NCBI GenBank assembly: GCA_017626095.1
Contig: JAGAJL010000012.1
Location: 186,001 to 250,000, forward strand
DNA: 64,000 nt
Direction of reading: 5' to 3'
From: Lachnospiraceae bacterium
Lineage (GTDB): Bacteria > Bacillota > Clostridia > Lachnospirales > Lachnospiraceae
Under the pieces are notes generated by a model. The model had not been told where the DNA came from, searched no databases, and was given only the letters and a program-made list of their open reading frames with translations. The translations under genes were made by a program, and so were the position numbers. Shown here piece by piece: positions 1 to 64,000 of the stretch. Position 1 is the stretch's first letter. The number at the start of each line of letters is the position of its first letter.

Positions 1-1
1 G

Positions 2-682
2 CTGCAAAAGAAAAGTGAAGTCCGGATTCTATCTTTTTCCGTACTTTTGGCAGTGCTGTTTAGTATCATATTTACCGTTCAGATTGGTGAAGAAGGTTTT
101 TCTTTGTGGTACTGGATTTATAAATTGATTCCGGGTGCCACATCTATTCGTGCGGTGGGACGGTATCTGTTCTTTTTGTTGGTACCGGTATCGATTCTGA
201 TTGCGGTATTTGGAAGCAGATGCAGCGATGCATGGATGGCTAAGATGACAGAAAAATATAGAGATCATAAGGTTGTTATAGCCGGATACGGGATTGCTGT
301 TTTAGTGCTGTTTACCCTGGTATTTACAGGAAGTATTATGCAGGATGGCGTGATGGCAAGATGGTCCGAGGCAGATGAACTGCAGGTTTTAAGCGAAGTG
401 CCGCCACCACCGTCGGATTGTGAATCCTTCTTTGTCATGGATAATGGTCAGGCGGAGTATAGTAGGTCTTATTACAATCTGCAGGCCATGGCAATTGCCG
501 CAAAGTATTCTTTGGGTACGCTGAATGGTTATACCGGTGTTTTCCCGGATGGAAGCGATGGTTTGGTCAATATTTTTGCAGATGATTATCTGGGGAACGT
601 GAGCAGATGGATCCGTAAAATGGAAATAAAAAATGTTTACGCATACAATCTGACCACACATGTCTGGACAAAAGTATATTAA
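2..682 (+). CDS. Multi-spanning membrane protein, C-terminal part (cut by window edge)
   Basis: The frame is open to the left edge, so only the last 226 residues are visible. They hold two or three hydrophobic segments, at roughly residues 10-25, 45-65 and 92-110, then a soluble tail of about 110 residues with a Pro-rich stretch (EVPPPPSDC). Hydrophobic helices followed by an outward-facing tail are common in GT-C type membrane glycosyltransferases of surface-glycan loci, and the two large membrane genes at the right end of the window have the same general plan. No catalytic motif is visible in this part, so the function is inferred from context only. A 73-base gap separates it from the next start. 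Confidence 0.7.
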   Translation: MQKKSEVRILSFSVLLAVLFSIIFTVQIGEEGFSLWYWIYKLIPGATSIRAVGRYLFFLLVPVSILIAVFGSRCSDAWMAKMTEKYRDHKVVIAGYGIAVLVLFTLVFTGSIMQDGVMARWSEADELQVLSEVPPPPSDCESFFVMDNGQAEYSRSYYNLQAMAIAAKYSLGTLNGYTGVFPDGSDGLVNIFADDYLGNVSRWIRKMEIKNVYAYNLTTHVWTKVY

Positions 683-755
683 TGGTTCGTTTGATTGTAT
701 CTTAGAATGTATATTCATAGGATATTGTGAGATTAATAAGGAGGATGAAAGTAGT

Positions 756-2210
756 ATGAAGAAAAAGTTGCTGGCTGCTTTGGCAGTAGGAATTGGTTTG
801 GTGTGCGGGATGGTTTCCGTGCCCGCAAGCGCAGAGGAGATAACAGAGGATGGTTATGTCATCGTCTCGCCGGAAGAATTGGATGAAGGCCTGGTATCAG
901 GCAATGAGATTTTAGAGACGGAAAGCACAAAGCTTACGAAAGAGGAAACATTTTTTTCAGTAAGAGATATTCGTGCTGTTGGAAACCGTCGTGATTTTGA
1001 TGTGACCAACGGCAAACAGAAAATTGTTCTTTATGGTGGAATTCCCAGTTGTACCTACACCACAAAAACGATGCAGAATCTGTATTCGATTTATCAATAT
1101 CTGGATCCGCAAAAGGTAGAATTTTTCTGTTTTGATATGGGTAGTAATTGCACGCTCAACGTTCAGCAATATTTAGAACAGGCAGGGATGTCAACAGATG
1201 TCTTTGTGGGTTCCCGCAATGAAATAGATGGCGCATATAATATGTTTTTCAAAATTTTCAGTGCAGGAAAGAGCATGGGTGTGATTGATCCGGATACTTC
1301 TTCCTATCGGATGCCGCTGATTGCTTATATCGACGGACAGGGTAATATTCTTAGTGTTACAACGGACTCTCAGTCCTTGGAGAGTTTGTTGGATAAAGTG
1401 TCAGCCTGTGATATGCGATTGATCGGTACTCCCAGAAATGGTGTGAAGAATGCGACAATTGAAGCAAGATTTTCTCATATCAGAGTACAGAATTTTGTAA
1501 ATCGTCTTTACAATATTGCTTTAGAGCGTGGCGCAGAGGAAGCCGGATTAAATAACTGGGTACAACAGTTAGAAAGTGGAAAAGCCAACGGTGCCAATGT
1601 AGCCTATGGATTTTTCTTTAGTGAAGAGTATAAGGAAAAGAATGTATCCAATTCGATTTTTGTTGAGACGCTTTACATGGTCATGATGGACAGACCGTCG
1701 GATGCTACAGGAAAGAAGACCTGGGTTGATTTGCTTGATAACGGTATTTCCAGAGAATATGTATTCAAAGGTTTTTCCGAATCCGAAGAATTTACAAAGA
1801 TTTGTGAAAGCTATGGTATCAATAGGGGAAGTGTCAAGCTGACTCAGGGCAGAGACCGCAATGAAGGTGCAACTCGTTTTGTGGCAAGATTGTATCGCAA
1901 TGTTTTGGGACGTGAATATGATGTGCCGGGTCTGAATACATGGTGTAATACTATTTGTGATAAGAAGCAAAGTGTTGAGTATGTTTCTACCGTGGGCTTT
2001 TTCCATTCCAAAGAGTTTTTGGAAAAGAATACAACGGATGAAGAATATGTAAAGATTTTGTATCGTACATTTTTGGACAGAGAATACGATGCCCCCGGCT
2101 TAAAGAACTGGTTGAATGCATTAAAGAATGGTAAGTCCAGAGATGAAGTCCTGATGGGCTTTTCACAATCAAAGGAATTCAAAGAAATTATGGCAAAATA
2201 CGGCTTATAA
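756..2210 (+). CDS. Secreted DUF4214 protein with thioredoxin-like N-terminal domain
   Basis: The start at ATG 756 is set by an AAGGAGG site at 739-745 and gives a 484-residue protein with a clear signal peptide (MKKKLLAALAVG, Ala-Ser-Ala cleavage near residue 28). Residues of about 85-230 look like a thioredoxin fold: a strand, then IPSCTYTTKTM in the place of the active-site loop with a single Cys, and later MPLIAYIDGQGN, which could be the cis-Pro strand. The last 240 residues contain four repeats of about 55-70 residues of the form FV-x-LY-x(4)-R-x(4)-G-x(2)-W ending in G-F-x-x-S-x-E-F, typical of DUF4214. DUF4214 occurs in secreted, often very large, surface proteins; its ligand is not settled. 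A role at the cell surface is inferred. Confidence 0.85.
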   Translation: MKKKLLAALAVGIGLVCGMVSVPASAEEITEDGYVIVSPEELDEGLVSGNEILETESTKLTKEETFFSVRDIRAVGNRRDFDVTNGKQKIVLYGGIPSCTYTTKTMQNLYSIYQYLDPQKVEFFCFDMGSNCTLNVQQYLEQAGMSTDVFVGSRNEIDGAYNMFFKIFSAGKSMGVIDPDTSSYRMPLIAYIDGQGNILSVTTDSQSLESLLDKVSACDMRLIGTPRNGVKNATIEARFSHIRVQNFVNRLYNIALERGAEEAGLNNWVQQLESGKANGANVAYGFFFSEEYKEKNVSNSIFVETLYMVMMDRPSDATGKKTWVDLLDNGISREYVFKGFSESEEFTKICESYGINRGSVKLTQGRDRNEGATRFVARLYRNVLGREYDVPGLNTWCNTICDKKQSVEYVSTVGFFHSKEFLEKNTTDEEYVKILYRTFLDREYDAPGLKNWLNALKNGKSRDEVLMGFSQSKEFKEIMAKYGL

Positions 2211-2230
2211 TTTTGGTTGTTGGAGTTAAA

Positions 2231-3205
2231 ATGGCAGTAAAAAGATTTTTAATTACAGGCTGTTCAGGATTTGTCGGAAGGCATTTCCTGAACTGTTTGT
2301 ATGCAAAAGAAGAACAAATGGATATTTTGGGAATTGATATGAAGTCGCCCCGGTTTGACTTGACCGGGTATCAAGACCGGCTTCATATTGATTTTTGTGA
2401 AGTGAATCTGTTGAATCGGGAAAGACTAAAACAAGTGCTTTCGGACTTTAAGCCGCAGTACATCCTGCATCTGGCTTCGTTTAGCTCCGTGGCTTTCAGC
2501 TGGCAGTATCCGGAAGAGAGCTTTGTCAACAATACCAATATTTTTCTGAATCTGACGGGTGTCATAAAAGAATTGGGACTTAAGTGCCGTATCTTATCTG
2601 TTGGTTCTTCTGAGGAATATGGGAATGTCTCGGCAGAGGATTTACCGCTTCGGGAAGATATACATTTAATGCCGGTCAGCCCTTATGCGGTGGCGCGTGT
2701 GTCACAGGAAATGCTTGCTAAGGTTTTTGTGGAAAGCTTTGGAATGGATATTATTCTGACCCGTTCATTTAACCATATTGGACCGTGGCAGGATGAAAGA
2801 TTTGTAGTTCCGAGTTTTATCAGGCGGATATTAAATATTAGAAATAGTGGTTTGCGCGAGGGTGAAATTGAGACCGGAGATACCTCGATTGTCCGGGATT
2901 TTGTGGATGTGCGCGATGTTGTAGAGGCTTATTATCTGCTTCTGATGCGCGGTACAGCAGGAGAAATATACAATATCTGTCAGGGCGAAGGATTAAAACT
3001 GTCGGATATGGTAAATCAGATTGGCAGTCTTTGTGATGTGACGGTTTATACCAGAGTCAATCCGGACTTTGTGCGTCCAAATGACAACAGAGTGGTGATT
3101 GGTTCTTATGATAAGCTGTATCGGGAACTGGGATGGAAACCGGTTATACCATGGAAACAAACGCTTTCTGATATGATTGACTGCATGAAGGATGGAAAGA
3201 ATTGA
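2231..3205 (+). CDS. SDR-family nucleotide-sugar reductase/epimerase, GDP-4-keto-6-deoxymannose reductase-like
   Basis: A 324-residue extended short-chain dehydrogenase. The N-terminal Rossmann motif is ITGCSGFVGRH (residues 8-18). The substrate-side region contains SVGSSEEYG and SPYAVARVSQE, and RSFNHIGPWQ, which are typical of the GDP-mannose 4,6-dehydratase/Rmd branch that makes GDP-D-rhamnose or related 6-deoxyhexoses. The catalytic Tyr152 is present, but the usual YxxxK lysine is Arg156, read directly from cgt. No GDP-mannose dehydratase is in the window, so the substrate is uncertain. ATG 2231 was chosen over an upstream TTG because it follows a GGAG and begins just before the Rossmann strand. 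The stop overlaps the TTG start of the next gene. Confidence 0.85.
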   Translation: MAVKRFLITGCSGFVGRHFLNCLYAKEEQMDILGIDMKSPRFDLTGYQDRLHIDFCEVNLLNRERLKQVLSDFKPQYILHLASFSSVAFSWQYPEESFVNNTNIFLNLTGVIKELGLKCRILSVGSSEEYGNVSAEDLPLREDIHLMPVSPYAVARVSQEMLAKVFVESFGMDIILTRSFNHIGPWQDERFVVPSFIRRILNIRNSGLREGEIETGDTSIVRDFVDVRDVVEAYYLLLMRGTAGEIYNICQGEGLKLSDMVNQIGSLCDVTVYTRVNPDFVRPNDNRVVIGSYDKLYRELGWKPVIPWKQTLSDMIDCMKDGKN

Positions 3206-4179
3206 AGAAATTTTTTAAAGAGTTGACAATGGTACAATTCATCTTGTTGTTGTTGGGAATATTTGAAGTAGTCTGTGTTTTGTTTACTTTTTTAAAGCTG
3301 AACCTGACTGCTTTAATTATCGTGTATGGAATGCTTTGTTTTCTTGCGCTTGGATTATTTCTCCGAGCAAGGACAGGGCATTCTTTTTTTGTTGCCCACT
3401 TTAAAAAAGAAGGCCTTTCTGTTTCCGTGTTTATGCTTGTTTTTTTCCTGCTTTTTCTATATCAGTTGTTTGTTGTGATTTGTTATCAGCACAATGATGC
3501 GGATGACGCTTGGTATGTGGGAACAAGTGTAACAACCTGCGAAACGGGAAGGTTATTTATATATTCACCATATACCGGAGAATTGCTCAAGTGGGCGAAT
3601 GCCAAAGATTATCTATTATCACCGCTTCCGATTTTCTGGGCAATGTTTTCGAAGATTTTGCATATGCATCCAACCGTTTTTACACATAATATTGTACCGG
3701 TCGGAATGCTGTGCACTGCATATATTGTATATTATATGCTGGGAAAAGAATTATTGGGCGTAAAAGGGCCGGGACAGGAAAATGAGACAACTGTCAAAAA
3801 GGATGCAATCTGGTGCTTTTTAGTGTTTGTCAGCGTGTTAAATCTGTTTGGGTATTATTCGACACGTACAACGGGAACCTTCCTTCTTTTGCGGAGCTGG
3901 CAGGGAAAAGCTGTTTATTGTGCCATTTTGCTTCCTCTGATGTTTTACTATTATTTGAAGGTTTTTAAAGAGCCGAAAAGAAAGTGGCTGGTTGGCCTGT
4001 TTTTGACATCACTAGCAGCCTGTATGGTGAGTTTTTCAGCAGTGACATTGACTCCGCTTTTGACAGGTGCTATGTGTCTTACTTATGCCATAGCAAAAAA
4101 AGATTTAAAAATACCATTTCAAATGGCAGCCAGTGTAATACCGAATGTTATTCTTCTGGTTATTTATGTTTTGATGTGA
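3202..4179 (+). pseudogene. DUF6077-like membrane protein, N-terminal fragment of a split gene
   Basis: The frame opens with TTG 3202, overlapping the upstream TGA, and encodes 325 residues with about nine hydrophobic helices. A loop after the third helix, HNDADDAWYVG, resembles the Asp-rich loop of GT-C-like membrane proteins. Translation stops at 4177-4179. The reading continues in the -1 frame (VKDSLLRIFSG) to a second stop at 4209-4211, and in that same frame the C-terminal fragment begins at 4224. One frameshift plus one nonsense codon, or a small deletion, therefore separates two halves of one ancestral gene. Either the gene is inactive or the halves work as two chains; the intact look of both halves suggests a recent break or a sequencing error. 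Confidence 0.7.
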
Positions 4180-4223
4180 AAGATAGTTTGTTGCGGATAT
4201 TTTCCGGTTAATGTGGTGAAAGA

Positions 4224-4982
4224 ATGGAATATACAAAACTGTTATTTGAGTTTTATAATGAAAAAGGAATTTTCATGCTTTTATATGCAATTGGTTGGAT
4301 TTTGATTGTATTGCTGGAAAAAGATAGGAATCATAAGACTGTAATGGCATTTTCAGCGTGGTATCTTCCTTTGGTAATATTAAATCCTTTGGTGGGAAGT
4401 GTATTTGCATATTTTGATATCATGCCAAACCGAATGGTGCGAATCTATTGGCTGTTACCGGTAGTCTGGGTGATTGCATACGGTCTTACCAAGCTGGTTA
4501 TAAAAGTGTCTGGTGCCGGGAAATGGCTGGGAATGGCAGCTTTTTTGGCCTTAGTCATCGAACTGATCGTAGTTGGAAAGCCTCTGGTGACGGAAGAAAA
4601 TTTTGTGAGGGCTCAAAATAAATTTAAGCTTCCTAATGAGGTGATTGAAGTCGTGGATAAAATCAATGCGGATTATGATGCGGGATTATCTGACAGCCGC
4701 AAGGTGGTTTTGCCGGAAGAATTGGCGGCATATGCAAGAGTATATGATGGAACGTTGCCATTATTGTATGGAAGACTGCCGGATACGGATGAATCCGGGC
4801 GTGTATTTATTTATATGAGTTATGACACACTGGATATGGAGGAAATAGCGGATGGTGCGCGGAATTTAGGCTGTGGTTATCTGGTTTTAGATAGTGAAAA
4901 ACCATGTGAAAATGCACCCAAAGAGGCCGTTGTGACGAAATTCGCAGAGGTCGGAAAGTATTGTCTGTACCGGTTGGATTAA
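4224..4982 (+). pseudogene. DUF6077-like membrane protein, C-terminal fragment of a split gene
   Basis: A 252-residue reading frame with three or four hydrophobic helices (about residues 14-30, 40-70 and 75-115) followed by a soluble domain of about 130 residues. It continues the membrane protein encoded just upstream, in the frame reached after a -1 shift near 4176 and past a TAA at 4209. ATG 4224 has only a weak GAAAGA site, so independent translation is doubtful. The soluble tail (LPEELAAYARVYDG, GCGYLVLDSEK) is the kind of extracytoplasmic domain found at the end of such membrane proteins. Its last 25 bases, including the stop, are tandemly duplicated. Confidence 0.65.
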
Positions 4983-5005
4983 GTATTGTCTGTATCGGCT
5001 GGATT
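4956..5005 (+). repeat. 25-bp tandem duplication of a gene 3' end
   Basis: The segment 4956-4980 (aagtattgtctgta...) is repeated at 4981-5005 with two mismatches. It covers the last codons of the split membrane gene, so the second copy is a non-coding echo of the coding end. Confidence 0.85.
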
Positions 5006-5008
5006 AAC

Positions 5009-5037
5009 TTGAATTAGAATTATGAAGATGTTATAAT
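5009..5037 (+). promoter_or_regulatory. Sigma-A type promoter for the ABC exporter operon
   Basis: TTGAAT at 5009-5014 and TATAAT at 5032-5037 with a 17-base spacer. Expected transcription start is near 5044, leaving a leader of about 85 bases before the permease ATG at 5129. Confidence 0.7.
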
Positions 5038-5046
5038 AGCGCTATT
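5035..5046. promoter_or_regulatory. 12-bp palindrome overlapping the -10 box and +1, possible operator
   Basis: AATAGCGCTATT is a perfect palindrome that begins inside the -10 hexamer and reaches the expected transcription start. Its position fits a repressor site, but no regulator gene is visible in the window. Confidence 0.35.
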
Positions 5047-5055
5047 ATTTTGTGG

Positions 5056-5103
5056 TTGAAAATTTGTAGTTGATAATTTGCAGTTGAAAATTTGAGGTTG
5101 AAT
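5056..5103 (+). repeat. 14-bp tandem repeat in the exporter leader
   Basis: Units ttgaaaatttgtag, ttgataatttgcag and ttgaaaatttgagg at 5056, 5070 and 5084, plus a partial fourth unit at 5098. They fill most of the untranslated leader between promoter and ribosome binding site. Confidence 0.8.
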
Positions 5104-5128
5104 AAATAAAAGACAGAGGAGAATATCC

Positions 5129-5932
5129 ATGGTAAAAGATGCATGGAATAATCGAAAATTAATCATTAAATTGGCAAAAAATGATTTTAAGACCAGATAT
5201 GCCGGTTCTTATTTGGGAATTGTGTGGGCTTTTGTACAGCCAATTATTACAATTGTTGTCTATTGGTTTGTATTTGAATATGGATTGAGTGCAGGAGCAC
5301 AGTTGACCAGAAGCGGAATTAAAATTCCTTTTGTTCTCTGGCTTTCTGCCGGTCTGATTCCCTGGTTCTTTTTTTCTGAAGCTTTAAGCAGTGCGACAAA
5401 TGCCTTGATTGAATACAATTATCTGGTAAAAAAAGTCGTATTTAAAATCGAAGTTCTGCCGATTGTCAAGGTGATCTCATCCTTGTTTGTGCATGCATTT
5501 TTTGTCGCTTTTATTTTGGTTTTATATGCATGCTACGGTCATTTTCCGGATTTATATACATTACAGGTTGTGTACTATTCATTTTGCATGGTTGCATTGG
5601 TTTTGGCAATCAGTTATACAACTTGTGCTGTCGTTGTTTTTTTCAGGGATCTTTCTCATATTATCGGAATCTTTCTACAGGTCGGCGTATGGGCTACTCC
5701 GATTATGTGGAATTTTAATATCATCAGCAATCCGGTTTTACAGTTCATTTTTAAATTAAATCCCATGTTTTATATTGTGCAGGGCTATAGAGAGGCTTTG
5801 ATTGAAAAGGCCTGGGTATGGGAATGTGCAATGGGACAGACGGTGTATTTCTGGGTTTTGACATTCGTGTTGTTTTTTATCGGAAAAGCAATGTTTAAAA
5901 AATTGAAACCCCATTTTGCAGATGTTTTGTAA
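5129..5932 (+). CDS. wzm: ABC-2 type polysaccharide export permease
   Basis: A 267-residue membrane protein of the ABC-2 family with six predicted helices. The N-terminal KNDFKTRYAGSYLG precedes helix 1 and is characteristic of Wzm/TagG/RfbA permeases. The next gene encodes its ATPase and starts 11 bases after this stop, so the two form an exporter that moves a completed undecaprenyl-linked polysaccharide across the membrane. A GAGGAGA ribosome binding site sits at 5116-5122. In Gram-positives TagG plays this role for wall teichoic acid; the large carbohydrate-binding tail of the partner ATPase argues for a capped polysaccharide instead. Confidence 0.92.
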   Translation: MVKDAWNNRKLIIKLAKNDFKTRYAGSYLGIVWAFVQPIITIVVYWFVFEYGLSAGAQLTRSGIKIPFVLWLSAGLIPWFFFSEALSSATNALIEYNYLVKKVVFKIEVLPIVKVISSLFVHAFFVAFILVLYACYGHFPDLYTLQVVYYSFCMVALVLAISYTTCAVVVFFRDLSHIIGIFLQVGVWATPIMWNFNIISNPVLQFIFKLNPMFYIVQGYREALIEKAWVWECAMGQTVYFWVLTFVLFFIGKAMFKKLKPHFADVL

Positions 5933-5942
5933 GGAGTTTATG

Positions 5943-7238
5943 ATGGAAGATATTGCAATTAAAGTAGATCATATTACCAAAGTATACAGGTTATATAATA
6001 AACCGTCGGATCGCCTGCGGGAGTCTTTGTCCGTTACACATAAGAAATATTCAAAAGATCATTATGCCTTGTCGGATATTTCTTTTGAGGTAAAAAGAGG
6101 GGAAACGGTTGGATTGATTGGGACGAATGGCGCCGGCAAATCCACTATTTTAAAAATTATAACCGGTGTTACGAATCCAACAGAAGGAAAGCTTGAAATA
6201 GATGGAAGAATATCTGCTTTGTTGGAACTGGGTGCCGGTTTTAATATGGAATATACCGGAGTAGAAAATGTATATCTGAACGGAACAATGAATGGTTTTT
6301 CTGAGGAAGAGATTGATGCCAGGCTACCCGAGATTTTAGAATTTGCTGATATTGGAGAGTTTGCATATCAGCCGGTCAAGACATATTCATCAGGTATGTT
6401 CGTGCGGCTGGCTTTTGCTGTGGCAATCAATATTGATCCCGAAATTTTGATCGTGGATGAGGCCTTATCGGTTGGAGATGTTTTCTTTCAGTCTAAGTGT
6501 TATCACAAATTTGAAGAATTCAAAAAGATGGGCAAGACAATTCTCTTTGTATCGCATGATTTAAGCAGTGTTGCCAAGTATTGTGACAGGGTTGTTCTGC
6601 TAAACAAAGGAACAAAGCTTGCCGAAGGTAATCCACGTGAAATGGTGGATTTATACAAACGGCTTTTGGTGAATCAGATAGAGGATAGCAATGCAGAAGG
6701 CAAAAAGGATATCAAGGTTAATAGCGAAGTGGTATCTGCAGAAATGACATGGATGAGCCGGATGAAATTGAATCCCGATGTGCAGGAATATGGTGAAAAT
6801 ATAGCCAGAATAACGGATTTTGCCATTCTGGATGAAAACGGGAATATCACGAATATCGTAGAAAAAGGTAAGAAATGTTCGTTTAAAATAAAGATGGATG
6901 TATTTGAAGAGGTTGAGGAGCCGATTTTGGCTGTTACAATCAAAAATCTTCATGGCACAGATATTACCGGTACAAATACCAGTTTTGAAGGCGAAAGCAT
7001 GGGGCTTTTAAGGCCGGGAGACTGTCGTATCGCAACGTTTACCCAGGATGTAAATCTTCAGGGCGGCGAGTATCTGATTTCTCTTGGATGTACAGGCTTT
7101 ATTAAGGGCGAATTTCATGTTTTTCACCGATTATACGATATCTGTAATTTAACAGTACTTTCCAACAGAGATACGGTTGGATTTTTTGATATGAATGCAT
7201 CGTTGCAATTGGAAAACCCGAATGGAGAATCCGAATGA
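5943..7238 (+). CDS. wzt: Polysaccharide ABC exporter ATPase with C-terminal carbohydrate-binding domain
   Basis: 431 residues. Walker A GTNGAGKST at 60-68, signature YSSGM at 148-152, Walker B ILIVDEAL at about 168-175 and the H-loop SHD near 204. Residues of about 285-425 form a second beta-rich domain of the Wzt_C type (Pfam family that binds the non-reducing end of the exported glycan in E. coli O8/O9a). This predicts that export depends on recognition of a terminal cap, and the next gene could make that cap. The start at 5943 (MED) is preferred over ATG 5940 because it puts AAGGAG (5931-5936) at a 6-base spacing. The stop overlaps the next ATG (ATGA). Confidence 0.93.
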   Translation: MEDIAIKVDHITKVYRLYNKPSDRLRESLSVTHKKYSKDHYALSDISFEVKRGETVGLIGTNGAGKSTILKIITGVTNPTEGKLEIDGRISALLELGAGFNMEYTGVENVYLNGTMNGFSEEEIDARLPEILEFADIGEFAYQPVKTYSSGMFVRLAFAVAINIDPEILIVDEALSVGDVFFQSKCYHKFEEFKKMGKTILFVSHDLSSVAKYCDRVVLLNKGTKLAEGNPREMVDLYKRLLVNQIEDSNAEGKKDIKVNSEVVSAEMTWMSRMKLNPDVQEYGENIARITDFAILDENGNITNIVEKGKKCSFKIKMDVFEEVEEPILAVTIKNLHGTDITGTNTSFEGESMGLLRPGDCRIATFTQDVNLQGGEYLISLGCTGFIKGEFHVFHRLYDICNLTVLSNRDTVGFFDMNASLQLENPNGESE

Positions 7239-9103
7239 AAACTGAAATGGTTAATGGGATCAAATTAGATTTGACTTACTATAGCGGACAGGATTTATAT
7301 AGCGATGGCACCATTGAGGATGAGATGCTTTCGATTGTCCAAAGATGTGAGGAGAGAGAGTTAAACAGGATGATCAGAGAGCATTACAGCTGGCCTTTTT
7401 TATATCATTTTTCCCACATTCGTCACAATATCGTATCCTGGCTCCCGATTAAAAAGTCGCAAAGTGTTTTAGAAATCGGTTCCGGTTGCGGAGCTGTTAC
7501 CGGTGCGCTTGCGAAAATGGCAGATCATGTAACTTGTATTGAATTGTCTAAAAAAAGAAGTCTGATTAATGCAAACCGCAACAAACAATACGATAATATT
7601 GAAATCAAAGTTGGAAATTTTACGGATATTGAACCCAATTTGTCTGAAAAATATGATTATATCACTTTGATTGGTGTATTTGAGTACGCAGAAAATTATA
7701 TCGGCGGCAAATCCCCCTACACAGAATTTTTAAAACGCATGAAACAGCATCTGAAACCGGATGGCAGGATTGTGATTGCGATTGAAAATCGCATTGGTAT
7801 GAAGTACCTTGCAGGCTGTAAGGAGGATCATGTTTCCCGGATTGGTGAAGGATTGGATCATTATTCTTCATCTTTTGGAGTGCGGACTTTTGATAAGAAA
7901 GAATTGTGTGATTTGTTCGAACAGGCCGGTTTTTCTGATTACCAATTTTATTATCCTTATCCGGATTATAAACTTCCATTGGATATCTATTCGGACGAGA
8001 TGCTTCCACAAAAAGGAGCTTTATGTCAAAATGCAAATAACTTAGATCAGGCACGGATGCACTTGTTTGATGAATCATCTGCCTTTGATAAAGCAATTGA
8101 ATTGGGGGTTTTTGAGGAAATATCCAATTCTTTTGAAATAATTTTGAACCATTCACAGGCTGATGACTTGACGAATCAGGATAAGGAAACACAGGTGGTG
8201 TTTGCCGGCTTTTCCAATGACAGAAGACCGGAATATGCGGTTGTAACAAAGATTCTGAAAGATGCGGATGGAGAATTCTATATTACCAAAACATCCTGTG
8301 ATGATTCCGGCAAAAAGCACGTAGAAGACATTTTTGAGAATGCTCATACTATGCAGGTATCATGCGAGGAAAGTGGGCTGTTTTTCCCAAGCATGATAAA
8401 CAGAGATGGGGAAAGATCCTTTTTGTTTGTGGATGGTATCACATTGGATTCTTTATTGGATAAGTATCTGTTTTCAGACAGAATGGATTTATTTTACGAA
8501 GTATTTGATTTATTTGTGGCGAGAATAAAAAGAGTTTCAACACAATATATCAATCCACAAATATTGCCGTCAAATATCATGATTTCCGCTGAAAAGTGGT
8601 ATTTGATGGATTGCGAATGGATTTATGAGAATAGCCGGACACCGGTTGCAGGCATGGATGAACAATATGTGATTTATCGTGCACTGCATCACTATCGGGA
8701 GGGCTCAAAGAATAGATCGAAACGTCTGAAACAAAAGGATTTTTATGGACATTTTAATCTGGATGATGAAAAGATTGCATTTTATGAGAGCGTAGATAAG
8801 GATTATGAAGACGCTCGAAATGGCGATTATTATCAACTTGAAACTGCAAAAAAAGAGCACAATGAATCCGTGGCAGATGCCAATGATGCGATGGCGGCTT
8901 ATGTGGAACTGAAACAGCAAAAAGAGAAACTGGAACAGCAAAATGCGAAATTAGAGCAGCAAAGCGATTATATTGCAGGATTAGAAGAAACGATTCGACT
9001 GCTTAAGGAAGAACTCCATACGATGGAGAATTCAAATTCCTGGAAAATAACAAAACCACTTCGGACCATGGGCCGGAAACTGCATAGAACAGAGAAAGAG
9101 TAG
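7235..9103 (+). CDS. Methyltransferase - kinase-like - coiled-coil protein, WbdD-like chain terminator candidate
   Basis: 622 residues in three parts. Residues of about 40-270 are a class I SAM methyltransferase with motif I LEIGSGCGAVTG at 79-90 and later acidic and IENRIG motifs. Residues of about 310-510 look like a protein-kinase/APH fold: a possible beta-3 Lys in YITKTSC, a degenerate catalytic loop LPSNIMI, and LMDCEW where DFG would be; the catalytic HxD Asp is not evident. Residues of about 540-600 are Gln/Glu/Lys-rich coiled coil, ending in SWKITKPLR. E. coli WbdD has the same order (methyltransferase, kinase, coiled coil), caps O-antigen and is read by the Wzt tail. The ATGA overlap with the ATPase gene supports a shared role. 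Enzyme activity of the middle domain is doubtful. Confidence 0.8.
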   Translation: MKTEMVNGIKLDLTYYSGQDLYSDGTIEDEMLSIVQRCEERELNRMIREHYSWPFLYHFSHIRHNIVSWLPIKKSQSVLEIGSGCGAVTGALAKMADHVTCIELSKKRSLINANRNKQYDNIEIKVGNFTDIEPNLSEKYDYITLIGVFEYAENYIGGKSPYTEFLKRMKQHLKPDGRIVIAIENRIGMKYLAGCKEDHVSRIGEGLDHYSSSFGVRTFDKKELCDLFEQAGFSDYQFYYPYPDYKLPLDIYSDEMLPQKGALCQNANNLDQARMHLFDESSAFDKAIELGVFEEISNSFEIILNHSQADDLTNQDKETQVVFAGFSNDRRPEYAVVTKILKDADGEFYITKTSCDDSGKKHVEDIFENAHTMQVSCEESGLFFPSMINRDGERSFLFVDGITLDSLLDKYLFSDRMDLFYEVFDLFVARIKRVSTQYINPQILPSNIMISAEKWYLMDCEWIYENSRTPVAGMDEQYVIYRALHHYREGSKNRSKRLKQKDFYGHFNLDDEKIAFYESVDKDYEDARNGDYYQLETAKKEHNESVADANDAMAAYVELKQQKEKLEQQNAKLEQQSDYIAGLEETIRLLKEELHTMENSNSWKITKPLRTMGRKLHRTEKE

Positions 9104-9109
9104 TTAGCG

Positions 9110-12100
9110 ATGAATAAGATGTGGGATATCAGAGATTTATTATTTTTAAACATATTGGATCAGAAAGATAAAAAGGCTGCATGGATTCAAAGCATGGATG
9201 ATGTGAAAAGCTGCCAGAATGCAGGAGAAAAGTATGACTATGTCTTTCTTTATCGTTTTCTGACTTCAGATGTTTCTGATATAAAGAAGGTGCTCTGCCT
9301 GTTATCGGATATGCTTTTGCCGGATGGGTTGATTGTAATTCTTGCAGACAATCTGCTTTCGGCAGATTATATGGCCGGCGCGTTCAACAAAAATACGAAG
9401 TCTTATTTTGATGGATATAATTATAACGACAATAAAAGGCCATCTCTGCTTACAAAAACGCAGTGGATATCCGCATTAAAGGATTCCGGGCTGGATAATT
9501 ATAAGTTTTTTTATCCATATCCGAATTTGGAATATACAAAAGAAATATTTACGGACGGAACATTTGAAAAATACCAGTATGGCAAAGTCAGCTACAATTT
9601 TGATAAGGATAACCTTTATTTATTCGATGAGAATGCATTGAAAAGTCTTTTGGTTGCAGAGCATGTAGGAGAAGAGTTTGCCAACAGCTTTATGATTTTG
9701 GCAGCTAAGGACAGCGAACCGGATTCTAAAGGGATCTGTTATGCGAAATATAACTGGGATCGTGATGAAAAGTTCCGAATTGTCACAACGATTTATGATA
9801 ATCATACTGTTGAAAAAATGGCAGTTGACGAAACGGCATATCAACACATCGAGAATCTGCACAATCATGAACAGCTCCTGCTTCATAAGGATATGCGTGT
9901 TTTGGCAGGTGATTTTTTACAGAATCGGATTGTGTATCCGATGTTATGTGCAGATACGCTGAATTCGGAATTAAAAAGATATGTCGATGCGAAAGATGAA
10001 AGTGGTTTTTTGAATGCTTTTCAGTCTTTTTATACGAAACTGTTTCAGGATTCGGAATGTACAAGTGATTATCATGGTGAGGAATTCACAACTGTCTTCG
10101 GTCCTGAAAACATTGAAAAAAGCTATCATTGTATCTGCCCGTGCAATATTGATTTGATATGCGACAACGTGTTTGAGGTTGATGGAACATATCAGATTAT
10201 TGATGCAGAGTGGATTTTTGATTTTCCTATTCCGGTAGAATTTGTTGTTTGGCGTGCGGTCAATGAATTGTATAGTAAATTTGTAGGATTGAGAAAGGTC
10301 GTTTCACGAACGAAGGTTTTGGCACTTTTTCATATTGATGAGGAGGATGAAAAAGTATTTGCCAAGTGGGGTGAGTATTTTGCTTATCAGTATGTTGGAA
10401 GTGACTCGTTACGAAATATTTCTGTAAAAAAACAATATCTCAATATTCAGAAGCTGCATGATGATTATGTATCAAATGAAAAAATATCGGAAATTTTTTA
10501 TGTGAAAGATGAAGATGGCTTCTATAATGACAATATTATATCAGCATCTATACAGGAAAAGCAGGATCATTTTGTTTTGGATATGGATGTTCCGAAAGAG
10601 AGAATAGGAACTTTGCTTTTGTGGAAACCGTTTGCAGGTAAAGAATACAGACTGAATCTTTTTGTTTCAGATGGGGTCGAGATTGTTGGTCATAATGCAG
10701 AGCGACAAAACAACTGGATATACGATTTCTGTATGGAAGATGCTTTTTTCTATTTTAAGGTTGTGGATTCGCATATTCATTTTGAATTGAAGGCTGAAGA
10801 ATTAAGTGCACAGCAAAGAAGATTAATCCAGTATCAGAATGAAAAAAGTAAAATAGATTTACTCAAAGACAGAATCAAGGAACTGGAAAGAGAAAAGGAA
10901 GTATTGTCTCTGGAAAAAGATATTCTGCAAAGAGACTATGATTGTATTCGAAATTCTACAATCTGGACGAAGACAGAATTTATTCGGAATCTGAAAGATA
11001 AGCGAAAAAAGGAAGCTGATAAAGAAAATAGTGAGCAGGAAGTGGCTGTGCCTGAATGGAAGCCGGTTCATGAAAGCATTCGTTTTCATATTGATGAAGC
11101 AAAGGTTAGTCAGGGAAGTGTCTGGATCTATGGATGGGTGTTGTGTGAAAACAGGCTGATTGAACAGGCAAAGCTGGAATTCCAAAATGAGTATCATCAG
11201 AGTCATTTGTTTGAGATCGAATTAAAAGATCGTAATGATGTTAAGCAGGCATTTTCTGTGCCGGCTTCTGCTAAGTGCGGTATCAATGTCAGAGGTGTGT
11301 ATCAGTGTTATACTGGACAAAATCTTTTTTTGCAGCTAAAGATTGAGGGAGAATGGTATCGGATTGATACGGATACGGTGATTGAGCCGTCAGAAGAAGC
11401 ACGAGTTGGTGAGCAGAGAATTGCTTTGGATGACAGAGCAATTAAGAAATTGAATTATCCGCATTTTTGTGCTACGTCATTGGTTGATAATCCCATCGAA
11501 CAGTCGCTTGGGATGGTTGACATTATTATCCCTGTTTATAATGGGATGCAGTATCTCCCGACATTGTTTGAATCTGTGAAAAAAACACAGATGGATTATC
11601 GCATGATTCTGGTTGATGACTGTAGTCCGGATGAGACTGTATTGCCTTATCTGGAACAATTTGCGAAAGAAAATGAAAATGTTGTTGTGCTTCACAATGA
11701 GAAGAATCTGGGATTTGTAAAATCCGTAAACAGAGCATTGCAGATGGCAGAGCATCATGTCGCATTGGTAAATACGGATGTTCAACTCCCCCAAAACTGG
11801 CTTGAACGACTGATGAAACCAATTTTTGAGGATGAAAAGGTTGCGTCTACAACACCTTTTACAAATAGCGGAACTATTTTTTCATTTCCGGATTTTTGCA
11901 GGGATAATGCTCTGTTTTTGAACAAATCAGTTGACGAGATTGATGCGGTATTTCGTCGCATACGTCCCAAGAATGAAATTGTTCCTACCGGTATGGGATT
12001 TTGTATGGGAATGAATATTCATACATTACAAAAGATTGGTTTGCTGGATGATATAACGTTTGAACTTGGCTATGGAGAGGAAAATGACTGGTGCCAGAGA

Positions 12101-13405
12101 GCAATTGAGGCGGGATATATCAATGTGTATGTAGAAAATCTGTTTGTTCATCATAACCATGGTGGTAGCTTTCCTTCAGAGACCAAGCAGAAGCTGTTGA
12201 AACAGAATGCGGAGCGCCTTGTAAAAAAACATCCGCTTTACAACCAGGACATTGCACAGTTTTGTGAAAAAGATCCCAATAGGGATATTAGGGAATATGT
12301 AAAATTTGAATTGCTTTTTTATCATGACACTAATTGCGTGCTTGCCTTTAATCATGATTTGGGCGGTGGCGCAGATATGTATTTGCAACGTAAAAAAGCA
12401 GAAATTGTAAAGCAGGGTATGTTGTTTGTTGAGATAAGATACTCAAGAGAGAATAAAAAGTATTATTTAGTACTTGATATGGCAGACAATCAATCAACTT
12501 GTGCTTTTGATGGAATGACGGATGTGATCGGTTTGTTGCAGCAGAGAATGTATGATCAAATCTGGATTAATGAACTGGCAACCTATCCTGATTTATTGCA
12601 ATGGCTTCGTGAAATTGAGAAGCTTAAAAAAGATAATGCCACAACTTTGCGTTTGCTTGTTCATGATTATTTTATGATTTGTCCGTCTCTTACGTTGTTT
12701 AATCAGAATGCCGGATATTGTGGAATTCCGGAGGGGCTGGATACTTGCAATGAATGCCTGCTTTCCAATGAATACTGCTATTCAGATGCAACAAAGGACA
12801 TGGGCGTATGGAGAGAATCCTGGAAGCATTTTATGCAGATATGTGATGAAATAATTGTCTTTTCAAAGGATTCCATTCGCTTATTGGAAAGAGCATTTGG
12901 AAAAGGGCTGGATTATCAGTTGATACCTCACGAGGTGCAACCGCTAAGAAAGGTGAATCGGATTCATGCATCTGCCAATCAGCCGGTAATCATTGGTATT
13001 TTGGGTGCCATCTCAGAACAAAAGGGAATTGGCGTTTTAAAAGAGATGTTAAAGTATATTGAAAAGAATGACATCGATATGCAGATTGTCGTGGTTGGTG
13101 AAACGGCAGAACCGGTTAATTCTGAGGCGTTAATTGTGACAGGGAGATATCAAAGGGATCGAATTCCGAATCTTGCAGAGGAATACGCAATAGAATGTTT
13201 CTTTATTCCTTCTGTCTGGCCGGAAACCTTCTCTTATACGACGTCAGAAATCATTCTTATGGATATGCCGATTGCTATTTTTGATATTGGAGCACCGGTT
13301 GAGCGTGTGAGTGTCTATGATAAGGGAATAATTCTTGGGCCACCGAATATGCCGGTTAATGAACTGATATCGAAATTAAGCGAATTTGTTAAACGGAATC
13401 GATGA
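9110..13405 (+). CDS. Giant multidomain protein: degenerate methyltransferase/kinase-like region, coiled coil, GT2 and GT4-like domains
   Basis: 1431 residues. Residues 1-450 are a diverged copy of the preceding protein: the late methyltransferase half (FFYPYPNLEYTKEIF against FYYPYPDYKLPLDIY) and the kinase-like part (QIIDAEW against YLMDCEW) align, but the SAM-binding motif I is missing. Residues of about 565-630 are coiled coil. Residues of about 650-770 form a small beta-rich accessory domain. A GT2 domain starts near 803 (VDIIIPVYNG, LVDDCSPDE, LVNTDVQLP). The last 360 residues resemble a GT4/GT-B enzyme (GILGAISEQKG, SVWPETFSYTTSE), preceded by a Cys-rich stretch (C-x2-C). Likely adds two kinds of sugar; the N-terminal part may dock it to the exporter or terminator. 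Follows the upstream gene after 6 bases. Confidence 0.82.
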   Translation: MNKMWDIRDLLFLNILDQKDKKAAWIQSMDDVKSCQNAGEKYDYVFLYRFLTSDVSDIKKVLCLLSDMLLPDGLIVILADNLLSADYMAGAFNKNTKSYFDGYNYNDNKRPSLLTKTQWISALKDSGLDNYKFFYPYPNLEYTKEIFTDGTFEKYQYGKVSYNFDKDNLYLFDENALKSLLVAEHVGEEFANSFMILAAKDSEPDSKGICYAKYNWDRDEKFRIVTTIYDNHTVEKMAVDETAYQHIENLHNHEQLLLHKDMRVLAGDFLQNRIVYPMLCADTLNSELKRYVDAKDESGFLNAFQSFYTKLFQDSECTSDYHGEEFTTVFGPENIEKSYHCICPCNIDLICDNVFEVDGTYQIIDAEWIFDFPIPVEFVVWRAVNELYSKFVGLRKVVSRTKVLALFHIDEEDEKVFAKWGEYFAYQYVGSDSLRNISVKKQYLNIQKLHDDYVSNEKISEIFYVKDEDGFYNDNIISASIQEKQDHFVLDMDVPKERIGTLLLWKPFAGKEYRLNLFVSDGVEIVGHNAERQNNWIYDFCMEDAFFYFKVVDSHIHFELKAEELSAQQRRLIQYQNEKSKIDLLKDRIKELEREKEVLSLEKDILQRDYDCIRNSTIWTKTEFIRNLKDKRKKEADKENSEQEVAVPEWKPVHESIRFHIDEAKVSQGSVWIYGWVLCENRLIEQAKLEFQNEYHQSHLFEIELKDRNDVKQAFSVPASAKCGINVRGVYQCYTGQNLFLQLKIEGEWYRIDTDTVIEPSEEARVGEQRIALDDRAIKKLNYPHFCATSLVDNPIEQSLGMVDIIIPVYNGMQYLPTLFESVKKTQMDYRMILVDDCSPDETVLPYLEQFAKENENVVVLHNEKNLGFVKSVNRALQMAEHHVALVNTDVQLPQNWLERLMKPIFEDEKVASTTPFTNSGTIFSFPDFCRDNALFLNKSVDEIDAVFRRIRPKNEIVPTGMGFCMGMNIHTLQKIGLLDDITFELGYGEENDWCQRAIEAGYINVYVENLFVHHNHGGSFPSETKQKLLKQNAERLVKKHPLYNQDIAQFCEKDPNRDIREYVKFELLFYHDTNCVLAFNHDLGGGADMYLQRKKAEIVKQGMLFVEIRYSRENKKYYLVLDMADNQSTCAFDGMTDVIGLLQQRMYDQIWINELATYPDLLQWLREIEKLKKDNATTLRLLVHDYFMICPSLTLFNQNAGYCGIPEGLDTCNECLLSNEYCYSDATKDMGVWRESWKHFMQICDEIIVFSKDSIRLLERAFGKGLDYQLIPHEVQPLRKVNRIHASANQPVIIGILGAISEQKGIGVLKEMLKYIEKNDIDMQIVVVGETAEPVNSEALIVTGRYQRDRIPNLAEEYAIECFFIPSVWPETFSYTTSEIILMDMPIAIFDIGAPVERVSVYDKGIILGPPNMPVNELISKLSEFVKRNR

Positions 13406-13523
13406 TTAGTGTGTCAAATCAAAACGATGATGGTGGTAAAGTTGAAACGGTCTGAAATGGTTGAGATAGTTTTTGATTGAAACAGTTATTGTGGTTTTTG
13501 ATTGAAATGGTCGTGGCGGTTTC
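13406..13523 (+). repeat. Intergenic stretch with imperfect tandem repeat
   Basis: Between the giant glycosyltransferase gene and the rmlC promoter lie at least two imperfect copies of ttttgattgaaayrgt...tggyggt (near 13470 and 13496), with looser copies upstream. No coding frame is apparent. Confidence 0.5.
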
Positions 13524-13552
13524 TTGACTGTATGAGATAGGATGGATATAAT
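13524..13552 (+). promoter_or_regulatory. Near-consensus sigma-A promoter for rmlC
   Basis: TTGACT at 13524-13529, 17-base spacer, TATAAT at 13547-13552. Expected start near 13559-13560, exactly where the structured leader begins. This is the best-matching promoter in the window. Confidence 0.8.
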
Positions 13553-13560
13553 TAAATGAT

Positions 13561-13632
13561 GTTATTGATACCGCAAAGTGTGTAGCAATCCGTTGGTTTC
13601 ATTGGAACAAAGTACCTTTTGAACCCAACATA
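13561..13632 (+). ncRNA. Repeated leader element, copy A
   Basis: Lies in the leader of the rmlC transcript. Shares with 47946-47997 a core of about 50 bases (aaagtgygtagcaatccgtt, then ggtwtcat and, further on, taccttttg). GATACC at 13567 can pair with GGTTTC at 13595 with one mismatch. Its 3' part (ttgg-aa-caaa-guaccu-tttg-aa-cccaa) can form a hairpin with TACC in the loop. No known riboswitch class was recognised. Confidence 0.5.
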
Positions 13633-13660
13633 TGATTTTAATGATTCAAAGGAGTGCGTT

Positions 13661-14221
13661 ATGGGAAAAATAAAAGTAGAAACATGTGATATTGAGGGAT
13701 TAAAAGTTATAACTCCAACTGTATTCGGTGATGAGAGAGGTTATTTTATGGAGACCTACAATTATAATGATTTTGCCGAAGCAGGGATTGATGTGAAGTT
13801 TGTACAGGATAATCAGTCCGCGTCCAAAAAAGGAGTTTTGAGAGGCCTTCATTTTCAAATCAATTATCCGCAGGACAAACTGGTTAGAGTGGTTAATGGT
13901 GAAGTGTTTGATGTGGCGGTTGACTTAAGGGAAGATTCTGCGACTTTTGGAAAATGGTTTGGGGTTAGATTATCTGCTGAAAATAAAAAACAGTTTTTCA
14001 TTCCCAAAAATTTTGCACATGGATTCATTGTTCTTTCAGATTATGCAGAGTTTGCATATAAGTGTACAGATTTTTATCATCCGAATGATGAAGGTGGACT
14101 TTTGTGGTCTGATCCTAAGATTGGCGTGGAATGGCCAATGCCGGAAGGTATGTGTATAGATGATTTAATTCTTTCTGAAAAAGATCAGAAATGGCCGGGA
14201 ATAGAAGAGTATAAAAAATGA
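13661..14221 (+). CDS. rmlC: dTDP-4-dehydrorhamnose 3,5-epimerase
   Basis: 186 residues, the usual RmlC size. Converts dTDP-4-keto-6-deoxyglucose to its L-lyxo epimer in dTDP-L-rhamnose synthesis. Family hallmarks: DERGYFMETYN, DNQSASKKGVLRGLHFQ with the catalytic His, then KLVRVVNGEVFDVAVDLR, and FIPKNFAHGF in the cupin barrel. ATG 13661 follows AAAGGAG at 13648-13654. Transcription most likely starts near 13560, so the gene has a leader of about 100 bases. The stop overlaps the next ATG. The four rml genes are spread over 12 kb instead of forming one rmlABCD block. Confidence 0.95.
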   Translation: MGKIKVETCDIEGLKVITPTVFGDERGYFMETYNYNDFAEAGIDVKFVQDNQSASKKGVLRGLHFQINYPQDKLVRVVNGEVFDVAVDLREDSATFGKWFGVRLSAENKKQFFIPKNFAHGFIVLSDYAEFAYKCTDFYHPNDEGGLLWSDPKIGVEWPMPEGMCIDDLILSEKDQKWPGIEEYKK

Positions 14222-15915
14222 AACAGTATTTAAAGAGTTTTATTAAACAATATAGAATATCACTTGTGATTTTGCTTTTTCCGATGGTCTCATATGGATT
14301 GCTGGGACCATTGGAAATCTTTTTTGGGAATGAAAAAGATTTTAATTTCTGGTACACGGATTTTTACGGTGTGCTTGTATTGATTTCCGTTGTGACTTGG
14401 ATTGTATTAGCGCTGTTGGTTGCTTTGTTGCCACAAAAGATTTTTCGATTTGTAAACAGTACGATACTTGCTGTTGCTTTGGCATCATATATTCAGAATA
14501 TGTTTATGAATATTAAATTGAGCGAAGCAGATGGAAGTCCAATGAAATGGGAAAGTTTGCAAACATTTTCTGTTATAAATCTGGCTATTTGGATTGCAAT
14601 TGTGATTGCTGTAGTGGTGGTTTTTGCGCTACTTTTAAAAAAATGGAATTTTCCGGCAATGGCTTTCGCCGGTTTTTTTAGTGCCATTCAGTTAGTTGCA
14701 GTGGTTACATTGTTAGTTTCTTCTATTGGAAAAGAGCCCGAGAGCAATTACGTGCAAATGTCGGGAAAAGACCAGTTTAAAGTTTCGGGTGGCGAGAATA
14801 TGATTGTATTTGTTTTGGACACGTTTGGTTCGGGACAATTAGAGCTTGCATTGGAACAATACCCGGATATGTTGGACGGAATGCAGGATTTTACATATTA
14901 CAATAATGCGGATTGTCATTATTATTGTACATTTCCGTCGATGACGAATATGCTTACCGGAATAAATTTTGATTTTCAGGTACCGCTGTCGCAGGTGTGG
15001 CTGGCAGATGCATGGAATTCGGAGCGTGCCAAGAGTTTTTATGAGACTCTGCATGAAGATGGGTATACTTGCAATCTCTATTCCGGAGAAACCGGATATG
15101 TATATGGAAATCTTATAAATCTTGAGGATAAATGGGATAACATTTGTCCGATGGATACCAAGGTGGAAACGAAGCAGTTGAGTAAATTAATGCTCAAGAT
15201 GTCCATTTATCGTTATGTGCCCTATGTTTTAAAACCGCATTTTGAGGTCCTGACTATGGAGTTTGATCCGGTGGTAACATATGTAGACGGTGTCAGAGTG
15301 ATAGATGATAATGCGTCTTTTTATGCAATGCTGAAACAGCAGCCGCTTTCTGTTGATGAAAACATGGATAATGCATTTATTGTACAACATCTATTTGGAA
15401 CTCATCTTCCTTATACGCTTGATGAAAATGCCATGATGGTAAAAGAAGCACAGGCTGAGCAGACAGCCAAAGGACTTATGGTAATTGTAAATGAATATCT
15501 TACGCAGTTGAAGAACCTGGGATTGTATGACGATGCAAATATTATTGTGACTGCGGATCATGGATCTTGGTATGGTAACGATACACAGCCAATCTTTTTT
15601 TTAAAGAAAAGTGGAGAATCACATGAACAGTTTCAAACGAATACAGCGCCAATCTCACTGGATGATTTTCAGGCTACGATTATGTCTTTAATCGGAGAGG
15701 ATTCCGCAGATTACGGTACATCTGTTTTTGAATGGCAACCGGGTCAAGAGAGAGAAAGAACGGTGTACATGCGTTTTACGGATGATGCTTATCCGGATGT
15801 ACAAGGATCGGCTTTTAATATTTATGGTGGATATACTTATACGACAGATAAAAAGGAGCTGAATGCCAAAGTAAATGGTGAGCCCGATGAGGTCAAAATG
15901 GCGACACCCTGGTGA
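14218..15915 (+). CDS. Membrane-anchored sulfatase-fold enzyme, likely phospho-group transferase
   Basis: 565 residues. Five hydrophobic helices in residues 14-175, then an extracytoplasmic alkaline-phosphatase/sulfatase-fold domain. Visible landmarks are MIVFVLDTFGSGQL (first metal Asp, about residue 200), YYCTFPSMTNMLTG with the probable Thr nucleophile, FGTHLPY and TADHGSWYG with the second metal site. LtaS and GacH, which move glycerol phosphate from phosphatidylglycerol to glycans, share this plan, although GacH has more helices. Here it could place glycerol phosphate or another phospho-group on exported polysaccharide. The start overlaps the rmlC stop (ATGA). The next gene follows after 15 bases and encodes a TagF-like polymerase, which supports a phospho-decoration role. 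Confidence 0.85.
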   Translation: MKQYLKSFIKQYRISLVILLFPMVSYGLLGPLEIFFGNEKDFNFWYTDFYGVLVLISVVTWIVLALLVALLPQKIFRFVNSTILAVALASYIQNMFMNIKLSEADGSPMKWESLQTFSVINLAIWIAIVIAVVVVFALLLKKWNFPAMAFAGFFSAIQLVAVVTLLVSSIGKEPESNYVQMSGKDQFKVSGGENMIVFVLDTFGSGQLELALEQYPDMLDGMQDFTYYNNADCHYYCTFPSMTNMLTGINFDFQVPLSQVWLADAWNSERAKSFYETLHEDGYTCNLYSGETGYVYGNLINLEDKWDNICPMDTKVETKQLSKLMLKMSIYRYVPYVLKPHFEVLTMEFDPVVTYVDGVRVIDDNASFYAMLKQQPLSVDENMDNAFIVQHLFGTHLPYTLDENAMMVKEAQAEQTAKGLMVIVNEYLTQLKNLGLYDDANIIVTADHGSWYGNDTQPIFFLKKSGESHEQFQTNTAPISLDDFQATIMSLIGEDSADYGTSVFEWQPGQERERTVYMRFTDDAYPDVQGSAFNIYGGYTYTTDKKELNAKVNGEPDEVKMATPW

Positions 15916-15930
15916 TTTGGAGGAAATAAA

Positions 15931-17853
15931 ATGAGTGTTTTAATTGGTGCATTAGAATGGATTATGAATGGCTGTTATGCCATATGTCACAATTATGGAT
16001 GGGCAATCGTTTTATTTACTTTTTTAAGTAAGATTGTCCTGATACCGGTATCGGTATGGGTACAAAAAAATTCCATTAAAATGGTTAAAATGCAGCCGGA
16101 AATTAATTTTTTAAAGGCTAAGTATTATGGAGACAAGGATACCATAGCCGAGGAAGAACATAAAATTTATAAAAGAGAAAAGTATAATGCTTTAGCATCT
16201 TTAATTCCTCTTGCAATTCAGATTGTGCTTCTGATGGGATTGATTGAAGTCATAAAAGCAGGAATGTCCAATCCGGATATTTCCATGAATTTTTATGGTA
16301 TAGATTTGAGCAGAGTGCCCAGTAAGGAAGGACTTAGATTATTGTATTCACCTTTGATTGCCGGTGTTTCTGCGTGGCTTTTGTGTGTTGCGCAGAATGC
16401 TTCTAATGTTTTACAGTCTGAACAATCCAATGCCAATAAATATGGGACAATGTTGTTGTCGGTGGGACTGTCTTTGTATTTAGGATGGTTTGTATCCGTT
16501 GGTGTGGCACTTTACTGGGTGGCAAGCAATCTGTTTGCCATTGTACAGCTTTATATTTTGAACTGGCTGATTAATCCGAAAAACTATGTTGATTATGAGC
16601 AGTTGGAAAAGAGTAAGAAGGCCCTGGCTGAAATAGAAGGAATTGGACAGAAGAAACGGAAGTTGTTTGGTGATGAGGAAACGCGGCGGGAAAAGGCGGA
16701 TTACAAGAAATTTTTCTCAGTCGTAAATAAACATATTGTCTTTTATTCAGAAAGCAGCGGTTTTTATAAATATTTTAAGGGAACAATTGAATATTTGTTG
16801 GTGAATACGAATCTGGTTATTCATTATATTACAGGAGATCCAAATGATGTAATCTTTGAACTGGCAAAAGAACAGAATCGAATTCGTCCATATTATATCG
16901 GAGAAAAACGTCTGATTACTTTGATGATGAAAATGGATGCGGATGTTGTGGTAATGACTATGCCGGATTTGGAGAATTATCATATCAAGCGCAGTTATGT
17001 GCGCAAGGATATAGAATATATTTATATTCCGCATGGCATGGATAGTTTAAATCTGACGATGCGTACCGGTTCTATGGATCATTTTGATACGGTATTCTGT
17101 GTGGGCAGACATCAAAAGGAAGAAATACAAAAAACAGAACAGGCATATGGATTACCACAAAAAAAGCTGGTTGAGTGGGGATACTCTTTGCTGGATGAAA
17201 TGCGTGAGGAGTATGAGAAATCGACCTTGTCGGACAACGGTAAAGCCGATGGCAATAAAAAGGCTAAAATTCTGATTGCCCCTTCTTGGCAAGAAGATAA
17301 TATTGTGGATACCTGCTTAGATGAGATATTGGATAATCTTAGGGGAAAAGATTACCGGATTACGGTAAGACCGCATCCGCAGCATGTTCGACATAGAAAA
17401 GAGAGGATGGAACAGTTAAAGCATAAATATGAAAATGATGCTGATATTGAGATACAGACTGATTTTTCTTCCAATCAGACAGTATTTGAGGCGGATTTGA
17501 TGATTACCGACTGGTCAGGAATTGCTTATGAATATGCCTATACAACGCAAAAGCCTGTATTGTTTATTGATACCCCTATGAAAGTTATGAATCCGGAATA
17601 TCAAAAGATTGATGTAGTGCCCTTGAATATTTTATTGAGAAATGAAATTGGAAGTTCGCTTAATCCGGATAATCTTAACGAGATTGAAGAATGTGTTCAG
17701 ATGCTTTTAAAACAAAAAGATGATTACCATGACAAAATTGGTGCATTTATTGAAGAATATGTGTATAATCTTGGATGTAGTGCACAGGTTGGTGGAAAAT
17801 ACATTGTTAAGTCGCTTCAGGAAAAAGTGCGCGCAAGAAAGGGAGAAAAATAA
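15931..17853 (+). CDS. YidC/Oxa1 domain fused to CDP-glycerol glycerophosphotransferase (TagF-like)
   Basis: 640 residues. Residues 1-225 match the YidC/Oxa1 core: NYGWAIVLFTFLSKIVLIPV, then MQPEINFLKAKYYGDKD, a charged hairpin, and four or five helices ending in GVALYWVASNLFAIVQ. The groove Arg of insertases is Lys34 here. A charged linker (225-265) leads to a GT-B teichoic-acid polymerase domain with YIPHGMD, RPHPQ (about 480) and TDWSGIAYEYAY (about 526), the CDP-glycerol:polyglycerophosphate transferase motifs. The fusion suggests a membrane-embedded platform that binds or flips a lipid or polymer made by the attached transferase, rather than general protein insertion. GGAGG precedes ATG 15931. 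The donor and acceptor are unknown. Confidence 0.88.
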   Translation: MSVLIGALEWIMNGCYAICHNYGWAIVLFTFLSKIVLIPVSVWVQKNSIKMVKMQPEINFLKAKYYGDKDTIAEEEHKIYKREKYNALASLIPLAIQIVLLMGLIEVIKAGMSNPDISMNFYGIDLSRVPSKEGLRLLYSPLIAGVSAWLLCVAQNASNVLQSEQSNANKYGTMLLSVGLSLYLGWFVSVGVALYWVASNLFAIVQLYILNWLINPKNYVDYEQLEKSKKALAEIEGIGQKKRKLFGDEETRREKADYKKFFSVVNKHIVFYSESSGFYKYFKGTIEYLLVNTNLVIHYITGDPNDVIFELAKEQNRIRPYYIGEKRLITLMMKMDADVVVMTMPDLENYHIKRSYVRKDIEYIYIPHGMDSLNLTMRTGSMDHFDTVFCVGRHQKEEIQKTEQAYGLPQKKLVEWGYSLLDEMREEYEKSTLSDNGKADGNKKAKILIAPSWQEDNIVDTCLDEILDNLRGKDYRITVRPHPQHVRHRKERMEQLKHKYENDADIEIQTDFSSNQTVFEADLMITDWSGIAYEYAYTTQKPVLFIDTPMKVMNPEYQKIDVVPLNILLRNEIGSSLNPDNLNEIEECVQMLLKQKDDYHDKIGAFIEEYVYNLGCSAQVGGKYIVKSLQEKVRARKGEK

Positions 17854-17854
17854 T

Positions 17855-18133
17855 ATGAAAAAGAAAATCTTATCAGTAGTTGCATATGCTTATTTTGGCT
17901 TTTGTTTTATGTTGTTATTTGGAGTGAATGCGAAGGCTTATGTTGATCCTTCCGTAATCACTTATTTGATTCAGGCTGTTGCCGGAATTGCAATTGCTGT
18001 AGGTGCAGTAGTTGGAATTTATTGGAGAAAAGCCAAAAAGAAAATCAGTGATACCATCGGTGTGGATGAAAATCGCAACAAAGAAGTGGAATCAGATGAT
18101 ATCATTGTGAATGAAGTGGAAGAGAAGGAATAA
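17855..18133 (+). CDS. Small membrane protein with YxDP motif
   Basis: 92 residues, starting one base after the preceding stop, with a GGGAGAA site at 17840-17846. A signal-peptide-like N-terminus (residues 1-26, NAKA before the mature start), the short motif AYVDPS, one transmembrane helix (about 40-62, AGIAIAVGAVVGIYW), a Lys-rich stop (RKAKKK) and an acidic tail. Short proteins opening with Y-[IV]-DP occur beside sulfatase-fold and polysaccharide genes in many Gram-positives. A partner or assembly factor for the YidC-TagF or sulfatase-fold protein is inferred. Its last 32 bases overlap the end of a convergent gene. Confidence 0.8.
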   Translation: MKKKILSVVAYAYFGFCFMLLFGVNAKAYVDPSVITYLIQAVAGIAIAVGAVVGIYWRKAKKKISDTIGVDENRNKEVESDDIIVNEVEEKE

Positions 18134-18656
18134 CTTTTCCGTATATGGAAGTGGATGAAATGCAGCCGATATAATCATATCGGCTGTCTTTGCTTTCAGA
18201 TAGATTATCACCCAGGACAAAGTAAGAAGTGTTATCAAGTTTAAGCTTATTTTCGGCGATGCCGGCATATGTAATGGAATCATATCTGACGGATTGCGTA
18301 TTTAATGCGTCATAGGAATAATAAGGTTTTTCATTAATGCAAAGAAGATTGTTGGTGATTTGAACGGTATCTCCCGGCATTCCAATGATCCGCTTGATTA
18401 GAATTGAGTCGGTAGAAGCTGAATAAAAACAAATGACATCACCGCGCTCGTAGGAGCGGTTTAATTTGTTTATCATGACAAGCTGCATGGAATGATATGT
18501 AGGTTCCATGCTTCTTCCGTCAATAAGTACAAATTGAAGAACATGCCGTGAAAACAGATAGGCTGCAATCAGCAAAAGTGAAAATAAGAGTGTTTTGGAA
18601 ATTATGGCAGCTCTTTTATTTAGTTTGGATATTATTTTTTTCATAGTATTTTTCAT
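18102..18656 (-). CDS. Signal peptidase I, S26 family
   Basis: 184 residues from the ATG at 18656. One N-terminal helix (20-36), then the S26 boxes: GRSMEPTY with nucleophile Ser49, SILIKRIIGMPGD with general base Lys88, and YFVLGDNLSESKDSRY. It cleaves signal peptides on the outer face of the membrane; being the only reverse-strand gene in the first 58 kb suggests a separate transcription unit, possibly for dedicated exported substrates. The promoter places +1 at this ATG, so the message may be leaderless; no ribosome binding site precedes it. An in-frame ATG four codons later is an alternative, as is a frame extension to 18728. The 3' end overlaps the small YxDP gene tail to tail. Confidence 0.9.
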   Translation of the reverse strand: MKNTMKKIISKLNKRAAIISKTLLFSLLLIAAYLFSRHVLQFVLIDGRSMEPTYHSMQLVMINKLNRSYERGDVICFYSASTDSILIKRIIGMPGDTVQITNNLLCINEKPYYSYDALNTQSVRYDSITYAGIAENKLKLDNTSYFVLGDNLSESKDSRYDYIGCISSTSIYGKVIPSLPLHSQ

Positions 18657-18663
18657 AGAGATA

Positions 18664-18692
18664 AGTATATCGACAAAAAACTTCTTTTGCAA
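18664..18692 (-). promoter_or_regulatory. Sigma-A promoter for the signal peptidase gene
   Basis: On the reverse strand TTGCAA (18692-18687), 17-base spacer, TATACT (18669-18664). The first base of the ATG at 18656 lies 8 bases past the -10 box, the normal distance to +1. Confidence 0.65.
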
Positions 18693-18812
18693 GATTTTGA
18701 ATTGTAGTATGATAAATATGATATGCATTGGAAAGATAAGTATTTTTCGGTATAGATATTGATTTTTACGTATGATAAAGTAAGAAATGATTGGACAAAG
18801 AGGAGAACATGT

Positions 18813-20621
18813 ATGCAGGCGATGATTTTGGCAGCAGGAATGGGCAAAAGATTGAAGGAGTTGACAAGGGGAAATACGAAATGCATGGTAGAAGTAAATG
18901 GCATTTCCCTGATTGAGAGGGCTTTGCGTATTCTCGATAAAAAGAATCTTTCAAGGATTGTCATAGTGGTTGGATACGAGGGACAGAAACTTATTGATTA
19001 TATTGCTACATTGGATATTAAAACGCCAATCCGATATGTTAATAATCCGATTTATGATAAAACCAATAATATTTATTCTCTTTCATTGGCTAAAGATTAT
19101 CTTTGTCAGGAAGATACACTGCTTTTGGAATCGGATTTGATTTTTGAAGAAAGCGTAATTGACGCACTGCTGGATGATGAGAGACCGGCTCTTGCGCTGG
19201 TTGATAAATTTGCCAGTTGGATGGATGGAACTTGTATGGAACTGGATGAGGATGATTGTATTGTTAATTTTATTCCCGGCAAGCATCTGGATTTTTCGGA
19301 AAAGGAAAATTACTATAAGACAGTTAATATTTATAAGCTGAGCAGCCATTTTTCTGCTAATACATATGTACCATTTTTGTGCGCATATGAAAAAGCAATG
19401 GGCGAAAATGAATATTATGAATCGGTTATTAAATTAATCGCTCTGTTGGAAACAAAAGAGTTTCGTGCAAAACGTCTCAATGGACAGGTGTGGTATGAAA
19501 TTGATAATATTCAGGATTTGAATATTGCTGAATCTTTATTTGCTTCAGATGAGGCGGAACATCTTGATAAAATCACTTCACGTTATGGCGGTTTTTGGCG
19601 TTATCCTAAATTGTTGGATTTCTGCTATCTGGTTAATCCGTATTATCCACCGGCCAAAATGATGGAAGAATTAAAATCCAATTTTGAGACACTTATTACA
19701 CAGTATCCTTCCGGAATGGCAGTGAATGCACTTTTGGCATCCAATAATTTTGGGGTTCGGACGGAACACATTGTCGTGGGTAATGGTGCGGCAGAGTTAA
19801 TCAAATGTCTGATGGAAAAGATAACAGGAAATGTTGGATTTATTAGTCCTACTTTTGAAGAATATCCGAACAGGTGTTGTGAAGAGAAGCGAATCATCTA
19901 TAAACCTCACAAGGAATTATACAGATATGATGCAAATGATTTAATTAAGTTTTTTGAAAATAAAGATATTGAATCTTTGGTTTTAATTAATCCGGATAAT
20001 CCCAGCGGAAATTACATTGAAAGAGATGATTTATTTTTATTAATTGACTGGGCGAAAGAAAAAGGAATTAAACTTATTATCGATGAAAGTTTTGTGGATT
20101 TCTGTGATAAGGGATTACCGGAAGAGCTGACGTTATTAAAAGAAGATGTTTTGAAACGTTATCAAGGTCTGTATGTTGTAAAGAGCATTTCCAAATCCTA
20201 TGGTGTCCCCGGAATTCGTTTGGGAATTCTTGCGAGTGCAGATGAAGAGCTGATAAAAGAGACAAAGAAAGATGTATCAATCTGGAATATTAATTCATTT
20301 GGTGAATTTTATACGCAGATTATGGAAAAATACAATAAAGATTACACAAAGTCTCTGCGTAAGTTGAAGGAAGCCAGAAAAGAGCTTGCTAAGGGGCTGG
20401 AAGATATCTCTTATTTGCATCCGTATCCTTCACAGGCAAATTACATCATGTGTGAGGTGGTTGGAAGACAAGCCCGCGATATTTGCTGCGCACTTTTAAA
20501 GCAGGATATATTAATAAAAGATTTAACTAAAAAACTGAACGATGGAAAACAGTATATCCGAATTGCTGTGCGCACCAAAGAAGAAAATGCAAAAATATTG
20601 GAATGTTTGAGAAATGTGTAA
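18813..20621 (+). CDS. Nucleotidyltransferase fused to PLP-dependent aminotransferase/decarboxylase-fold enzyme
   Basis: 602 residues. Residues 1-235 are a LicC-like sugar or alcohol-phosphate nucleotidyltransferase (ILAAGMGKRLKELT, metal Asp in LLLESDLIF). Residues of about 255-600 are a fold-type I PLP enzyme of the HisC/CobD type: VVGNGAAELI, NPDNPSGNYI, and SISKSYGVPGIRLG with the PLP Lys461. Known relatives of this layout include PntC-type proteins that activate aminoethylphosphonate, and CobD-like enzymes that decarboxylate phosphoserine or phosphothreonine. It could make and activate a CDP-aminoalcohol such as CDP-ethanolamine for glycan decoration. No phosphonate gene is visible here. 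AGAGGAG at 18799-18805 sets the start. Confidence 0.85.
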   Translation: MQAMILAAGMGKRLKELTRGNTKCMVEVNGISLIERALRILDKKNLSRIVIVVGYEGQKLIDYIATLDIKTPIRYVNNPIYDKTNNIYSLSLAKDYLCQEDTLLLESDLIFEESVIDALLDDERPALALVDKFASWMDGTCMELDEDDCIVNFIPGKHLDFSEKENYYKTVNIYKLSSHFSANTYVPFLCAYEKAMGENEYYESVIKLIALLETKEFRAKRLNGQVWYEIDNIQDLNIAESLFASDEAEHLDKITSRYGGFWRYPKLLDFCYLVNPYYPPAKMMEELKSNFETLITQYPSGMAVNALLASNNFGVRTEHIVVGNGAAELIKCLMEKITGNVGFISPTFEEYPNRCCEEKRIIYKPHKELYRYDANDLIKFFENKDIESLVLINPDNPSGNYIERDDLFLLIDWAKEKGIKLIIDESFVDFCDKGLPEELTLLKEDVLKRYQGLYVVKSISKSYGVPGIRLGILASADEELIKETKKDVSIWNINSFGEFYTQIMEKYNKDYTKSLRKLKEARKELAKGLEDISYLHPYPSQANYIMCEVVGRQARDICCALLKQDILIKDLTKKLNDGKQYIRIAVRTKEENAKILECLRNV

Positions 20622-20667
20622 TAGTTGAAAAATGTGAATAATTGTGACACATAGATGTGATGTTTTG

Positions 20668-20676
20668 TGTTATACT
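20668..20676 (+). promoter_or_regulatory. Extended -10 promoter upstream of rmlD
   Basis: TGTTATACT gives a TGn extended -10 (TATACT at 20671-20676), 54 bases before the rmlD ATG. No good -35 box at the right distance. Confidence 0.45.
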
Positions 20677-20729
20677 AAAAAATGTGATATGAGAAGTGGC
20701 TCGCTTAGAGCGGAATTGGAGCATATTTT

Positions 20730-21641
20730 ATGAAAGTTTTTGTAACAGGCGTCAACGGTCAATTGGGATATGATGTCATGAATGAGTTGAATAAGCGTGG
20801 CTATGAAGGTGTGGGAAGTGATATTACGCAGTCATATAGTGGTATAGCTGATGCTTCGGCAGTAACGACAATGCCTTATATCGGTTTGGATATTACGGAT
20901 GAAGAGGCTGTACAGCAGGTGATGGATAAAGTGAAACCGGACGCTGTAATACATTGTGCGGCATGGACTGCTGTTGATATGGCAGAAGATGATGATAAAA
21001 TCGATAAAGTTCGTGCAATTAATGCGGATGGTACCAGATATATTGCGACTGCGTGCAAGAAAAATGACTGTAAAATGTTATACCTTAGTACGGATTATGT
21101 TTTTGATGGGCAGGGAACAGAACCGTGGAAACCGGATTGCAAGGATTATAAGCCATTAAATGTATATGGGCAGACAAAACTGGATGGTGAATTAGCTGTT
21201 GCTAATACATTGGAAAAATATTTTATTGTGCGAATTGCCTGGGTATTTGGTTTAAACGGTAAAAATTTTATCAAGACGATGCTTAATGTTGGAAAGAATC
21301 ATGATACTGTTCGCGTTGTAAATGATCAGATTGGTACACCGACATATACATTTGACTTAGCCAAGTTGCTAGTGGATATGATTGAGACGGACAAGTATGG
21401 TTATTATCACGCAACCAATGAGGGAGGTTATATCAGCTGGTATGATTTTACCTGTGAGATTTACAAACAGGCAGGATTGGATACGAAAGTTATACCTGTC
21501 ACGACACAAGAGTATGGATTATCCAAAGCTGCAAGACCGTTTAACAGCCGTCTGGATAAAAGTAAATTGATTGAAACTGGATTTACACCATTGCCCGTAT
21601 GGCAGGATGCACTTGCACGTTACTTGAAAGAAATTGATTGA
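20730..21641 (+). CDS. rmlD: dTDP-4-dehydrorhamnose reductase
   Basis: 303 residues, a typical RmlD. Reduces dTDP-4-keto-L-rhamnose to dTDP-L-rhamnose with NAD(P)H. Motifs: GVNGQLGYDV at the nucleotide site, CAAWTAVDMAEDD, STDYVFDG, and the catalytic NVYGQTKLDGE (YxxxK). A GGAG lies about 10 bases before ATG 20730. It follows the nucleotidyltransferase/PLP gene by 108 bases and precedes a GT2 by 90 bases. Confidence 0.95.
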   Translation: MKVFVTGVNGQLGYDVMNELNKRGYEGVGSDITQSYSGIADASAVTTMPYIGLDITDEEAVQQVMDKVKPDAVIHCAAWTAVDMAEDDDKIDKVRAINADGTRYIATACKKNDCKMLYLSTDYVFDGQGTEPWKPDCKDYKPLNVYGQTKLDGELAVANTLEKYFIVRIAWVFGLNGKNFIKTMLNVGKNHDTVRVVNDQIGTPTYTFDLAKLLVDMIETDKYGYYHATNEGGYISWYDFTCEIYKQAGLDTKVIPVTTQEYGLSKAARPFNSRLDKSKLIETGFTPLPVWQDALARYLKEID

Positions 21642-21731
21642 TCGGATAAAATGATAGATGGCGTGCCGCTACAAAGCAAGAAAAATGATAAAGATTCCGA
21701 AAGGAATAGAAATAATAAAGAGAATGGAAAA

Positions 21732-22421
21732 ATGAAAATGAATAATACAAAATTGACGATTGTAATCCCCTGTTATAACGAGCGGGAAAACATCATTAAA
21801 ATATTGGATAAAGTTGAACAGTCTCCGGTGCCAAATAAAGAAATTATTGTCGTAGACGATATGTCTACAGATGGAACAAGGGATATACTTGAAAGTCAAG
21901 TCAGGAATCGCGTAGATCAGTTGATTTACCATGAACAAAATGGGGGAAAGGGTGCTGCGCTAAAAACCGGTTTTGCACATGCTACGGGAGATATTGTCAT
22001 TGTTCAGGATGCGGATTTAGAATATGATCCCATGGAATACCCCAAGGTTATACAGCCGATTATTGACGGAAAGGCTAAAGTAGTCTATGGTTCCAGATTT
22101 TTGGATTCAAAAGCAAAGGGATATTTTGCAAACCGGATGGCAAATAAGTTTTTGACTTTTTTGTCAAATATCTTTACATTTCAAAGATTGACTGATATGG
22201 AAACATGTTATAAGGCATTTCGTAGAGATGTTATTCAAAAAGTGGATATTCAGGAAAAAAGATTCGGATTTGAACCGGAAATTACAGCGAAAATCTCTGA
22301 TATGCGAATTAAGATTAAGGAGGTTCCGATTTCTTATTATCCCAGAACAAATGAAGAAGGAAAGAAAATCGGTTTTAAAGATGGCTTAAGAGCAATTTAT
22401 TGTATTTTTAAATATCACTAG
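21732..22421 (+). CDS. GT2 glycosyltransferase, polyprenyl-phosphate sugar synthase type
   Basis: 229 residues. A DPM1-like GT2: TIVIPCYNERENI, VVDDMSTDGT, DADLEYDP (metal and donor site) and VVYGSRFL. Enzymes of this branch put one sugar on undecaprenyl or dolichol phosphate. It has no C-terminal membrane helices, so it would need a partner such as the GtrA protein at 31485 or would act at the membrane surface. The start is uncertain: 21732 or 21738 fits family length, while the frame is open to ATG 21651 with a very polar extra N-terminus, and none has a strong ribosome binding site. A terminator follows. Confidence 0.85.
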   Translation: MKMNNTKLTIVIPCYNERENIIKILDKVEQSPVPNKEIIVVDDMSTDGTRDILESQVRNRVDQLIYHEQNGGKGAALKTGFAHATGDIVIVQDADLEYDPMEYPKVIQPIIDGKAKVVYGSRFLDSKAKGYFANRMANKFLTFLSNIFTFQRLTDMETCYKAFRRDVIQKVDIQEKRFGFEPEITAKISDMRIKIKEVPISYYPRTNEEGKKIGFKDGLRAIYCIFKYH

Positions 22422-22471
22422 TGTAATGGTGCAGTTAATTTAAAACGATTGCACTAGGATTTATTTTACAA

Positions 22472-22512
22472 GAAAAAGGATGATGGGTTAAGCTGCCTGT
22501 TATCCTTTTTTT
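22472..22512 (+). terminator. Rho-independent terminator after the GT2 gene
   Basis: AAAAAGGAT pairs with ATCCTTTTT around an inner GG/CC arm, followed by a T run (22506-22512). Confidence 0.75.
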
Positions 22513-22589
22513 GTTGTAATTTGAAATTTGTTGTATTTCGCCGAAATCTTCTGTAATCTGCTTATCCGCCGAAATCTGCCGTGATAATA

Positions 22590-22725
22590 TTAAATTATAT
22601 TCGCATTGTTGAATTATATCAAATTATATTCGTATTGTTGAATTATATTAAATTATATAGAATTATATTAAATTATATTCGTATTGTTGAATTATATTAG
22701 ATTATATTATATTATAGACTTGTGA
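22590..22725 (+). repeat. AT-rich tandem repeats of about 29-45 bp
   Basis: Three full copies of a unit containing aaattatattcgtattgttg and gaattatatt, at about 22591, 22620 and 22669, with partial copies between and after. The region is nearly free of G and C apart from the tcgtattgttg core. Confidence 0.85.
22687..22715 (+). promoter_or_regulatory. Possible promoter for the AAA ATPase gene, inside the repeats
   Basis: TTGAAT (22687-22692), 17-base spacer, TATTAT (22710-22715). The AT-rich background makes chance matches likely. Confidence 0.35.
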
Positions 22726-22768
22726 GTGATTTGTAGTTTGGGGTGTGAAAGTAGAGAGGAGTGTTTCT

Positions 22769-23818
22769 ATGCAAAAAAGAAATCCGTATGCCATTAGTTT
22801 TGGTAGGATTCCAACACAATATATTAATCGGAATGCTATCATTGACAGCGTGATAGATGCAATTGATAGCGATTATGTGGATGAGCAGGCTTTTAAATTA
22901 ACTGGAATCCGTGGAACCGGAAAAACAGTAACATTGAGTGCTATTGAAAAGAAATTGAAAAATGATGACAATTGGATTGTGATTGGAATTCGTTCGAGCG
23001 CGGATATTCTCACTGAGTTGTTGTCAGAATTATATAGTTCGGTTCCTTTTTTGACTTCTTATATTGACGCGCAACTAAATTTGTCTGCTTTTGGCATAGG
23101 TCTCAATATTTTTAAAAAAAGCCCCACAACGAGTTGTGCATATGCATTAAAACAGATTTTGGGCGAAGTAAAAAGAAAAGGAAAAAAAGTATTAATTACT
23201 ATCGATGAGGCAAGAAAAACAGAAGCGATGGTAGATTTTGTTCAGGAATTTCAGATATTGATTCGTGAAGAGTTGCCGATATATCTGGTTGTTGCAGGGT
23301 TATATGAGGATATTGAAGCCATTGAAAATACAGATGGATTAACTTTTTTCTTAAGAGCAACAAAGTACGAAATGACACCATTGAATCACACAACGATACG
23401 AGAAGATTATCAGAAAACGATAGGTGTTGATTTTGAACAGGCTGATAAAATGGCTGCTTTGACGAAAGGATATGCATTTGCCTATCAGGCTCTGGGAAAA
23501 TATGTTTGGGATGATGATAAACACAGCTTATCAAACGAGGTGTTAAGACAATTTGACGATGCTTTGGCAGAAAAGGTGTATAACAAAATTTGGAGTGAAC
23601 TTGCACCAAAGGATCAATGGTTTTTGAAATTTATAGCTGAAAGGGATCAAATGTCTGCAAGCGAGCTGCTGGAAATGACGAAAAAGAAACACAATGAATG
23701 GTCGGAGCCACGAAAAAGATTGCGCGAAAAGGGCATTATTGATACCTCTGTCCGTGGAATGATTGTGTTAAAACTGCCTAGATTAAAACAATACATTGAA
23801 AATAGGCAGTATATGTAA
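22769..23818 (+). CDS. AAA/STAND-type ATPase, single gene
   Basis: 349 residues. Walker A GIRGTGKT at 46-53, Walker B VLITIDEA at 141-148, an Arg-containing sensor region (FFLRATKYEMTPL near 210) and a C-terminal winged-helix-like part (SASELLEMTKKK...RKRLREKGIIDTS). This matches the archaeal-type ATPase/Orc-like group often found as stand-alone genes of unknown role. It carries no glycan motif and has its own repeats and possible promoter, so it looks like an insertion between the rml genes. AGAGAGGA at 22753-22760 precedes ATG 22769. Roles in defence or as a regulator are possible but unsupported here. Confidence 0.85.
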   Translation: MQKRNPYAISFGRIPTQYINRNAIIDSVIDAIDSDYVDEQAFKLTGIRGTGKTVTLSAIEKKLKNDDNWIVIGIRSSADILTELLSELYSSVPFLTSYIDAQLNLSAFGIGLNIFKKSPTTSCAYALKQILGEVKRKGKKVLITIDEARKTEAMVDFVQEFQILIREELPIYLVVAGLYEDIEAIENTDGLTFFLRATKYEMTPLNHTTIREDYQKTIGVDFEQADKMAALTKGYAFAYQALGKYVWDDDKHSLSNEVLRQFDDALAEKVYNKIWSELAPKDQWFLKFIAERDQMSASELLEMTKKKHNEWSEPRKRLREKGIIDTSVRGMIVLKLPRLKQYIENRQYM

Positions 23819-24079
23819 GGTCTGGGAGGCCGGATTACAGGCAGGCCGCGAAGAGGAAAGGTGTTTTTGTTACAAAGATACTGCGATGTAAAGATGTAAA
23901 GATGCTCGATGTAAAGATGCTATAAAAAAATAGTGCATTTTTACCAATTTTGGGGTAAAATATAAAAGAGTGTGCTCATATGAAACTTGTTTTGTCATTT
24001 TGACAGAATAAAAAAGATTTGCGGGCACGTAATCTCGTGAAAAATTATGTATATAATAAACCAGGAGGATTATTCATTT
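23819..24079 (+). promoter_or_regulatory. Intergenic region upstream of rmlB with two inverted repeats
   Basis: Contains a short direct repeat (gatgtaaagatg three times, 23884-23918), the inverted repeat TTTTACC-N8-GGTAAAA at 23939-23960, and TGTCA-TTT-TGACA at 23993-24005. No clear -35/-10 pair was found, though these palindromes suggest control of the rmlB-rmlA-GH25 run. Confidence 0.4.
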
Positions 24080-25165
24080 ATGAGAACCTATTTAATAACA
24101 GGCGGTGCCGGATTTATCGGTTCAAACTACATCCATTACATGTTTAAAAAGTATGATAATGAGATCCGTATTATCAATGTCGATGTACTGACCTATGCCG
24201 GCAATCTGGAAAACTTAAAAGATATCGAAGGAAGAGACAACTACACTTTTATCAAAGCAGATATCTGTGATAAAGAGGCAATTGCCAAGATTTTTGCTGA
24301 GAATGATATTGATCGTGTAGTACATTTTGCTGCAGAAAGTCACGTAGACCGCAGTATTAAGAATCCTGAAGTATTTGTTCAGACTAATGTACTTGGAACT
24401 GCTGTTATGCTCAACTGTGCAAAAGCAGCATGGGAGTTGCCGGATGGCACTTTCAAAGAGGGTAAAAAATTCTTACATGTATCTACGGATGAAGTATATG
24501 GTTCATTACCGGACGATGAAAATGCATTTTTCTATGAGACAAGCCCTTACGAGCCGCACAGCCCTTATTCTGCTTCTAAAGCAAGTTCGGACATGTTGGT
24601 AAAAGCTTATATGGATACTTACAAATTCCCGGCAAACATTACAAACTGCTCCAACAACTACGGACCTTATCAGTTCCCGGAGAAGTTAATCCCGCTGATT
24701 ATCAACAATGCATTACAGGGCAAAAAGCTTCCGGTATATGGCGACGGTAAAAACGTGCGTGACTGGTTATATGTAGAAGATCATGCAAAAGCAATTGATA
24801 TGGTTCAGGAACAGGGTAAACTGTTTGAGACATACAATGTCGGTGGCCACAATGAAAAGCAGAATATTGAAATCATCAATATTATCATTGAGACTTTACA
24901 GGAAATGCTTCCCGAAGGAGATCCACGTAAAGAACTCGTTTCTACCGATTTAATTACCTATGTGGAAGATCGTAAAGGACATGACCGTCGTTATGCGATT
25001 GCACCTGACAAGATCAAAGCAGAAATCGGCTGGTATCCGGAGACCATGTTTAAAGAAGGTATCAAAAAGACAATCGCATGGTTTTTTGAGCATGAAGACT
25101 GGATGAAAAATGTCACAAGTGGTGACTACCAGAAGTACTACGAAGATATGTATAAAAATAGATGA
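24080..25165 (+). CDS. rmlB: dTDP-glucose 4,6-dehydratase
   Basis: 361 residues, the usual size. Converts dTDP-glucose to dTDP-4-keto-6-deoxyglucose. Motifs: TGGAGFIGSNYI for NAD, HFAAESHVDRSI, VSTDEVYG with the catalytic Asp-Glu, and SPYSASKASSD (YxxxK). AGGAGG at 24063-24068 precedes ATG 24080; an upstream in-frame ATG at 24047 would contain this site inside the gene and was rejected. Codon use here (more C-ending codons) is closer to a highly expressed gene than its neighbours. Confidence 0.96.
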   Translation: MRTYLITGGAGFIGSNYIHYMFKKYDNEIRIINVDVLTYAGNLENLKDIEGRDNYTFIKADICDKEAIAKIFAENDIDRVVHFAAESHVDRSIKNPEVFVQTNVLGTAVMLNCAKAAWELPDGTFKEGKKFLHVSTDEVYGSLPDDENAFFYETSPYEPHSPYSASKASSDMLVKAYMDTYKFPANITNCSNNYGPYQFPEKLIPLIINNALQGKKLPVYGDGKNVRDWLYVEDHAKAIDMVQEQGKLFETYNVGGHNEKQNIEIINIIIETLQEMLPEGDPRKELVSTDLITYVEDRKGHDRRYAIAPDKIKAEIGWYPETMFKEGIKKTIAWFFEHEDWMKNVTSGDYQKYYEDMYKNR

Positions 25166-25245
25166 TGAAATAGAAAACGGAACGTGTCATCAAAACAGTA
25201 TATTTTATTCATAGAGAATCAACAGAGAAAACAAAAGGAGCTTGT

Positions 25246-26124
25246 ATGAAAGGTATTATTTTAGCAGGCGGAAGCGGTACCAGATTGTATCCGCTGACCA
25301 AGGCCATTTCCAAACAGATTATGCCGGTTTATGACAAACCGATGATTTATTATCCTCTGTCAACTCTGATGCTTGCAGGTATCAATGAGGTCATGATTAT
25401 TTCCACCCCCAGAGATCTTCCGGTGTTTGAAGAGCTTTTGGGAAGCGGAGAACAGCTTGGCATGAAGTTTACCTATGCGATTCAGGAACAGCCCAGAGGT
25501 CTTGCCGATGCCTTTATCATCGGAGCGGATTTCATTGGAGATGACAGTGTCGCATTGGTGCTGGGTGACAACATTTTCTATGGCCAGAGCTTCAGTAAAG
25601 TATTGCGTCAGACCAGAGAACACATTGAAACTGAAGGTGGTGCAACCATCTTTGGTTATTACGTCAGAGACCCCAGAGAATATGGCGTGGTTGAGTTTGA
25701 TGAAAATGGCAGGGCGCTTTCCATTGAAGAAAAACCGGAACATCCCAAGAGCAATTATGCAGTGCCCGGATTGTATTTCTATGACAACAATGTGGTAGAA
25801 ATTGCAGCCAATGTAAAGCCTTCCGCAAGAGGCGAAATTGAAATCACCTCGATTAACAATGAATATCTTGACAGAGGCGTTCTTTCTGTTGAGACAATGG
25901 GTAGAGGCTTTGCATGGTTAGACACAGGCAACCATGATTCGCTTCTGGATGCATCTGATTTTGTTGCTGCATTCCAGAAAAGACAGGGATTATATATTTC
26001 CTGTATTGAAGAAATCGCTTATAAGCGTGGATTTATTGATAAAGAACAGTTATTGAAGTTAGCTGAACCTTTGATGAAGACCAATTATGGTAAATATCTG
26101 GTAGAGGTTGCAAATGGACTCTAA
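25246..26124 (+). CDS. rmlA: Glucose-1-phosphate thymidylyltransferase
   Basis: 292 residues. Makes dTDP-glucose from dTTP and glucose-1-phosphate, the first step of the rhamnose pathway. Motifs: [19 protein letters not shown] near the N-terminus, the metal site VLGDNIFYG, and [28 protein letters not shown] precedes ATG 25246. The 3' end overlaps the GH25 gene by 11 bases, which couples rhamnose precursor supply with a wall hydrolase. Confidence 0.96.
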
Positions 26125-27493
26125 GCTGAAAAGAAAAGTCGTCGCAGTTGCGGTAGTCATGGTGCTACTGGTGGTTGCGACGGTTTTTGGCGCTAACTAT
26201 ATAAAAAACGGGAATGTGTCTCAAACGATGTCCGGGGCAGTTACAGGGGCAGATAATTCGAATCCGATCTCCAATGGAGCAGATTCAGGGAATAATAATC
26301 CGCATCAGAACACAAATGGAGCAAATGCAGGAAATGCCAATCTGAATCAGAGCACAAATGAAGCAAATGCCGGAACCAACAATTTTTATGTAGAGCATGG
26401 GCTGGACCCGACCAAGGACCCTTATGCGTATCGCAAAGACAAGGACTTTTTTGATCCGGTTGCGGAAGAACAGGATCCCGGAAAAGAGTTGACACTGTTG
26501 GTGAGTTCCGTGGAGAAAGATTTGCGTGTCAATGTCATTGACGGCCTTGGCAGACTGGTTTCCGGTCAGGATTTCAGCATCAAGGTCAAGGACAGCAAAG
26601 GCCGTTCCCATAATTATAAAGACGGAGATAAAGACGGCAGCGTGTACATTGCACCGGTTGAGCCGGGAGATTATGAATTGTCCTTGAAAGGAGCAGACGG
26701 ATATGTTTTGACGGATGCTTCCGATGTCAAGATTTCTGTAAAAGAGCAGTTGGATTATACAATCATTGATGATATTTCTTTCTTGATCAAATCCGAAGAT
26801 GAGATTGATGCAAAGGCAGAAGATACTGCTGTTAATGAAGCAGAGCAGGATTCGGATGGAACGGAAAGTAATCAACGCTTGGATGATGAGGATGCCTTGT
26901 TCGGAATTGATGTATCGAAATGGAACAAGGAAATTGACTGGCAGGCTGTTGCTGATTCCGGTGTGGATTTTGCGATTATTCGATGCGGATACCGTGGTTC
27001 TTCTACAGGTGCACTGGTTGAAGATCCGTATTTTAAGAAAAATATTGAGGGCGCCGAAGCGGCCGGAATCAAAGTTGGCATTTACTTCTTTACCCAGGCG
27101 GTGAATCCGGTGGAAGCGGTAGAAGAAGCCAGTATGGCGCTGGCCCTTTCCAAACAATATAAGCTGGCTCTTCCGATTTTTATCGATACCGAAGGAGCCG
27201 GTGGTAATGGCAGGGCTGATGGACTGGATGTTGAGACGCGTACAGCAGTCTGTGATGCATTTTGCAAAACAATTGAAAACGCCGGATTTAACGGTGGCAT
27301 TTATGCCAGCAAACATTGGTTAGAGCACAATCTGACCATGGATGACCTTTCTGACTATACTGTCTGGCTGGCACAATATTCGAAAAAAGCAACCTATGAG
27401 GGTGAATATGCTTTGTGGCAATACACATCTGCCGGAACTGTGGATGGTATTGAGACACGGGTTGATTTGAATATGTGTTATATGGATTATTGA
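26114..27493 (+). CDS. Membrane-anchored GH25 lysozyme
   Basis: 459 residues. An N-terminal helix (about 7-27) anchors it outside the cell; an Asn/Gly-rich linker with 14-residue repeats follows (54-91), then a beta-rich domain (about 125-225) and a GH25 muramidase domain (263-459). Catalytic candidates are Asp266 (FGIDVSKW) and Asp358/Glu360 in FIDTE, the DxE pair of this family. It cleaves the MurNAc-GlcNAc bond of peptidoglycan. Its start lies inside rmlA (AGAGG at 26103-26107), so it is translated with the rhamnose genes; a role in opening the wall for glycan attachment or export is inferred. Confidence 0.92.
26273..26386 (+). repeat. 42-bp in-frame tandem repeat in the lysozyme linker
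   Basis: Units start at 26273, 26315 and 26357 (last one partial) and encode [28 protein letters not shown] and [10 protein letters not shown]. Unit length is a multiple of three, so copy-number change would alter linker length only. Confidence 0.9.
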
Positions 27494-27521
27494 TTACGAA
27501 ACGGCAAAAAGTAGGAAAAAT

Positions 27522-29621
27522 ATGAACCAAGAGAATGAAAACCAACAGAATGAAACTCAAGAGAATATAGAAGAGCTGCTTGAATATTATAAGCAGGCTT
27601 TTGAGCGTGAAAAAAATCGCAATGCAGAATTGACGGACGAGCTTGCCGATGCAATTGCGCGTGCAACGGATGCTGAGTGGCATTTGAATCATATCAAGGG
27701 GAATCCTTTGTGGAAATTATCCAAGCCTCTTCGTATGGTAATGCACTTTTTTATCCGTAATTATCAGCGCTTGATGGCGCATGGCAATCCGCGTGGAATT
27801 GCACATAAGATAAAGTCCAAGCTGATTGAAAAGAAAGCCATGAAACAGCATGGAAAGAAGAGCTTTCCCAATGCTGCGCAACGGAAATTAGAAACTTCCA
27901 CAGAATTTGATAAAGACATTACCATTAGTATTTTAGTACCGCTTTATAATACGCCCAAAAAGTTTCTGACAGAGATGATCGAATCCGTAACGGATCAGAC
28001 CTATCAAAAGTGGGAACTGTGTCTGGCAGACGGTTCGGATTCACAGCATGAGTATGTCGGCAAGATGTGTATGGATTATGCGAAAGATGATTCGCGTATC
28101 AAATATATGAAGCTGGAGAAGAATGAAGGAATCTCCGGCAATACCAATGAATGCTACAAGATGGCAACCGGACAGTATATCGGTTTGTTTGATCATGATG
28201 ACATCCTGCATCCTTCGGTGCTTTATGAATATATGAAGGTAATTTGTGAGCAGGATGCCGATTATATTTACTGCGATGAGGCAACTTTTAAAAATGGCAA
28301 TATCGATAACATGATTACCCTGCATTTCAAACCGGATTATGCAATTGATAATCTGCGGGCAAATAATTATATCTGCCATTTCAGTGTCTTTTCCAGAGAA
28401 CTTTTAGAAGGAACCGAGCTTTTCCGTTCACAGTTTGACGGAAGTCAGGATCATGATATGATTTTGCGCTTGACGACTGCTGCAAAACATGTGGTACATG
28501 TACCGAAGCTTTTATATTACTGGCGTTCTCATAAAGGCAGTGTGGCATCCGATATCAGTGCCAAGACCTATGCAATTGAGGCTGCCAGAGGTGCCATTGC
28601 GGATCATCTGACCCGGTTTGGTTTTAAAGATTTTAAGATTGAAAGCACCAGAGCCTTTGAGACGATTTTTCGTATTCGTTATAAATTAACGAGTGAGCCA
28701 TGGGTAACCATTATCATTCCCAATAAAGATCATCTGTCAGATTTAAAAAGATGTATCGATTCCATTCTCGAAAAATCTACCTATGAGAATTATGACATTG
28801 TGGTTGTGGAAAACAATTCTACAGCCGAAGAAATTTTTGCATATTATGAGGAAATCAAGACACATCCCCGCATTCAGGTTGCGACCTATGATGCAGGCGG
28901 CGAATTTAACTATTCGCGTATCAATAACTTTGGAGCCCGTTTTGCAAAAGGTGAGTACCTGATTTTGCTAAATAATGATACACAGGTTATTACCGTTAAC
29001 TGGATTGAAGAAATGTTAATGTATGGTCTTAGAGAAGACGTCGGAGCTGTCGGTGCGAAACTTTATTATGAAAATAAGACCATTCAGCACGCCGGAATTG
29101 TGTTGGGACTCGGAGCACATCGTACTGCCGGTCATTCGCATCACAAGGTTGCCATGGAAAATGTAGGATACATGGGCAAACTTTGTTATGCACAGGACGT
29201 ATCCGCTGTTACCGGTGCCTGTATGATGGTTAAAAAATCCTTGTATGAGGAGCTTGGCGGCCTGTCCGAAGATTTTGCGGTTGCGTTAAATGACGTGGAT
29301 TTTTGTTTACGCATTCGTGAAAAGGGATATTTGATTGTCTTTACACCTTTTGCAGAATTGTATCATTTTGAATCGGTCTCAAGAGGATCGGATTTGAAAC
29401 TTTCCAGACGGGAAAAAGCCAAATTGCAGAAGGAGGCAGAAAAGAAAGGCACGTCATCGGCTGTTTCGGATGCAAACAGTGACCGCTACAATAAAGAGGC
29501 GGCTTTATTTAAAAATAAGTGGAAGAATGTTTTAGAGAAAGGCGATCCATATTACAATGTGAATTTTTCATTGGACCGCAGTGATTTTTCGCTGAAGATA
29601 CATGGAAAAGAGAAAAATTAG
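27522..29621 (+). CDS. Tandem GT2 glycosyltransferase with N-terminal coiled coil
   Basis: 699 residues. Residues 1-65 are coiled coil and end in NPLWKLSKPLR, the same terminal motif as in the methyltransferase protein at 7235. First GT2 domain about 125-370 (ISILVPLYNT, LFDHDDIL, YWRSHKGS). Second GT2 domain about 390-650 (VTIIIPNKDH, VVENNSTAEE, LLNNDTQV, LNDVDFCLR). Two catalytic domains in one chain suggest it adds two residues or builds a repeating linkage, as in known rhamnan or galactan synthases. It starts 28 bases after the lysozyme gene with a weak TAGGA site. Confidence 0.9.
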   Translation: MNQENENQQNETQENIEELLEYYKQAFEREKNRNAELTDELADAIARATDAEWHLNHIKGNPLWKLSKPLRMVMHFFIRNYQRLMAHGNPRGIAHKIKSKLIEKKAMKQHGKKSFPNAAQRKLETSTEFDKDITISILVPLYNTPKKFLTEMIESVTDQTYQKWELCLADGSDSQHEYVGKMCMDYAKDDSRIKYMKLEKNEGISGNTNECYKMATGQYIGLFDHDDILHPSVLYEYMKVICEQDADYIYCDEATFKNGNIDNMITLHFKPDYAIDNLRANNYICHFSVFSRELLEGTELFRSQFDGSQDHDMILRLTTAAKHVVHVPKLLYYWRSHKGSVASDISAKTYAIEAARGAIADHLTRFGFKDFKIESTRAFETIFRIRYKLTSEPWVTIIIPNKDHLSDLKRCIDSILEKSTYENYDIVVVENNSTAEEIFAYYEEIKTHPRIQVATYDAGGEFNYSRINNFGARFAKGEYLILLNNDTQVITVNWIEEMLMYGLREDVGAVGAKLYYENKTIQHAGIVLGLGAHRTAGHSHHKVAMENVGYMGKLCYAQDVSAVTGACMMVKKSLYEELGGLSEDFAVALNDVDFCLRIREKGYLIVFTPFAELYHFESVSRGSDLKLSRREKAKLQKEAEKKGTSSAVSDANSDRYNKEAALFKNKWKNVLEKGDPYYNVNFSLDRSDFSLKIHGKEKN

Positions 29622-29665
29622 CAGATGTAAATAGTAGCATAGAAAATAAAAATCTGCCGGTGTTT

Positions 29666-29695
29666 ATGACAGAAACGCATAACAGAAATTAAAAT
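29666..29695 (+). promoter_or_regulatory. Possible promoter upstream of the phosphohexomutase gene
   Basis: ATGACA (29666-29671), 18-base spacer, TAAAAT (29690-29695), about 48 bases before the ATG. Confidence 0.35.
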
Positions 29696-29743
29696 AGAAA
29701 ACAAATTATGTTTATAAAATTTAAAGAATAAAAGGAGTTTCAT

Positions 29744-31471
29744 ATGAGCTACAGAGACACATTTCAATTTTGGTTAGAGGATGATTATTTCGATGATGCA
29801 ACAAAACAAGAGTTGTTAGCTATCCGCAACAATGAGGCGGAGGTAGAAGACCGCTTCTTTAAAGATTTGGAATTTGGTACAGGCGGTTTGCGTGGTGTTA
29901 TCGGAGCCGGAACCAATCGCATGAATTTTTACACAGTCCGCAAAGCAACACAGGGGCTTGCTAATTATATTGTAAAGCAGGGCGGTGCAGATAAAGGATG
30001 CGCTATTGCTTATGATTCACGTCGTTTTTCACCGGAATTTGCAAAAGAGGCTGCGCTATGTCTGGCAGCAAACGGAGTACATGCCTATTTATTTGATGCG
30101 CTTCGTCCGACACCGGAATTGTCTTTTGCGGTTCGTAAATTAGGCTGTGTGGCAGGTATTGTTATCACTGCAAGCCATAATCCGCCGGAATATAACGGAT
30201 ATAAAGTATATTGGGAAGACGGTGCACAGATTACAGCACCCAAGGATAAAGAAATTATTACAGAAGTACGAAATGTCACAGATTTTCATGCGGTAAAAAC
30301 CATGGATGAGGATGCCGCTAAGGCAGCAGGACTTCTTACGATTGTAGGTGCTGAAATTGATGATGCGTACATTGAAGAGCTGAAAAAGCAGATTATTCAT
30401 CCGGAGCTGATTGAGCAGGTTTCTGAGGATATTACCATTGTTTATTCTCCTTTCAACGGTACAGGCCTTGTTCCGGTTACCCGTGTTTTAAAGGAGCTCG
30501 GTTTTAAAAAGGTTTATGTGGTTCCTGAACAGGCTGATCCCGATCCGAATTTTACAACCTTAGAATATCCCAATCCGGAAGATCCCAAGGCATTTACACT
30601 GGCTGTAAAACTGGCAAAAGAGGTAAATGCGGATATCATTTTAGCAACCGATCCCGATGCAGATCGTCTTGGTGTATATGCGCTTGATAAGGCAAGCGGC
30701 GAATATGTGTCCTTTACCGGAAATATGTCCGGTATGTTAATTGCATGGTATTTGTTAAGTCAGAAACGTGCAACGAATACGATGCCCGAAAATCCGGCAT
30801 TGGTTAAGACCATTGTGACAACCAATATGGCAGATGCGTTGACGGCTGCTTTTGATGTGAAGTTGATTGAAGTCTTGACCGGATTTAAATATATTGGTGA
30901 ACAGATTAAGTTCTTTGAGCAGGATCATTCCTACAATTATGTATTCGGTTTAGAAGAAAGCTATGGCTGTCTTGCCGGAACTCACGCAAGAGATAAGGAT
31001 GCTCCGGTTGCTGTTATGTGCTTATGCGAAGTTGCAGCATACTGCAAGTCAAAGGACATGACCTTGTGGGATTTGATGTTACAGCTTTATAAAGAATATG
31101 GCTATTACAAAGAAGGACTTCATACCGTTACCTTAAAGGGTGTGACCGGTTCAGCAAAAATCGCAGCAATTATGGAAAGCTTCCGCGCAAATCCGCCGAA
31201 AGAATTTGGCAAGTTTAAAGTTGTGGCCTTCCGCGATTATGACAAAAATGTAGTATTGGAAGCTGATGGCTCTACTCATGAGACAGGCCTTCCGAAATCC
31301 AATGTTTTATATTTTGAACTGGATAATGATGCATGGTGTTGCCTGCGTCCTTCCGGAACAGAACCTAAGATTAAATTCTACATGGGCGTAAAAGGCGAGA
31401 GCTTAGAGGATTCGGATTCGTTATTAAAAGAGCTGACAGAATCTATGCTTGCGAATGTGGATACAGAGTAA
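29744..31471 (+). CDS. pgm: Phosphoglucomutase/phosphomannomutase
   Basis: 575 residues, alpha-D-phosphohexomutase superfamily. Interconverts hexose 6- and 1-phosphates, supplying glucose-1-phosphate for RmlA and UDP-glucose/galactose. The phospho-Ser is Ser144 in TASHNPPEYNGYKVY; the Mg loop is DPDADRLG; the sugar-binding loop GLEESYGCL and the phosphate loop RPSGTEPKIKFYMG are present. The length fits the Gram-positive PgcA type. AAAAGGAG at 29730-29737 sets the start. It leads a run that continues with GtrA and a GT2. Confidence 0.94.
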   Translation: MSYRDTFQFWLEDDYFDDATKQELLAIRNNEAEVEDRFFKDLEFGTGGLRGVIGAGTNRMNFYTVRKATQGLANYIVKQGGADKGCAIAYDSRRFSPEFAKEAALCLAANGVHAYLFDALRPTPELSFAVRKLGCVAGIVITASHNPPEYNGYKVYWEDGAQITAPKDKEIITEVRNVTDFHAVKTMDEDAAKAAGLLTIVGAEIDDAYIEELKKQIIHPELIEQVSEDITIVYSPFNGTGLVPVTRVLKELGFKKVYVVPEQADPDPNFTTLEYPNPEDPKAFTLAVKLAKEVNADIILATDPDADRLGVYALDKASGEYVSFTGNMSGMLIAWYLLSQKRATNTMPENPALVKTIVTTNMADALTAAFDVKLIEVLTGFKYIGEQIKFFEQDHSYNYVFGLEESYGCLAGTHARDKDAPVAVMCLCEVAAYCKSKDMTLWDLMLQLYKEYGYYKEGLHTVTLKGVTGSAKIAAIMESFRANPPKEFGKFKVVAFRDYDKNVVLEADGSTHETGLPKSNVLYFELDNDAWCCLRPSGTEPKIKFYMGVKGESLEDSDSLLKELTESMLANVDTE

Positions 31472-31484
31472 GAGGATATGTATA

Positions 31485-31943
31485 ATGAAAAAATTGATCG
31501 AGCAGATTTTAAAATTTGGAGTAGTCGGTGTCGTATGTTTTGGCATTGATTTTGTGATTACTTTGGTAGTTGCGGCAATATGTCGTAATTTGGGAATGGC
31601 AACTTCGCCGTCGGCTTTGTTCGGTGCTTTCTGGGGCTTTACCATTTCTGTCATTATCAATTATATCCTGAGTATGAAATTTGTGTTTGTCCGGAAAGAG
31701 GACATGGACAGACGCAAGGAGTTTGTGATTTTCGTTATTCTCAGTTTATTCGGATTATTATTAAACGAGTTGATTATCTGGTTCTGCGTTGATGTTGTAT
31801 ATGAAGCGATTGCCGACATGTTCGCATGGCTTACCGCCGGACTTGTGACAGCAGGTGCCAAGATTATTGCGACCGGAATTGTTATGGTTTACAACTTTAT
31901 TACCAGAAAAATTTTCTTAGAGCAAAAGGAGGAAAAGGCGTGA
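31485..31943 (+). CDS. GtrA-family membrane protein
   Basis: 152 residues, four hydrophobic helices with the GtrA signature near the N-terminus (LKFGVVGVVCFGIDF) and NYILSMKFVF in the second helix region. GtrA proteins are thought to flip or present undecaprenyl-phosphate-linked sugars. The stop overlaps the GTG start of a GT2 gene, a classic gtrA-gtrB-like pairing. AAGAGG lies 10 bases upstream of ATG 31485. Confidence 0.9.
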   Translation: MKKLIEQILKFGVVGVVCFGIDFVITLVVAAICRNLGMATSPSALFGAFWGFTISVIINYILSMKFVFVRKEDMDRRKEFVIFVILSLFGLLLNELIIWFCVDVVYEAIADMFAWLTAGLVTAGAKIIATGIVMVYNFITRKIFLEQKEEKA

Positions 31944-32728
31944 GTTCCAAAATGATGTTATTTATTCCCGCGTACAACTGTGAAAAGCAGATTATCCGTG
32001 TGTTAAACCAGTTGGATGATGAGGTTTTATCTTATTTTGAAGAAGTATTAGTGGTCAATAACCGCAGTACGGATGATACGGAAAAAGTGGTATTATCTTA
32101 TATCAAAGAAAACCCCAAAAAGCCGATTAAGTTGATGCGCAATACGGAAAATTACGGTCTTGGCGGCTCGCAAAAGATGTCTTTCCATTATGCGGTTGAT
32201 CATGGTTATGATTATGTGTGTATGCTGCATGGGGATGATCAGGGTGATATCCATGATTTTATTCCGATGTTAAAAAAAGGTATTCATGAAAAACATGACT
32301 GTGTATTGGGAGCCCGTTTTATGAGAGGTTCCAGGCTGGAAGGTTATTCAAAGTTCCGTACCTTTGGAAATATTGTATACGATTTTATTTTTGCCTTTGT
32401 GACCAGACAGCGTATCTTTGATCTGGGTTCCGGCTTAAATCTGTACAAGACATCCATGCTTTCCGATGCCTTCTTTGAGAAGTTCCCGGATAATCTGATG
32501 TTTAATTATGTCATGATTTTGGCATCTCATTATTACAAACAGGATATTCGTTTTTATCCGGTTTCCTGGAGGGAAGATGATCAGGTTTCCAATGTGAAAA
32601 TGATGAATCAGGCGTTTACCGTTTTGAAGATGGCATTTACGTATTTCTTCAATAATGAATATATTCATAATGAATTTCGTGAAAATCCGCATGATTCTTA
32701 TACATGTGAAGAAATCAAAGATATTTAA
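31940..32728 (+). CDS. GT2 glycosyltransferase, GtrB/DPM-like partner of GtrA
   Basis: 262 residues from GTG 31940, chosen because AAAGGAGG at 31925-31932 is at the right distance and the GTGA overlaps the previous stop. Motifs: LFIPAYNCEKQI, VVNNRSTDDT, LHGDDQGD and VLGARFM, placing it with polyprenyl-phosphate glycosyltransferases. With GtrA it would make and deliver a lipid-linked sugar for a membrane GT-C enzyme such as the ones at 40730 or 62244. It has no obvious membrane helices of its own. Confidence 0.88.
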   Translation: MSSKMMLFIPAYNCEKQIIRVLNQLDDEVLSYFEEVLVVNNRSTDDTEKVVLSYIKENPKKPIKLMRNTENYGLGGSQKMSFHYAVDHGYDYVCMLHGDDQGDIHDFIPMLKKGIHEKHDCVLGARFMRGSRLEGYSKFRTFGNIVYDFIFAFVTRQRIFDLGSGLNLYKTSMLSDAFFEKFPDNLMFNYVMILASHYYKQDIRFYPVSWREDDQVSNVKMMNQAFTVLKMAFTYFFNNEYIHNEFRENPHDSYTCEEIKDI

Positions 32729-32748
32729 TGTTATATTTTATTAATCTG

Positions 32749-32812
32749 ATGATACCGAGGAGCTGAAATGCATAGCTATCCGTTGGTATCATGGGGAAAA
32801 TACAAAAAATGG
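32749..32812 (+). ncRNA. Repeated leader element, copy C (decayed)
   Basis: Shares tagcwatccgttggtatcat with the copies at 13561 and 47946. ATGATACC (32749-32756) pairs perfectly with GGTATCAT (32785-32792). The 3' hairpin seen in the other copies is lost (tacaaaaaat in place of taccttttg). Lies between the GT2 and the flippase-like gene. Confidence 0.4.
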
Positions 32813-32887
32813 CAAGTATTTGCTAACTGATAATATTATGGTAATTACAACAAGAAATTAATCAAAGGTATTAAACCAGAGAATAGT

Positions 32888-33685
32888 ATGAGAGAATTAA
32901 TGTTTTTATTTTTCGTGGGATTCGTACTGGTTCATCTTGCCAAGATGTTTCGTCTGTATCTGGTATTGATGGAACATAAAATTCCGTTTTGGAAATTTGT
33001 GCTATTGTACTTAAAGACCACACTTGTCAATTTCATAATTCCGTTTAAAATCGGAGAGGTCTATCGCTTTTTCTGTATCAGCCGACAGACAAAGCACTGG
33101 CAGGTCGGTATCCTGAGTATCTTAGTGGATCGTTTTTTTGATACCTTGGCACTTTGTATCATCTTAGTGCCATGTGATATTCTATTGGCGCGTCAACAGG
33201 CAAATATGCCCGTTTATGCTGTGCTATCTGATATTACACTGGTATTTTTGGTAGTACTATTAATCATTGCTATCTGCTATATTTCAATTTTGCCGACGTA
33301 TCGGTATTTGAACCGTTATCTGATTAAAGAAAAGACATCTCAGCGTTCGCTTGCCGCATTAAAAGGACTGGATGTCGTAAAGCAGTGGTTTGATTTTACT
33401 CAGAATCTGATTAGCGGCCGATTCGCACTGATTTTATTATCTTCGTTTGCAGGTTGGATTTTTGAGATATTTACCCTTGGCGTTTTGGCAAAGGCGATTG
33501 GAAAAACATTTGATATTCCGGCGTTTGAAAATTATATCCGTTCAATTTTCGGGCTGGGATCAAGTGAAATGCTTTCAAGATACACCAATGAAAGCGTGTT
33601 GCTGATGGCAGTATTTTTAGTGATTGCATTAATTGCTACTCTGATTGCCAAACTGAAAAGAAGCCGTAAAAAGAAAGAGAGTTAG
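32888..33685 (+). CDS. Flippase-like membrane protein, LPG-synthase TM / AglD family
   Basis: 265 residues with seven or eight helices. Segments such as LKTTLVNFIIPFKIGEVYRF and SILVDRFFDTLAL match the lysylphosphatidylglycerol-synthase transmembrane family (UPF0104), whose members flip lipids or assist glycosyl transfer. It is shorter than the usual 300-340 residues, mostly at the N-terminus, where the frame starts at ATG 32888 with only a weak ribosome binding site. The kinase-like gene follows after 3 bases. Confidence 0.82.
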   Translation: MRELMFLFFVGFVLVHLAKMFRLYLVLMEHKIPFWKFVLLYLKTTLVNFIIPFKIGEVYRFFCISRQTKHWQVGILSILVDRFFDTLALCIILVPCDILLARQQANMPVYAVLSDITLVFLVVLLIIAICYISILPTYRYLNRYLIKEKTSQRSLAALKGLDVVKQWFDFTQNLISGRFALILLSSFAGWIFEIFTLGVLAKAIGKTFDIPAFENYIRSIFGLGSSEMLSRYTNESVLLMAVFLVIALIATLIAKLKRSRKKKES

Positions 33686-33688
33686 CCA

Positions 33689-35131
33689 ATGAAACAGATT
33701 TTTGTGATTTATGATGACAGTAAAATGCCCGGTAAAGAGATAAAAACTATTACCGGTGCCAAATCCTATGGCGAGACGATTTTTAAGCGTGTGACATTAA
33801 AAGACCGTATGGAAGCAGAAATAGTCAAAGAAAAACAGGTGCTTACCGTTTTTAATTATAAAGGTGAAAAAGACAATGCTGCTTTGTTTGCGGCACTTCC
33901 GCTGGATAAGAATACAACCATTGTGCATCTGTATTCTAATTTCGGATTAAAGGATACCAAGGCTTTTTCCGTCCTTTTGAAAAAAGCGGAATTTATGAAT
34001 GTATCCTATACCGCTTTTTGTGATAATAAGCCGGCTATGAGCTTTTTAGCCGGGGCAGACGATTATAAAAAGGCGTTTGATGCTTTGATTGCCGGGGAAT
34101 ATGAGGCAGAAAGAATTGAAAATGAAGCATTTATGGATTTGTCAGTCAGGGCTAACTTCTTAACCTTTATCACAGGCGGCTTTGATGCCCGTTTCTTTAA
34201 TGCGCTGGCAGGTGATGAATATACCGTAACCAAGAGGTCCACCAAAAAAGAAAAGATCAAGGCAGAGTATCAGTTTTATTATCTCCTTCCGGAAACGATG
34301 AAAATGTGGTTTGTCATGCCTTATGATTATAAAGAGGATGCGGATGGTGCCTCTTATACCATGGAGCGGTTTCATATGACGGATATCGCCATTCGTTTTG
34401 TCCATGGTGCAGTGGATGAAGATGAACTGAAAGATATTCTGGATAAGCTATTTTACTTTATTAATCTGCGTGCAACTAAAGAAGTTTCTTCTGACGTAGG
34501 AAAGGCTGTTGCCAAAGAACTCTACATTGATAAGCTGGCAGCTCGTATGGAAGAGCTGAAAAAGTATAAAGAATACGAACAGTTTGATTCGATGATCAAA
34601 ATGGGAACGCCTTATGACGGAATTGCGGATGTTGTTTCAAAATATGAAAAGCTGTATGAAAAATTAGCAGTGTCTAACAATCGTAGCTATGGCAAACTGG
34701 CTGTGGGGCATGGCGATCTTTGCTTTTCCAACATTCTGTACAGTAAAGAGGCAGAAATTCTCAAACTGATAGATCCGAAAGGGGCACTGCAGGAAGAAGA
34801 ACTGTATACGGACCCTTATTATGATCTGGCAAAGCTTTCTCATTCTATTTGCGGCTGCTATGACTTTTTTAACAGCGGTCTGTATGAAATCTCAATCAAA
34901 AGAGATTTGAAATTGGATTTGACGATTGATACGGATAATACCTCCTATAAGGAGATTTTCAAATCCTATTTACAGGAAAATGGATACAATTATGCTCTGG
35001 TAAGGCTGTATGAGGCGAGCCTGTTTTTATCTATGCTCCCCTATCATATGGATCAGCCCGGTAAGGTGTTTGGATTTTTGTTAAACGCAATTAAAATATT
35101 AGATGAGGTGGAAACATGTACGAAGGATTGA
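33689..35131 (+). CDS. APH-like phosphotransferase of capsule loci
   Basis: 480 residues. The C-terminal 250 residues carry an aminoglycoside/choline-kinase fold: VGHGDLCFSNILY with His341 and catalytic Asp343, followed by LIDPKG with the metal Asp near 362. The N-terminal 200 residues are alpha/beta without a recognised motif. It overlaps the HAD phosphatase gene by 16 bases, and a nucleotidyltransferase gene lies at 39861. Kinase, phosphatase and nucleotidyltransferase together could activate a small alcohol or sugar for glycan decoration, but the substrate is unknown. Confidence 0.8.
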   Translation: MKQIFVIYDDSKMPGKEIKTITGAKSYGETIFKRVTLKDRMEAEIVKEKQVLTVFNYKGEKDNAALFAALPLDKNTTIVHLYSNFGLKDTKAFSVLLKKAEFMNVSYTAFCDNKPAMSFLAGADDYKKAFDALIAGEYEAERIENEAFMDLSVRANFLTFITGGFDARFFNALAGDEYTVTKRSTKKEKIKAEYQFYYLLPETMKMWFVMPYDYKEDADGASYTMERFHMTDIAIRFVHGAVDEDELKDILDKLFYFINLRATKEVSSDVGKAVAKELYIDKLAARMEELKKYKEYEQFDSMIKMGTPYDGIADVVSKYEKLYEKLAVSNNRSYGKLAVGHGDLCFSNILYSKEAEILKLIDPKGALQEEELYTDPYYDLAKLSHSICGCYDFFNSGLYEISIKRDLKLDLTIDTDNTSYKEIFKSYLQENGYNYALVRLYEASLFLSMLPYHMDQPGKVFGFLLNAIKILDEVETCTKD

Positions 35132-35508
35132 CATTTTGCTTTGATATTGACGGCACTTTGTGCCCGATTAAGAAAAAAGAAGAGGAATACATTGATCTGG
35201 TTCCTTTTCCGGAAATGCTTGCAAAACTGCGCGAATACAAAGAAGGTGGGGCCAAAATCGTGCTTTTTACCTCCCGCAATATGAACAGCTACAACGGTAA
35301 TATTGGGTTAATCAATGCTAACACTGCAAAGGTTCTTTTACAGTGGCTTGATAAATGGGATATTCCATATGATGAAATTATCTATGGCAAACCCTGGCCC
35401 GGTCATCATGGCTTTTATGTGGATGACAGAACGATCCGTCCGGATGAGTTTTTGAAATACAGTGTGGATGAATTGGATGAAATCTGCAAAAAGAGTCGGT
35501 GTGAATAA
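35116..35508 (+). CDS. HAD-superfamily phosphatase, capsule-associated
   Basis: 130 residues. The HAD motif I is FDIDGTLCP with nucleophile Asp10 and acid/base Asp12; motif II is LFTSRN; the C-terminal GKPWPG...FYVDDR carries the Lys and the metal-binding acids. The small size means no large cap domain, so it may act on a bulky or phosphorylated polymer-linked substrate. Its start overlaps the kinase-like gene, implying a joint pathway. Confidence 0.88.
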   Translation: MYEGLTFCFDIDGTLCPIKKKEEEYIDLVPFPEMLAKLREYKEGGAKIVLFTSRNMNSYNGNIGLINANTAKVLLQWLDKWDIPYDEIIYGKPWPGHHGFYVDDRTIRPDEFLKYSVDELDEICKKSRCE

Positions 35509-35570
35509 ACTGGATTGCATATCAGTTGTTGGAAATAAATAGAATAATTAAAATTGGGAAAAAGGGAAAC

Positions 35571-36686
35571 ATGAAATACGATTATTTAGTAGTTGGCGCC
35601 GGTCTTTATGGGGCTGTGTTTGCACATGAGGCAAAACAAAAAGGAAAAAGTGTATTGGTTATTGATAAGCGTCCGCATATTGCAGGAAATGTTTATTCCA
35701 AACAAGTAGAGGGAATCCATGTTCATCAGTATGGAGCTCATATTTTCCATACCAATAACCGTAAAGTATGGCAGTATATTACAAAGTTTGCAGAGTTTAA
35801 CCGTTTTACGAATTCTCCGGTGGCTAACTACAAAGGAGAATTGTATTCCCTACCATTTAATATGTATACCTTTAATAAAATGTGGGGCGTTACAACGCCT
35901 GAAGAGGCAACACAAAAGATTGAAGAACAGCGCAGAGAAATAGTCGGTGAGCCCAAAAATCTGGAAGAGCAGGCAATATCGCTGGTTGGTCGTGATATTT
36001 ATGAGAAACTGATTAAAGGCTATACAGAAAAGCAATGGGGACGCGACTGCAAGGAACTGCCGGCATTTATAATCAAGCGGCTTCCGGTTCGGTTAACTTT
36101 TGATAACAATTATTTTAATGCACTATATCAGGGAATTCCGATTGGCGGATATACGAAGATGCTAGAACAAATGTTAGCAGGCATTGAGGTTCGCCTGAAT
36201 GAGGATTATCTGGGGAAAAAAGCCGAGTATGATGCCATGGCAGAAAGAATCGTTTATACCGGCGCTATTGATGCTTATTTTGACTACCGTCTGGGAAATC
36301 TGGAGTACCGTTCGGTCCGTTTTGAAAATGAAATACTGGATATTCCAAACTATCAGGGAAATGCCGCTGTCAATTACACGGACAGAGAAACTCCATGGAC
36401 CAGAATTATTGAGCATAAATGGTTTGAATTTGGAAAAGATGAGAATGGAAAAGATTTGCCAAAGACCGTCATCTCAAAAGAGTACAGCTCGGAATGGAAA
36501 CCGGGAGACGAGCCATATTATCCGGTGAATGATGAGAAAAACGGAGCTCTTTATCAAGCTTATAAAGAGTTAGCAAATCAAGAATCAAACGTGATTTTTG
36601 GTGGGCGCCTTGGTGAATACAAATATTATGATATGGATGCTGTAATCGCAGCTGCATTGGATATGTGTGAGAAAGAGCTTTCATGA
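35571..36686 (+). CDS. glf: UDP-galactopyranose mutase
   Basis: 371 residues, the standard bacterial Glf length. FAD enzyme converting UDP-galactopyranose to UDP-galactofuranose. Motifs: DYLVVGAGLYGAVFAHE (FAD), RPHIAGNVYS, HQYGAHIFHTNN, GYTEKQWG and GRLGEYKYYDMD. Indicates galactofuranose in the glycan. AAAGGGA at 35562-35568 sets ATG 35571; the frame is open further upstream but without family sequence. The stop overlaps the CotH gene (ATGA). Confidence 0.96.
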   Translation: MKYDYLVVGAGLYGAVFAHEAKQKGKSVLVIDKRPHIAGNVYSKQVEGIHVHQYGAHIFHTNNRKVWQYITKFAEFNRFTNSPVANYKGELYSLPFNMYTFNKMWGVTTPEEATQKIEEQRREIVGEPKNLEEQAISLVGRDIYEKLIKGYTEKQWGRDCKELPAFIIKRLPVRLTFDNNYFNALYQGIPIGGYTKMLEQMLAGIEVRLNEDYLGKKAEYDAMAERIVYTGAIDAYFDYRLGNLEYRSVRFENEILDIPNYQGNAAVNYTDRETPWTRIIEHKWFEFGKDENGKDLPKTVISKEYSSEWKPGDEPYYPVNDEKNGALYQAYKELANQESNVIFGGRLGEYKYYDMDAVIAAALDMCEKELS

Positions 36687-38350
36687 AAAAGAAAATCGTG
36701 TTGCTTGCTGCCATTGTTTTGTTTGTGATTTCCGTAGTGGTTTGCATTACTTTGGATGATGCAAAAGATATCGGAGTTCATGTGGCAGATGATAAAAAAA
36801 TAGAACAGATAAAGGCTAAATCTGAACTGTCAGATATGGCCTTTTTGTTGTGTTATGAAGGTGAAGAATTACCCTATGATGCTGCAAGTCATACTTTTTA
36901 TCTGCCCCTTGATATGGAAGATAGTGACTGGGAAGAAGGAAAGCTTTCGGGATATTTTGTCGTCAGCAATACTGAAAATAAAAGCAATAACAGTGATGGA
37001 AAAAAGATAAAATCAAAATTATTATTTACGCAGGACTATACGACTATAGATAAGCAATCAGCCATTGCTAACGGACAGTCTTTTTCTTTTTTAGCACTGG
37101 GAAAGGATGGATATGGAGAATATAAGCTGGTATTTACCGGTTTGCCAATGATAACTTTTCATGGAACTGAATACACAGCGGATGACGGAAGTCAGATGTT
37201 TTCCCTTACTGTTTATGATACGGACCACGATGGAGATTGGGTAACAACCTGCTATACCAAATCAAGACTTCGGGGAAACACCAGTCTGACTTATGAAAAA
37301 AAGAGTTTGCGGCTTTACTTAAAAGAGATAAAAGAGGATGGAACATTTGAAAAATGCAATAAAAATCTGCTTGGATTGCGTGATGATGACGATTGGATTT
37401 TAAATGCACTGTATGCGGATAATACCCGAATCCGTGACCAGCTTTGTGTAGATTTGTGGAATGAAGTTGGAGCAAAAGATCAGTTATATGGATATAATTA
37501 CGGAACCGCTTCTGCCATGGTTGAAGTATTTATCAATGATGGCTATCAGGGGATTTACGATCTGATGGCCCCGATTGATGCAAAGCAGTTGGGATTGAGA
37601 CCGGTGTCTGAGCAGTTGACTCAAAATACAGATGTCGTGGAAAGAATTTATAAAAAGAAGTACAGTCGGGAGTGGTTAAGTTCTGATTTTATAGGTGAAT
37701 TACCGGATCCTAATTCGCCGGATTATCGAGGCGGCTTTTATTTAAAGGGTGATACGATTTTACAAAATGAACAGGAATGGGAACCTTTATATCGGATAGC
37801 GGATGCTCTTGGTTCGGATGAGAAAACTTTTGCGTCTGAAATAACGCAATATAACGATCAACAGAATTTGATTGATAATTGGCTGTTTTATCAGGCAATT
37901 GCCGGTTTTGATAATGAAAATAAAAACTATTATTATGTGGTGCGCAACCGCGGCGGAAAAGAATACGGATATTTTATTCCGTGGGATATGAACATTTCTT
38001 TTGGTATGGTTTATGCCGATAACGTTTATTTTTCAGAAGAACTTGCATCCATTGTAACCGAACCGGTCACATGGCAGCCCGCACAACGGATGATTGAGTT
38101 AGATGTAGATAATTCCAAAGAACTGCTGCAGACCACATGGAATAAATGGCGGAAGGGCGTTTTTTCTGATGAGGCCATTACAGAACGTATACAGGAATTG
38201 GAACATAAAGTTAAGGATTCCGGAGCTTTTAAAAGAGAGGATGCCCGCTATCCCAACGGAAACCAGAAAGAGGATTTTTCCTATATTTATGATTTTGCCG
38301 TTAATAGACTGGCATATGTGGATGGATATGTAGAAGAATTGTGCCGCTGA
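36683..38350 (+). CDS. CotH-family extracytoplasmic kinase-like protein
   Basis: 555 residues. An N-terminal helix (5-22) anchors it outside; a beta-rich region (about 60-170) is followed by the CotH domain (about 185-520) with LRGNTSLTYEKKSLRL, LLGLRDDDDWILNA, RIRDQLCVDLWNE, VEVFINDGYQGIYDLM and PWDMNISFG. CotH of Bacillus is a spore-coat kinase; related proteins are surface invasins or of unknown role. Next to VTC and DUF4956 genes, it belongs to a recurring trio. It overlaps glf by 4 bases. Confidence 0.88.
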   Translation: MKKKIVLLAAIVLFVISVVVCITLDDAKDIGVHVADDKKIEQIKAKSELSDMAFLLCYEGEELPYDAASHTFYLPLDMEDSDWEEGKLSGYFVVSNTENKSNNSDGKKIKSKLLFTQDYTTIDKQSAIANGQSFSFLALGKDGYGEYKLVFTGLPMITFHGTEYTADDGSQMFSLTVYDTDHDGDWVTTCYTKSRLRGNTSLTYEKKSLRLYLKEIKEDGTFEKCNKNLLGLRDDDDWILNALYADNTRIRDQLCVDLWNEVGAKDQLYGYNYGTASAMVEVFINDGYQGIYDLMAPIDAKQLGLRPVSEQLTQNTDVVERIYKKKYSREWLSSDFIGELPDPNSPDYRGGFYLKGDTILQNEQEWEPLYRIADALGSDEKTFASEITQYNDQQNLIDNWLFYQAIAGFDNENKNYYYVVRNRGGKEYGYFIPWDMNISFGMVYADNVYFSEELASIVTEPVTWQPAQRMIELDVDNSKELLQTTWNKWRKGVFSDEAITERIQELEHKVKDSGAFKREDARYPNGNQKEDFSYIYDFAVNRLAYVDGYVEELCR

Positions 38351-38368
38351 ACAGTATTGGTAAGTAGA

Positions 38369-38397
38369 TTGTGGTAAATAGTTGGATGTGATATAAT
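38369..38397 (+). promoter_or_regulatory. Sigma-A promoter with extended -10 for the VTC gene
   Basis: TTGTGG (38369-38374), 17-base spacer ending in TGA, TATAAT (38392-38397). Expected start near 38404, leaving a leader of about 28 bases before ATG 38432. Confidence 0.7.
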
Positions 38398-38431
38398 AAA
38401 ATGAATTCGTACGTGATTTCGGAGAAACAAT

Positions 38432-39190
38432 ATGGATTTTCGACATGAATATAAATATATCATTTCGACACAGCAGGCGTTGATTTTAAAGAGCCGCTTA
38501 GAAACAATTATGTCCCGGGATGAACATACCGGACAGTCGGGATCGTATGAAATACGAAGTATTTATTTTGATGATATGAATGATAGTTGTTATTATCAAA
38601 ATGAAGCAGGAACCGATCCCAGATCCAAATATCGCATCCGGATATACAATGGCTCCAAAGATCAGATTGTGTTGGAAAAGAAAATAAAACAAAATGGTAT
38701 GACGAAAAAGCTGCATCAGGACTTAACCATGGCTCAATTTGAAATGCTTATCGGAATGTCAGTCGATGAGAATGCTGAGAACGTTGAGAGCATTGAGAGC
38801 ATGGAACCGGACTTGTGTCATATCGGACATCAACTATGGAATTTTGATGAAATCTATGAGGAGCCTTCACTCATTCAGGAGCTTCTGATATTAAAACAAA
38901 CCAGATTAATGCAACCCAAGGTGATTGTAGCTTATGAACGGACACCTTTTGTAGAAAACAATGGAAATGTCCGGGTAACGTTTGATGATGGCATTTGCTC
39001 ATCAGCGGATTTTGGGGCATTTTTTCATACAGACCTCCATGCACGGAAGATTTTGCCGCAGGGACAGACCCTGATGGAAGTCAAGTTTGATGAATTTTTG
39101 CCGGCTTATATTAAAGAAGTACTTGAAAATGGTCATTTGCGGCAGACAACTTTTTCAAAATATTATTTATGCAGGAGATATCATTTATGA
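38432..39190 (+). CDS. VTC-domain protein (polyphosphate polymerase fold)
   Basis: 252 residues, a stand-alone VTC domain. It opens with RHEYKYIIS and continues with YEIRSIYFDD, SKYRIRIYNG, LEKKIKQNG and, near the C-terminus, LMEVKFDEFLPAYIKE; the spread of Arg/Lys/Glu residues fits the triphosphate-tunnel barrel that makes polyphosphate in yeast Vtc4. Bacterial copies are of unproven activity. A GGAG lies at about 38420, and it has its own promoter. It overlaps the DUF4956 gene by 4 bases. Confidence 0.88.
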   Translation: MDFRHEYKYIISTQQALILKSRLETIMSRDEHTGQSGSYEIRSIYFDDMNDSCYYQNEAGTDPRSKYRIRIYNGSKDQIVLEKKIKQNGMTKKLHQDLTMAQFEMLIGMSVDENAENVESIESMEPDLCHIGHQLWNFDEIYEEPSLIQELLILKQTRLMQPKVIVAYERTPFVENNGNVRVTFDDGICSSADFGAFFHTDLHARKILPQGQTLMEVKFDEFLPAYIKEVLENGHLRQTTFSKYYLCRRYHL

Positions 39191-39864
39191 ACACCTTCTC
39201 AAATATCTTTAAAAAATCCTTTTTAGAAGGATTTAGTGCCGGTGATATTACCACCGGGAAAATTGTGGTCACATTGCTTGTGACGGTGATTCTGGCGATT
39301 TATATTTTTGTTGTTTATTATGTGCATAGCAAAAAGACGTTTTATAATAAAAGCTTTAACGTTTCTTTGGCACTGATTGCAATCATTACTGCGGCAATCA
39401 TTCTGGCAATGCAGTCCAATCTTGTGATTTCTTTAGGTATGGTGGGCGCATTGTCCATTGTCCGTTTCCGTACGGCAATTAAGGAACCGATGGATCTGAT
39501 GTTTTTATTTTGGTCAATCAGTGTGGGAATAATTTGCGGAGCCAATTTGTATGTGATTGCTATTCTTGCAAGTCTTGTGATTACCATAGGCTTACTAGCA
39601 CTGGAACTGACACCTGTCGGTATGGCGGCATCCCTTTTAGTTGTAAGTGCAAAAGACGAAGCTGCAGAAAAAGATATTTTGGATATTGTTTTGCATGATA
39701 ATAAAGTTTGCAAAGTAAAATCACGCAATTTATCAGAAAAAGGTCTTAGTCTGATTGTAGAGTGCAAGCCTAAGGATGGCGCAAAAGTTATCCAAGAAGT
39801 ACATGCAATCGAAGGTGTTTATGGCGTTTCTTTAATGGCGCATGATGGGGAGGTAACTGTATGA
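39187..39864 (+). CDS. DUF4956 membrane protein
   Basis: 225 residues. Three or four helices (about 20-45, 55-80, 100-140), including ALSIVRFRTAIKEPMD, the family signature, then a cytoplasmic alpha/beta tail of about 80 residues. DUF4956 proteins accompany VTC proteins in many bacteria and may form the membrane channel or anchor for the soluble VTC domain. ATG 39187 follows AGGAGA and overlaps the VTC stop; the next gene again overlaps by 4 bases. Confidence 0.9.
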   Translation: MNTFSNIFKKSFLEGFSAGDITTGKIVVTLLVTVILAIYIFVVYYVHSKKTFYNKSFNVSLALIAIITAAIILAMQSNLVISLGMVGALSIVRFRTAIKEPMDLMFLFWSISVGIICGANLYVIAILASLVITIGLLALELTPVGMAASLLVVSAKDEAAEKDILDIVLHDNKVCKVKSRNLSEKGLSLIVECKPKDGAKVIQEVHAIEGVYGVSLMAHDGEVTV

Positions 39865-40589
39865 CAATTGTAATTACTATGGCTGGACTTGGTTCCAGAT
39901 TCCGAAAAGCAGGATACAATGTACCCAAATATATGATTGAAGCACATGGAAAGACTTTATTTGAGTGGTCCATGGAGAGCTTGGAAGGATTTGATTTAAA
40001 GAGCAATACCTGTATCTTTATTGTGCGAAAAGAAGATGATGCAAGTGCGTTTATTACAACAACCTGTGAAAAACTTGGCATTACGGATGTGAGAGTAGTT
40101 GAGCTGGATTATCTGACGGATGGACAGGCTACTACCGCCATGCTTGCGGCAAAAGAGTGGGACAAAGACGATTCTTTGATGATTTATAATATTGATACTT
40201 ATGTGGAGGCCGGACAAATGCGCATGAATCAGATTGTAGGCGATGGTTTCATTCCCTGCTTTCATGCAGATGGCGACCATTGGAGCTTTGCAAGACTGGA
40301 TGAGAGTGGCAAGGTTGTGGAAGTGAGGGAAAAGACCCGCATTTCCGATAATTGCACGCTGGGTGCATATTATTTTAAGACATGCGGATTATATGAACAA
40401 CTCTACAATGAGTATTATACTTCGGATGAGAAATTGGAGAAAGGCGAAAAATATGTAGCCCCTTTGTATAATTACCTGATTAGCAAAGGCGGAGATGTCA
40501 GAATCTCCATCGTGGATTATGACAAGGTACATGTACTTGGTACGCCCGAAGAACTGGATTATTTTAAGGAACATTATGTTCCCAATTGA
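39861..40589 (+). CDS. Nucleotidyltransferase of the sugar-1-phosphate type
   Basis: 242 residues. N-terminal MAGLGSRFRKAGYNVPKYMI is the nucleotide-binding loop with the conserved Lys; YNIDTYVE holds the metal Asp; VREKTRISDNCTLGAYYF continues the fold. It would link a sugar or alcohol phosphate to a nucleotide. Its start overlaps the DUF4956 stop, but its logical partners are the APH-like kinase and HAD phosphatase at 33.7-35.5 kb. Substrate unknown. Confidence 0.88.
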   Translation: MTIVITMAGLGSRFRKAGYNVPKYMIEAHGKTLFEWSMESLEGFDLKSNTCIFIVRKEDDASAFITTTCEKLGITDVRVVELDYLTDGQATTAMLAAKEWDKDDSLMIYNIDTYVEAGQMRMNQIVGDGFIPCFHADGDHWSFARLDESGKVVEVREKTRISDNCTLGAYYFKTCGLYEQLYNEYYTSDEKLEKGEKYVAPLYNYLISKGGDVRISIVDYDKVHVLGTPEELDYFKEHYVPN

Positions 40590-40729
40590 GTTGTTATGTG
40601 TAAATAATAGTAATGATAGTATAATCTGCTTAGTATATTATGGGTAAAGTTCGGATCATTGCACCGTAGTTTTTGAGTTTTTGTATTGTAAGTTCGTGCA
40701 ATTATACCGGAAATGAATGTATTTATGTT

Positions 40730-43700
40730 ATGGAAAATGTTTCATGGAAAGAAATGATGAAAAGAAATAATGAAGAGAAATATTTCCAATTGAATAAAGT
40801 GTGTCTTGCAATTGCCGTCGCTCATTGGTTGTTATCGTTTTTTACGGATCGATTTATTTTTCAATATGTGACATGGGATTTTAGCAATTTGACACAGACC
40901 ATTAAAACAGCAATGACCTTTGGGGCCAAGGCTGTTTTTCTGCTTGTATTGATTGCGTTATGGCAGGGTGCTTTTTTCTTTGTAAAAAAAGCAGACCGCA
41001 GATTTGTGAGAAATTCATTGATTTATTTTGGGATTAATCTATTTGTACTGCTTTTGGTATGGCCCGGCATCTGGCGGATGGATGAATTCGGGATTTTAAA
41101 CAGTGCCGTAAATCTTATTCCGGTTTTCTGGCAGAATTATCTGACGAGTATTTTTTATGTCTTTTCGCTGATGCTGTTTCCTTTTCCGGCAGGAGTGGTT
41201 ATCGTACAATGTGCGGTTATTTCTCTGGCAGCAGGATTTGTTATCACGTGGTTTGAAAAAAGATTTGGAAAATGGGGACTGCTTAGTTTTATTCCGTTTC
41301 TTTTCTTTCCTGTACTTGATTCCAATCTATATCCGATGCGTATGAGCATCTATGCATTTTTGGAACTGGTATTGTTGATTGTGCTGGCTGAAAAAAATGA
41401 AAAGACTGGTCAAGATGAAAATGTAATAAAAAATAGTCTACAGGATATACAGAATGATAATGACAATGACATGAATCATAAAAAACAGGCAGAGAATAAT
41501 TATAACTTATTGATCTGCATTGTGTTAGCTACCATTGTCACGGTATGGCGTACGGAATCTATTTATTATGTGCTCTTTTTTCCATTATTATTGTGGATTT
41601 TATTTGCAAAAAAGTGGAGCAGGAAAAAGCTGGTTCAAACGATTTGCGGATATTTGATTTTATCTTTGGTGTTACTGGTTCCGCAGACAGTCGGAGATAA
41701 ATTGACCAGTGGAAATCAATATAATCTGACAAGTGTTGTTTTACCTTTGGTTCCTTTGGTTGAGGCGGCAGACGCTTCTTCTTCATGTCAGGAAGAACTG
41801 GCTGCCATTGATGAGGTTATTAATGTTGAGGTTGCAGTTCAGGGTGCAAAGGAGAATAAAAGCGGAATCAGTCTCTTCTGGGGAAACCCTGACTTTCAGA
41901 GAACGGATTATACGGATGATGAATATGCGCAGTTTAAGAGTGCTTATTATCGTTTGATTTTGAAATATCCCACTGTCTTTTTGCAGGAACGTTTTACGTG
42001 CTTTATGCAGTCTGTGGATCTATTGGAAAATACGACGGAGTTGTTTTCAAAAAAAGATGTGCCCAATTACGAAACTTTTAGGACATATCCCCTGACAAAG
42101 CCGTTAAATGAAACATTGAGAAATCGTACCATCTGTTTTTTGGAGTGGAGAAGTGCGTCTGATTATGAACATAAGAAAGCAGGTTATTCCTTTGTTTACG
42201 GACCGTTTCTTCCGATTGTGATATTGCTTGTTAGCTGGGCTTACTGTCTATTACGGAAAAAATGGAAACAGTTTTTTATCTTGTCACTTCCGTTAATCAA
42301 GGTTCCGCTGATTATGCTTACGGCACCTTCCAGACTGTTTATGTACTATTATTCTTTATATTTAATCGGTTATGTTCTGCTGTTTTATTTGTTGATTGGC
42401 TTGTGGTCAAAGATATGGAAAAAGATTAAAGCACCGATTGCAAAAACAATCCGTTATGCAAAACGAAATGGAATAAAAGCGGCATATTATGCGGCAATTG
42501 AGCGCGTGGATCATAAGCATATGGATGCTTTGACAAAGAAGGCTTTAGCATATATGGGCTGCCGTGAGTGGAGTAGCGTAAGTGGTGTTAGAAATACAGA
42601 GAACGATATTGTAAATGAGAGAGGTAAATTCGGAGAGAATAATAAAGAGAATAGGAAAGAAAACGCGAAAGAAAATTTAGCCAATGAGTATGGCGGTTAT
42701 CAACCGCTAATCAGCATCGTTGTTCCAACCTATGAAACAAAAGAAAAGTTTTTACGTGAACTTTTAGACTGCGTGATTCGACAGACCTATAGCAATTGGG
42801 AACTGATTATTGCGGATGCAAGTAAATCCGATGCGGTTAAAAAAATTGTTGATAAAGTGGAACAAAATGCCGGTGTTTCCGATCAAATAAAGTATAAGCA
42901 TCTGGATGAAAACAAAGGCATTTCTGAGAATACGAATGCTGCAATTGATGAAGCCTGTGGAGATTATATTGCATTACTGGATCATGATGATTTACTGACA
43001 TTGGATGCATTGGAAAAGATGGTCGAAAGGCTGCAGGCGCCGGATGTGGTCGATATGCAAACTGTGATTGCCGTTTATTCCGATGAGGACAAGTGTGATA
43101 CAGACGGTAATCGATTTTATGAGCCATACTTTAAACCGGATTTCAATTTGGATTTACTTTTGTCCAATAACTACATCTGCCATTTTCTGATGGTCAGGGC
43201 GGATGTGATGAAGTCTTTGAAGCTGCGGGCAAAATACGATGGAGCGCAGGATTATGATCTGGTACTTCGGTTAGCGTTGCTAACTGAAAATATCATGGAT
43301 ATAACCGACATACTAAGTGACACGGAAAGCAAAGATAAAATAGAAAAAACAGATAAAATAGAAAAAACAGATAAAATAGAAAAAATTGATGAAATCGAAA
43401 AAACAGAAAGCACAGATTATAAGAAAACAGAAAAGATAGATTGTAAATCAGGAAATCTGCAGATTTTGCATACCTCTTCTATTTTATATCACTGGCGCTG
43501 TCATGAAGAATCGACTGCGATAAATACAGACAGCAAGCGTTATGCTTATGATGCCGGAAGAGAAGCTTTAAAAGACTATTTTGCAAAAAAGGGTATGGCA
43601 GATCAGGTTGAGGTCACGGATAGTGAACATCTGGGATTTTATAAGACAACTTATAAACCGGATATTTTTGCGGTCAGAAAAGATGTTGCGGCCGTTTGCG

Positions 43701-43927
43701 GTCGTATGGTAAAAAATGGCATTGTGATTGCAAGTCCCGACCATCTGTTTGACGGACTGCGAATCTATAGCAGTGGTTATATGCACCGGGCAGATTTATA
43801 TATGGATGTGGCAGCTTATGATGAGCGGGCGCTCAGAGTGCGCCCGGATTTAGATGTGGATTTAAGTGAAGCTTTGCATAAAGGTATGAAGCTTGTGTAT
43901 GATCCGGAGTTGGTTGAAAAGATATGA
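40730..43927 (+). CDS. DUF6020-like membrane protein fused to GT2 glycosyltransferase
   Basis: About 1065 residues. The first 570 hold some ten to twelve helices and resemble DUF6020 (WRMDEFGILNSAVNLI, LDSNLYPMRMSIYAF), a GT-C-like family. Residues of about 660-1065 are a GT2 domain (ISIVVPTYETKEKF, LLDHDDLLTLD, YSDEDKCD, YHWRCHEES). An insert of about 55 residues rich in Asp-Lys-Ile-Glu-Thr repeats interrupts the GT2 domain near 865-915. The fusion may use a lipid-linked donor outside and a nucleotide sugar inside. The start is uncertain: ATG 40730, 40754 or 40757; none has a strong ribosome binding site. It overlaps the next GT2 by 4 bases. Confidence 0.82.
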   Translation: MENVSWKEMMKRNNEEKYFQLNKVCLAIAVAHWLLSFFTDRFIFQYVTWDFSNLTQTIKTAMTFGAKAVFLLVLIALWQGAFFFVKKADRRFVRNSLIYFGINLFVLLLVWPGIWRMDEFGILNSAVNLIPVFWQNYLTSIFYVFSLMLFPFPAGVVIVQCAVISLAAGFVITWFEKRFGKWGLLSFIPFLFFPVLDSNLYPMRMSIYAFLELVLLIVLAEKNEKTGQDENVIKNSLQDIQNDNDNDMNHKKQAENNYNLLICIVLATIVTVWRTESIYYVLFFPLLLWILFAKKWSRKKLVQTICGYLILSLVLLVPQTVGDKLTSGNQYNLTSVVLPLVPLVEAADASSSCQEELAAIDEVINVEVAVQGAKENKSGISLFWGNPDFQRTDYTDDEYAQFKSAYYRLILKYPTVFLQERFTCFMQSVDLLENTTELFSKKDVPNYETFRTYPLTKPLNETLRNRTICFLEWRSASDYEHKKAGYSFVYGPFLPIVILLVSWAYCLLRKKWKQFFILSLPLIKVPLIMLTAPSRLFMYYYSLYLIGYVLLFYLLIGLWSKIWKKIKAPIAKTIRYAKRNGIKAAYYAAIERVDHKHMDALTKKALAYMGCREWSSVSGVRNTENDIVNERGKFGENNKENRKENAKENLANEYGGYQPLISIVVPTYETKEKFLRELLDCVIRQTYSNWELIIADASKSDAVKKIVDKVEQNAGVSDQIKYKHLDENKGISENTNAAIDEACGDYIALLDHDDLLTLDALEKMVERLQAPDVVDMQTVIAVYSDEDKCDTDGNRFYEPYFKPDFNLDLLLSNNYICHFLMVRADVMKSLKLRAKYDGAQDYDLVLRLALLTENIMDITDILSDTESKDKIEKTDKIEKTDKIEKIDEIEKTESTDYKKTEKIDCKSGNLQILHTSSILYHWRCHEESTAINTDSKRYAYDAGREALKDYFAKKGMADQVEVTDSEHLGFYKTTYKPDIFAVRKDVAAVCGRMVKNGIVIASPDHLFDGLRIYSSGYMHRADLYMDVAAYDERALRVRPDLDVDLSEALHKGMKLVYDPELVEKI
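43334..43405 (+). repeat. 18-bp in-frame tandem repeat inside a GT2 domain
   Basis: Four copies of gataaaatagaaaaaaca (the last two with changes) start at 43334, 43352, 43370 and 43388 and encode DKIEKT, DKIEKT, DKIEKI, DEIEKT. Related but looser sequence follows to about 43440. Confidence 0.9.
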
Positions 43928-44901
43928 TAAAAACAACAATTGTGATTCCGAATTACAATGGAATCAAATATTTGAAAAACTGCATAGATAAGTTGCTTGC
44001 TGCTAAAGAATGCGGTGATTTTGAAATTTTGCTGGTCGACAATGGTTCGACAGACGGAAGTGAAATGCTTTGCCGCGAATATGAAGCACAGCGGATTGCA
44101 AGGGTAATCGCTTTTGACCATAATACCGGCTTTTGTGGTGCGGTAAATGCCGGTATTGATGCCTGTGAGACCGAGTATGTACTTCTTTTAAATAACGATA
44201 CAGAAGTAACAAAAGATTTTGTTGTGAATCTGGAGCACTTTATGGATATTCATCCCAAGGCTTTTTCGGCTTCGGCTAAGATGCTTTCTTTACAAAATCC
44301 GGATGTTATTGATGACTGCGGTGATTTATATTGTGCTTTGGGCTGGGCTTTTGGTCTTGGCAAGGGAAAAGCTCGGACACATTATGAAAAAGATGCCGAA
44401 ATTTTTGCTTCCTGCGGTGGAGCAGCCATTTATCGGATGGAAGTTTTTGATAGAATTGGTAAATTTGATGAAAATCATTTTGCTTATTTGGAAGACATTG
44501 ATATCGGATATCGGGCGAAAATCAGTGGTTATCGCAATTATTTCTGCCATAATGCGGTTGTTTTTCATGCCGGCAGTGGCTTTTCCGGTTCCAGATATAA
44601 TGCGTTTAAAATAGATTTATCTGCAAAAAATAGTATTTACCTGGTATATAAAAATATGCCTTTTTTGCAATTACTGTTAAATTGCCCCTTTTTGCTTGCA
44701 GGTTTTTTGATTAAGCTTCTTTTCTTTGTAAAAAAAGGATATGGTAAAGTATATGCAAAGGGTCTGTTAAAAGGATTTCGTCTGAGCTTTTCCCATAAAG
44801 GCAGGGCGCGAAAGGTTGCGTTTCAGTTTAAGTATCTAAAACACTATTTTGTGATTCAATTACAACTTTGGTGGAACCTGATTAGAAGATTTTGTGGCTA
44901 A
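43924..44901 (+). CDS. GT2 glycosyltransferase, rhamnosyltransferase-like
   Basis: 325 residues. TIVIPNYNGIKYL, LLVDNGSTDGSE, LLLNNDTEVT (metal DxD-like) and YLEDIDIGYRAK mark a GT2 of the WcaA/RfbF group. A hydrophobic stretch near residues 240-265 may tether it to the membrane. Together with the GT2 at the end of the preceding protein it mirrors the two domains of the tandem enzyme at 27522. No clear terminator follows; a promoter lies 70 bases downstream. Confidence 0.88.
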   Translation: MIKTTIVIPNYNGIKYLKNCIDKLLAAKECGDFEILLVDNGSTDGSEMLCREYEAQRIARVIAFDHNTGFCGAVNAGIDACETEYVLLLNNDTEVTKDFVVNLEHFMDIHPKAFSASAKMLSLQNPDVIDDCGDLYCALGWAFGLGKGKARTHYEKDAEIFASCGGAAIYRMEVFDRIGKFDENHFAYLEDIDIGYRAKISGYRNYFCHNAVVFHAGSGFSGSRYNAFKIDLSAKNSIYLVYKNMPFLQLLLNCPFLLAGFLIKLLFFVKKGYGKVYAKGLLKGFRLSFSHKGRARKVAFQFKYLKHYFVIQLQLWWNLIRRFCG

Positions 44902-44968
44902 AAAGTTTAAGATTTTTTTAAATGTTACAAAAATGTTAAATTTGCGTTACGCATTTATTATAAAACAG

Positions 44969-44997
44969 TTGCCCTTTTTGCCAAAATAAGGTACAAT
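44969..44997 (+). promoter_or_regulatory. Sigma-A promoter for the initiating transferase gene
   Basis: TTGCCC (44969-44974), 17-base spacer, TACAAT (44992-44997). Expected start near 45004, giving a leader of about 25 bases. Confidence 0.65.
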
Positions 44998-45028
44998 ATC
45001 GGATGTATATGAAAATAGGTGATATCCT

Positions 45029-46438
45029 TTGATTAAAGACAATCAAAAGTATTTTAATAGACTCCATGTCGTCTTAGATGCGATTGTAATTGTTGCAACT
45101 TATGCGTTGGCATGGTATGTACGTTTTAAGACAGGCTTTAATAATGATGCGGAATTTACCGGTGTATTAAGTGCAAAGATTTATTTTTCGGCACTGATTT
45201 TTATTGTTCCCGGATATCTGATTTTAAACTATTTATTTAGTTTATATACTTCCAAACGGTATTCTAGTACACAGCGGGATATTTCCAATGTCATAAAATC
45301 CAATACCGTGGGACTGATTCTGTTTATTGGTATTTTGTATATTATCAGGCAGAATCATATTTCACGTTCGATGATTTTTATCTTTTATGCATTTAACATC
45401 ATTGGACAGGTCGGCACCAGGATTTTAATTCGCAAGATTTTACGGACTTTTCGAAAAAAAGGCTACAATATCAAATATATTCTGTTAGTCGGATATTCCA
45501 GGGCGGCAGAGCAGTATATTGACCGTATTATACAAAATCCACAGTGGGGATATGTTGTGCGTGGCATTTTGGATGATCATATTCCGCGAGGTACCACATA
45601 TAAAAATGTTAAGGTGCTTGGAACAATTGGAAATCTGGAGATTATTTTGCCGGAGAGTAAGTTAGATGAAATTGCGATTACTCTTTCCCTGAAGGATTAC
45701 GAATATTTGGAAGAAATAGTGGGAATGTGTGAAAAATCCGGTGTTCACACCAAGTTTATCCCGGATTATAACAGTGTTATTCCCAGTAAGCCTTATACAG
45801 AAGATTTAAACGGCCTTCCGGTCATCAATATTCGTCATGTTCCTCTGACCAATACATTGAATGCAATATCAAAACGAATTGTGGATATTGTCGGCTCGAT
45901 TTTTGCAATTATTTTATTTTCGCCCATTTTATTGATTACGGCTATTCTGATAAAATGTACCAGTAAAGGGCCGGTTATTTTTAAGCAGGAGCGTGTTGGT
46001 CTGCACAATCAGAAATTCCAGATGTATAAATTCCGCAGTATGAAAATGCAGGATCCTTCGGATGAACAGAAAGCATGGACGACAAGGGATGATCCGCGCG
46101 TGACAAGGGTAGGAAAGTTTATCCGTCATACCAGCATTGATGAATTGCCACAGTTTTTTAATGTTTTAAAAGGCGATATGAGTATTGTAGGGCCGCGTCC
46201 GGAAAGGCCGTATTTTGTGGAGCAGTATAAAGAAGAAATCCCCCGATATATGATTAAACATCAGGTTCGTCCGGGAATTACGGGATGGGCACAGATTAGT
46301 GGTTATCGTGGTGACAGTTCTATTAAGGGCAGAATTGAATGTGATTTGTATTACATTGAAAACTGGACAATGGGACTGGATATTAAAATTATGTTTTTGA
46401 CGATATTTAAGGGTTTTATTAATAAAAATGCATATTAG
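45029..46438 (+). CDS. Undecaprenyl-phosphate sugar phosphotransferase (initiating enzyme)
   Basis: 469 residues, polyisoprenyl-phosphate hexose-1-phosphate transferase. Four N-terminal helices (about 10-110), a CoA-binding-like fold (about 140-260), and the catalytic bacterial sugar transferase domain with KRIVDIVGSIFAI, FKQERVG, KFRSM, TSIDELPQ (catalytic Asp-Glu) and PRPERPYF. It primes glycan synthesis by placing a sugar-1-phosphate, often glucose or galactose, on undecaprenyl phosphate. Translation starts at TTG 45029 after AGGTGAT at 45017-45023; the upstream ATGs at 45003 and 45009 are in another frame and stop within this start codon. Confidence 0.93.
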   Translation: MIKDNQKYFNRLHVVLDAIVIVATYALAWYVRFKTGFNNDAEFTGVLSAKIYFSALIFIVPGYLILNYLFSLYTSKRYSSTQRDISNVIKSNTVGLILFIGILYIIRQNHISRSMIFIFYAFNIIGQVGTRILIRKILRTFRKKGYNIKYILLVGYSRAAEQYIDRIIQNPQWGYVVRGILDDHIPRGTTYKNVKVLGTIGNLEIILPESKLDEIAITLSLKDYEYLEEIVGMCEKSGVHTKFIPDYNSVIPSKPYTEDLNGLPVINIRHVPLTNTLNAISKRIVDIVGSIFAIILFSPILLITAILIKCTSKGPVIFKQERVGLHNQKFQMYKFRSMKMQDPSDEQKAWTTRDDPRVTRVGKFIRHTSIDELPQFFNVLKGDMSIVGPRPERPYFVEQYKEEIPRYMIKHQVRPGITGWAQISGYRGDSSIKGRIECDLYYIENWTMGLDIKIMFLTIFKGFINKNAY

Positions 46439-46530
46439 AAGGATTTTTTTGCAATGGCAAAAGGGGTTATGATAATCCGAACACATGCTAATGATATGCA
46501 GCAAAGGAAAGGATTAAAGTGTAAGTAATA

Positions 46531-47742
46531 ATGGCAACAGAAAGAAGTTCGAGAAATACAGGTTCTTCTAACAGAACGGGCAGAACCGGATCAACAAACA
46601 GAGGAGGTTCCGCTAACAGAAATGGCCGAAGACGCGTCAGTAAAGCGGAATTAAAAAGGCGCCAGCGGAAAAAATGGATTATTTTGGGTGTCGAATTTTT
46701 TGTAGTATTGGTTTTGATTGTTGCATTGTATTTTATTACCAAGCTCGATGTCATCCATAAAGATTATATTGATGAAAATGAAATTCAGACCAATGAAAAC
46801 GCGAATACAGAAGATATGCTGGAAGAATTTATGATTTCCGAAGAAGATGTCAAATTCAATGATTTTGGCGATGACATGAAAGGCTATCGTAATATTGCAT
46901 TATTTGGTGTGGATGCCCGAAATAACAATTTAGGTAAGGGTGTCAGATCCGATACCATTATTATTGCTTCGATCAATGAAGAGACCAAGGAAATCCGCTT
47001 GGCATCCATTTACCGTGATACTTATTTGAATTTGGGAAATGATACCTATAACAAGGCAAACTCTGCTTATGCATTTGGTGGTCCGAAACAGGCTATCAAT
47101 ATGTTGAATATGAACTTTGACTTAAATATTACAGATTATGTTACGGTAGGTTGGGGTGCTGTTGCCGATACGGTTGATGCGCTTGGCGGTATTGAGATTG
47201 ATGTAGATTCGGCAGAGATTACTCACTTAAACAATTATCAGGTAGAAACTTCACAGTCTTTGGGAAGAAAATATACCAAGCTAACTCAGACAGGTATGGT
47301 TAATTTGGATGGTATTCAGGCAGTTTCTTATTGCCGTATCCGTTATACAGCCGGTGATGACTATAAGCGTGCAGAAAGACAACGTGAGGTTATACAGGCT
47401 TTGGCTGATAAAGCGCAAGCCGTGGCTTTGAAAAATCCGGCAACCTTAAATGATATTGCCAATGATGTATTTCCTTCTACAGCTACCAGCTTGACATTAA
47501 ATGAGATTTTATCTCTTTTATCAGATATTGGATCTTATAAGATTGTGGATTCAACCGGTTTCCCGAATGAGCAGTATCGTGCAACAGGTGTTGTCGGGGG
47601 TAAGGGTGACTGCGTTATCCCGAGTGATTTAAGTACGAATGTTACATTGTTACATGAATTTTTGTTCGGCGATACGGGATATGTTCCTTCATCAGAAGCA
47701 CAGAATTACAGCGCGAAGATTCATTCTGATACAGGAAAGTAA
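46531..47742 (+). CDS. LytR-CpsA-Psr (LCP) glycopolymer ligase
   Basis: 403 residues. A Ser/Asn/Arg-rich cytoplasmic N-terminus (1-50), one helix (about 51-70) and an extracytoplasmic LCP domain (about 110-340) with FGVDAR, RSDTIII, SIYRDTYL, and the Arg cluster RIRYTAGDDYKRAERQR that binds pyrophosphate. LCP proteins move undecaprenyl-linked glycans to peptidoglycan, so the locus product is likely wall-linked. A purine-rich GGAAAGG lies rather far upstream (about 46506-46512). A strong terminator follows. Confidence 0.93.
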   Translation: MATERSSRNTGSSNRTGRTGSTNRGGSANRNGRRRVSKAELKRRQRKKWIILGVEFFVVLVLIVALYFITKLDVIHKDYIDENEIQTNENANTEDMLEEFMISEEDVKFNDFGDDMKGYRNIALFGVDARNNNLGKGVRSDTIIIASINEETKEIRLASIYRDTYLNLGNDTYNKANSAYAFGGPKQAINMLNMNFDLNITDYVTVGWGAVADTVDALGGIEIDVDSAEITHLNNYQVETSQSLGRKYTKLTQTGMVNLDGIQAVSYCRIRYTAGDDYKRAERQREVIQALADKAQAVALKNPATLNDIANDVFPSTATSLTLNEILSLLSDIGSYKIVDSTGFPNEQYRATGVVGGKGDCVIPSDLSTNVTLLHEFLFGDTGYVPSSEAQNYSAKIHSDTGK

Positions 47743-47759
47743 TATATTTGTTCAATTTG

Positions 47760-47792
47760 TAAAAAAAGGAGCTGCTCACAGCTCCTTTTTAC
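47760..47792 (+). terminator. Rho-independent terminator after the LCP gene
   Basis: AAAAGGAGCTG and CAGCTCCTTTT pair around a CTCA loop, ending in a T run. One of the clearest terminators in the window. Confidence 0.9.
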
Positions 47793-47839
47793 GTTATCAA
47801 TATGTTCCTAAAATAATAATAAAATGCAGGATGATTTTA

Positions 47840-47869
47840 TGGACTTCTTTGTTTTTATTAGTGTATAAT
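47840..47869 (+). promoter_or_regulatory. Promoter for the GT2-glmS operon
   Basis: TGGACT (47840-47845), 18-base spacer, TATAAT (47864-47869). Expected start near 47876, at the head of leader copy B. Confidence 0.6.
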
Positions 47870-47871
47870 AT

Positions 47872-47998
47872 TATGATATCAGGGTCAAAAGGTCATTCTT
47901 TTCATGGTCGCATGAAAAAGTATGATTTTAGGATTGCGAGAGCACAAAGTGCGTAGCAATCCGTTGGTATCATAGGGCAAAATACCTTTTGTCCCTAA
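47872..47998 (+). ncRNA. Repeated leader element, copy B, with two competing folds
   Basis: From 5' to 3': agggtcaaaaggt (47881-47893), a hairpin (cttttcatg-gtcg-catgaaaaag), a longer hairpin GGATTGC/GCAATCC enclosing GCAC-aaa-GTGC, the shared core ccgttggtatcat, then GGGCAAAA-tacc-TTTTGTCCC. The last arm (47984-47996, accttttgtccct) can pair either locally with GGGCAAAA or at long range with 47881-47893 (12 of 13 pairs). This is the arrangement expected of a switching leader. Not recognised as a known class. Confidence 0.5.
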
Positions 47999-48082
47999 TA
48001 TAATAAATAAGACAAATATGAGTAATGAAAACCTTAGCTTATATGGGCGAAATTTGAATTGGCAGAAGAGGGACGGCATAAG

Positions 48083-49087
48083 ATGTTTTCAGTAGATGTT
48101 ATTATTCCAACATACAAACCCAAAAAAGATTTTTTGGAAGTATTGGATCTGTTAAATAAGCAGACGATGAAACCGAGACGGATTATTCTGATGAATACCG
48201 AGGAATACTATTTCGACCAGTTTATTTATGGAACCAATTTTTTGCAGCGCTATGACAATTGCAAGGTATATCATTTGTCAAAGTTAGAGTTTGATCATGG
48301 AGAAACCAGAAACCGGGGAGTAGCTCATTCAAAGGCAGATTATTTTGTAATGATGACTCAGGATGCGGTTCCCAAAGATGAACGACTGATCGAAAATCTG
48401 TTAAAGCCACTCCAGGCAAACGAAGCAGTTGTTTCTTATGCAAAACAGCTTCCTAATGCGGATTGCAACCCGATTGAGTGTTATACAAGAGCGTTTAATT
48501 ATCCGGAAAATTCCCGGATGAAGGGGGAAAAAGATTTGCCCCAATTGGGGATTAAGACTTATTTTTGTTCTGATGTCTGTGCAGCGTATAACCGTAAGGT
48601 TTTTGATGAGCTTCATGGATTTATCAATGGAGCAATTTTTAATGAGGATATGGTGTATGCGGCCAAGGCTGCTAAAAGTGGTTATATGATTGCATATTGT
48701 GCAGACGCCTGTGTATATCATTCTCATAATTATACGGTATCTCAGCAGTTTCGCCGTAATTTTGATTTAGGAGTATCGCAGGCGGATCATCCTGAGGTGT
48801 TTGAAGGAATAAAGTCTGAGGGCGAAGGAATTCGCATGGTACGGGATACGATGGCATACTTATGGAATAATGGATACAAGACATATATTCCACGTCTGGT
48901 TGTTCATAGTGGGGCAAAGTTTATCGGTTATCGTTTGGGTAAGAATTATCATAAGCTAACGGAAAATCAGATTCATAAATTTACGTCTAATCCGGATTAC
49001 TGGAGGCGGAAATCATTAAAGAGGGGCATCAAAAATATAGATGCAACCAAAGGCTATGGAAAGAATCCCGAAAAGGAAGGAGAATAG
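48083..49087 (+). CDS. GT2 glycosyltransferase, probable rhamnosyltransferase
   Basis: 334 residues. VDVIIPTYKPKKDFL, NRGVAHSKADYFVMMTQDA and FNEDMVYAAKAAKSGY are typical of GT2 enzymes annotated as rhamnosyltransferases. The C-terminal part (SHNYTVSQQFRRNFDLGV) matches the usual membrane-associated tail of this group. AGAGGGA at 48066-48072 sets ATG 48083; the frame is open a little further upstream. glmS follows after 2 bases, so both share the structured leader. Confidence 0.9.
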   Translation: MFSVDVIIPTYKPKKDFLEVLDLLNKQTMKPRRIILMNTEEYYFDQFIYGTNFLQRYDNCKVYHLSKLEFDHGETRNRGVAHSKADYFVMMTQDAVPKDERLIENLLKPLQANEAVVSYAKQLPNADCNPIECYTRAFNYPENSRMKGEKDLPQLGIKTYFCSDVCAAYNRKVFDELHGFINGAIFNEDMVYAAKAAKSGYMIAYCADACVYHSHNYTVSQQFRRNFDLGVSQADHPEVFEGIKSEGEGIRMVRDTMAYLWNNGYKTYIPRLVVHSGAKFIGYRLGKNYHKLTENQIHKFTSNPDYWRRKSLKRGIKNIDATKGYGKNPEKEGE

Positions 49088-49089
49088 AT

Positions 49090-50955
49090 ATGTGTGGTAT
49101 TGTAGGATATTGTGGTAAAGAGCAGGCTGCTCCGATTTTGTTAGATGGTCTGGCAAAGCTGGAATACAGAGGATATGATTCAGCCGGTCTTGCCGTAAGA
49201 GATGGAGATCATCCAATTTCTGTGGTAAAATCCAAAGGCAGATTGGCCAAATTATCGGATAAAACGGATGGAGGAAAGGCATTAAAGGGATGCTGTGGTA
49301 TCGGTCATACCCGCTGGGCGACGCATGGAGAGCCGTCGGAAATCAATGCGCATCCGCACGTTAGTGGCACCTTTGTAAAAAATCATCCCACCGAAGAGGG
49401 AGAGGTAGTTGGTGTTCACAATGGTATTATTGAAAATTATCAGGAATTAAAAGAAAAGCTACTTCGTAATGGCTATCAGTTCTATTCTGATACTGACACG
49501 GAAGTGGTTGTTAAGTTGGTGGATTATTACTATAAAAAATACAACATTGGTCCGGTTGATGCGATTGCAAAAACCATGGTACGTGTGCGCGGTTCTTATG
49601 CACTCTGTCTGATGTTCCAGGATTATCCCGGAGAAATCTGGGTAGCCCGTAAGGACAGTCCCATGATTATCGGAACAGAGGGAGATGCTTCTTTTGTTGC
49701 ATCTGATGTTCCGGCTATTTTGAAATATACACGCAAAGTGTATTATATCGGCAATCTCGAAATGGCAAAACTCTCCAATGGCGAAGTTCATTTCTTCAAC
49801 CTCAATGGTGATGAGATTGAGAAACCTCTGACGGAAATCCATTGGGATGCAGAATCCGCAGAAAAAGGCGGTTATGAGCATTTCATGATGAAAGAAATTC
49901 ATGAACAGCCCAAGGCGATTACCGATACGGCAAACGTTGTGTTAAAGGATGGAAAAATTGATTTATCAGCAATTGGTATGGATGAAAATGTGCTGCAGGC
50001 AATCGACCAGATTTACATTGTAGCATGTGGTTCGGCATACCATGTCGGCATGACAGCTCAGTATGTTTTCGAAGATTTTGCCAAAATACCCGTTCGTGTG
50101 GAGCTGGCAAGTGAATTCCGTTATCGAAATCCGATTCTTACCCCCAACGGTTTGGTTGTTATTATTTCACAGTCCGGAGAAACGGCTGATTCCCTAGCCG
50201 CATTAAGAGAAGCCAAAGCAAGGGGAAATAAGACATTAGCAATTGTCAATGTTGTAGGCTCTTCTATTGCAAGGGAAGCCGATTATGTGTATTACACCAT
50301 GGCAGGTCCGGAAATTGCGGTTGCCACGACAAAGGCATACAGTACACAGCTGATTGCCTGCTATATGTTAGCAATTGCATTTGGACAGCATAGAAAACAG
50401 TTAGATGATGCAAAGGCTTCAGAGCTTGTGACAGAGATTTTGACACTTCCGGATAAGATTGAAAAGATTATTGCGGATAAAGAGCGTATCCAGTGGTTTG
50501 CGGCTAAATTTGCATCGGCAAAAGATGTCTTCTTTATTGGAAGAGGCATTGACTATTCTGTTTCCATGGAGGGAAGTCTGAAATTAAAAGAAATCAGTTA
50601 TATCCATTCAGAAGCTTATGCAGCCGGTGAATTAAAGCATGGAACGATTTCCTTAATAGAAAACGGAACATTGGTAATTGGTCTTTTGACACAGGATGAC
50701 TTATATGAAAAGACAATTTCCAATATGGTAGAAGTAAAGAGCCGTGGTGCGTATCTGATGGGACTGACCAGTTATGGGCATTATGAAATTGAGGATACGG
50801 TAGACTTTACGGTTTATATTCCAAAGACAGATACTCACTTTGCGGCTTCACTTGCGGTCGTGCCGTTACAGCTTTTGGGATATTATGTTTCTGTTGCAAA
50901 AGGTCTTGATGTGGATAAACCGCGAAATCTTGCAAAATCAGTTACAGTAGAGTAA
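49090..50955 (+). CDS. glmS: Glutamine-fructose-6-phosphate aminotransferase (isomerizing)
   Basis: 621 residues. Makes glucosamine-6-phosphate from fructose-6-phosphate and glutamine, feeding UDP-GlcNAc for wall and glycans. Cys2 (MCGIVGY) is the glutaminase nucleophile; GHTRWATHGEPSEINAHPH belongs to the same domain; two SIS domains follow (ACGSAYHVGMTAQY, SQSGETADSLAAL, GRGIDYSVSMEGSLKLKEISY). It ends in DKPRNLAKSVTVE as expected. There is no room for a glmS ribozyme: the upstream gene ends 2 bases before, with AAGGAG in its last codons. Its 3' end is echoed in downstream repeats. Confidence 0.96.
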   Translation: MCGIVGYCGKEQAAPILLDGLAKLEYRGYDSAGLAVRDGDHPISVVKSKGRLAKLSDKTDGGKALKGCCGIGHTRWATHGEPSEINAHPHVSGTFVKNHPTEEGEVVGVHNGIIENYQELKEKLLRNGYQFYSDTDTEVVVKLVDYYYKKYNIGPVDAIAKTMVRVRGSYALCLMFQDYPGEIWVARKDSPMIIGTEGDASFVASDVPAILKYTRKVYYIGNLEMAKLSNGEVHFFNLNGDEIEKPLTEIHWDAESAEKGGYEHFMMKEIHEQPKAITDTANVVLKDGKIDLSAIGMDENVLQAIDQIYIVACGSAYHVGMTAQYVFEDFAKIPVRVELASEFRYRNPILTPNGLVVIISQSGETADSLAALREAKARGNKTLAIVNVVGSSIAREADYVYYTMAGPEIAVATTKAYSTQLIACYMLAIAFGQHRKQLDDAKASELVTEILTLPDKIEKIIADKERIQWFAAKFASAKDVFFIGRGIDYSVSMEGSLKLKEISYIHSEAYAAGELKHGTISLIENGTLVIGLLTQDDLYEKTISNMVEVKSRGAYLMGLTSYGHYEIEDTVDFTVYIPKTDTHFAASLAVVPLQLLGYYVSVAKGLDVDKPRNLAKSVTVE

Positions 50956-51047
50956 GCTATGGCATACCGATATGCTGATAATTTAGAGTAAGCATTGGGA
51001 TATACTGATATACTAAAACCACAGAGTAAGCTATGGCATACCGATAT
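50949..51047 (+). repeat. Direct repeats copying the glmS 3' end
   Basis: agagtaagctatggcatacc-gatat at 50949-50973, which includes the glmS stop, recurs exactly at 51023-51047; a partial, diverged copy (agagtaagcattggga) lies at 50985. They fill most of the 118-base gap before the protease gene. Confidence 0.85.
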
Positions 51048-51073
51048 ATAGTACGTGCTTTAGGAGTAGCAAT

Positions 51074-52489
51074 ATGGAAGAAAACGAGAGAGTGTATCAG
51101 AAAACAGAAGATGTCCAGATTAAGAAAATGGGCATGAGTGTATTGGGTGGTTTGTTATTCGGGCTGGTCGCGGGACTGGTCATAATTGTCATTCTGGTTG
51201 TTTTTAAGCAGGAAGTTATGCCGGATGCCGGCGAGCCGGTTGCTAAAATTGAAACAACGGATGGTGGCAGTTTATCGGATATTTCAGGACAAAATGAAGG
51301 GAAGCAACCGGCAGATTCGTCTGGCGAAAATACAGCTGATGATAAGGATTTGCATGAGGTAACAAGTGGCGGTGAAAATGGTGCTGATGAAACCAGCGAT
51401 ATTAACGAAATGAATTCCGATTCTGAAATTGATATGACGGATGCCACAGATTCCAAAGCAACGGTTGTGACCGATGTAACAGAAGTCGTTGACAGGGTAA
51501 TGCCCTGCGTTGTATCAATATTCGGTACTTACACGATGGAAGATGATTTTTGGGGCTATCTTTATGATTATGAAGCAGAAGGCGGTGGTTCCGGCATTAT
51601 TGTCGGAGAAAATGATACTGAACTTTTAATTGCCACCAATAATCATGTTGTGGAAGATTCAGAGGAGCTTACGGTTCAGTTTATTGATGATTCGGTTGCA
51701 TCTGCCTCTGTAAAAGGAACAGATAAAGATATGGATCTGGCTGTTATTGCCATCAATCTGTCAGACTTGGATCCGGCAACCAAAAAAATGATTCGGATTG
51801 CCACATTGGGTAATTCAGATTATCTGAAGGTGGGAGAACCGGCCATTGCAATAGGAAATGCGCTTGGATACGGACAGTCTGTGACAACCGGAGTAATCAG
51901 TGCGGTAAACAGAGCATATACAGATAAAGAAGGTCCGCTCTATGGTACAGAAAACAGCAAGGATATCTCATCACAGGTCAAATACCTGATTCAGACAGAT
52001 GCAGCGATTAATCCGGGTAATTCCGGTGGTGCGCTTTTGAATGTCCGAGGTGAGGTTATTGGCATTAATTCCAGTAAAATTGCGGATTATGCGACCGAGG
52101 GAATGGGATATGCCATTCCGATTTCAACAGCGGAGCCGATTTTAAAAGACCTGATGCAGAAGAAAACAAAGCCTGCAGAGAAACGCGGTGATTCTGCATA
52201 TCTGGGAATCAGTGGTATGGCGGTTACCGGTGAAATATTAGAAAAATATAACCTGAAAGAAGGAATTTATATTACGCAGGTATTTGATAAAACGCCTGCT
52301 CAGAAAGCCGGAATTCGTAAAGGGGATATTTTGTTGGAAATTGACGGATATACAGTGGGTGACATGGATGACCTGACAGAAGTATTGTCTTATTATGAAG
52401 AAGGTGATACGGTTACGGTCAATTTGCTGACACGGACATCGGATGGTTATCAGGCCTTTGATACAACCGTGAAACTTGGAGGAAAATAA
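51074..52489 (+). CDS. HtrA/DegP-like membrane-anchored serine protease
   Basis: 471 residues. Helix at about 22-46, an acidic Ser/Asp/Glu-rich linker (50-130), a trypsin-like domain with His191 (TNNHVV), Asp221 (KDMDLAVI) and Ser317 (NPGNSGGAL), then one PDZ domain (about 375-465, FDKTPAQKAGIRKGDILLEIDG). It degrades or refolds damaged exported proteins. The stop overlaps the ATG of the ClpX-like gene by one base (TAATG), so the two are coupled. Confidence 0.94.
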   Translation: MEENERVYQKTEDVQIKKMGMSVLGGLLFGLVAGLVIIVILVVFKQEVMPDAGEPVAKIETTDGGSLSDISGQNEGKQPADSSGENTADDKDLHEVTSGGENGADETSDINEMNSDSEIDMTDATDSKATVVTDVTEVVDRVMPCVVSIFGTYTMEDDFWGYLYDYEAEGGGSGIIVGENDTELLIATNNHVVEDSEELTVQFIDDSVASASVKGTDKDMDLAVIAINLSDLDPATKKMIRIATLGNSDYLKVGEPAIAIGNALGYGQSVTTGVISAVNRAYTDKEGPLYGTENSKDISSQVKYLIQTDAAINPGNSGGALLNVRGEVIGINSSKIADYATEGMGYAIPISTAEPILKDLMQKKTKPAEKRGDSAYLGISGMAVTGEILEKYNLKEGIYITQVFDKTPAQKAGIRKGDILLEIDGYTVGDMDDLTEVLSYYEEGDTVTVNLLTRTSDGYQAFDTTVKLGGK

Positions 52490-54552
52490 TGGCTAGTTTT
52501 TTTGATTTTTTAAACAACTCAGATAAATCGAATGCAAATGATAAAAAGACTTCTAATACCGAATCTAATCATATGGAAAACAGAACAGATGAAAAAAAGT
52601 CGGCAGAGGATATGCCGAAGAATCAGTCTGATGAAAATATTACGGCAGAAGATACGGACATGAATCATAACAACATGGATGATACTATGAAAAATGTATC
52701 AGATGAAGTCGTATTCTTTGATGAAGATGATTTTTCGGAAGAAGAGGAAAACGATTCGTTTTTAAATGATTTTGATTCTTCTGATGATTATGATGATGAA
52801 GCTTCACAAAAAAGATATATCAAACCGGAAAATGATTTCAGAGAAGTTGTGGAAAAGGATGATGCTCCCTTATTTGATATGAGTGCCGGAGACGATGACT
52901 TTGACGATGATGACTTTGATGATTCGGATGATTTGACGGATGCAGATAGAAAAGCAGATAAAAAGATTTCCGGTAATGATACCAAAGAACAATTTGTTGT
53001 CGAAGAAGCAGACGATGATATATCAGATGAATTACTGGTTGATGATGAAGCTCCTTTAGAAGACGAATTTGTTATCGATGATAAGAATGATGATAATAAA
53101 GAAGACAATGACAATGACGGTGACGACGAAGACGACGATGACGAATATGACAATGTATGTTTCATCTGTCACAGACCGGAAAGTGTCACCGGTAAACAGT
53201 TTAAGATGCCGCAGAATATCTGTATTTGTGATGACTGTATGCATAAAACTATGGATGCAATCAGCCAGTATGATTATTCTGCACTGGATGATCCGTCATT
53301 GTTCGGACCGATGTCAGGATTTGATATGGCTTCCATGTTAAACGGAAATAATTCCGATGACAAAGATGAAAAGAAAGGAACTCCTAAAGGATTTCCCAAT
53401 ATTCGTTTTGTGAATCTGAATGATTTGCAGGGAGAAAGCTTAAATTCCAAACGTTCAAAATTAAAGAAACGTAAAAAAACGGATAAGCCGTTGATTGATA
53501 TTAAGAATATTCCCGCACCGCATGAAATAAAAGCCAAATTGGATGAATTTGTTGTCGGTCAGGAAAAGGCCAAAAAGGTGATGTCGGTTGCTGTTTATAA
53601 TCATTATAAGCGTGTAGCTACCAATACCATGGATGAGATTGAGATTGAAAAGTCCAATATGCTGATGATTGGACCGACCGGCTGTGGTAAAACCTATCTG
53701 GTTAAAACGCTTGCCAAGCTTTTAGATGTTCCGCTTGCCATTGCCGATGCTACCAGTCTGACAGAGGCCGGATATATCGGTGACGATATCGAAAGTGTTT
53801 TGTCAAAGCTTCTGGCCGCAGCGGATAATGATGTGGACAGAGCTGAGATGGGTATTGTTTTTATTGATGAAATTGATAAGATTGCCAAAAAGCAAAATAC
53901 CAATTCCCGGGATGTATCCGGAGAGTCAGTCCAGCAGGGTATGTTAAAACTGTTGGAGGGAGCGGATATTGAAGTTCCGGTGGGTGCCAGCAGCAAGAAT
54001 GCCATGGTTCCGCTTACGACCATCAATACACGTAATATTTTATTTATCTGCGGCGGAGCGTTTCCGGAACTGGATGAGATTATCAAACAGCGTCTTTCCA
54101 AACAGAGTTCCATTGGTTTCGATGCGGTATTAAAAGATACGTATGATAAAGAAAAAAATATCCACAATCAGGTTACGATTGAGGATTTGAGAAAATTTGG
54201 TATGATACCCGAATTTCTGGGCCGTCTTCCGATTTTATTTACACTGGACGGCTTAACAGAAGAAATGCTGGTTGCGATTTTAAACGAACCAAAGAATGCT
54301 ATTTTGAAACAGTATCAGAAGCTGTTGGCATTGGATGAAGTGGATTTGCACTTTGATGACAGTGCATTGCATGCCATCGCCAAAAAGGCTATGGAAAAAG
54401 ATACTGGGGCACGTGCGCTTCGGGCAATCATCGAGGAATTTATGCTGGATATTATGTATGAAATACCCAAAGATGATAATATCGGTACTGTAACCATTAC
54501 CGGAGATTATATCGAAGGTAAAGGCGGTCCGATTATTGAAATTCGCGGATAG
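52489..54552 (+). CDS. ClpX-like AAA+ unfoldase with long acidic N-terminal extension
   Basis: 687 residues against about 415-430 for normal ClpX. Residues of about 20-220 are low-complexity, rich in Asp/Glu. Then comes a C4 zinc motif (Cys224, Cys227, Cys247, Cys250) and the AAA+ core: Walker A GPTGCGKT at 395-402, TEAGYIGDD (pore loop), VFIDEIDKIAKKQ, sensor region, and the ClpP-docking loop IGF at 542-544. It should unfold proteins for ClpP or act alone. The acidic arm and coupling to HtrA suggest a specialised paralogue rather than the housekeeping ClpX, which normally sits beside clpP. Confidence 0.92.
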   Translation: MASFFDFLNNSDKSNANDKKTSNTESNHMENRTDEKKSAEDMPKNQSDENITAEDTDMNHNNMDDTMKNVSDEVVFFDEDDFSEEEENDSFLNDFDSSDDYDDEASQKRYIKPENDFREVVEKDDAPLFDMSAGDDDFDDDDFDDSDDLTDADRKADKKISGNDTKEQFVVEEADDDISDELLVDDEAPLEDEFVIDDKNDDNKEDNDNDGDDEDDDDEYDNVCFICHRPESVTGKQFKMPQNICICDDCMHKTMDAISQYDYSALDDPSLFGPMSGFDMASMLNGNNSDDKDEKKGTPKGFPNIRFVNLNDLQGESLNSKRSKLKKRKKTDKPLIDIKNIPAPHEIKAKLDEFVVGQEKAKKVMSVAVYNHYKRVATNTMDEIEIEKSNMLMIGPTGCGKTYLVKTLAKLLDVPLAIADATSLTEAGYIGDDIESVLSKLLAAADNDVDRAEMGIVFIDEIDKIAKKQNTNSRDVSGESVQQGMLKLLEGADIEVPVGASSKNAMVPLTTINTRNILFICGGAFPELDEIIKQRLSKQSSIGFDAVLKDTYDKEKNIHNQVTIEDLRKFGMIPEFLGRLPILFTLDGLTEEMLVAILNEPKNAILKQYQKLLALDEVDLHFDDSALHAIAKKAMEKDTGARALRAIIEEFMLDIMYEIPKDDNIGTVTITGDYIEGKGGPIIEIRG

Positions 54553-54600
54553 TTCCTATAATTGCTGCATAGACTGATAAAAAAGGTTTATGGTGCAATT

Positions 54601-56382
54601 ATGGATTTATGTAATTATCGTATTTTATCGGAGGATTATCGGGATATCCCATTGGGATTTGATATATCCTCCGGTTCTTTATTTCCGGGAGATCCAGTCA
54701 GTTCTGACAAATGTGTCATCAAAATATTGGACAATTTATTTATATTATATGTGGCGGCATCTTCGGTGCCGCCTTTAAACAGCGCAGAATACCGGTATCA
54801 GTATATTCCCAAGTGTTACGGATTGCAAAGTGATTTGTCCGTCTTAAATTCGGCAGGAATTCTTCAGGTAAACAGGGAACCCTTAAATTTAACCGGAAGA
54901 GGCGTCTTGCTTGGGTTTCTGGATACGGGAATCAGATACCGGCTTCCGGCTTTTTTAAATGAAGATGGAACCACAAGAATTGCTGCAGTCTGGGACCAGA
55001 CGGCGATACAAAGTGATACAGATCCGGACAATGAAATCGAAATGCCGATGGATGGTACGGCAGCGGATGATACCAAAATGCCAGATTCGGAACAGAACAA
55101 AAAGTTTCGTGCGCCTGAGGGCTTCTATTACGGTGTGGAATATACCAGAGAGGATATTAATGAAAATCTTCGGGAGAATGGTCCGCTTTTGTTTACGGAT
55201 GAAGACGGGCATGGTACCAAAATGATTTCGGCTGCTTGTGGGTATGATAGGACAAACGGATTTGCCGGTGCGGCAAAGGATGCGGATATTGCGGTTGTGA
55301 AATTGAAACAATGCAAACAGTACATGAGAGAGTTTTACAGCATTGGGGATGATGTACTCTGCTATCAGGAGACGGATGTCATGCTTGCCTTAAGCTATCT
55401 GGATCAACTGGCATCGAAGCTTGGAAAACCGCTTGTCATCTGTATTGCTTTGGGAACAACGATGGGCTCACATGATGGTTCGTCGCTCTTGGATGGATAT
55501 CTGGATATTCTTGCCCGGAAAAGAAACCGGTGTGTGGTAATCGGAGGCGGCAATGAGGGGAATACTTCGGGACATTATGAAGGGAATCTTTTTCCTTCTT
55601 ATTCCGGCATAAAGAATTATGATGAAATGGAACTATTGATTGGGGATGGTGAGCCGGGGTTCTATATGGAAATCTGGGGACAAATTCCCGGTATATATAC
55701 GATTTCTCTGACATCGCCGGGCGGAGAAACGATACCGGAAATACCGTACCGGCTTGGGCAGAGTTTAGAATTTGGTTTTATTTATTCGGAATCCAGGGTT
55801 GTGATTGATTATGTACCTGTAGATTTAGGAAATGGGCAGCAACTGTTCACACTTCGTTTTATTAGACCGGTTCCCGGAATTTGGAAAATTCGTGTTTTTG
55901 CCGGAGATGGAGAAGGCATCGTCCATTCATGGCTCCCGCTTCGACAGTTTTTAAAAAGTGAAACATATTTTTTACGTCCCAGTCCTTATGAGACTATCAC
56001 AGAGCCAGCATACAGTCGGGCAACCTTAGCTGTATCAAGCTATAACAGCGCGGATCAAAGCTTTTATTTAAACAGTGGCCGCGGGTTTTCGATAGATGGC
56101 TTTATCGTTCCTTCAATCGCGGCACCGGGAGTATTGGTACCAACTGTAATGGGAGCGGAAACGGGATCCAGTATGGCTGCAGCCATAACGGCGGGAGCGG
56201 CTGCGGATTTTATGCAATGGGCCGTTGTGGAGGGCAGAGATATAACAATCAATACCCAAAGTATTAAAAATCTTTTTATTCGCGGCGCTACACGAAAAAA
56301 AGAGCTGTATTATCCTTCCCGGGAATGGGGATATGGAACCCTAAATCTGGAGGGAGTGTTTGATGTTCTTGCCGGGCTGTGA
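54601..56382 (+). CDS. S8 subtilisin-like protease, Csp-like
   Basis: 593 residues. Catalytic Asp108 (LGFLDTGI), His204 (DGHGTKM) and Ser524 (GSSMAAAITAGAA). The opening ILSEDYRDIPL, the long insert between His and Ser and AAITAGA after the Ser match the Csp family of clostridial germination proteases and their vegetative relatives. No signal peptide is seen. All three catalytic residues are present, so it should be active. ATG 54601 is chosen from family length; an in-frame TTG at 54562 is possible. It follows the ClpX-like gene by 48 bases. Confidence 0.9.
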   Translation: MDLCNYRILSEDYRDIPLGFDISSGSLFPGDPVSSDKCVIKILDNLFILYVAASSVPPLNSAEYRYQYIPKCYGLQSDLSVLNSAGILQVNREPLNLTGRGVLLGFLDTGIRYRLPAFLNEDGTTRIAAVWDQTAIQSDTDPDNEIEMPMDGTAADDTKMPDSEQNKKFRAPEGFYYGVEYTREDINENLRENGPLLFTDEDGHGTKMISAACGYDRTNGFAGAAKDADIAVVKLKQCKQYMREFYSIGDDVLCYQETDVMLALSYLDQLASKLGKPLVICIALGTTMGSHDGSSLLDGYLDILARKRNRCVVIGGGNEGNTSGHYEGNLFPSYSGIKNYDEMELLIGDGEPGFYMEIWGQIPGIYTISLTSPGGETIPEIPYRLGQSLEFGFIYSESRVVIDYVPVDLGNGQQLFTLRFIRPVPGIWKIRVFAGDGEGIVHSWLPLRQFLKSETYFLRPSPYETITEPAYSRATLAVSSYNSADQSFYLNSGRGFSIDGFIVPSIAAPGVLVPTVMGAETGSSMAAAITAGAAADFMQWAVVEGRDITINTQSIKNLFIRGATRKKELYYPSREWGYGTLNLEGVFDVLAGL

Positions 56383-56390
56383 TATTCTGT

Positions 56391-56525
56391 TGTTGAATAT
56401 AGAAAAGGAAATGTTCGATAATGGTAAAATAATAGAAAAAGGAATATATGATAAACGATGAAATAATAAAAGAAGGAATATTTTACAATCGATGAAATAA
56501 TAGAAGAAGGGATATTTGCTAATCG
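56391..56525 (+). repeat. 34-bp tandem repeats upstream of lspA
   Basis: Units of the form atgaaataataraagaaggr followed by atattt...aatcg start at about 56421 (37 bases), 56458 and 56492, with a weaker copy near 56393. Non-coding. Confidence 0.8.
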
Positions 56526-56603
56526 TATAGTACTCCAAATAGGAAGCTTGAAAACGAATGCAAGATAATCGGAAAGATGAAAACAGAAGGAGAAATATAT
56601 CAT

Positions 56604-57062
56604 ATGACGACATGGATTGCGGTTTTGATTGCTGCTTGTGAGCATGTGATCAAGCAGGTGCGGGAGAAAAACGGAAAAGAAGGCGAGCATATTATCGGTT
56701 TTTCCAAAATGCCTTTTTTAAAAGATAAAGTATATTTGACTAAATATCACAATTATGGGGCTTTTTTAAATCTGGGAAGCAAACATCCGGAATTTATAAA
56801 GGGATTGTCAGTATGTCTCTGCATCCTTTGTTTTCTTTTGTATATTTTTTCATTTGGAAAAAAAGGAAAACAATTATTACGTACGGGGCTTGCCGTTTTG
56901 CTGGGCGGAGCTTTTTCCAATACCTATGACCGTATGACTAAGGGATATGTGGTTGATTATTTCGGTTTTGAGGTAAAAAATGATAAAATCAGAAATTTGG
57001 TTTTTAATATCTCTGATTTTTGTATTATGATAGGTGCCGCAATCACCGTATTGTTTATTTGA
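56604..57062 (+). CDS. lspA: Divergent signal peptidase II (LspA-like)
   Basis: 152 residues from ATG 56604, set by AGAAGGAG at 56585-56592. Four hydrophobic segments. The catalytic Asp pair is kept: Asp118 in NTYDRMTKGYVVDYFGF and Asp138 in FNISDFCIMIGA, with Asn106, Asp109 and Arg110 conserved. The N-terminal motif is changed (CEHVIKQ where DQxTK is usual) and a 15-residue loop is longer than normal. It probably cleaves prolipoproteins, maybe as a second, specialised copy. The MITE-like element begins directly at its stop codon. Confidence 0.82.
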   Translation: MTTWIAVLIAACEHVIKQVREKNGKEGEHIIGFSKMPFLKDKVYLTKYHNYGAFLNLGSKHPEFIKGLSVCLCILCFLLYIFSFGKKGKQLLRTGLAVLLGGAFSNTYDRMTKGYVVDYFGFEVKNDKIRNLVFNISDFCIMIGAAITVLFI

Positions 57063-57463
57063 ACTTTCTCCCTTATTGCCGTGGGCGTGGTCGAAAATCA
57101 TGTGAAACGCGAATATATTGCGCTTGCAGACCGCTTTTGCAGACGCTCTGCCCGCGCTTCTCACAAAGTATTAATTAAATGCCCGGTTTCAAAACTCAGA
57201 CTACGTCTTCAAACAGTTGAAACCGGGCATTATTTTTGTTCGCTATGCCGCTAAGAAAGGCACAAAACCTCGTAAAAGCCGGCAGGCAAAGATATATAAT
57301 TTCTGTTTGGACGACAGGCTATGTCCCCAAAGTTGCGAATAATAAAAAATGAGAAGCATGGGCAGAGAAAAACGTCTGCAATTAAGGTCAAAAGCGCAAT
57401 ATATTCGCGTTTTTACATGTTGATTTTCGACCACGCCCACGGCGATATAAGGGAGAAATTTGA
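57058..57463. mobile_element. MITE-like element with long imperfect terminal inverted repeats
   Basis: 57063-57163 and 57350-57458 are inverted copies: ttctcccttat, gccgtgggcgtggtcgaaaa and acgcgaatatattgcgc on the left match the reverse complement on the right, continuing less exactly through gcagacg and ctctgccc to cttctca. TTTGA flanks both ends (57058-57062 and 57459-57463), consistent with a 5-base target duplication; the left copy contains the lspA stop. The element carries no transposase and encloses a terminator hairpin. It fills most of the 539-base gap between lspA and the carbamate-kinase-like gene. Confidence 0.55.
57178..57237 (+). terminator. Long-stem terminator, copy 1 of a duplicated hairpin
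   Basis: AATGCCCGGTTTCAA (57178-57192) pairs perfectly with TTGAAACCGGGCATT (57217-57231); AGAC-tac-GTCT forms a small inner hairpin; ATTTTT follows. Serves lspA. Confidence 0.8.
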
Positions 57464-57503
57464 TAATTGTAGATTTGCAATGGGCTTTTCGTATGCGACG
57501 ATA

Positions 57504-57532
57504 TTGCGAAAGAAGGCTTCATTTGCTATACT
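57504..57532 (+). promoter_or_regulatory. Sigma-A promoter with extended -10 for the carbamate-kinase-like gene
   Basis: TTGCGA (57504-57509), 17-base spacer ending TGC, TATACT (57527-57532). Expected start near 57539, about 62 bases before the ATG. Confidence 0.7.
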
Positions 57533-57601
57533 AAGGTGTAAGTAAAATGATACTTTGATATGATCAAAATATGAAAAGAAACAAACAAGGCAGGTAGGAT
57601 T

Positions 57602-58537
57602 ATGAGCAAGAAGAAAGTAGTTGTTTCATTAGGTCATCAGGCATTAGGATATACAATTTCCGAGCAGTGGGATGCCGTAAAAGATACGGCAAGAGCGTTG
57701 GCTGATTTAGTTGAGGCTGATTATCAGTTGACAATTACACACAGTAATGGACCGCAGGTTTCCATGATTCACAAGGCGATGACAGAGTTGCGTCGTATTT
57801 ATATTGATTACAGTCCGGCGCCGATGTGTGTATGTTCGGCCATGAGTCAGGGTTATGTCGGCTATGATATTCAGAATGCTTTAAAGGCAGAATTATTATC
57901 AAGAGGTATTTCTAAGCCTGTTAGTACGATTTTAACGCAGGTTACGGTGGATCCTTATGATGAGGCCTTTTATGAGCCTAAAAAGCTTATAGGACGCTAT
58001 ATGAGTGCTGAGGATGCCGAAATTGAAGTGAAGAAGGGCAATTATGTGCAGGAAATTCCGGGAAAAGGTTTCAGACGCGCTATTGCTGCACCAAAGCCTA
58101 TTGATATTGTGGAGATTGATACGATCCGTCTGCTTGCAGATGCTGATCAGGTTGTCATTGCGTGCGGTGGCGGCGGAATTCCCGTAATTGAGCAAAAACA
58201 TGCTTTAAAAGGCGCTTCAGCCGTTATTGAAAAGGATTGCATCGCCGGAAAATTAGCAAGTGATTTGAAAGTCGACCAGTTAATTATCTTAACAAGCGTT
58301 GATCAGGTATATATCAATTTTGGAAAAGATAATCAGACCGGTATAGATAAAATGAATACGGATCAGGTTAAGGCTTATATTGAAGCAGGAGAATTTGGTG
58401 AGAATGATATGCTTCCCAAGATGGAGGCTGCCCTTGATTATCTTGGCAAAGTTCCGACAGGAAGTGTTTTGATTACTTCTATTGATAAAGCTGCAAAAGC
58501 TGTCAAAGGAAAAGCCGGAACGTTAATTACGGTGTAA
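57602..58537 (+). CDS. Carbamate kinase-like protein
   Basis: 311 residues, amino-acid kinase fold, normal size for carbamate kinase (ATP + carbamate to carbamoyl phosphate, or the reverse for ATP synthesis). Family landmarks: THSNGPQVS, SPAPMCVCSAMSQGYVGY, LTQVTVDPYDEAF, VIACGGGGIPV, KDCIAGKLASDL and GSVLITS near the C-terminus. The usual N-terminal GGNAL is GHQALG and HGNGPQVG is HSNGPQVS, so the phosphate-binding loops are altered. No arginine deiminase or ornithine transcarbamylase gene is adjacent. It is flanked by its own promoter and terminator. Confidence 0.85.
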   Translation: MSKKKVVVSLGHQALGYTISEQWDAVKDTARALADLVEADYQLTITHSNGPQVSMIHKAMTELRRIYIDYSPAPMCVCSAMSQGYVGYDIQNALKAELLSRGISKPVSTILTQVTVDPYDEAFYEPKKLIGRYMSAEDAEIEVKKGNYVQEIPGKGFRRAIAAPKPIDIVEIDTIRLLADADQVVIACGGGGIPVIEQKHALKGASAVIEKDCIAGKLASDLKVDQLIILTSVDQVYINFGKDNQTGIDKMNTDQVKAYIEAGEFGENDMLPKMEAALDYLGKVPTGSVLITSIDKAAKAVKGKAGTLITV

Positions 58538-58572
58538 GATATTTTTGTGATATACTCATAAAGCATTTATTA

Positions 58573-58631
58573 AATGCCTGGTTTCAAAACTCAGACTTTG
58601 TCTTCTGAAAGTTGAAACCGGGCATTTTTTT
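58573..58631 (+). terminator. Long-stem terminator, copy 2 of a duplicated hairpin
   Basis: AATGCCTGGTTTCAA pairs with TTGAAACCGGGCATT with one T-G pair, inner AGAC-ttt-GTCT kept, T run after. About 80 percent identical to 57171-57255 over 85 bases. Confidence 0.85.
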
Positions 58632-58810
58632 ATTTGCATATGTCGCTAAGTGCCGAGGCATACCGAATGTGGCAGGAGAGAGAAAAAGTATGCCCGCAAT
58701 GGAAGAAGAAGCATGTCTGGGGCATACCCAGAGAAGCTAGTGAAAGAAAAAGTATGTCCGGAGCGAGAAATCGGCATGCGAAATAAAGGGTGAAAGAACA
58801 GACTAAATAA

Positions 58811-58846
58811 AAAACCACAACATTCAGAAATGCTGTGGTTTTGTTG
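58811..58846. terminator. Bidirectional terminator between convergent genes
   Basis: AAAACCACAACAT and ATGCTGTGGTTTT pair with one mismatch around tcagaa; A-rich on one side and T-rich on the other, so it can stop transcription from both directions. Confidence 0.8.
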
Positions 58847-58860
58847 TTTGAAAAATGTTA

Positions 58861-61800
58861 CTATCTTTCCAAATTTATTGTATGCAGTGTAATATGCAAT
58901 AAATCTTCTTCTGACGTGTTTAAAACACCTTGATCAAACGATGCAGAGAAAAGAGAGTTGTTAGGCTGCTTAATTTGTTCAGTTGGCTCAGTCTGTTCAA
59001 CTTGTGCAATCTGTGCATCCTGTTCTTGCTCTGGTTGTTGGTTAAGCATTGTTGAATCATAAAGGTTGATGGTAAAACTGTCAATATCAGATAAGAGCCA
59101 GCAGGCATTCATGCCGATTGGAATCAGAAGCTTTCCATTGCCATATTGACAGGTTACTTTACTGCCTTCAAATTTTTTTCCTTCGGTATCGGACCACTCT
59201 ATGGAAACCAGCAAATTGGAAGGTTCATTTTCACAGAGTGTATGGCTGAGCGCTTGCAGTTTTTGATTATCAAATTCCAGATACAGCGCATCATAACTCA
59301 TTTTGGGTATCGATTTTACTGTTTGAATATCAACACCTTCCTGTAATACATGATTTTCCAGAAAGCTTTGGTAAGAAACTCCAAAGGATGCTGCGCTGAG
59401 ACCAAAATTCGTAGGAGAAGTACTTTGGCGGTAGTCATCGGATTGTATGATCAGCTTTGCTTCTAATAGCTTTTCATAAAGATCCGGAGGATAAAATGCA
59501 TTGTCATTTTGGCAATAAACATATCCGGCATCCAGCATAAAGCGGAAAATATAATAATCATATTCAGGTTGTATATAGAATACAACCGGCAATTGATCAG
59601 GGTTGGAATTCCATATCCTTTGCTGGGCTTTTAAGCTTCGTGCGGCGGGTATATAGCCGGTTCCGTAGCATTTGACACCGAGATAATCGAAAAAGCCTTG
59701 TCCGTCAAAAGCCATATAAGATACATCGTCAGATACTTTCTCACATTTTTCTATGACAGAAGCATATTCTTCAATATAATGAATTTGGTCAGCAACCATA
59801 AATCCACGTCCAAGCAATTCCTGATAGCGTTTGGAAAGGCCGGTATCTTCGGATTTTAAAAATGTCTCGGGAACGGTATAGTAAGCAAACAATTTTGCGC
59901 CATCATCCATTACCATCTGACTCTCCCCATCGGGATATACCCAGAGATCGGGATTTTTGGTTTCTGAAACTTGTGCATACAAAAGCATGGGGATAGACAG
60001 ACAGAAACCGATGACTACCGAGTTTTTAAATAGATAATCTTTTTTTGATAACAAATGAACCGGAAAATATATTCCGATTATGGTAGCCAGAATTGGACCA
60101 GTACGTGAAAGAAGCTTTCCGGTATCGGCACGTACAAGAGTATAGGTATATGAAATTACAAGAGTTATAATTCCAGCAAGCAAAAACAGACAATTGAAAA
60201 ACATTTGTTTCTTTTGTAAAATTTTATCATTTTGTGAAATTTGATTATCTTGTAGCTTTTTATGATTTCGTATCATCATACAAATAAAATAGAGCAGCAA
60301 CCATATGGCAATTGCAGGTAACAGGAAGCGAAGAGCCATATAGAGATAGTGACGGATTGTTTGGTGCCCCGCAAGATAAGGAAGGAAGTTTTCCGGCGCT
60401 GTCTGGTTGGAAAGGGCAATGCCATCAGCCAGAATAGTCTGCGAGGAGTAAGTTAAAGTATGATTTAACATTCTGAACAACAGCGGAAAACTACAGATAA
60501 TGAGCACAAATAATATAATGTAAGCTGTAAAATAAAGGATGGATTGCTTTGTTTGGCCTGGATTTTTCATCATCACAATTTGTGCAACGGATTGTGCTTT
60601 TGGTAGCTTGTTTATATGATTTTTTCTTTTGAGCTTTATCAGTGATACCATCTGCCATATTGCAAGCGGAAAGGCTGCAAGGAGTACAGCTGCTCCGAAC
60701 AGCGGATAGTATAAACCTGCCATAAAGCTTCCCAAAATATAGCAGAAAAACCATGCAAGGGGTTTTTCAATGAGTTTTGGCAATGTGAGAAGTAATAACA
60801 AGGGGAGTACCATATACTGGCGGTTATAACATGGCAATGTGAAAAGAACAGCAAACATCAAAGCCTTGGAGCCGCCTACATGCATATAGACAAGGAACAT
60901 GGTAAGAATACAAAAAATAACCATTGTTATTGATATTGCGGGAGCATAATCTGAGATGGTACCATCCAGTAGAACATGCTGGATAAATCCGTTTACAAGG
61001 GGAAATAATCCGGAGACGGGAGTGTATGTTTCATAAGCCGTCTGTCCATGTCCAAAAATCTGATTCCAGGGAATCATTTGTTCGCCATGGTGATGTTGAT
61101 CCGGCTGCGCATACATTGGCGCTGCACAAAATGAATGATAGGTATAAAGAACCATAGGGGTTACGGCGCAAATGATATCTTCTTTCTTTTCTTTCCAGAA
61201 ACGGAACAGATGATAAAGCAGAGCAATAAAGAAAATGGTTGCTAAAGTAAAAAAGAACAGATAATATCCGGTTGCATATGGAACTCGGATAATGGATTTA
61301 TGATAGAAATATTTATCTATGAGATAGACGGAAAAAAGTCCCGGAAGAAAGCATTGAAGCAACAAAAGAATACGCTGCGAAAACAGGTTGTCTTTGCGGA
61401 TGCGATCCGCAATATGGCTGCAGACGACAAGTACGGTGCCAATCAGAATTGACAGTGCATAAATCTTTTTGGATGAAAACTGAAAACGGGTTGTGAATTG
61501 ACATCCAATACTTAATACAGATAATACTGCGTAATAAGTGAGCACATACGTAAAAAGTGTCGCATAGAGTGGTACCTTTTTTGTAAAGAAACAAAAAAGA
61601 ATAATCAGTAAGCCGAAAAAAAGCGGGAAAGAGAATTTTTGATAAATTATCAGATAAACCAGAAATGGAATGGCAATCGCACATAATGAAAGCATGTAGG
61701 TACTTTGAAAAGCAGTTTCTATAGATGAGTTTCGCATAATATGAGTTGAAATACGCTTAGTTATAAGCGGCGAGAGAAATAGTAAAGCGCATAACAAAAC

Positions 61801-61977
61801 AGCCCCACCGGCCGTAATCAGCCAAAAGAGCGTCAGTTCCCCGGATTTATTCAGACCGGTCGCAGATACATGTTCAATGATGAAATCTGTAAATTGTGGT
61901 GTTGTACCTGAAAAAACAGGTAAAAGCTTTAGGCACAGAATTGCCGCAAGCAGGATAACAAGCAGTAATGCGAGCAT
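58861..61977 (-). CDS. Large multi-spanning membrane protein of unknown function
   Basis: 1038 residues from the ATG at 61977, preceded on its strand by GGAGGGA. Twelve or more hydrophobic helices fill the first 640 residues, with two cytoplasmic Lys-rich loops near 450 and 580. The last 390 residues are soluble and probably outside, with a Gln/Glu/Thr-rich low-complexity piece (about 990-1010). This plan resembles GT-C-like proteins of surface-glycan loci but no catalytic Asp motif was recognised. It runs opposite to the rest of the locus and is divergent from the next membrane gene. Confidence 0.8.
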   Translation of the reverse strand: MLALLLVILLAAILCLKLLPVFSGTTPQFTDFIIEHVSATGLNKSGELTLFWLITAGGAVLLCALLFLSPLITKRISTHIMRNSSIETAFQSTYMLSLCAIAIPFLVYLIIYQKFSFPLFFGLLIILFCFFTKKVPLYATLFTYVLTYYAVLSVLSIGCQFTTRFQFSSKKIYALSILIGTVLVVCSHIADRIRKDNLFSQRILLLLQCFLPGLFSVYLIDKYFYHKSIIRVPYATGYYLFFFTLATIFFIALLYHLFRFWKEKKEDIICAVTPMVLYTYHSFCAAPMYAQPDQHHHGEQMIPWNQIFGHGQTAYETYTPVSGLFPLVNGFIQHVLLDGTISDYAPAISITMVIFCILTMFLVYMHVGGSKALMFAVLFTLPCYNRQYMVLPLLLLLTLPKLIEKPLAWFFCYILGSFMAGLYYPLFGAAVLLAAFPLAIWQMVSLIKLKRKNHINKLPKAQSVAQIVMMKNPGQTKQSILYFTAYIILFVLIICSFPLLFRMLNHTLTYSSQTILADGIALSNQTAPENFLPYLAGHQTIRHYLYMALRFLLPAIAIWLLLYFICMMIRNHKKLQDNQISQNDKILQKKQMFFNCLFLLAGIITLVISYTYTLVRADTGKLLSRTGPILATIIGIYFPVHLLSKKDYLFKNSVVIGFCLSIPMLLYAQVSETKNPDLWVYPDGESQMVMDDGAKLFAYYTVPETFLKSEDTGLSKRYQELLGRGFMVADQIHYIEEYASVIEKCEKVSDDVSYMAFDGQGFFDYLGVKCYGTGYIPAARSLKAQQRIWNSNPDQLPVVFYIQPEYDYYIFRFMLDAGYVYCQNDNAFYPPDLYEKLLEAKLIIQSDDYRQSTSPTNFGLSAASFGVSYQSFLENHVLQEGVDIQTVKSIPKMSYDALYLEFDNQKLQALSHTLCENEPSNLLVSIEWSDTEGKKFEGSKVTCQYGNGKLLIPIGMNACWLLSDIDSFTINLYDSTMLNQQPEQEQDAQIAQVEQTEPTEQIKQPNNSLFSASFDQGVLNTSEEDLLHITLHTINLER

Positions 61978-62243
61978 AATTCCCTCCGGAATAGATTATT
62001 AATAAAAGATATAATCCAAGTAAAAGATATAGTAAAAGGGTGAAATTATATTTTGTCCTACCCTTTTTTTATTGTTTTGTTTTTGATAAAATGAATAGTG
62101 TATATAAGCATGGACGTTTTTTTAACTTTCGTCCCTTACATACTTAATATGATGCATACGAATTACTCCGTTGCTTTGCAACTTTCGTCCCTTGCATCAC
62201 ATTATACTCTATATTTATTTGAAATTAAAGTCGGAGTGTTAAC
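61978..62243. promoter_or_regulatory. Divergent intergenic region with repeats and a hairpin
   Basis: Contains a repeated aaaagatata (near 62003 and 62022), a terminator-like hairpin AAAAGGGT/ACCCTTTT with T run (62034-62070), and two copies of aactttcgtcccttrcat at 62124-62141 and 62180-62197. A TATACT near 62206 could be a -10 box for the rightward gene, without a good -35. Confidence 0.45.
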
Positions 62244-63851
62244 ATGAAATTAAAAGAACAGATTATAGGTTTGTTGCATAAGAAAAAAGAAAGCAAAATA
62301 GGTTTTTGGCTGGCTGTGATATTGGCTGTTGCTACCGTGCTGGCTTCTATTTTGTATTTTATTATCTTTCCGGATAATCTTATGCATTCGGATATGGCAG
62401 CAGAGGTGTTATTATCAAAGCTTCTGGCAGAAGAAGGCGGATTGATTTCCAAAAACTGGTTTTATTCTACGGAAATCCGCATCGTTTATACGCAGCTTGT
62501 GATGACGCCACTCTTTTTATTTATTAAGGATTTCGGCGTTGTAAAGCTGATTTCGGTTATATTTTATGATATTTTGCTGATGATTGTTTTTTATTTTACC
62601 GGAAAAGAATTCGGATTGAAAAAAACAAATCTGTTTTTGGCGATGGCACTTCTTGCGGCACCCTTGTCCAATGAATATCTGGATATGATGTTACTGGGTA
62701 ATTTTTATACATCCCAGGCTATTTGCACGTTTTGTATGCTTTTATTCTTTTATCGTGCCAAGGCGAAAAATAAAAACACGGCAATAGTCAGAAATGTAGC
62801 ATTATGTATTGCTTCTTTGATTTTGGGATTATCGGGGTTACGCTATCTGGCGAGCCTGTTTGTGCCAATGGTTTTATCAATCCTTTTGGCTTATTTTATT
62901 GACGGTAATGAAGAAACAGTTGTGGAAAAGGCAAAATATCCTTTGGCACAAAAGCTGATTAGCTCAGTTTACCTGTGTTTTTTTGCAGGAATTGGGTTTT
63001 TGATTAATAAGTTTTATCTATCAGTGCATTACAGCTTTGACCAGACACCTATAAGCTTTGTTCCAATCAGTGAAGTTCCGGATCGCTTTTTGACTTCTTT
63101 TCGTTTGATGGTTGAATTTGTGGGATATCGTGAAATCGAAGCGGTTACCGGACTTGGCATTGTGAATGTTGTAAAATTTGCATTTCTGGCATTCCTTGTT
63201 TATGTGATTGTGTTTGTCAGCATACACAAAAAGAGCATGCTGACAACGGCACAGAGACTGCTTTTATACTATTTTTATGCGATGTTTTTTATCAATTGGT
63301 ACATGTTAATTTTTACGAATGTTTTGCAGCAGTATCGTTATTGGCTTCCGGTTTATATCATTGCCATTGTTTTTGTGGGAATTTACCTGCAAAACGGTGT
63401 TTTTGCAACGCCTTTTGTGAAGCCTGTCTGCACAGCATTGGTCGTTTTGACAGTGCTTTCATCTTTGTACGGAGAGCTATGGCAGGATACCAAGTACAAC
63501 GATTGTGAAAAGCGATACGGTTATATGGATTTTTTGGAAGAGAATGGCTATGATTTTGGGTATGCGACATTTTGGAATGCGGAAGTGACGGAGTATCTTT
63601 CCAATGGAGAGATACATGTCGGAAACTTAGGCGGAAATGAGAACGGCTCCGCACCGTATGAATGGTTGAGCAGGAAAGAGTATTACCAAGAGGGTTATCA
63701 TTCCGGAAAAACCTTTTTGCTGCTTGCGCGCACAGAGGAGCCCGCACTGTTTCAAGGGGATATTACCATCATGACGGATAGTACTAAGGTCTATGAAGAT
63801 GAATATTATGTCATTTACGAAGGTGAAGGCATGCATCTGTTTTCTGAATAA
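62244..63851 (+). CDS. Multi-spanning membrane protein, GT-C (GT39-like) candidate
   Basis: 535 residues. About ten helices, then a soluble tail of about 110 residues. Loop 1 after the first helix reads PDNLMHSDMAAEVLLSKLL; an Asp-containing first loop is where GT-C enzymes keep their catalytic acid. Large aromatic helices (NQYLDMM-like, FYTSQAI) fit the same family. It may transfer a sugar from a lipid-linked donor, as made by the GtrA/GT2 pair. GGAG lies 8-11 bases before ATG 62244. Confidence 0.75.
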   Translation: MKLKEQIIGLLHKKKESKIGFWLAVILAVATVLASILYFIIFPDNLMHSDMAAEVLLSKLLAEEGGLISKNWFYSTEIRIVYTQLVMTPLFLFIKDFGVVKLISVIFYDILLMIVFYFTGKEFGLKKTNLFLAMALLAAPLSNEYLDMMLLGNFYTSQAICTFCMLLFFYRAKAKNKNTAIVRNVALCIASLILGLSGLRYLASLFVPMVLSILLAYFIDGNEETVVEKAKYPLAQKLISSVYLCFFAGIGFLINKFYLSVHYSFDQTPISFVPISEVPDRFLTSFRLMVEFVGYREIEAVTGLGIVNVVKFAFLAFLVYVIVFVSIHKKSMLTTAQRLLLYYFYAMFFINWYMLIFTNVLQQYRYWLPVYIIAIVFVGIYLQNGVFATPFVKPVCTALVVLTVLSSLYGELWQDTKYNDCEKRYGYMDFLEENGYDFGYATFWNAEVTEYLSNGEIHVGNLGGNENGSAPYEWLSRKEYYQEGYHSGKTFLLLARTEEPALFQGDITIMTDSTKVYEDEYYVIYEGEGMHLFSE

Positions 63852-64000
63852 ACAAGAAGAAATATTTGTTATAACCTCCGTATTTTGTAAAAAAGAATTG
63901 GCAATGAGTAAATGGCAGAATGTGCCAATGAATGGACTTTGACAGAGACAAAGACTAAGCAAAAAAGATTGTGTTATATGATTGTACAAATGGGGTGAAC
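63852..64000 (+). other. Right end of window, no feature seen
   Basis: 149 AT-rich bases after the last gene. No convincing gene, promoter or terminator was found before the window ends. Confidence 0.6.

Follow-up and report, generated by a model that had tools for sequence, protein, structure and literature searches.

A widespread fusion of a YidC-fold membrane domain to a TagF-type transferase and its possible role in carrying lipid head groups to surface glycans

The window analysed here, a 64,000-nucleotide stretch of a Lachnospiraceae genome, encodes a protein in which a YidC/Oxa1-fold membrane domain and a TagF-type transferase domain lie in one chain. This fusion, first noted in the initial annotation, is real: both halves pass their Pfam cut-offs and the AlphaFold2 model has a pLDDT of 91. 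We regard it as possible, though well short of an even chance, that the YidC fold was taken over, probably on two occasions, for dedicated lipid head-group flippases within a relay, capable of being built as a single chain (SULF-YidC-TagF) with processed YxDP as its partner, that passes aminoethylphosphonate (AEP) or phosphoethanolamine-like groups through an insertase groove to surface glycans. The features of the window that bear on this proposal are the following.

5129..7238, forward strand: ABC polysaccharide exporter pair (ABC2_membrane; ABC_tran with Wzt_C).
14218..15915, forward strand: SULF, 565 aa, with five predicted membrane helices and an alkaline-phosphatase-superfamily domain (LtaS/EptA/YejM-like).
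15931..17853, forward strand: YidC-TagF fusion gene, 640 aa (codons of K34 at 16030-16032, H368 at 17032-17034 and H482 at 17374-17376).
15931..16599, forward strand: YidC/Oxa1-fold membrane domain, residues 1-223 of the fusion.
16720..17841, forward strand: TagF/TarL-type GT-B domain, residues 264-637 of the fusion.
17855..18133, forward strand: YxDP, a 92-aa membrane protein with a predicted signal peptide, one membrane segment and a basic stretch.
18102..18728, reverse strand: LEPB, a type I signal peptidase-like gene, 208 aa.
18813..20621, forward strand: NTP-AT, a LicC/PntC-like cytidylyltransferase with a CobD-type PLP enzyme (Pfam NTP_transf_3 and Aminotran_1_2); the likely start is 18813, the analysis having used 18804.
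46531..47742, forward strand: LytR-CpsA-Psr (LCP) protein, the presumed polysaccharide-to-wall ligase.

The YidC half scores 112.9 bits against Pfam 60KD_IMP (cut-off 35) and 105.8 bits against NCBIfam yidC_oxa1_cterm (cut-off 84.3), and in the model residues 1-223 match the fold of solved YidC structures; the comparison by structure and HMM, proposed at the outset as the check on this half, thus places it in YidC/Oxa1. The NCBIfam YidC equivalog cut-offs are missed by the fusion (best 68.5 bits, cut-off 365). Residues 264-637 lie above the cut-off of Pfam Glyphos_transf (PF04464) and have a TagF fold, with TagF, TarL and Cps3D as the nearest solved relatives, and this domain occupies the place of the YidC C-terminal tail. 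Across 64 fusion rows position 34, which we take to line the groove, is always basic (51 Lys, 13 Arg), and Q97 (64 rows), Y195 (64), W196 (63) and N200 (63) are kept as well. The weight initially laid on Lys34, as the counterpart of the conserved groove Arg of insertases, was misplaced: with such a distribution the residue is unremarkable, and we rejected it as a functional marker. In the TagF half H368 and H482 are kept in 64 of 64 rows; these presumably correspond to the catalytic pair of TagF.

A protein search with the window sequence as query returned 7,280 matches among 7,999 scored database candidates, both Pfam domains being present in all of the 120 matches listed, and a second search, whose query was a relative sharing 38% identity with the protein of the window, returned 1,260 among 7,996. 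Relatives are encoded in 312 stretches of one-genome-per-species contigs; the locus counts given below refer to the best 80 of these 312 loci, all 80 being counted with short and truncated contigs included, and 73 of the 80 are filed as Bacillota and 68 as Clostridia. In the window's order, YidC-TagF is found at E 1e-40 in 26 of 392 genomes (the searches for the TagF fusion, the SULF fusion and PEP mutase covered 392 genomes each, which we assume from equal counts and handles to be the same set), and a cultured carrier is Roseburia inulinivorans DSM 16841 (L149). The survey of genomes suggested in the initial annotation found a widespread fusion, set in the window in a cell-wall polysaccharide cluster, with SULF and YxDP as recurrent partners. 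Five contigs titled Candidatus Saccharibacteria or Thermoflexaceae (L129, L135, L138, L139 and L132) carry the fusion with the same module neighbours as in Clostridia, perhaps as a result of binning or label errors. At L163 a second YidC-TagF gene (4772-6664) lies close to the first on the opposite strand.

In the window genome (86.6% complete) the fusion is the only PF02096 match, as would be expected if it were no more than the general YidC of the cell, to which an extra domain had been added by accident. This reading is scarcely credible, however, when relatives are considered. Within the 61-genome set, the near-identical G008, of the same genus, has both a 431-aa canonical YidC and the fusion, and the carriers G012, G030 and G058 also have a canonical YidC; we read its absence from the window genome as an assembly gap. 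The fusion is moreover conserved across families. In a tree of 67 YidC-domain rows (30 of the canonical ones fetched, 21 YidC-TagF taken by locus number with five divergent ones included, 3 of 6 triple fusions, 11 YidC-SULF and 2 solo), the 30 canonical domains form one group (97/93), the TagF-fused domains a separate group (100/100) and those with a sulfatase-fold enzyme as fusion partner a third (100/100). Because canonical YidC is present alongside in these four genomes and the fusion domains fall in clades apart from the canonical ones, a role as the general insertase is disfavoured. The fusion shares the fold and the basic groove residue with YidC/Oxa1 insertases but differs from them in the C-terminal TagF domain and in being, in relatives, a second copy beside the canonical one. 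Two short solo YidC paralogues (L035:9254-10219, 322 aa, and L037:9114-9776, 221 aa), each in a fetched stretch with no TagF or SULF match, lie on long branches of the tree.

The recurrent partner SULF is a predicted outside enzyme. Its model (pLDDT 89.9) has five membrane helices and an alkaline-phosphatase-type domain, Foldseek matches it to YejM, MCR-1, EptA and LtaS and also to sulfatases, soluble sulfatases matching the globular part as well, and the best PDB match of its profile is LtaS (E 3.4e-7). It resembles EptA/MCR and LtaS in this combination of membrane helices and catalytic fold; those enzymes stand alone and use ordinary phosphatidylethanolamine (PE) or phosphatidylglycerol (PG), and unlike LtaS the window SULF misses the LtaS equivalog cut-off (16.3 bits against 970). 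It lies under the Pfam Sulfatase cut-off too (20.6 bits against 25), which is passed by the relatives at L036 (33.7), L123 (39.4) and L143 (26.8). D201, T238, H391, H396, D447 and H448 are invariant in 15 rows, their metal and nucleophile roles being assigned by analogy rather than by superposition on LtaS, and T238, the putative nucleophile on the same analogy, is kept at a level of at least 90% in 28 rows. SULF stands beside the fusion at 50 of the 80 best loci and a weakly sulfatase-like gene is found instead at 7 more, with no SULF-type gene nearby at the other 23; when five of these 23 were checked genome-wide, SULF lay outside the fetched flank in all five, the genome of L101 giving a partial match. 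A SULF search of the L151 genome, which has only the c11 gene at the locus, gave no match. At L108 (10387-15517) one YidC-TagF gene is followed by three tandem SULF genes, and a single genome (G425) has five SULF matches, which points to a common source of donor for several enzymes, each specific to its acceptor.

The same parts also occur joined in other orders. SULF-YidC-TagF is a single open frame at 6 of the 80 best loci, and the arrangement is represented by 28 distinct 90% protein clusters of 1,114-1,359 aa (P0241-P0268), with query coverage of 92-100% in 27 and of 52% in P0266, in which all three Pfam domains are present. The three triple fusions placed in the YidC tree are nested at three separate positions, and on a larger quick tree the state requires 4 changes. 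YidC-SULF proteins of about 870-1,040 aa are found in 8 of the 392 genomes of the order; their sulfatase part is under the Pfam cut-off in the three that were scanned and matches the SULF HMM built here. All eight genomes carry a separate YxDP-TagF protein, with a YIDPG segment at its start, which is adjacent in seven, and a YxDP-SULF fusion occurs at two of the 80 best loci (L141 and L143). The usual topology of YidC is N-out, C-in; if this holds here, and if SULF has the five helices of its model, every fusion arrangement places TagF inside and SULF outside. That the parts are re-fused in these ways suggests that the inside transferase, the insertase-fold domain and the outside enzyme form one machine, and of all the evidence these arrangements, as read from sequence, argue most strongly for a coupling of the inside to the outside enzyme by the insertase-fold domain. 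The original idea of a YidC fold reused as a lipid-handling platform fits this comparative evidence, which is indirect: the fold is fused to an outside enzyme too, and canonical YidC is kept separately.

Alternatively, TagF may work like TagB or LicD and attach a phospho group to a glycan that is still lipid-linked inside the cell, with the YidC domain as no more than a membrane anchor and scaffold and SULF acting independently on PG in the manner of GacH and SccH. The nearest solved relatives of the transferase half, namely TagF, TarL and Cps3D, are compatible with this, as is the description, in part of PMC11754754, of SccH taking glycerol phosphate from PG; so are the 23 loci without a nearby SULF-type gene, although where checked it was present further off. 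A plain anchor, however, would have no need of a kept basic residue at position 34, or of Q97, Y195, W196 and N200, and it leaves the YidC-SULF and SULF-YidC-TagF fusions unexplained. We consider this alternative fairly unlikely.

Directly downstream of the fusion lies the gene for YxDP, which has an HMM match at 76 of the 80 best loci. Type I signal peptidase sites have small residues at -3 and -1, with Ala at -1, and the leader-bearing copies of YxDP conform to this: Ala directly precedes the Tyr-Ile/Val/Leu-Asp motif in 63 of 63, and position -3 is Ala, Gly or Ser in 58 of 63. In the window, the predicted signal peptide ends in Ala-Lys-Ala directly before Tyr-Val-Asp-Pro. The twelve leaderless copies have Gly (5), Ala (4) or Leu (3) before the motif, and these and the TagF-fused form start just a few residues ahead of it. 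As the small-x-small cleavage rule is broad and fits most of the leaderless copies too, we rely instead on the counts of which residues stand before the motif; signal peptides were called with a hydropathy rule and a start-codon picker, by which L136 and perhaps L102 were mis-started, and the leaderless lists were set by hand. Comparison of YxDP with the start of YxDP-TagF by hhalign gave 68%, which is suggestive only. LEPB, presumably a signal peptidase from the sequence motifs by which we recognise it, has an HMM match at 41 of the 80 best loci. Among loci of at least 14 kb, 27 of the 40 whose YxDP has a leader possess it, against 0 of the 9 whose YxDP has none (Fisher 2.4e-4), whereas a phylogeny-aware test gave one or two of five pairs in the same direction and none in the opposite one, too few to separate the association from shared ancestry. 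We infer that YxDP works in a processed form, with Tyr-Ile/Val-Asp-Pro as its free end on the outer side of the membrane.

Small membrane proteins are the typical clients of YidC, and the near-constant presence of the tiny YxDP, together with the well conserved YidC fold and groove, could be taken to mean that the YidC domain of the fusion serves as the partners' own insertase or chaperone, chiefly that of YxDP. Yet YidC is joined to enzymes and not to YxDP, the YxDP-like segment being joined to TagF in the YidC-SULF cases; furthermore, TagF has replaced the C-terminal tail, and relatives have a canonical YidC. We hold a dedicated insertase to be decidedly unlikely.

Neighbouring genes bear on which head group would be handled. 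For NTP-AT of the window, PntC (6pd1) and LicC (1jyk) are the nearest solved relatives of the first half, and the second half matches 6oux and CobD (1lc5) and is nearest to CobD-type decarboxylases; the product is predicted to make a CDP-amino-alcohol. NTP-AT is found at 23 of the 80 best loci, in full at 18 and split or cut at 5. Other neighbour clusters are those of phosphonate synthesis, their representatives scoring above the curated thresholds of PEP mutase (409 bits against 320), phosphonopyruvate decarboxylase (Ppd; 453 against 312) and AEP transaminase (467 against 361), and a LicC/PntC-like nucleotidyltransferase accompanies them; the cut-offs were applied to one representative per cluster, and loci were counted with our own cluster HMMs. 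At least one of the three genes is present at 20 of the 80 best loci (PEP mutase at 13), neither NTP-AT nor phosphonate genes at 37, and the two types together at none (Fisher 4.4e-4, ignoring kinship). L149, the locus of Roseburia inulinivorans DSM 16841, has all three phosphonate clusters. In a kinship-aware test independent pairs never contradict this exclusivity; with a median sign-test p of 0.125, the kinship controls weaken the plain Fisher P values. Along the protein tree there are at least 12 changes of donor type. Across the order, 15 of the 32 genomes that carry either YidC fusion have PEP mutase, compared with 27 of the remaining 360 (Fisher 3.6e-8, uncorrected for relatedness), and the window genome (86.6% complete) has no PEP mutase. 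A LicC domain with a choline/ethanolamine kinase occurs at L103 and L118, and beside the swapped system at L173.

The transferase half resembles TagF/TarL polymerases and Cps3D in the GT-B fold and in conserved His/Asp/Ser/Glu positions. The donors of TagF/TarL are CDP-glycerol or CDP-ribitol; here, by contrast, the domain is fused to YidC, and TagD (TIGR01518) is over its cut-off in just 2 of 19 module genomes, hand-picked from the 32 YidC-fusion carriers, with G008 added. The 86.6% complete window genome (G000) has no TagD, and in G008 the score is 58.6 bits, below the cut-off of 165.4. The linked donor genes and the rarity of TagD point to an aminoalkyl phosphonate or phosphate rather than to glycerol phosphate, and we favour, as the predicted substrate, such a group in CMP-activated form rather than CDP-glycerol; the label of glycerophosphate polymerase, given in the initial annotation, is not supported. 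That annotation also envisaged a polymerase of the TagF type, with the YidC half extruding the phosphoglycan that it makes. The TagF fold and the polysaccharide cluster around the gene agree with such a function, which is nonetheless very improbable: the glycan already has an ABC exporter (5129-7238), TagD is rare, and the linked donors are aminoalkyl head groups, that is, decorations and not chain links. Phosphatidylserine decarboxylase (Psd) is absent from 11 of the 19 module genomes, including G000 and the 100% complete G008, so that ordinary PE made via Psd is unavailable in these; as it is present in the other 8, the case of ordinary PE as the SULF donor everywhere is mixed. On the same contig, in a region about 21-25 kb upstream of the window (L043:10196-15392), a fusion of helix-turn-helix, LicC and choline/ethanolamine kinase domains stands beside a second TagF-type gene (391-aa open frame) and another LicC-like gene, which suggests a separate CDP-choline or CDP-ethanolamine decoration locus.

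The mechanism that we put forward, with a confidence not far short of an even chance, comprises lipid loading by TagF on the inside, crossing via the YidC groove and transfer by SULF to an exported wall polysaccharide. In the window, the NTP-AT neighbour would make an activated, ethanolamine-like CDP-amino-alcohol, and at other loci the aminoethylphosphonate pathway would make CMP-AEP. The TagF domain would then load this head group onto a lipid of the membrane, for example diacylglycerol. In the next and boldest step, the YidC domain would serve as a scramblase or flippase rather than as a protein insertase. Once outside, the head group would be picked up by SULF through a threonine intermediate and passed to the ABC-exported rhamnose-type glycan. 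Cleavage of YxDP would expose its N-terminal Tyr-Ile/Val-Asp-Pro at the outer face and so complete the machine. Folds, gene order, fusions, conservation and co-occurrence are what sequence and models show; the steps of the scheme are drawn from them, and which lipid accepts the group and which way it is transported are guesses. Since E. coli YidC scrambles lipids in liposomes in vitro, according to part of PMC10491306, the YidC fold is capable of such a crossing step, and the decoration of an exported glycan by SULF would follow from analogy with SccH and GacH.

These two enzymes transfer glycerol phosphate from PG to the streptococcal rhamnose polysaccharide, as described in sections of PMC11754754 and PMC12282279. 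There, as here, a rhamnose-type cluster is combined with an enzyme that moves, or would move, a phospho head group onto the glycan from a lipid of the membrane; their donor, however, is ordinary PG and those sections mention no YidC or TagF partner, whereas the enzyme considered here is fused or linked to an inside transferase that bears an insertase-fold domain. The CMP-activation of AEP is described in PMC6697681, and the CMP-AEP or CDP-choline logic of the Pnt and Lic pathways (PntC, LicC) recurs in the LicC/PntC-like genes and the PEP mutase beside the module. That paper names LicD-like transferases, and its main text has no matches for YidC, insertase, glycerophosph- or sulfatase. Three-component transmembrane glycosylation, by an Und-P-sugar synthase, a flippase and a GT-C enzyme (outlined in part of PMC11754754), likewise proceeds by loading inside, crossing and transfer outside, but in our proposal the cargo would be a head group instead of a sugar, the crossing would depend on an insertase fold and not on a known flippase, and a single chain can hold the parts. 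Targeted searches of open-licence PMC papers found no description of the fusion or the module; the early suspicion of an undescribed system stands in that respect, and the system is wider than was noted, as 14218-15915 and 17855-18133 belong to it.

If this is true, one of the most conserved membrane-protein folds has a second job, and head groups activated with CMP in the cytosol have a route to the exterior of Gram-positive gut bacteria. The module would provide candidates for the phosphonyl tailoring steps that the abstract of PMC6697681 terms enigmatic, and for the flippase or scramblase whose kind part of PMC11754754 leaves as a question mark. A true flippase relay would, furthermore, be the first Oxa1-superfamily machine for lipid and glycan chemistry instead of protein insertion, and it would fill in the late steps that are missing from bacterial phosphonoglycan tailoring. 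Thanks to the single-chain triple fusions, one purified protein is enough to test the idea directly.

The 5129..7238 pair presumably exports the glycan that would receive the decoration, and the dTDP-rhamnose genes of the window cluster were read by eye. Within the rhamnose gene run lies an ATPase-like gene (22745-23818, also by eye), which matches its G008 counterpart at 94.1%, against 96.7-99.6% for the three neighbours compared on either side. A CotH-kinase family protein (36683-38350) is encoded within the polysaccharide cluster. Two further open reading frames, 58861-61977 (1,038 aa) and 62244-63851 (535 aa), have no Pfam match at E 1e-5, and the latter resembles genes immediately upstream of the window (L044).
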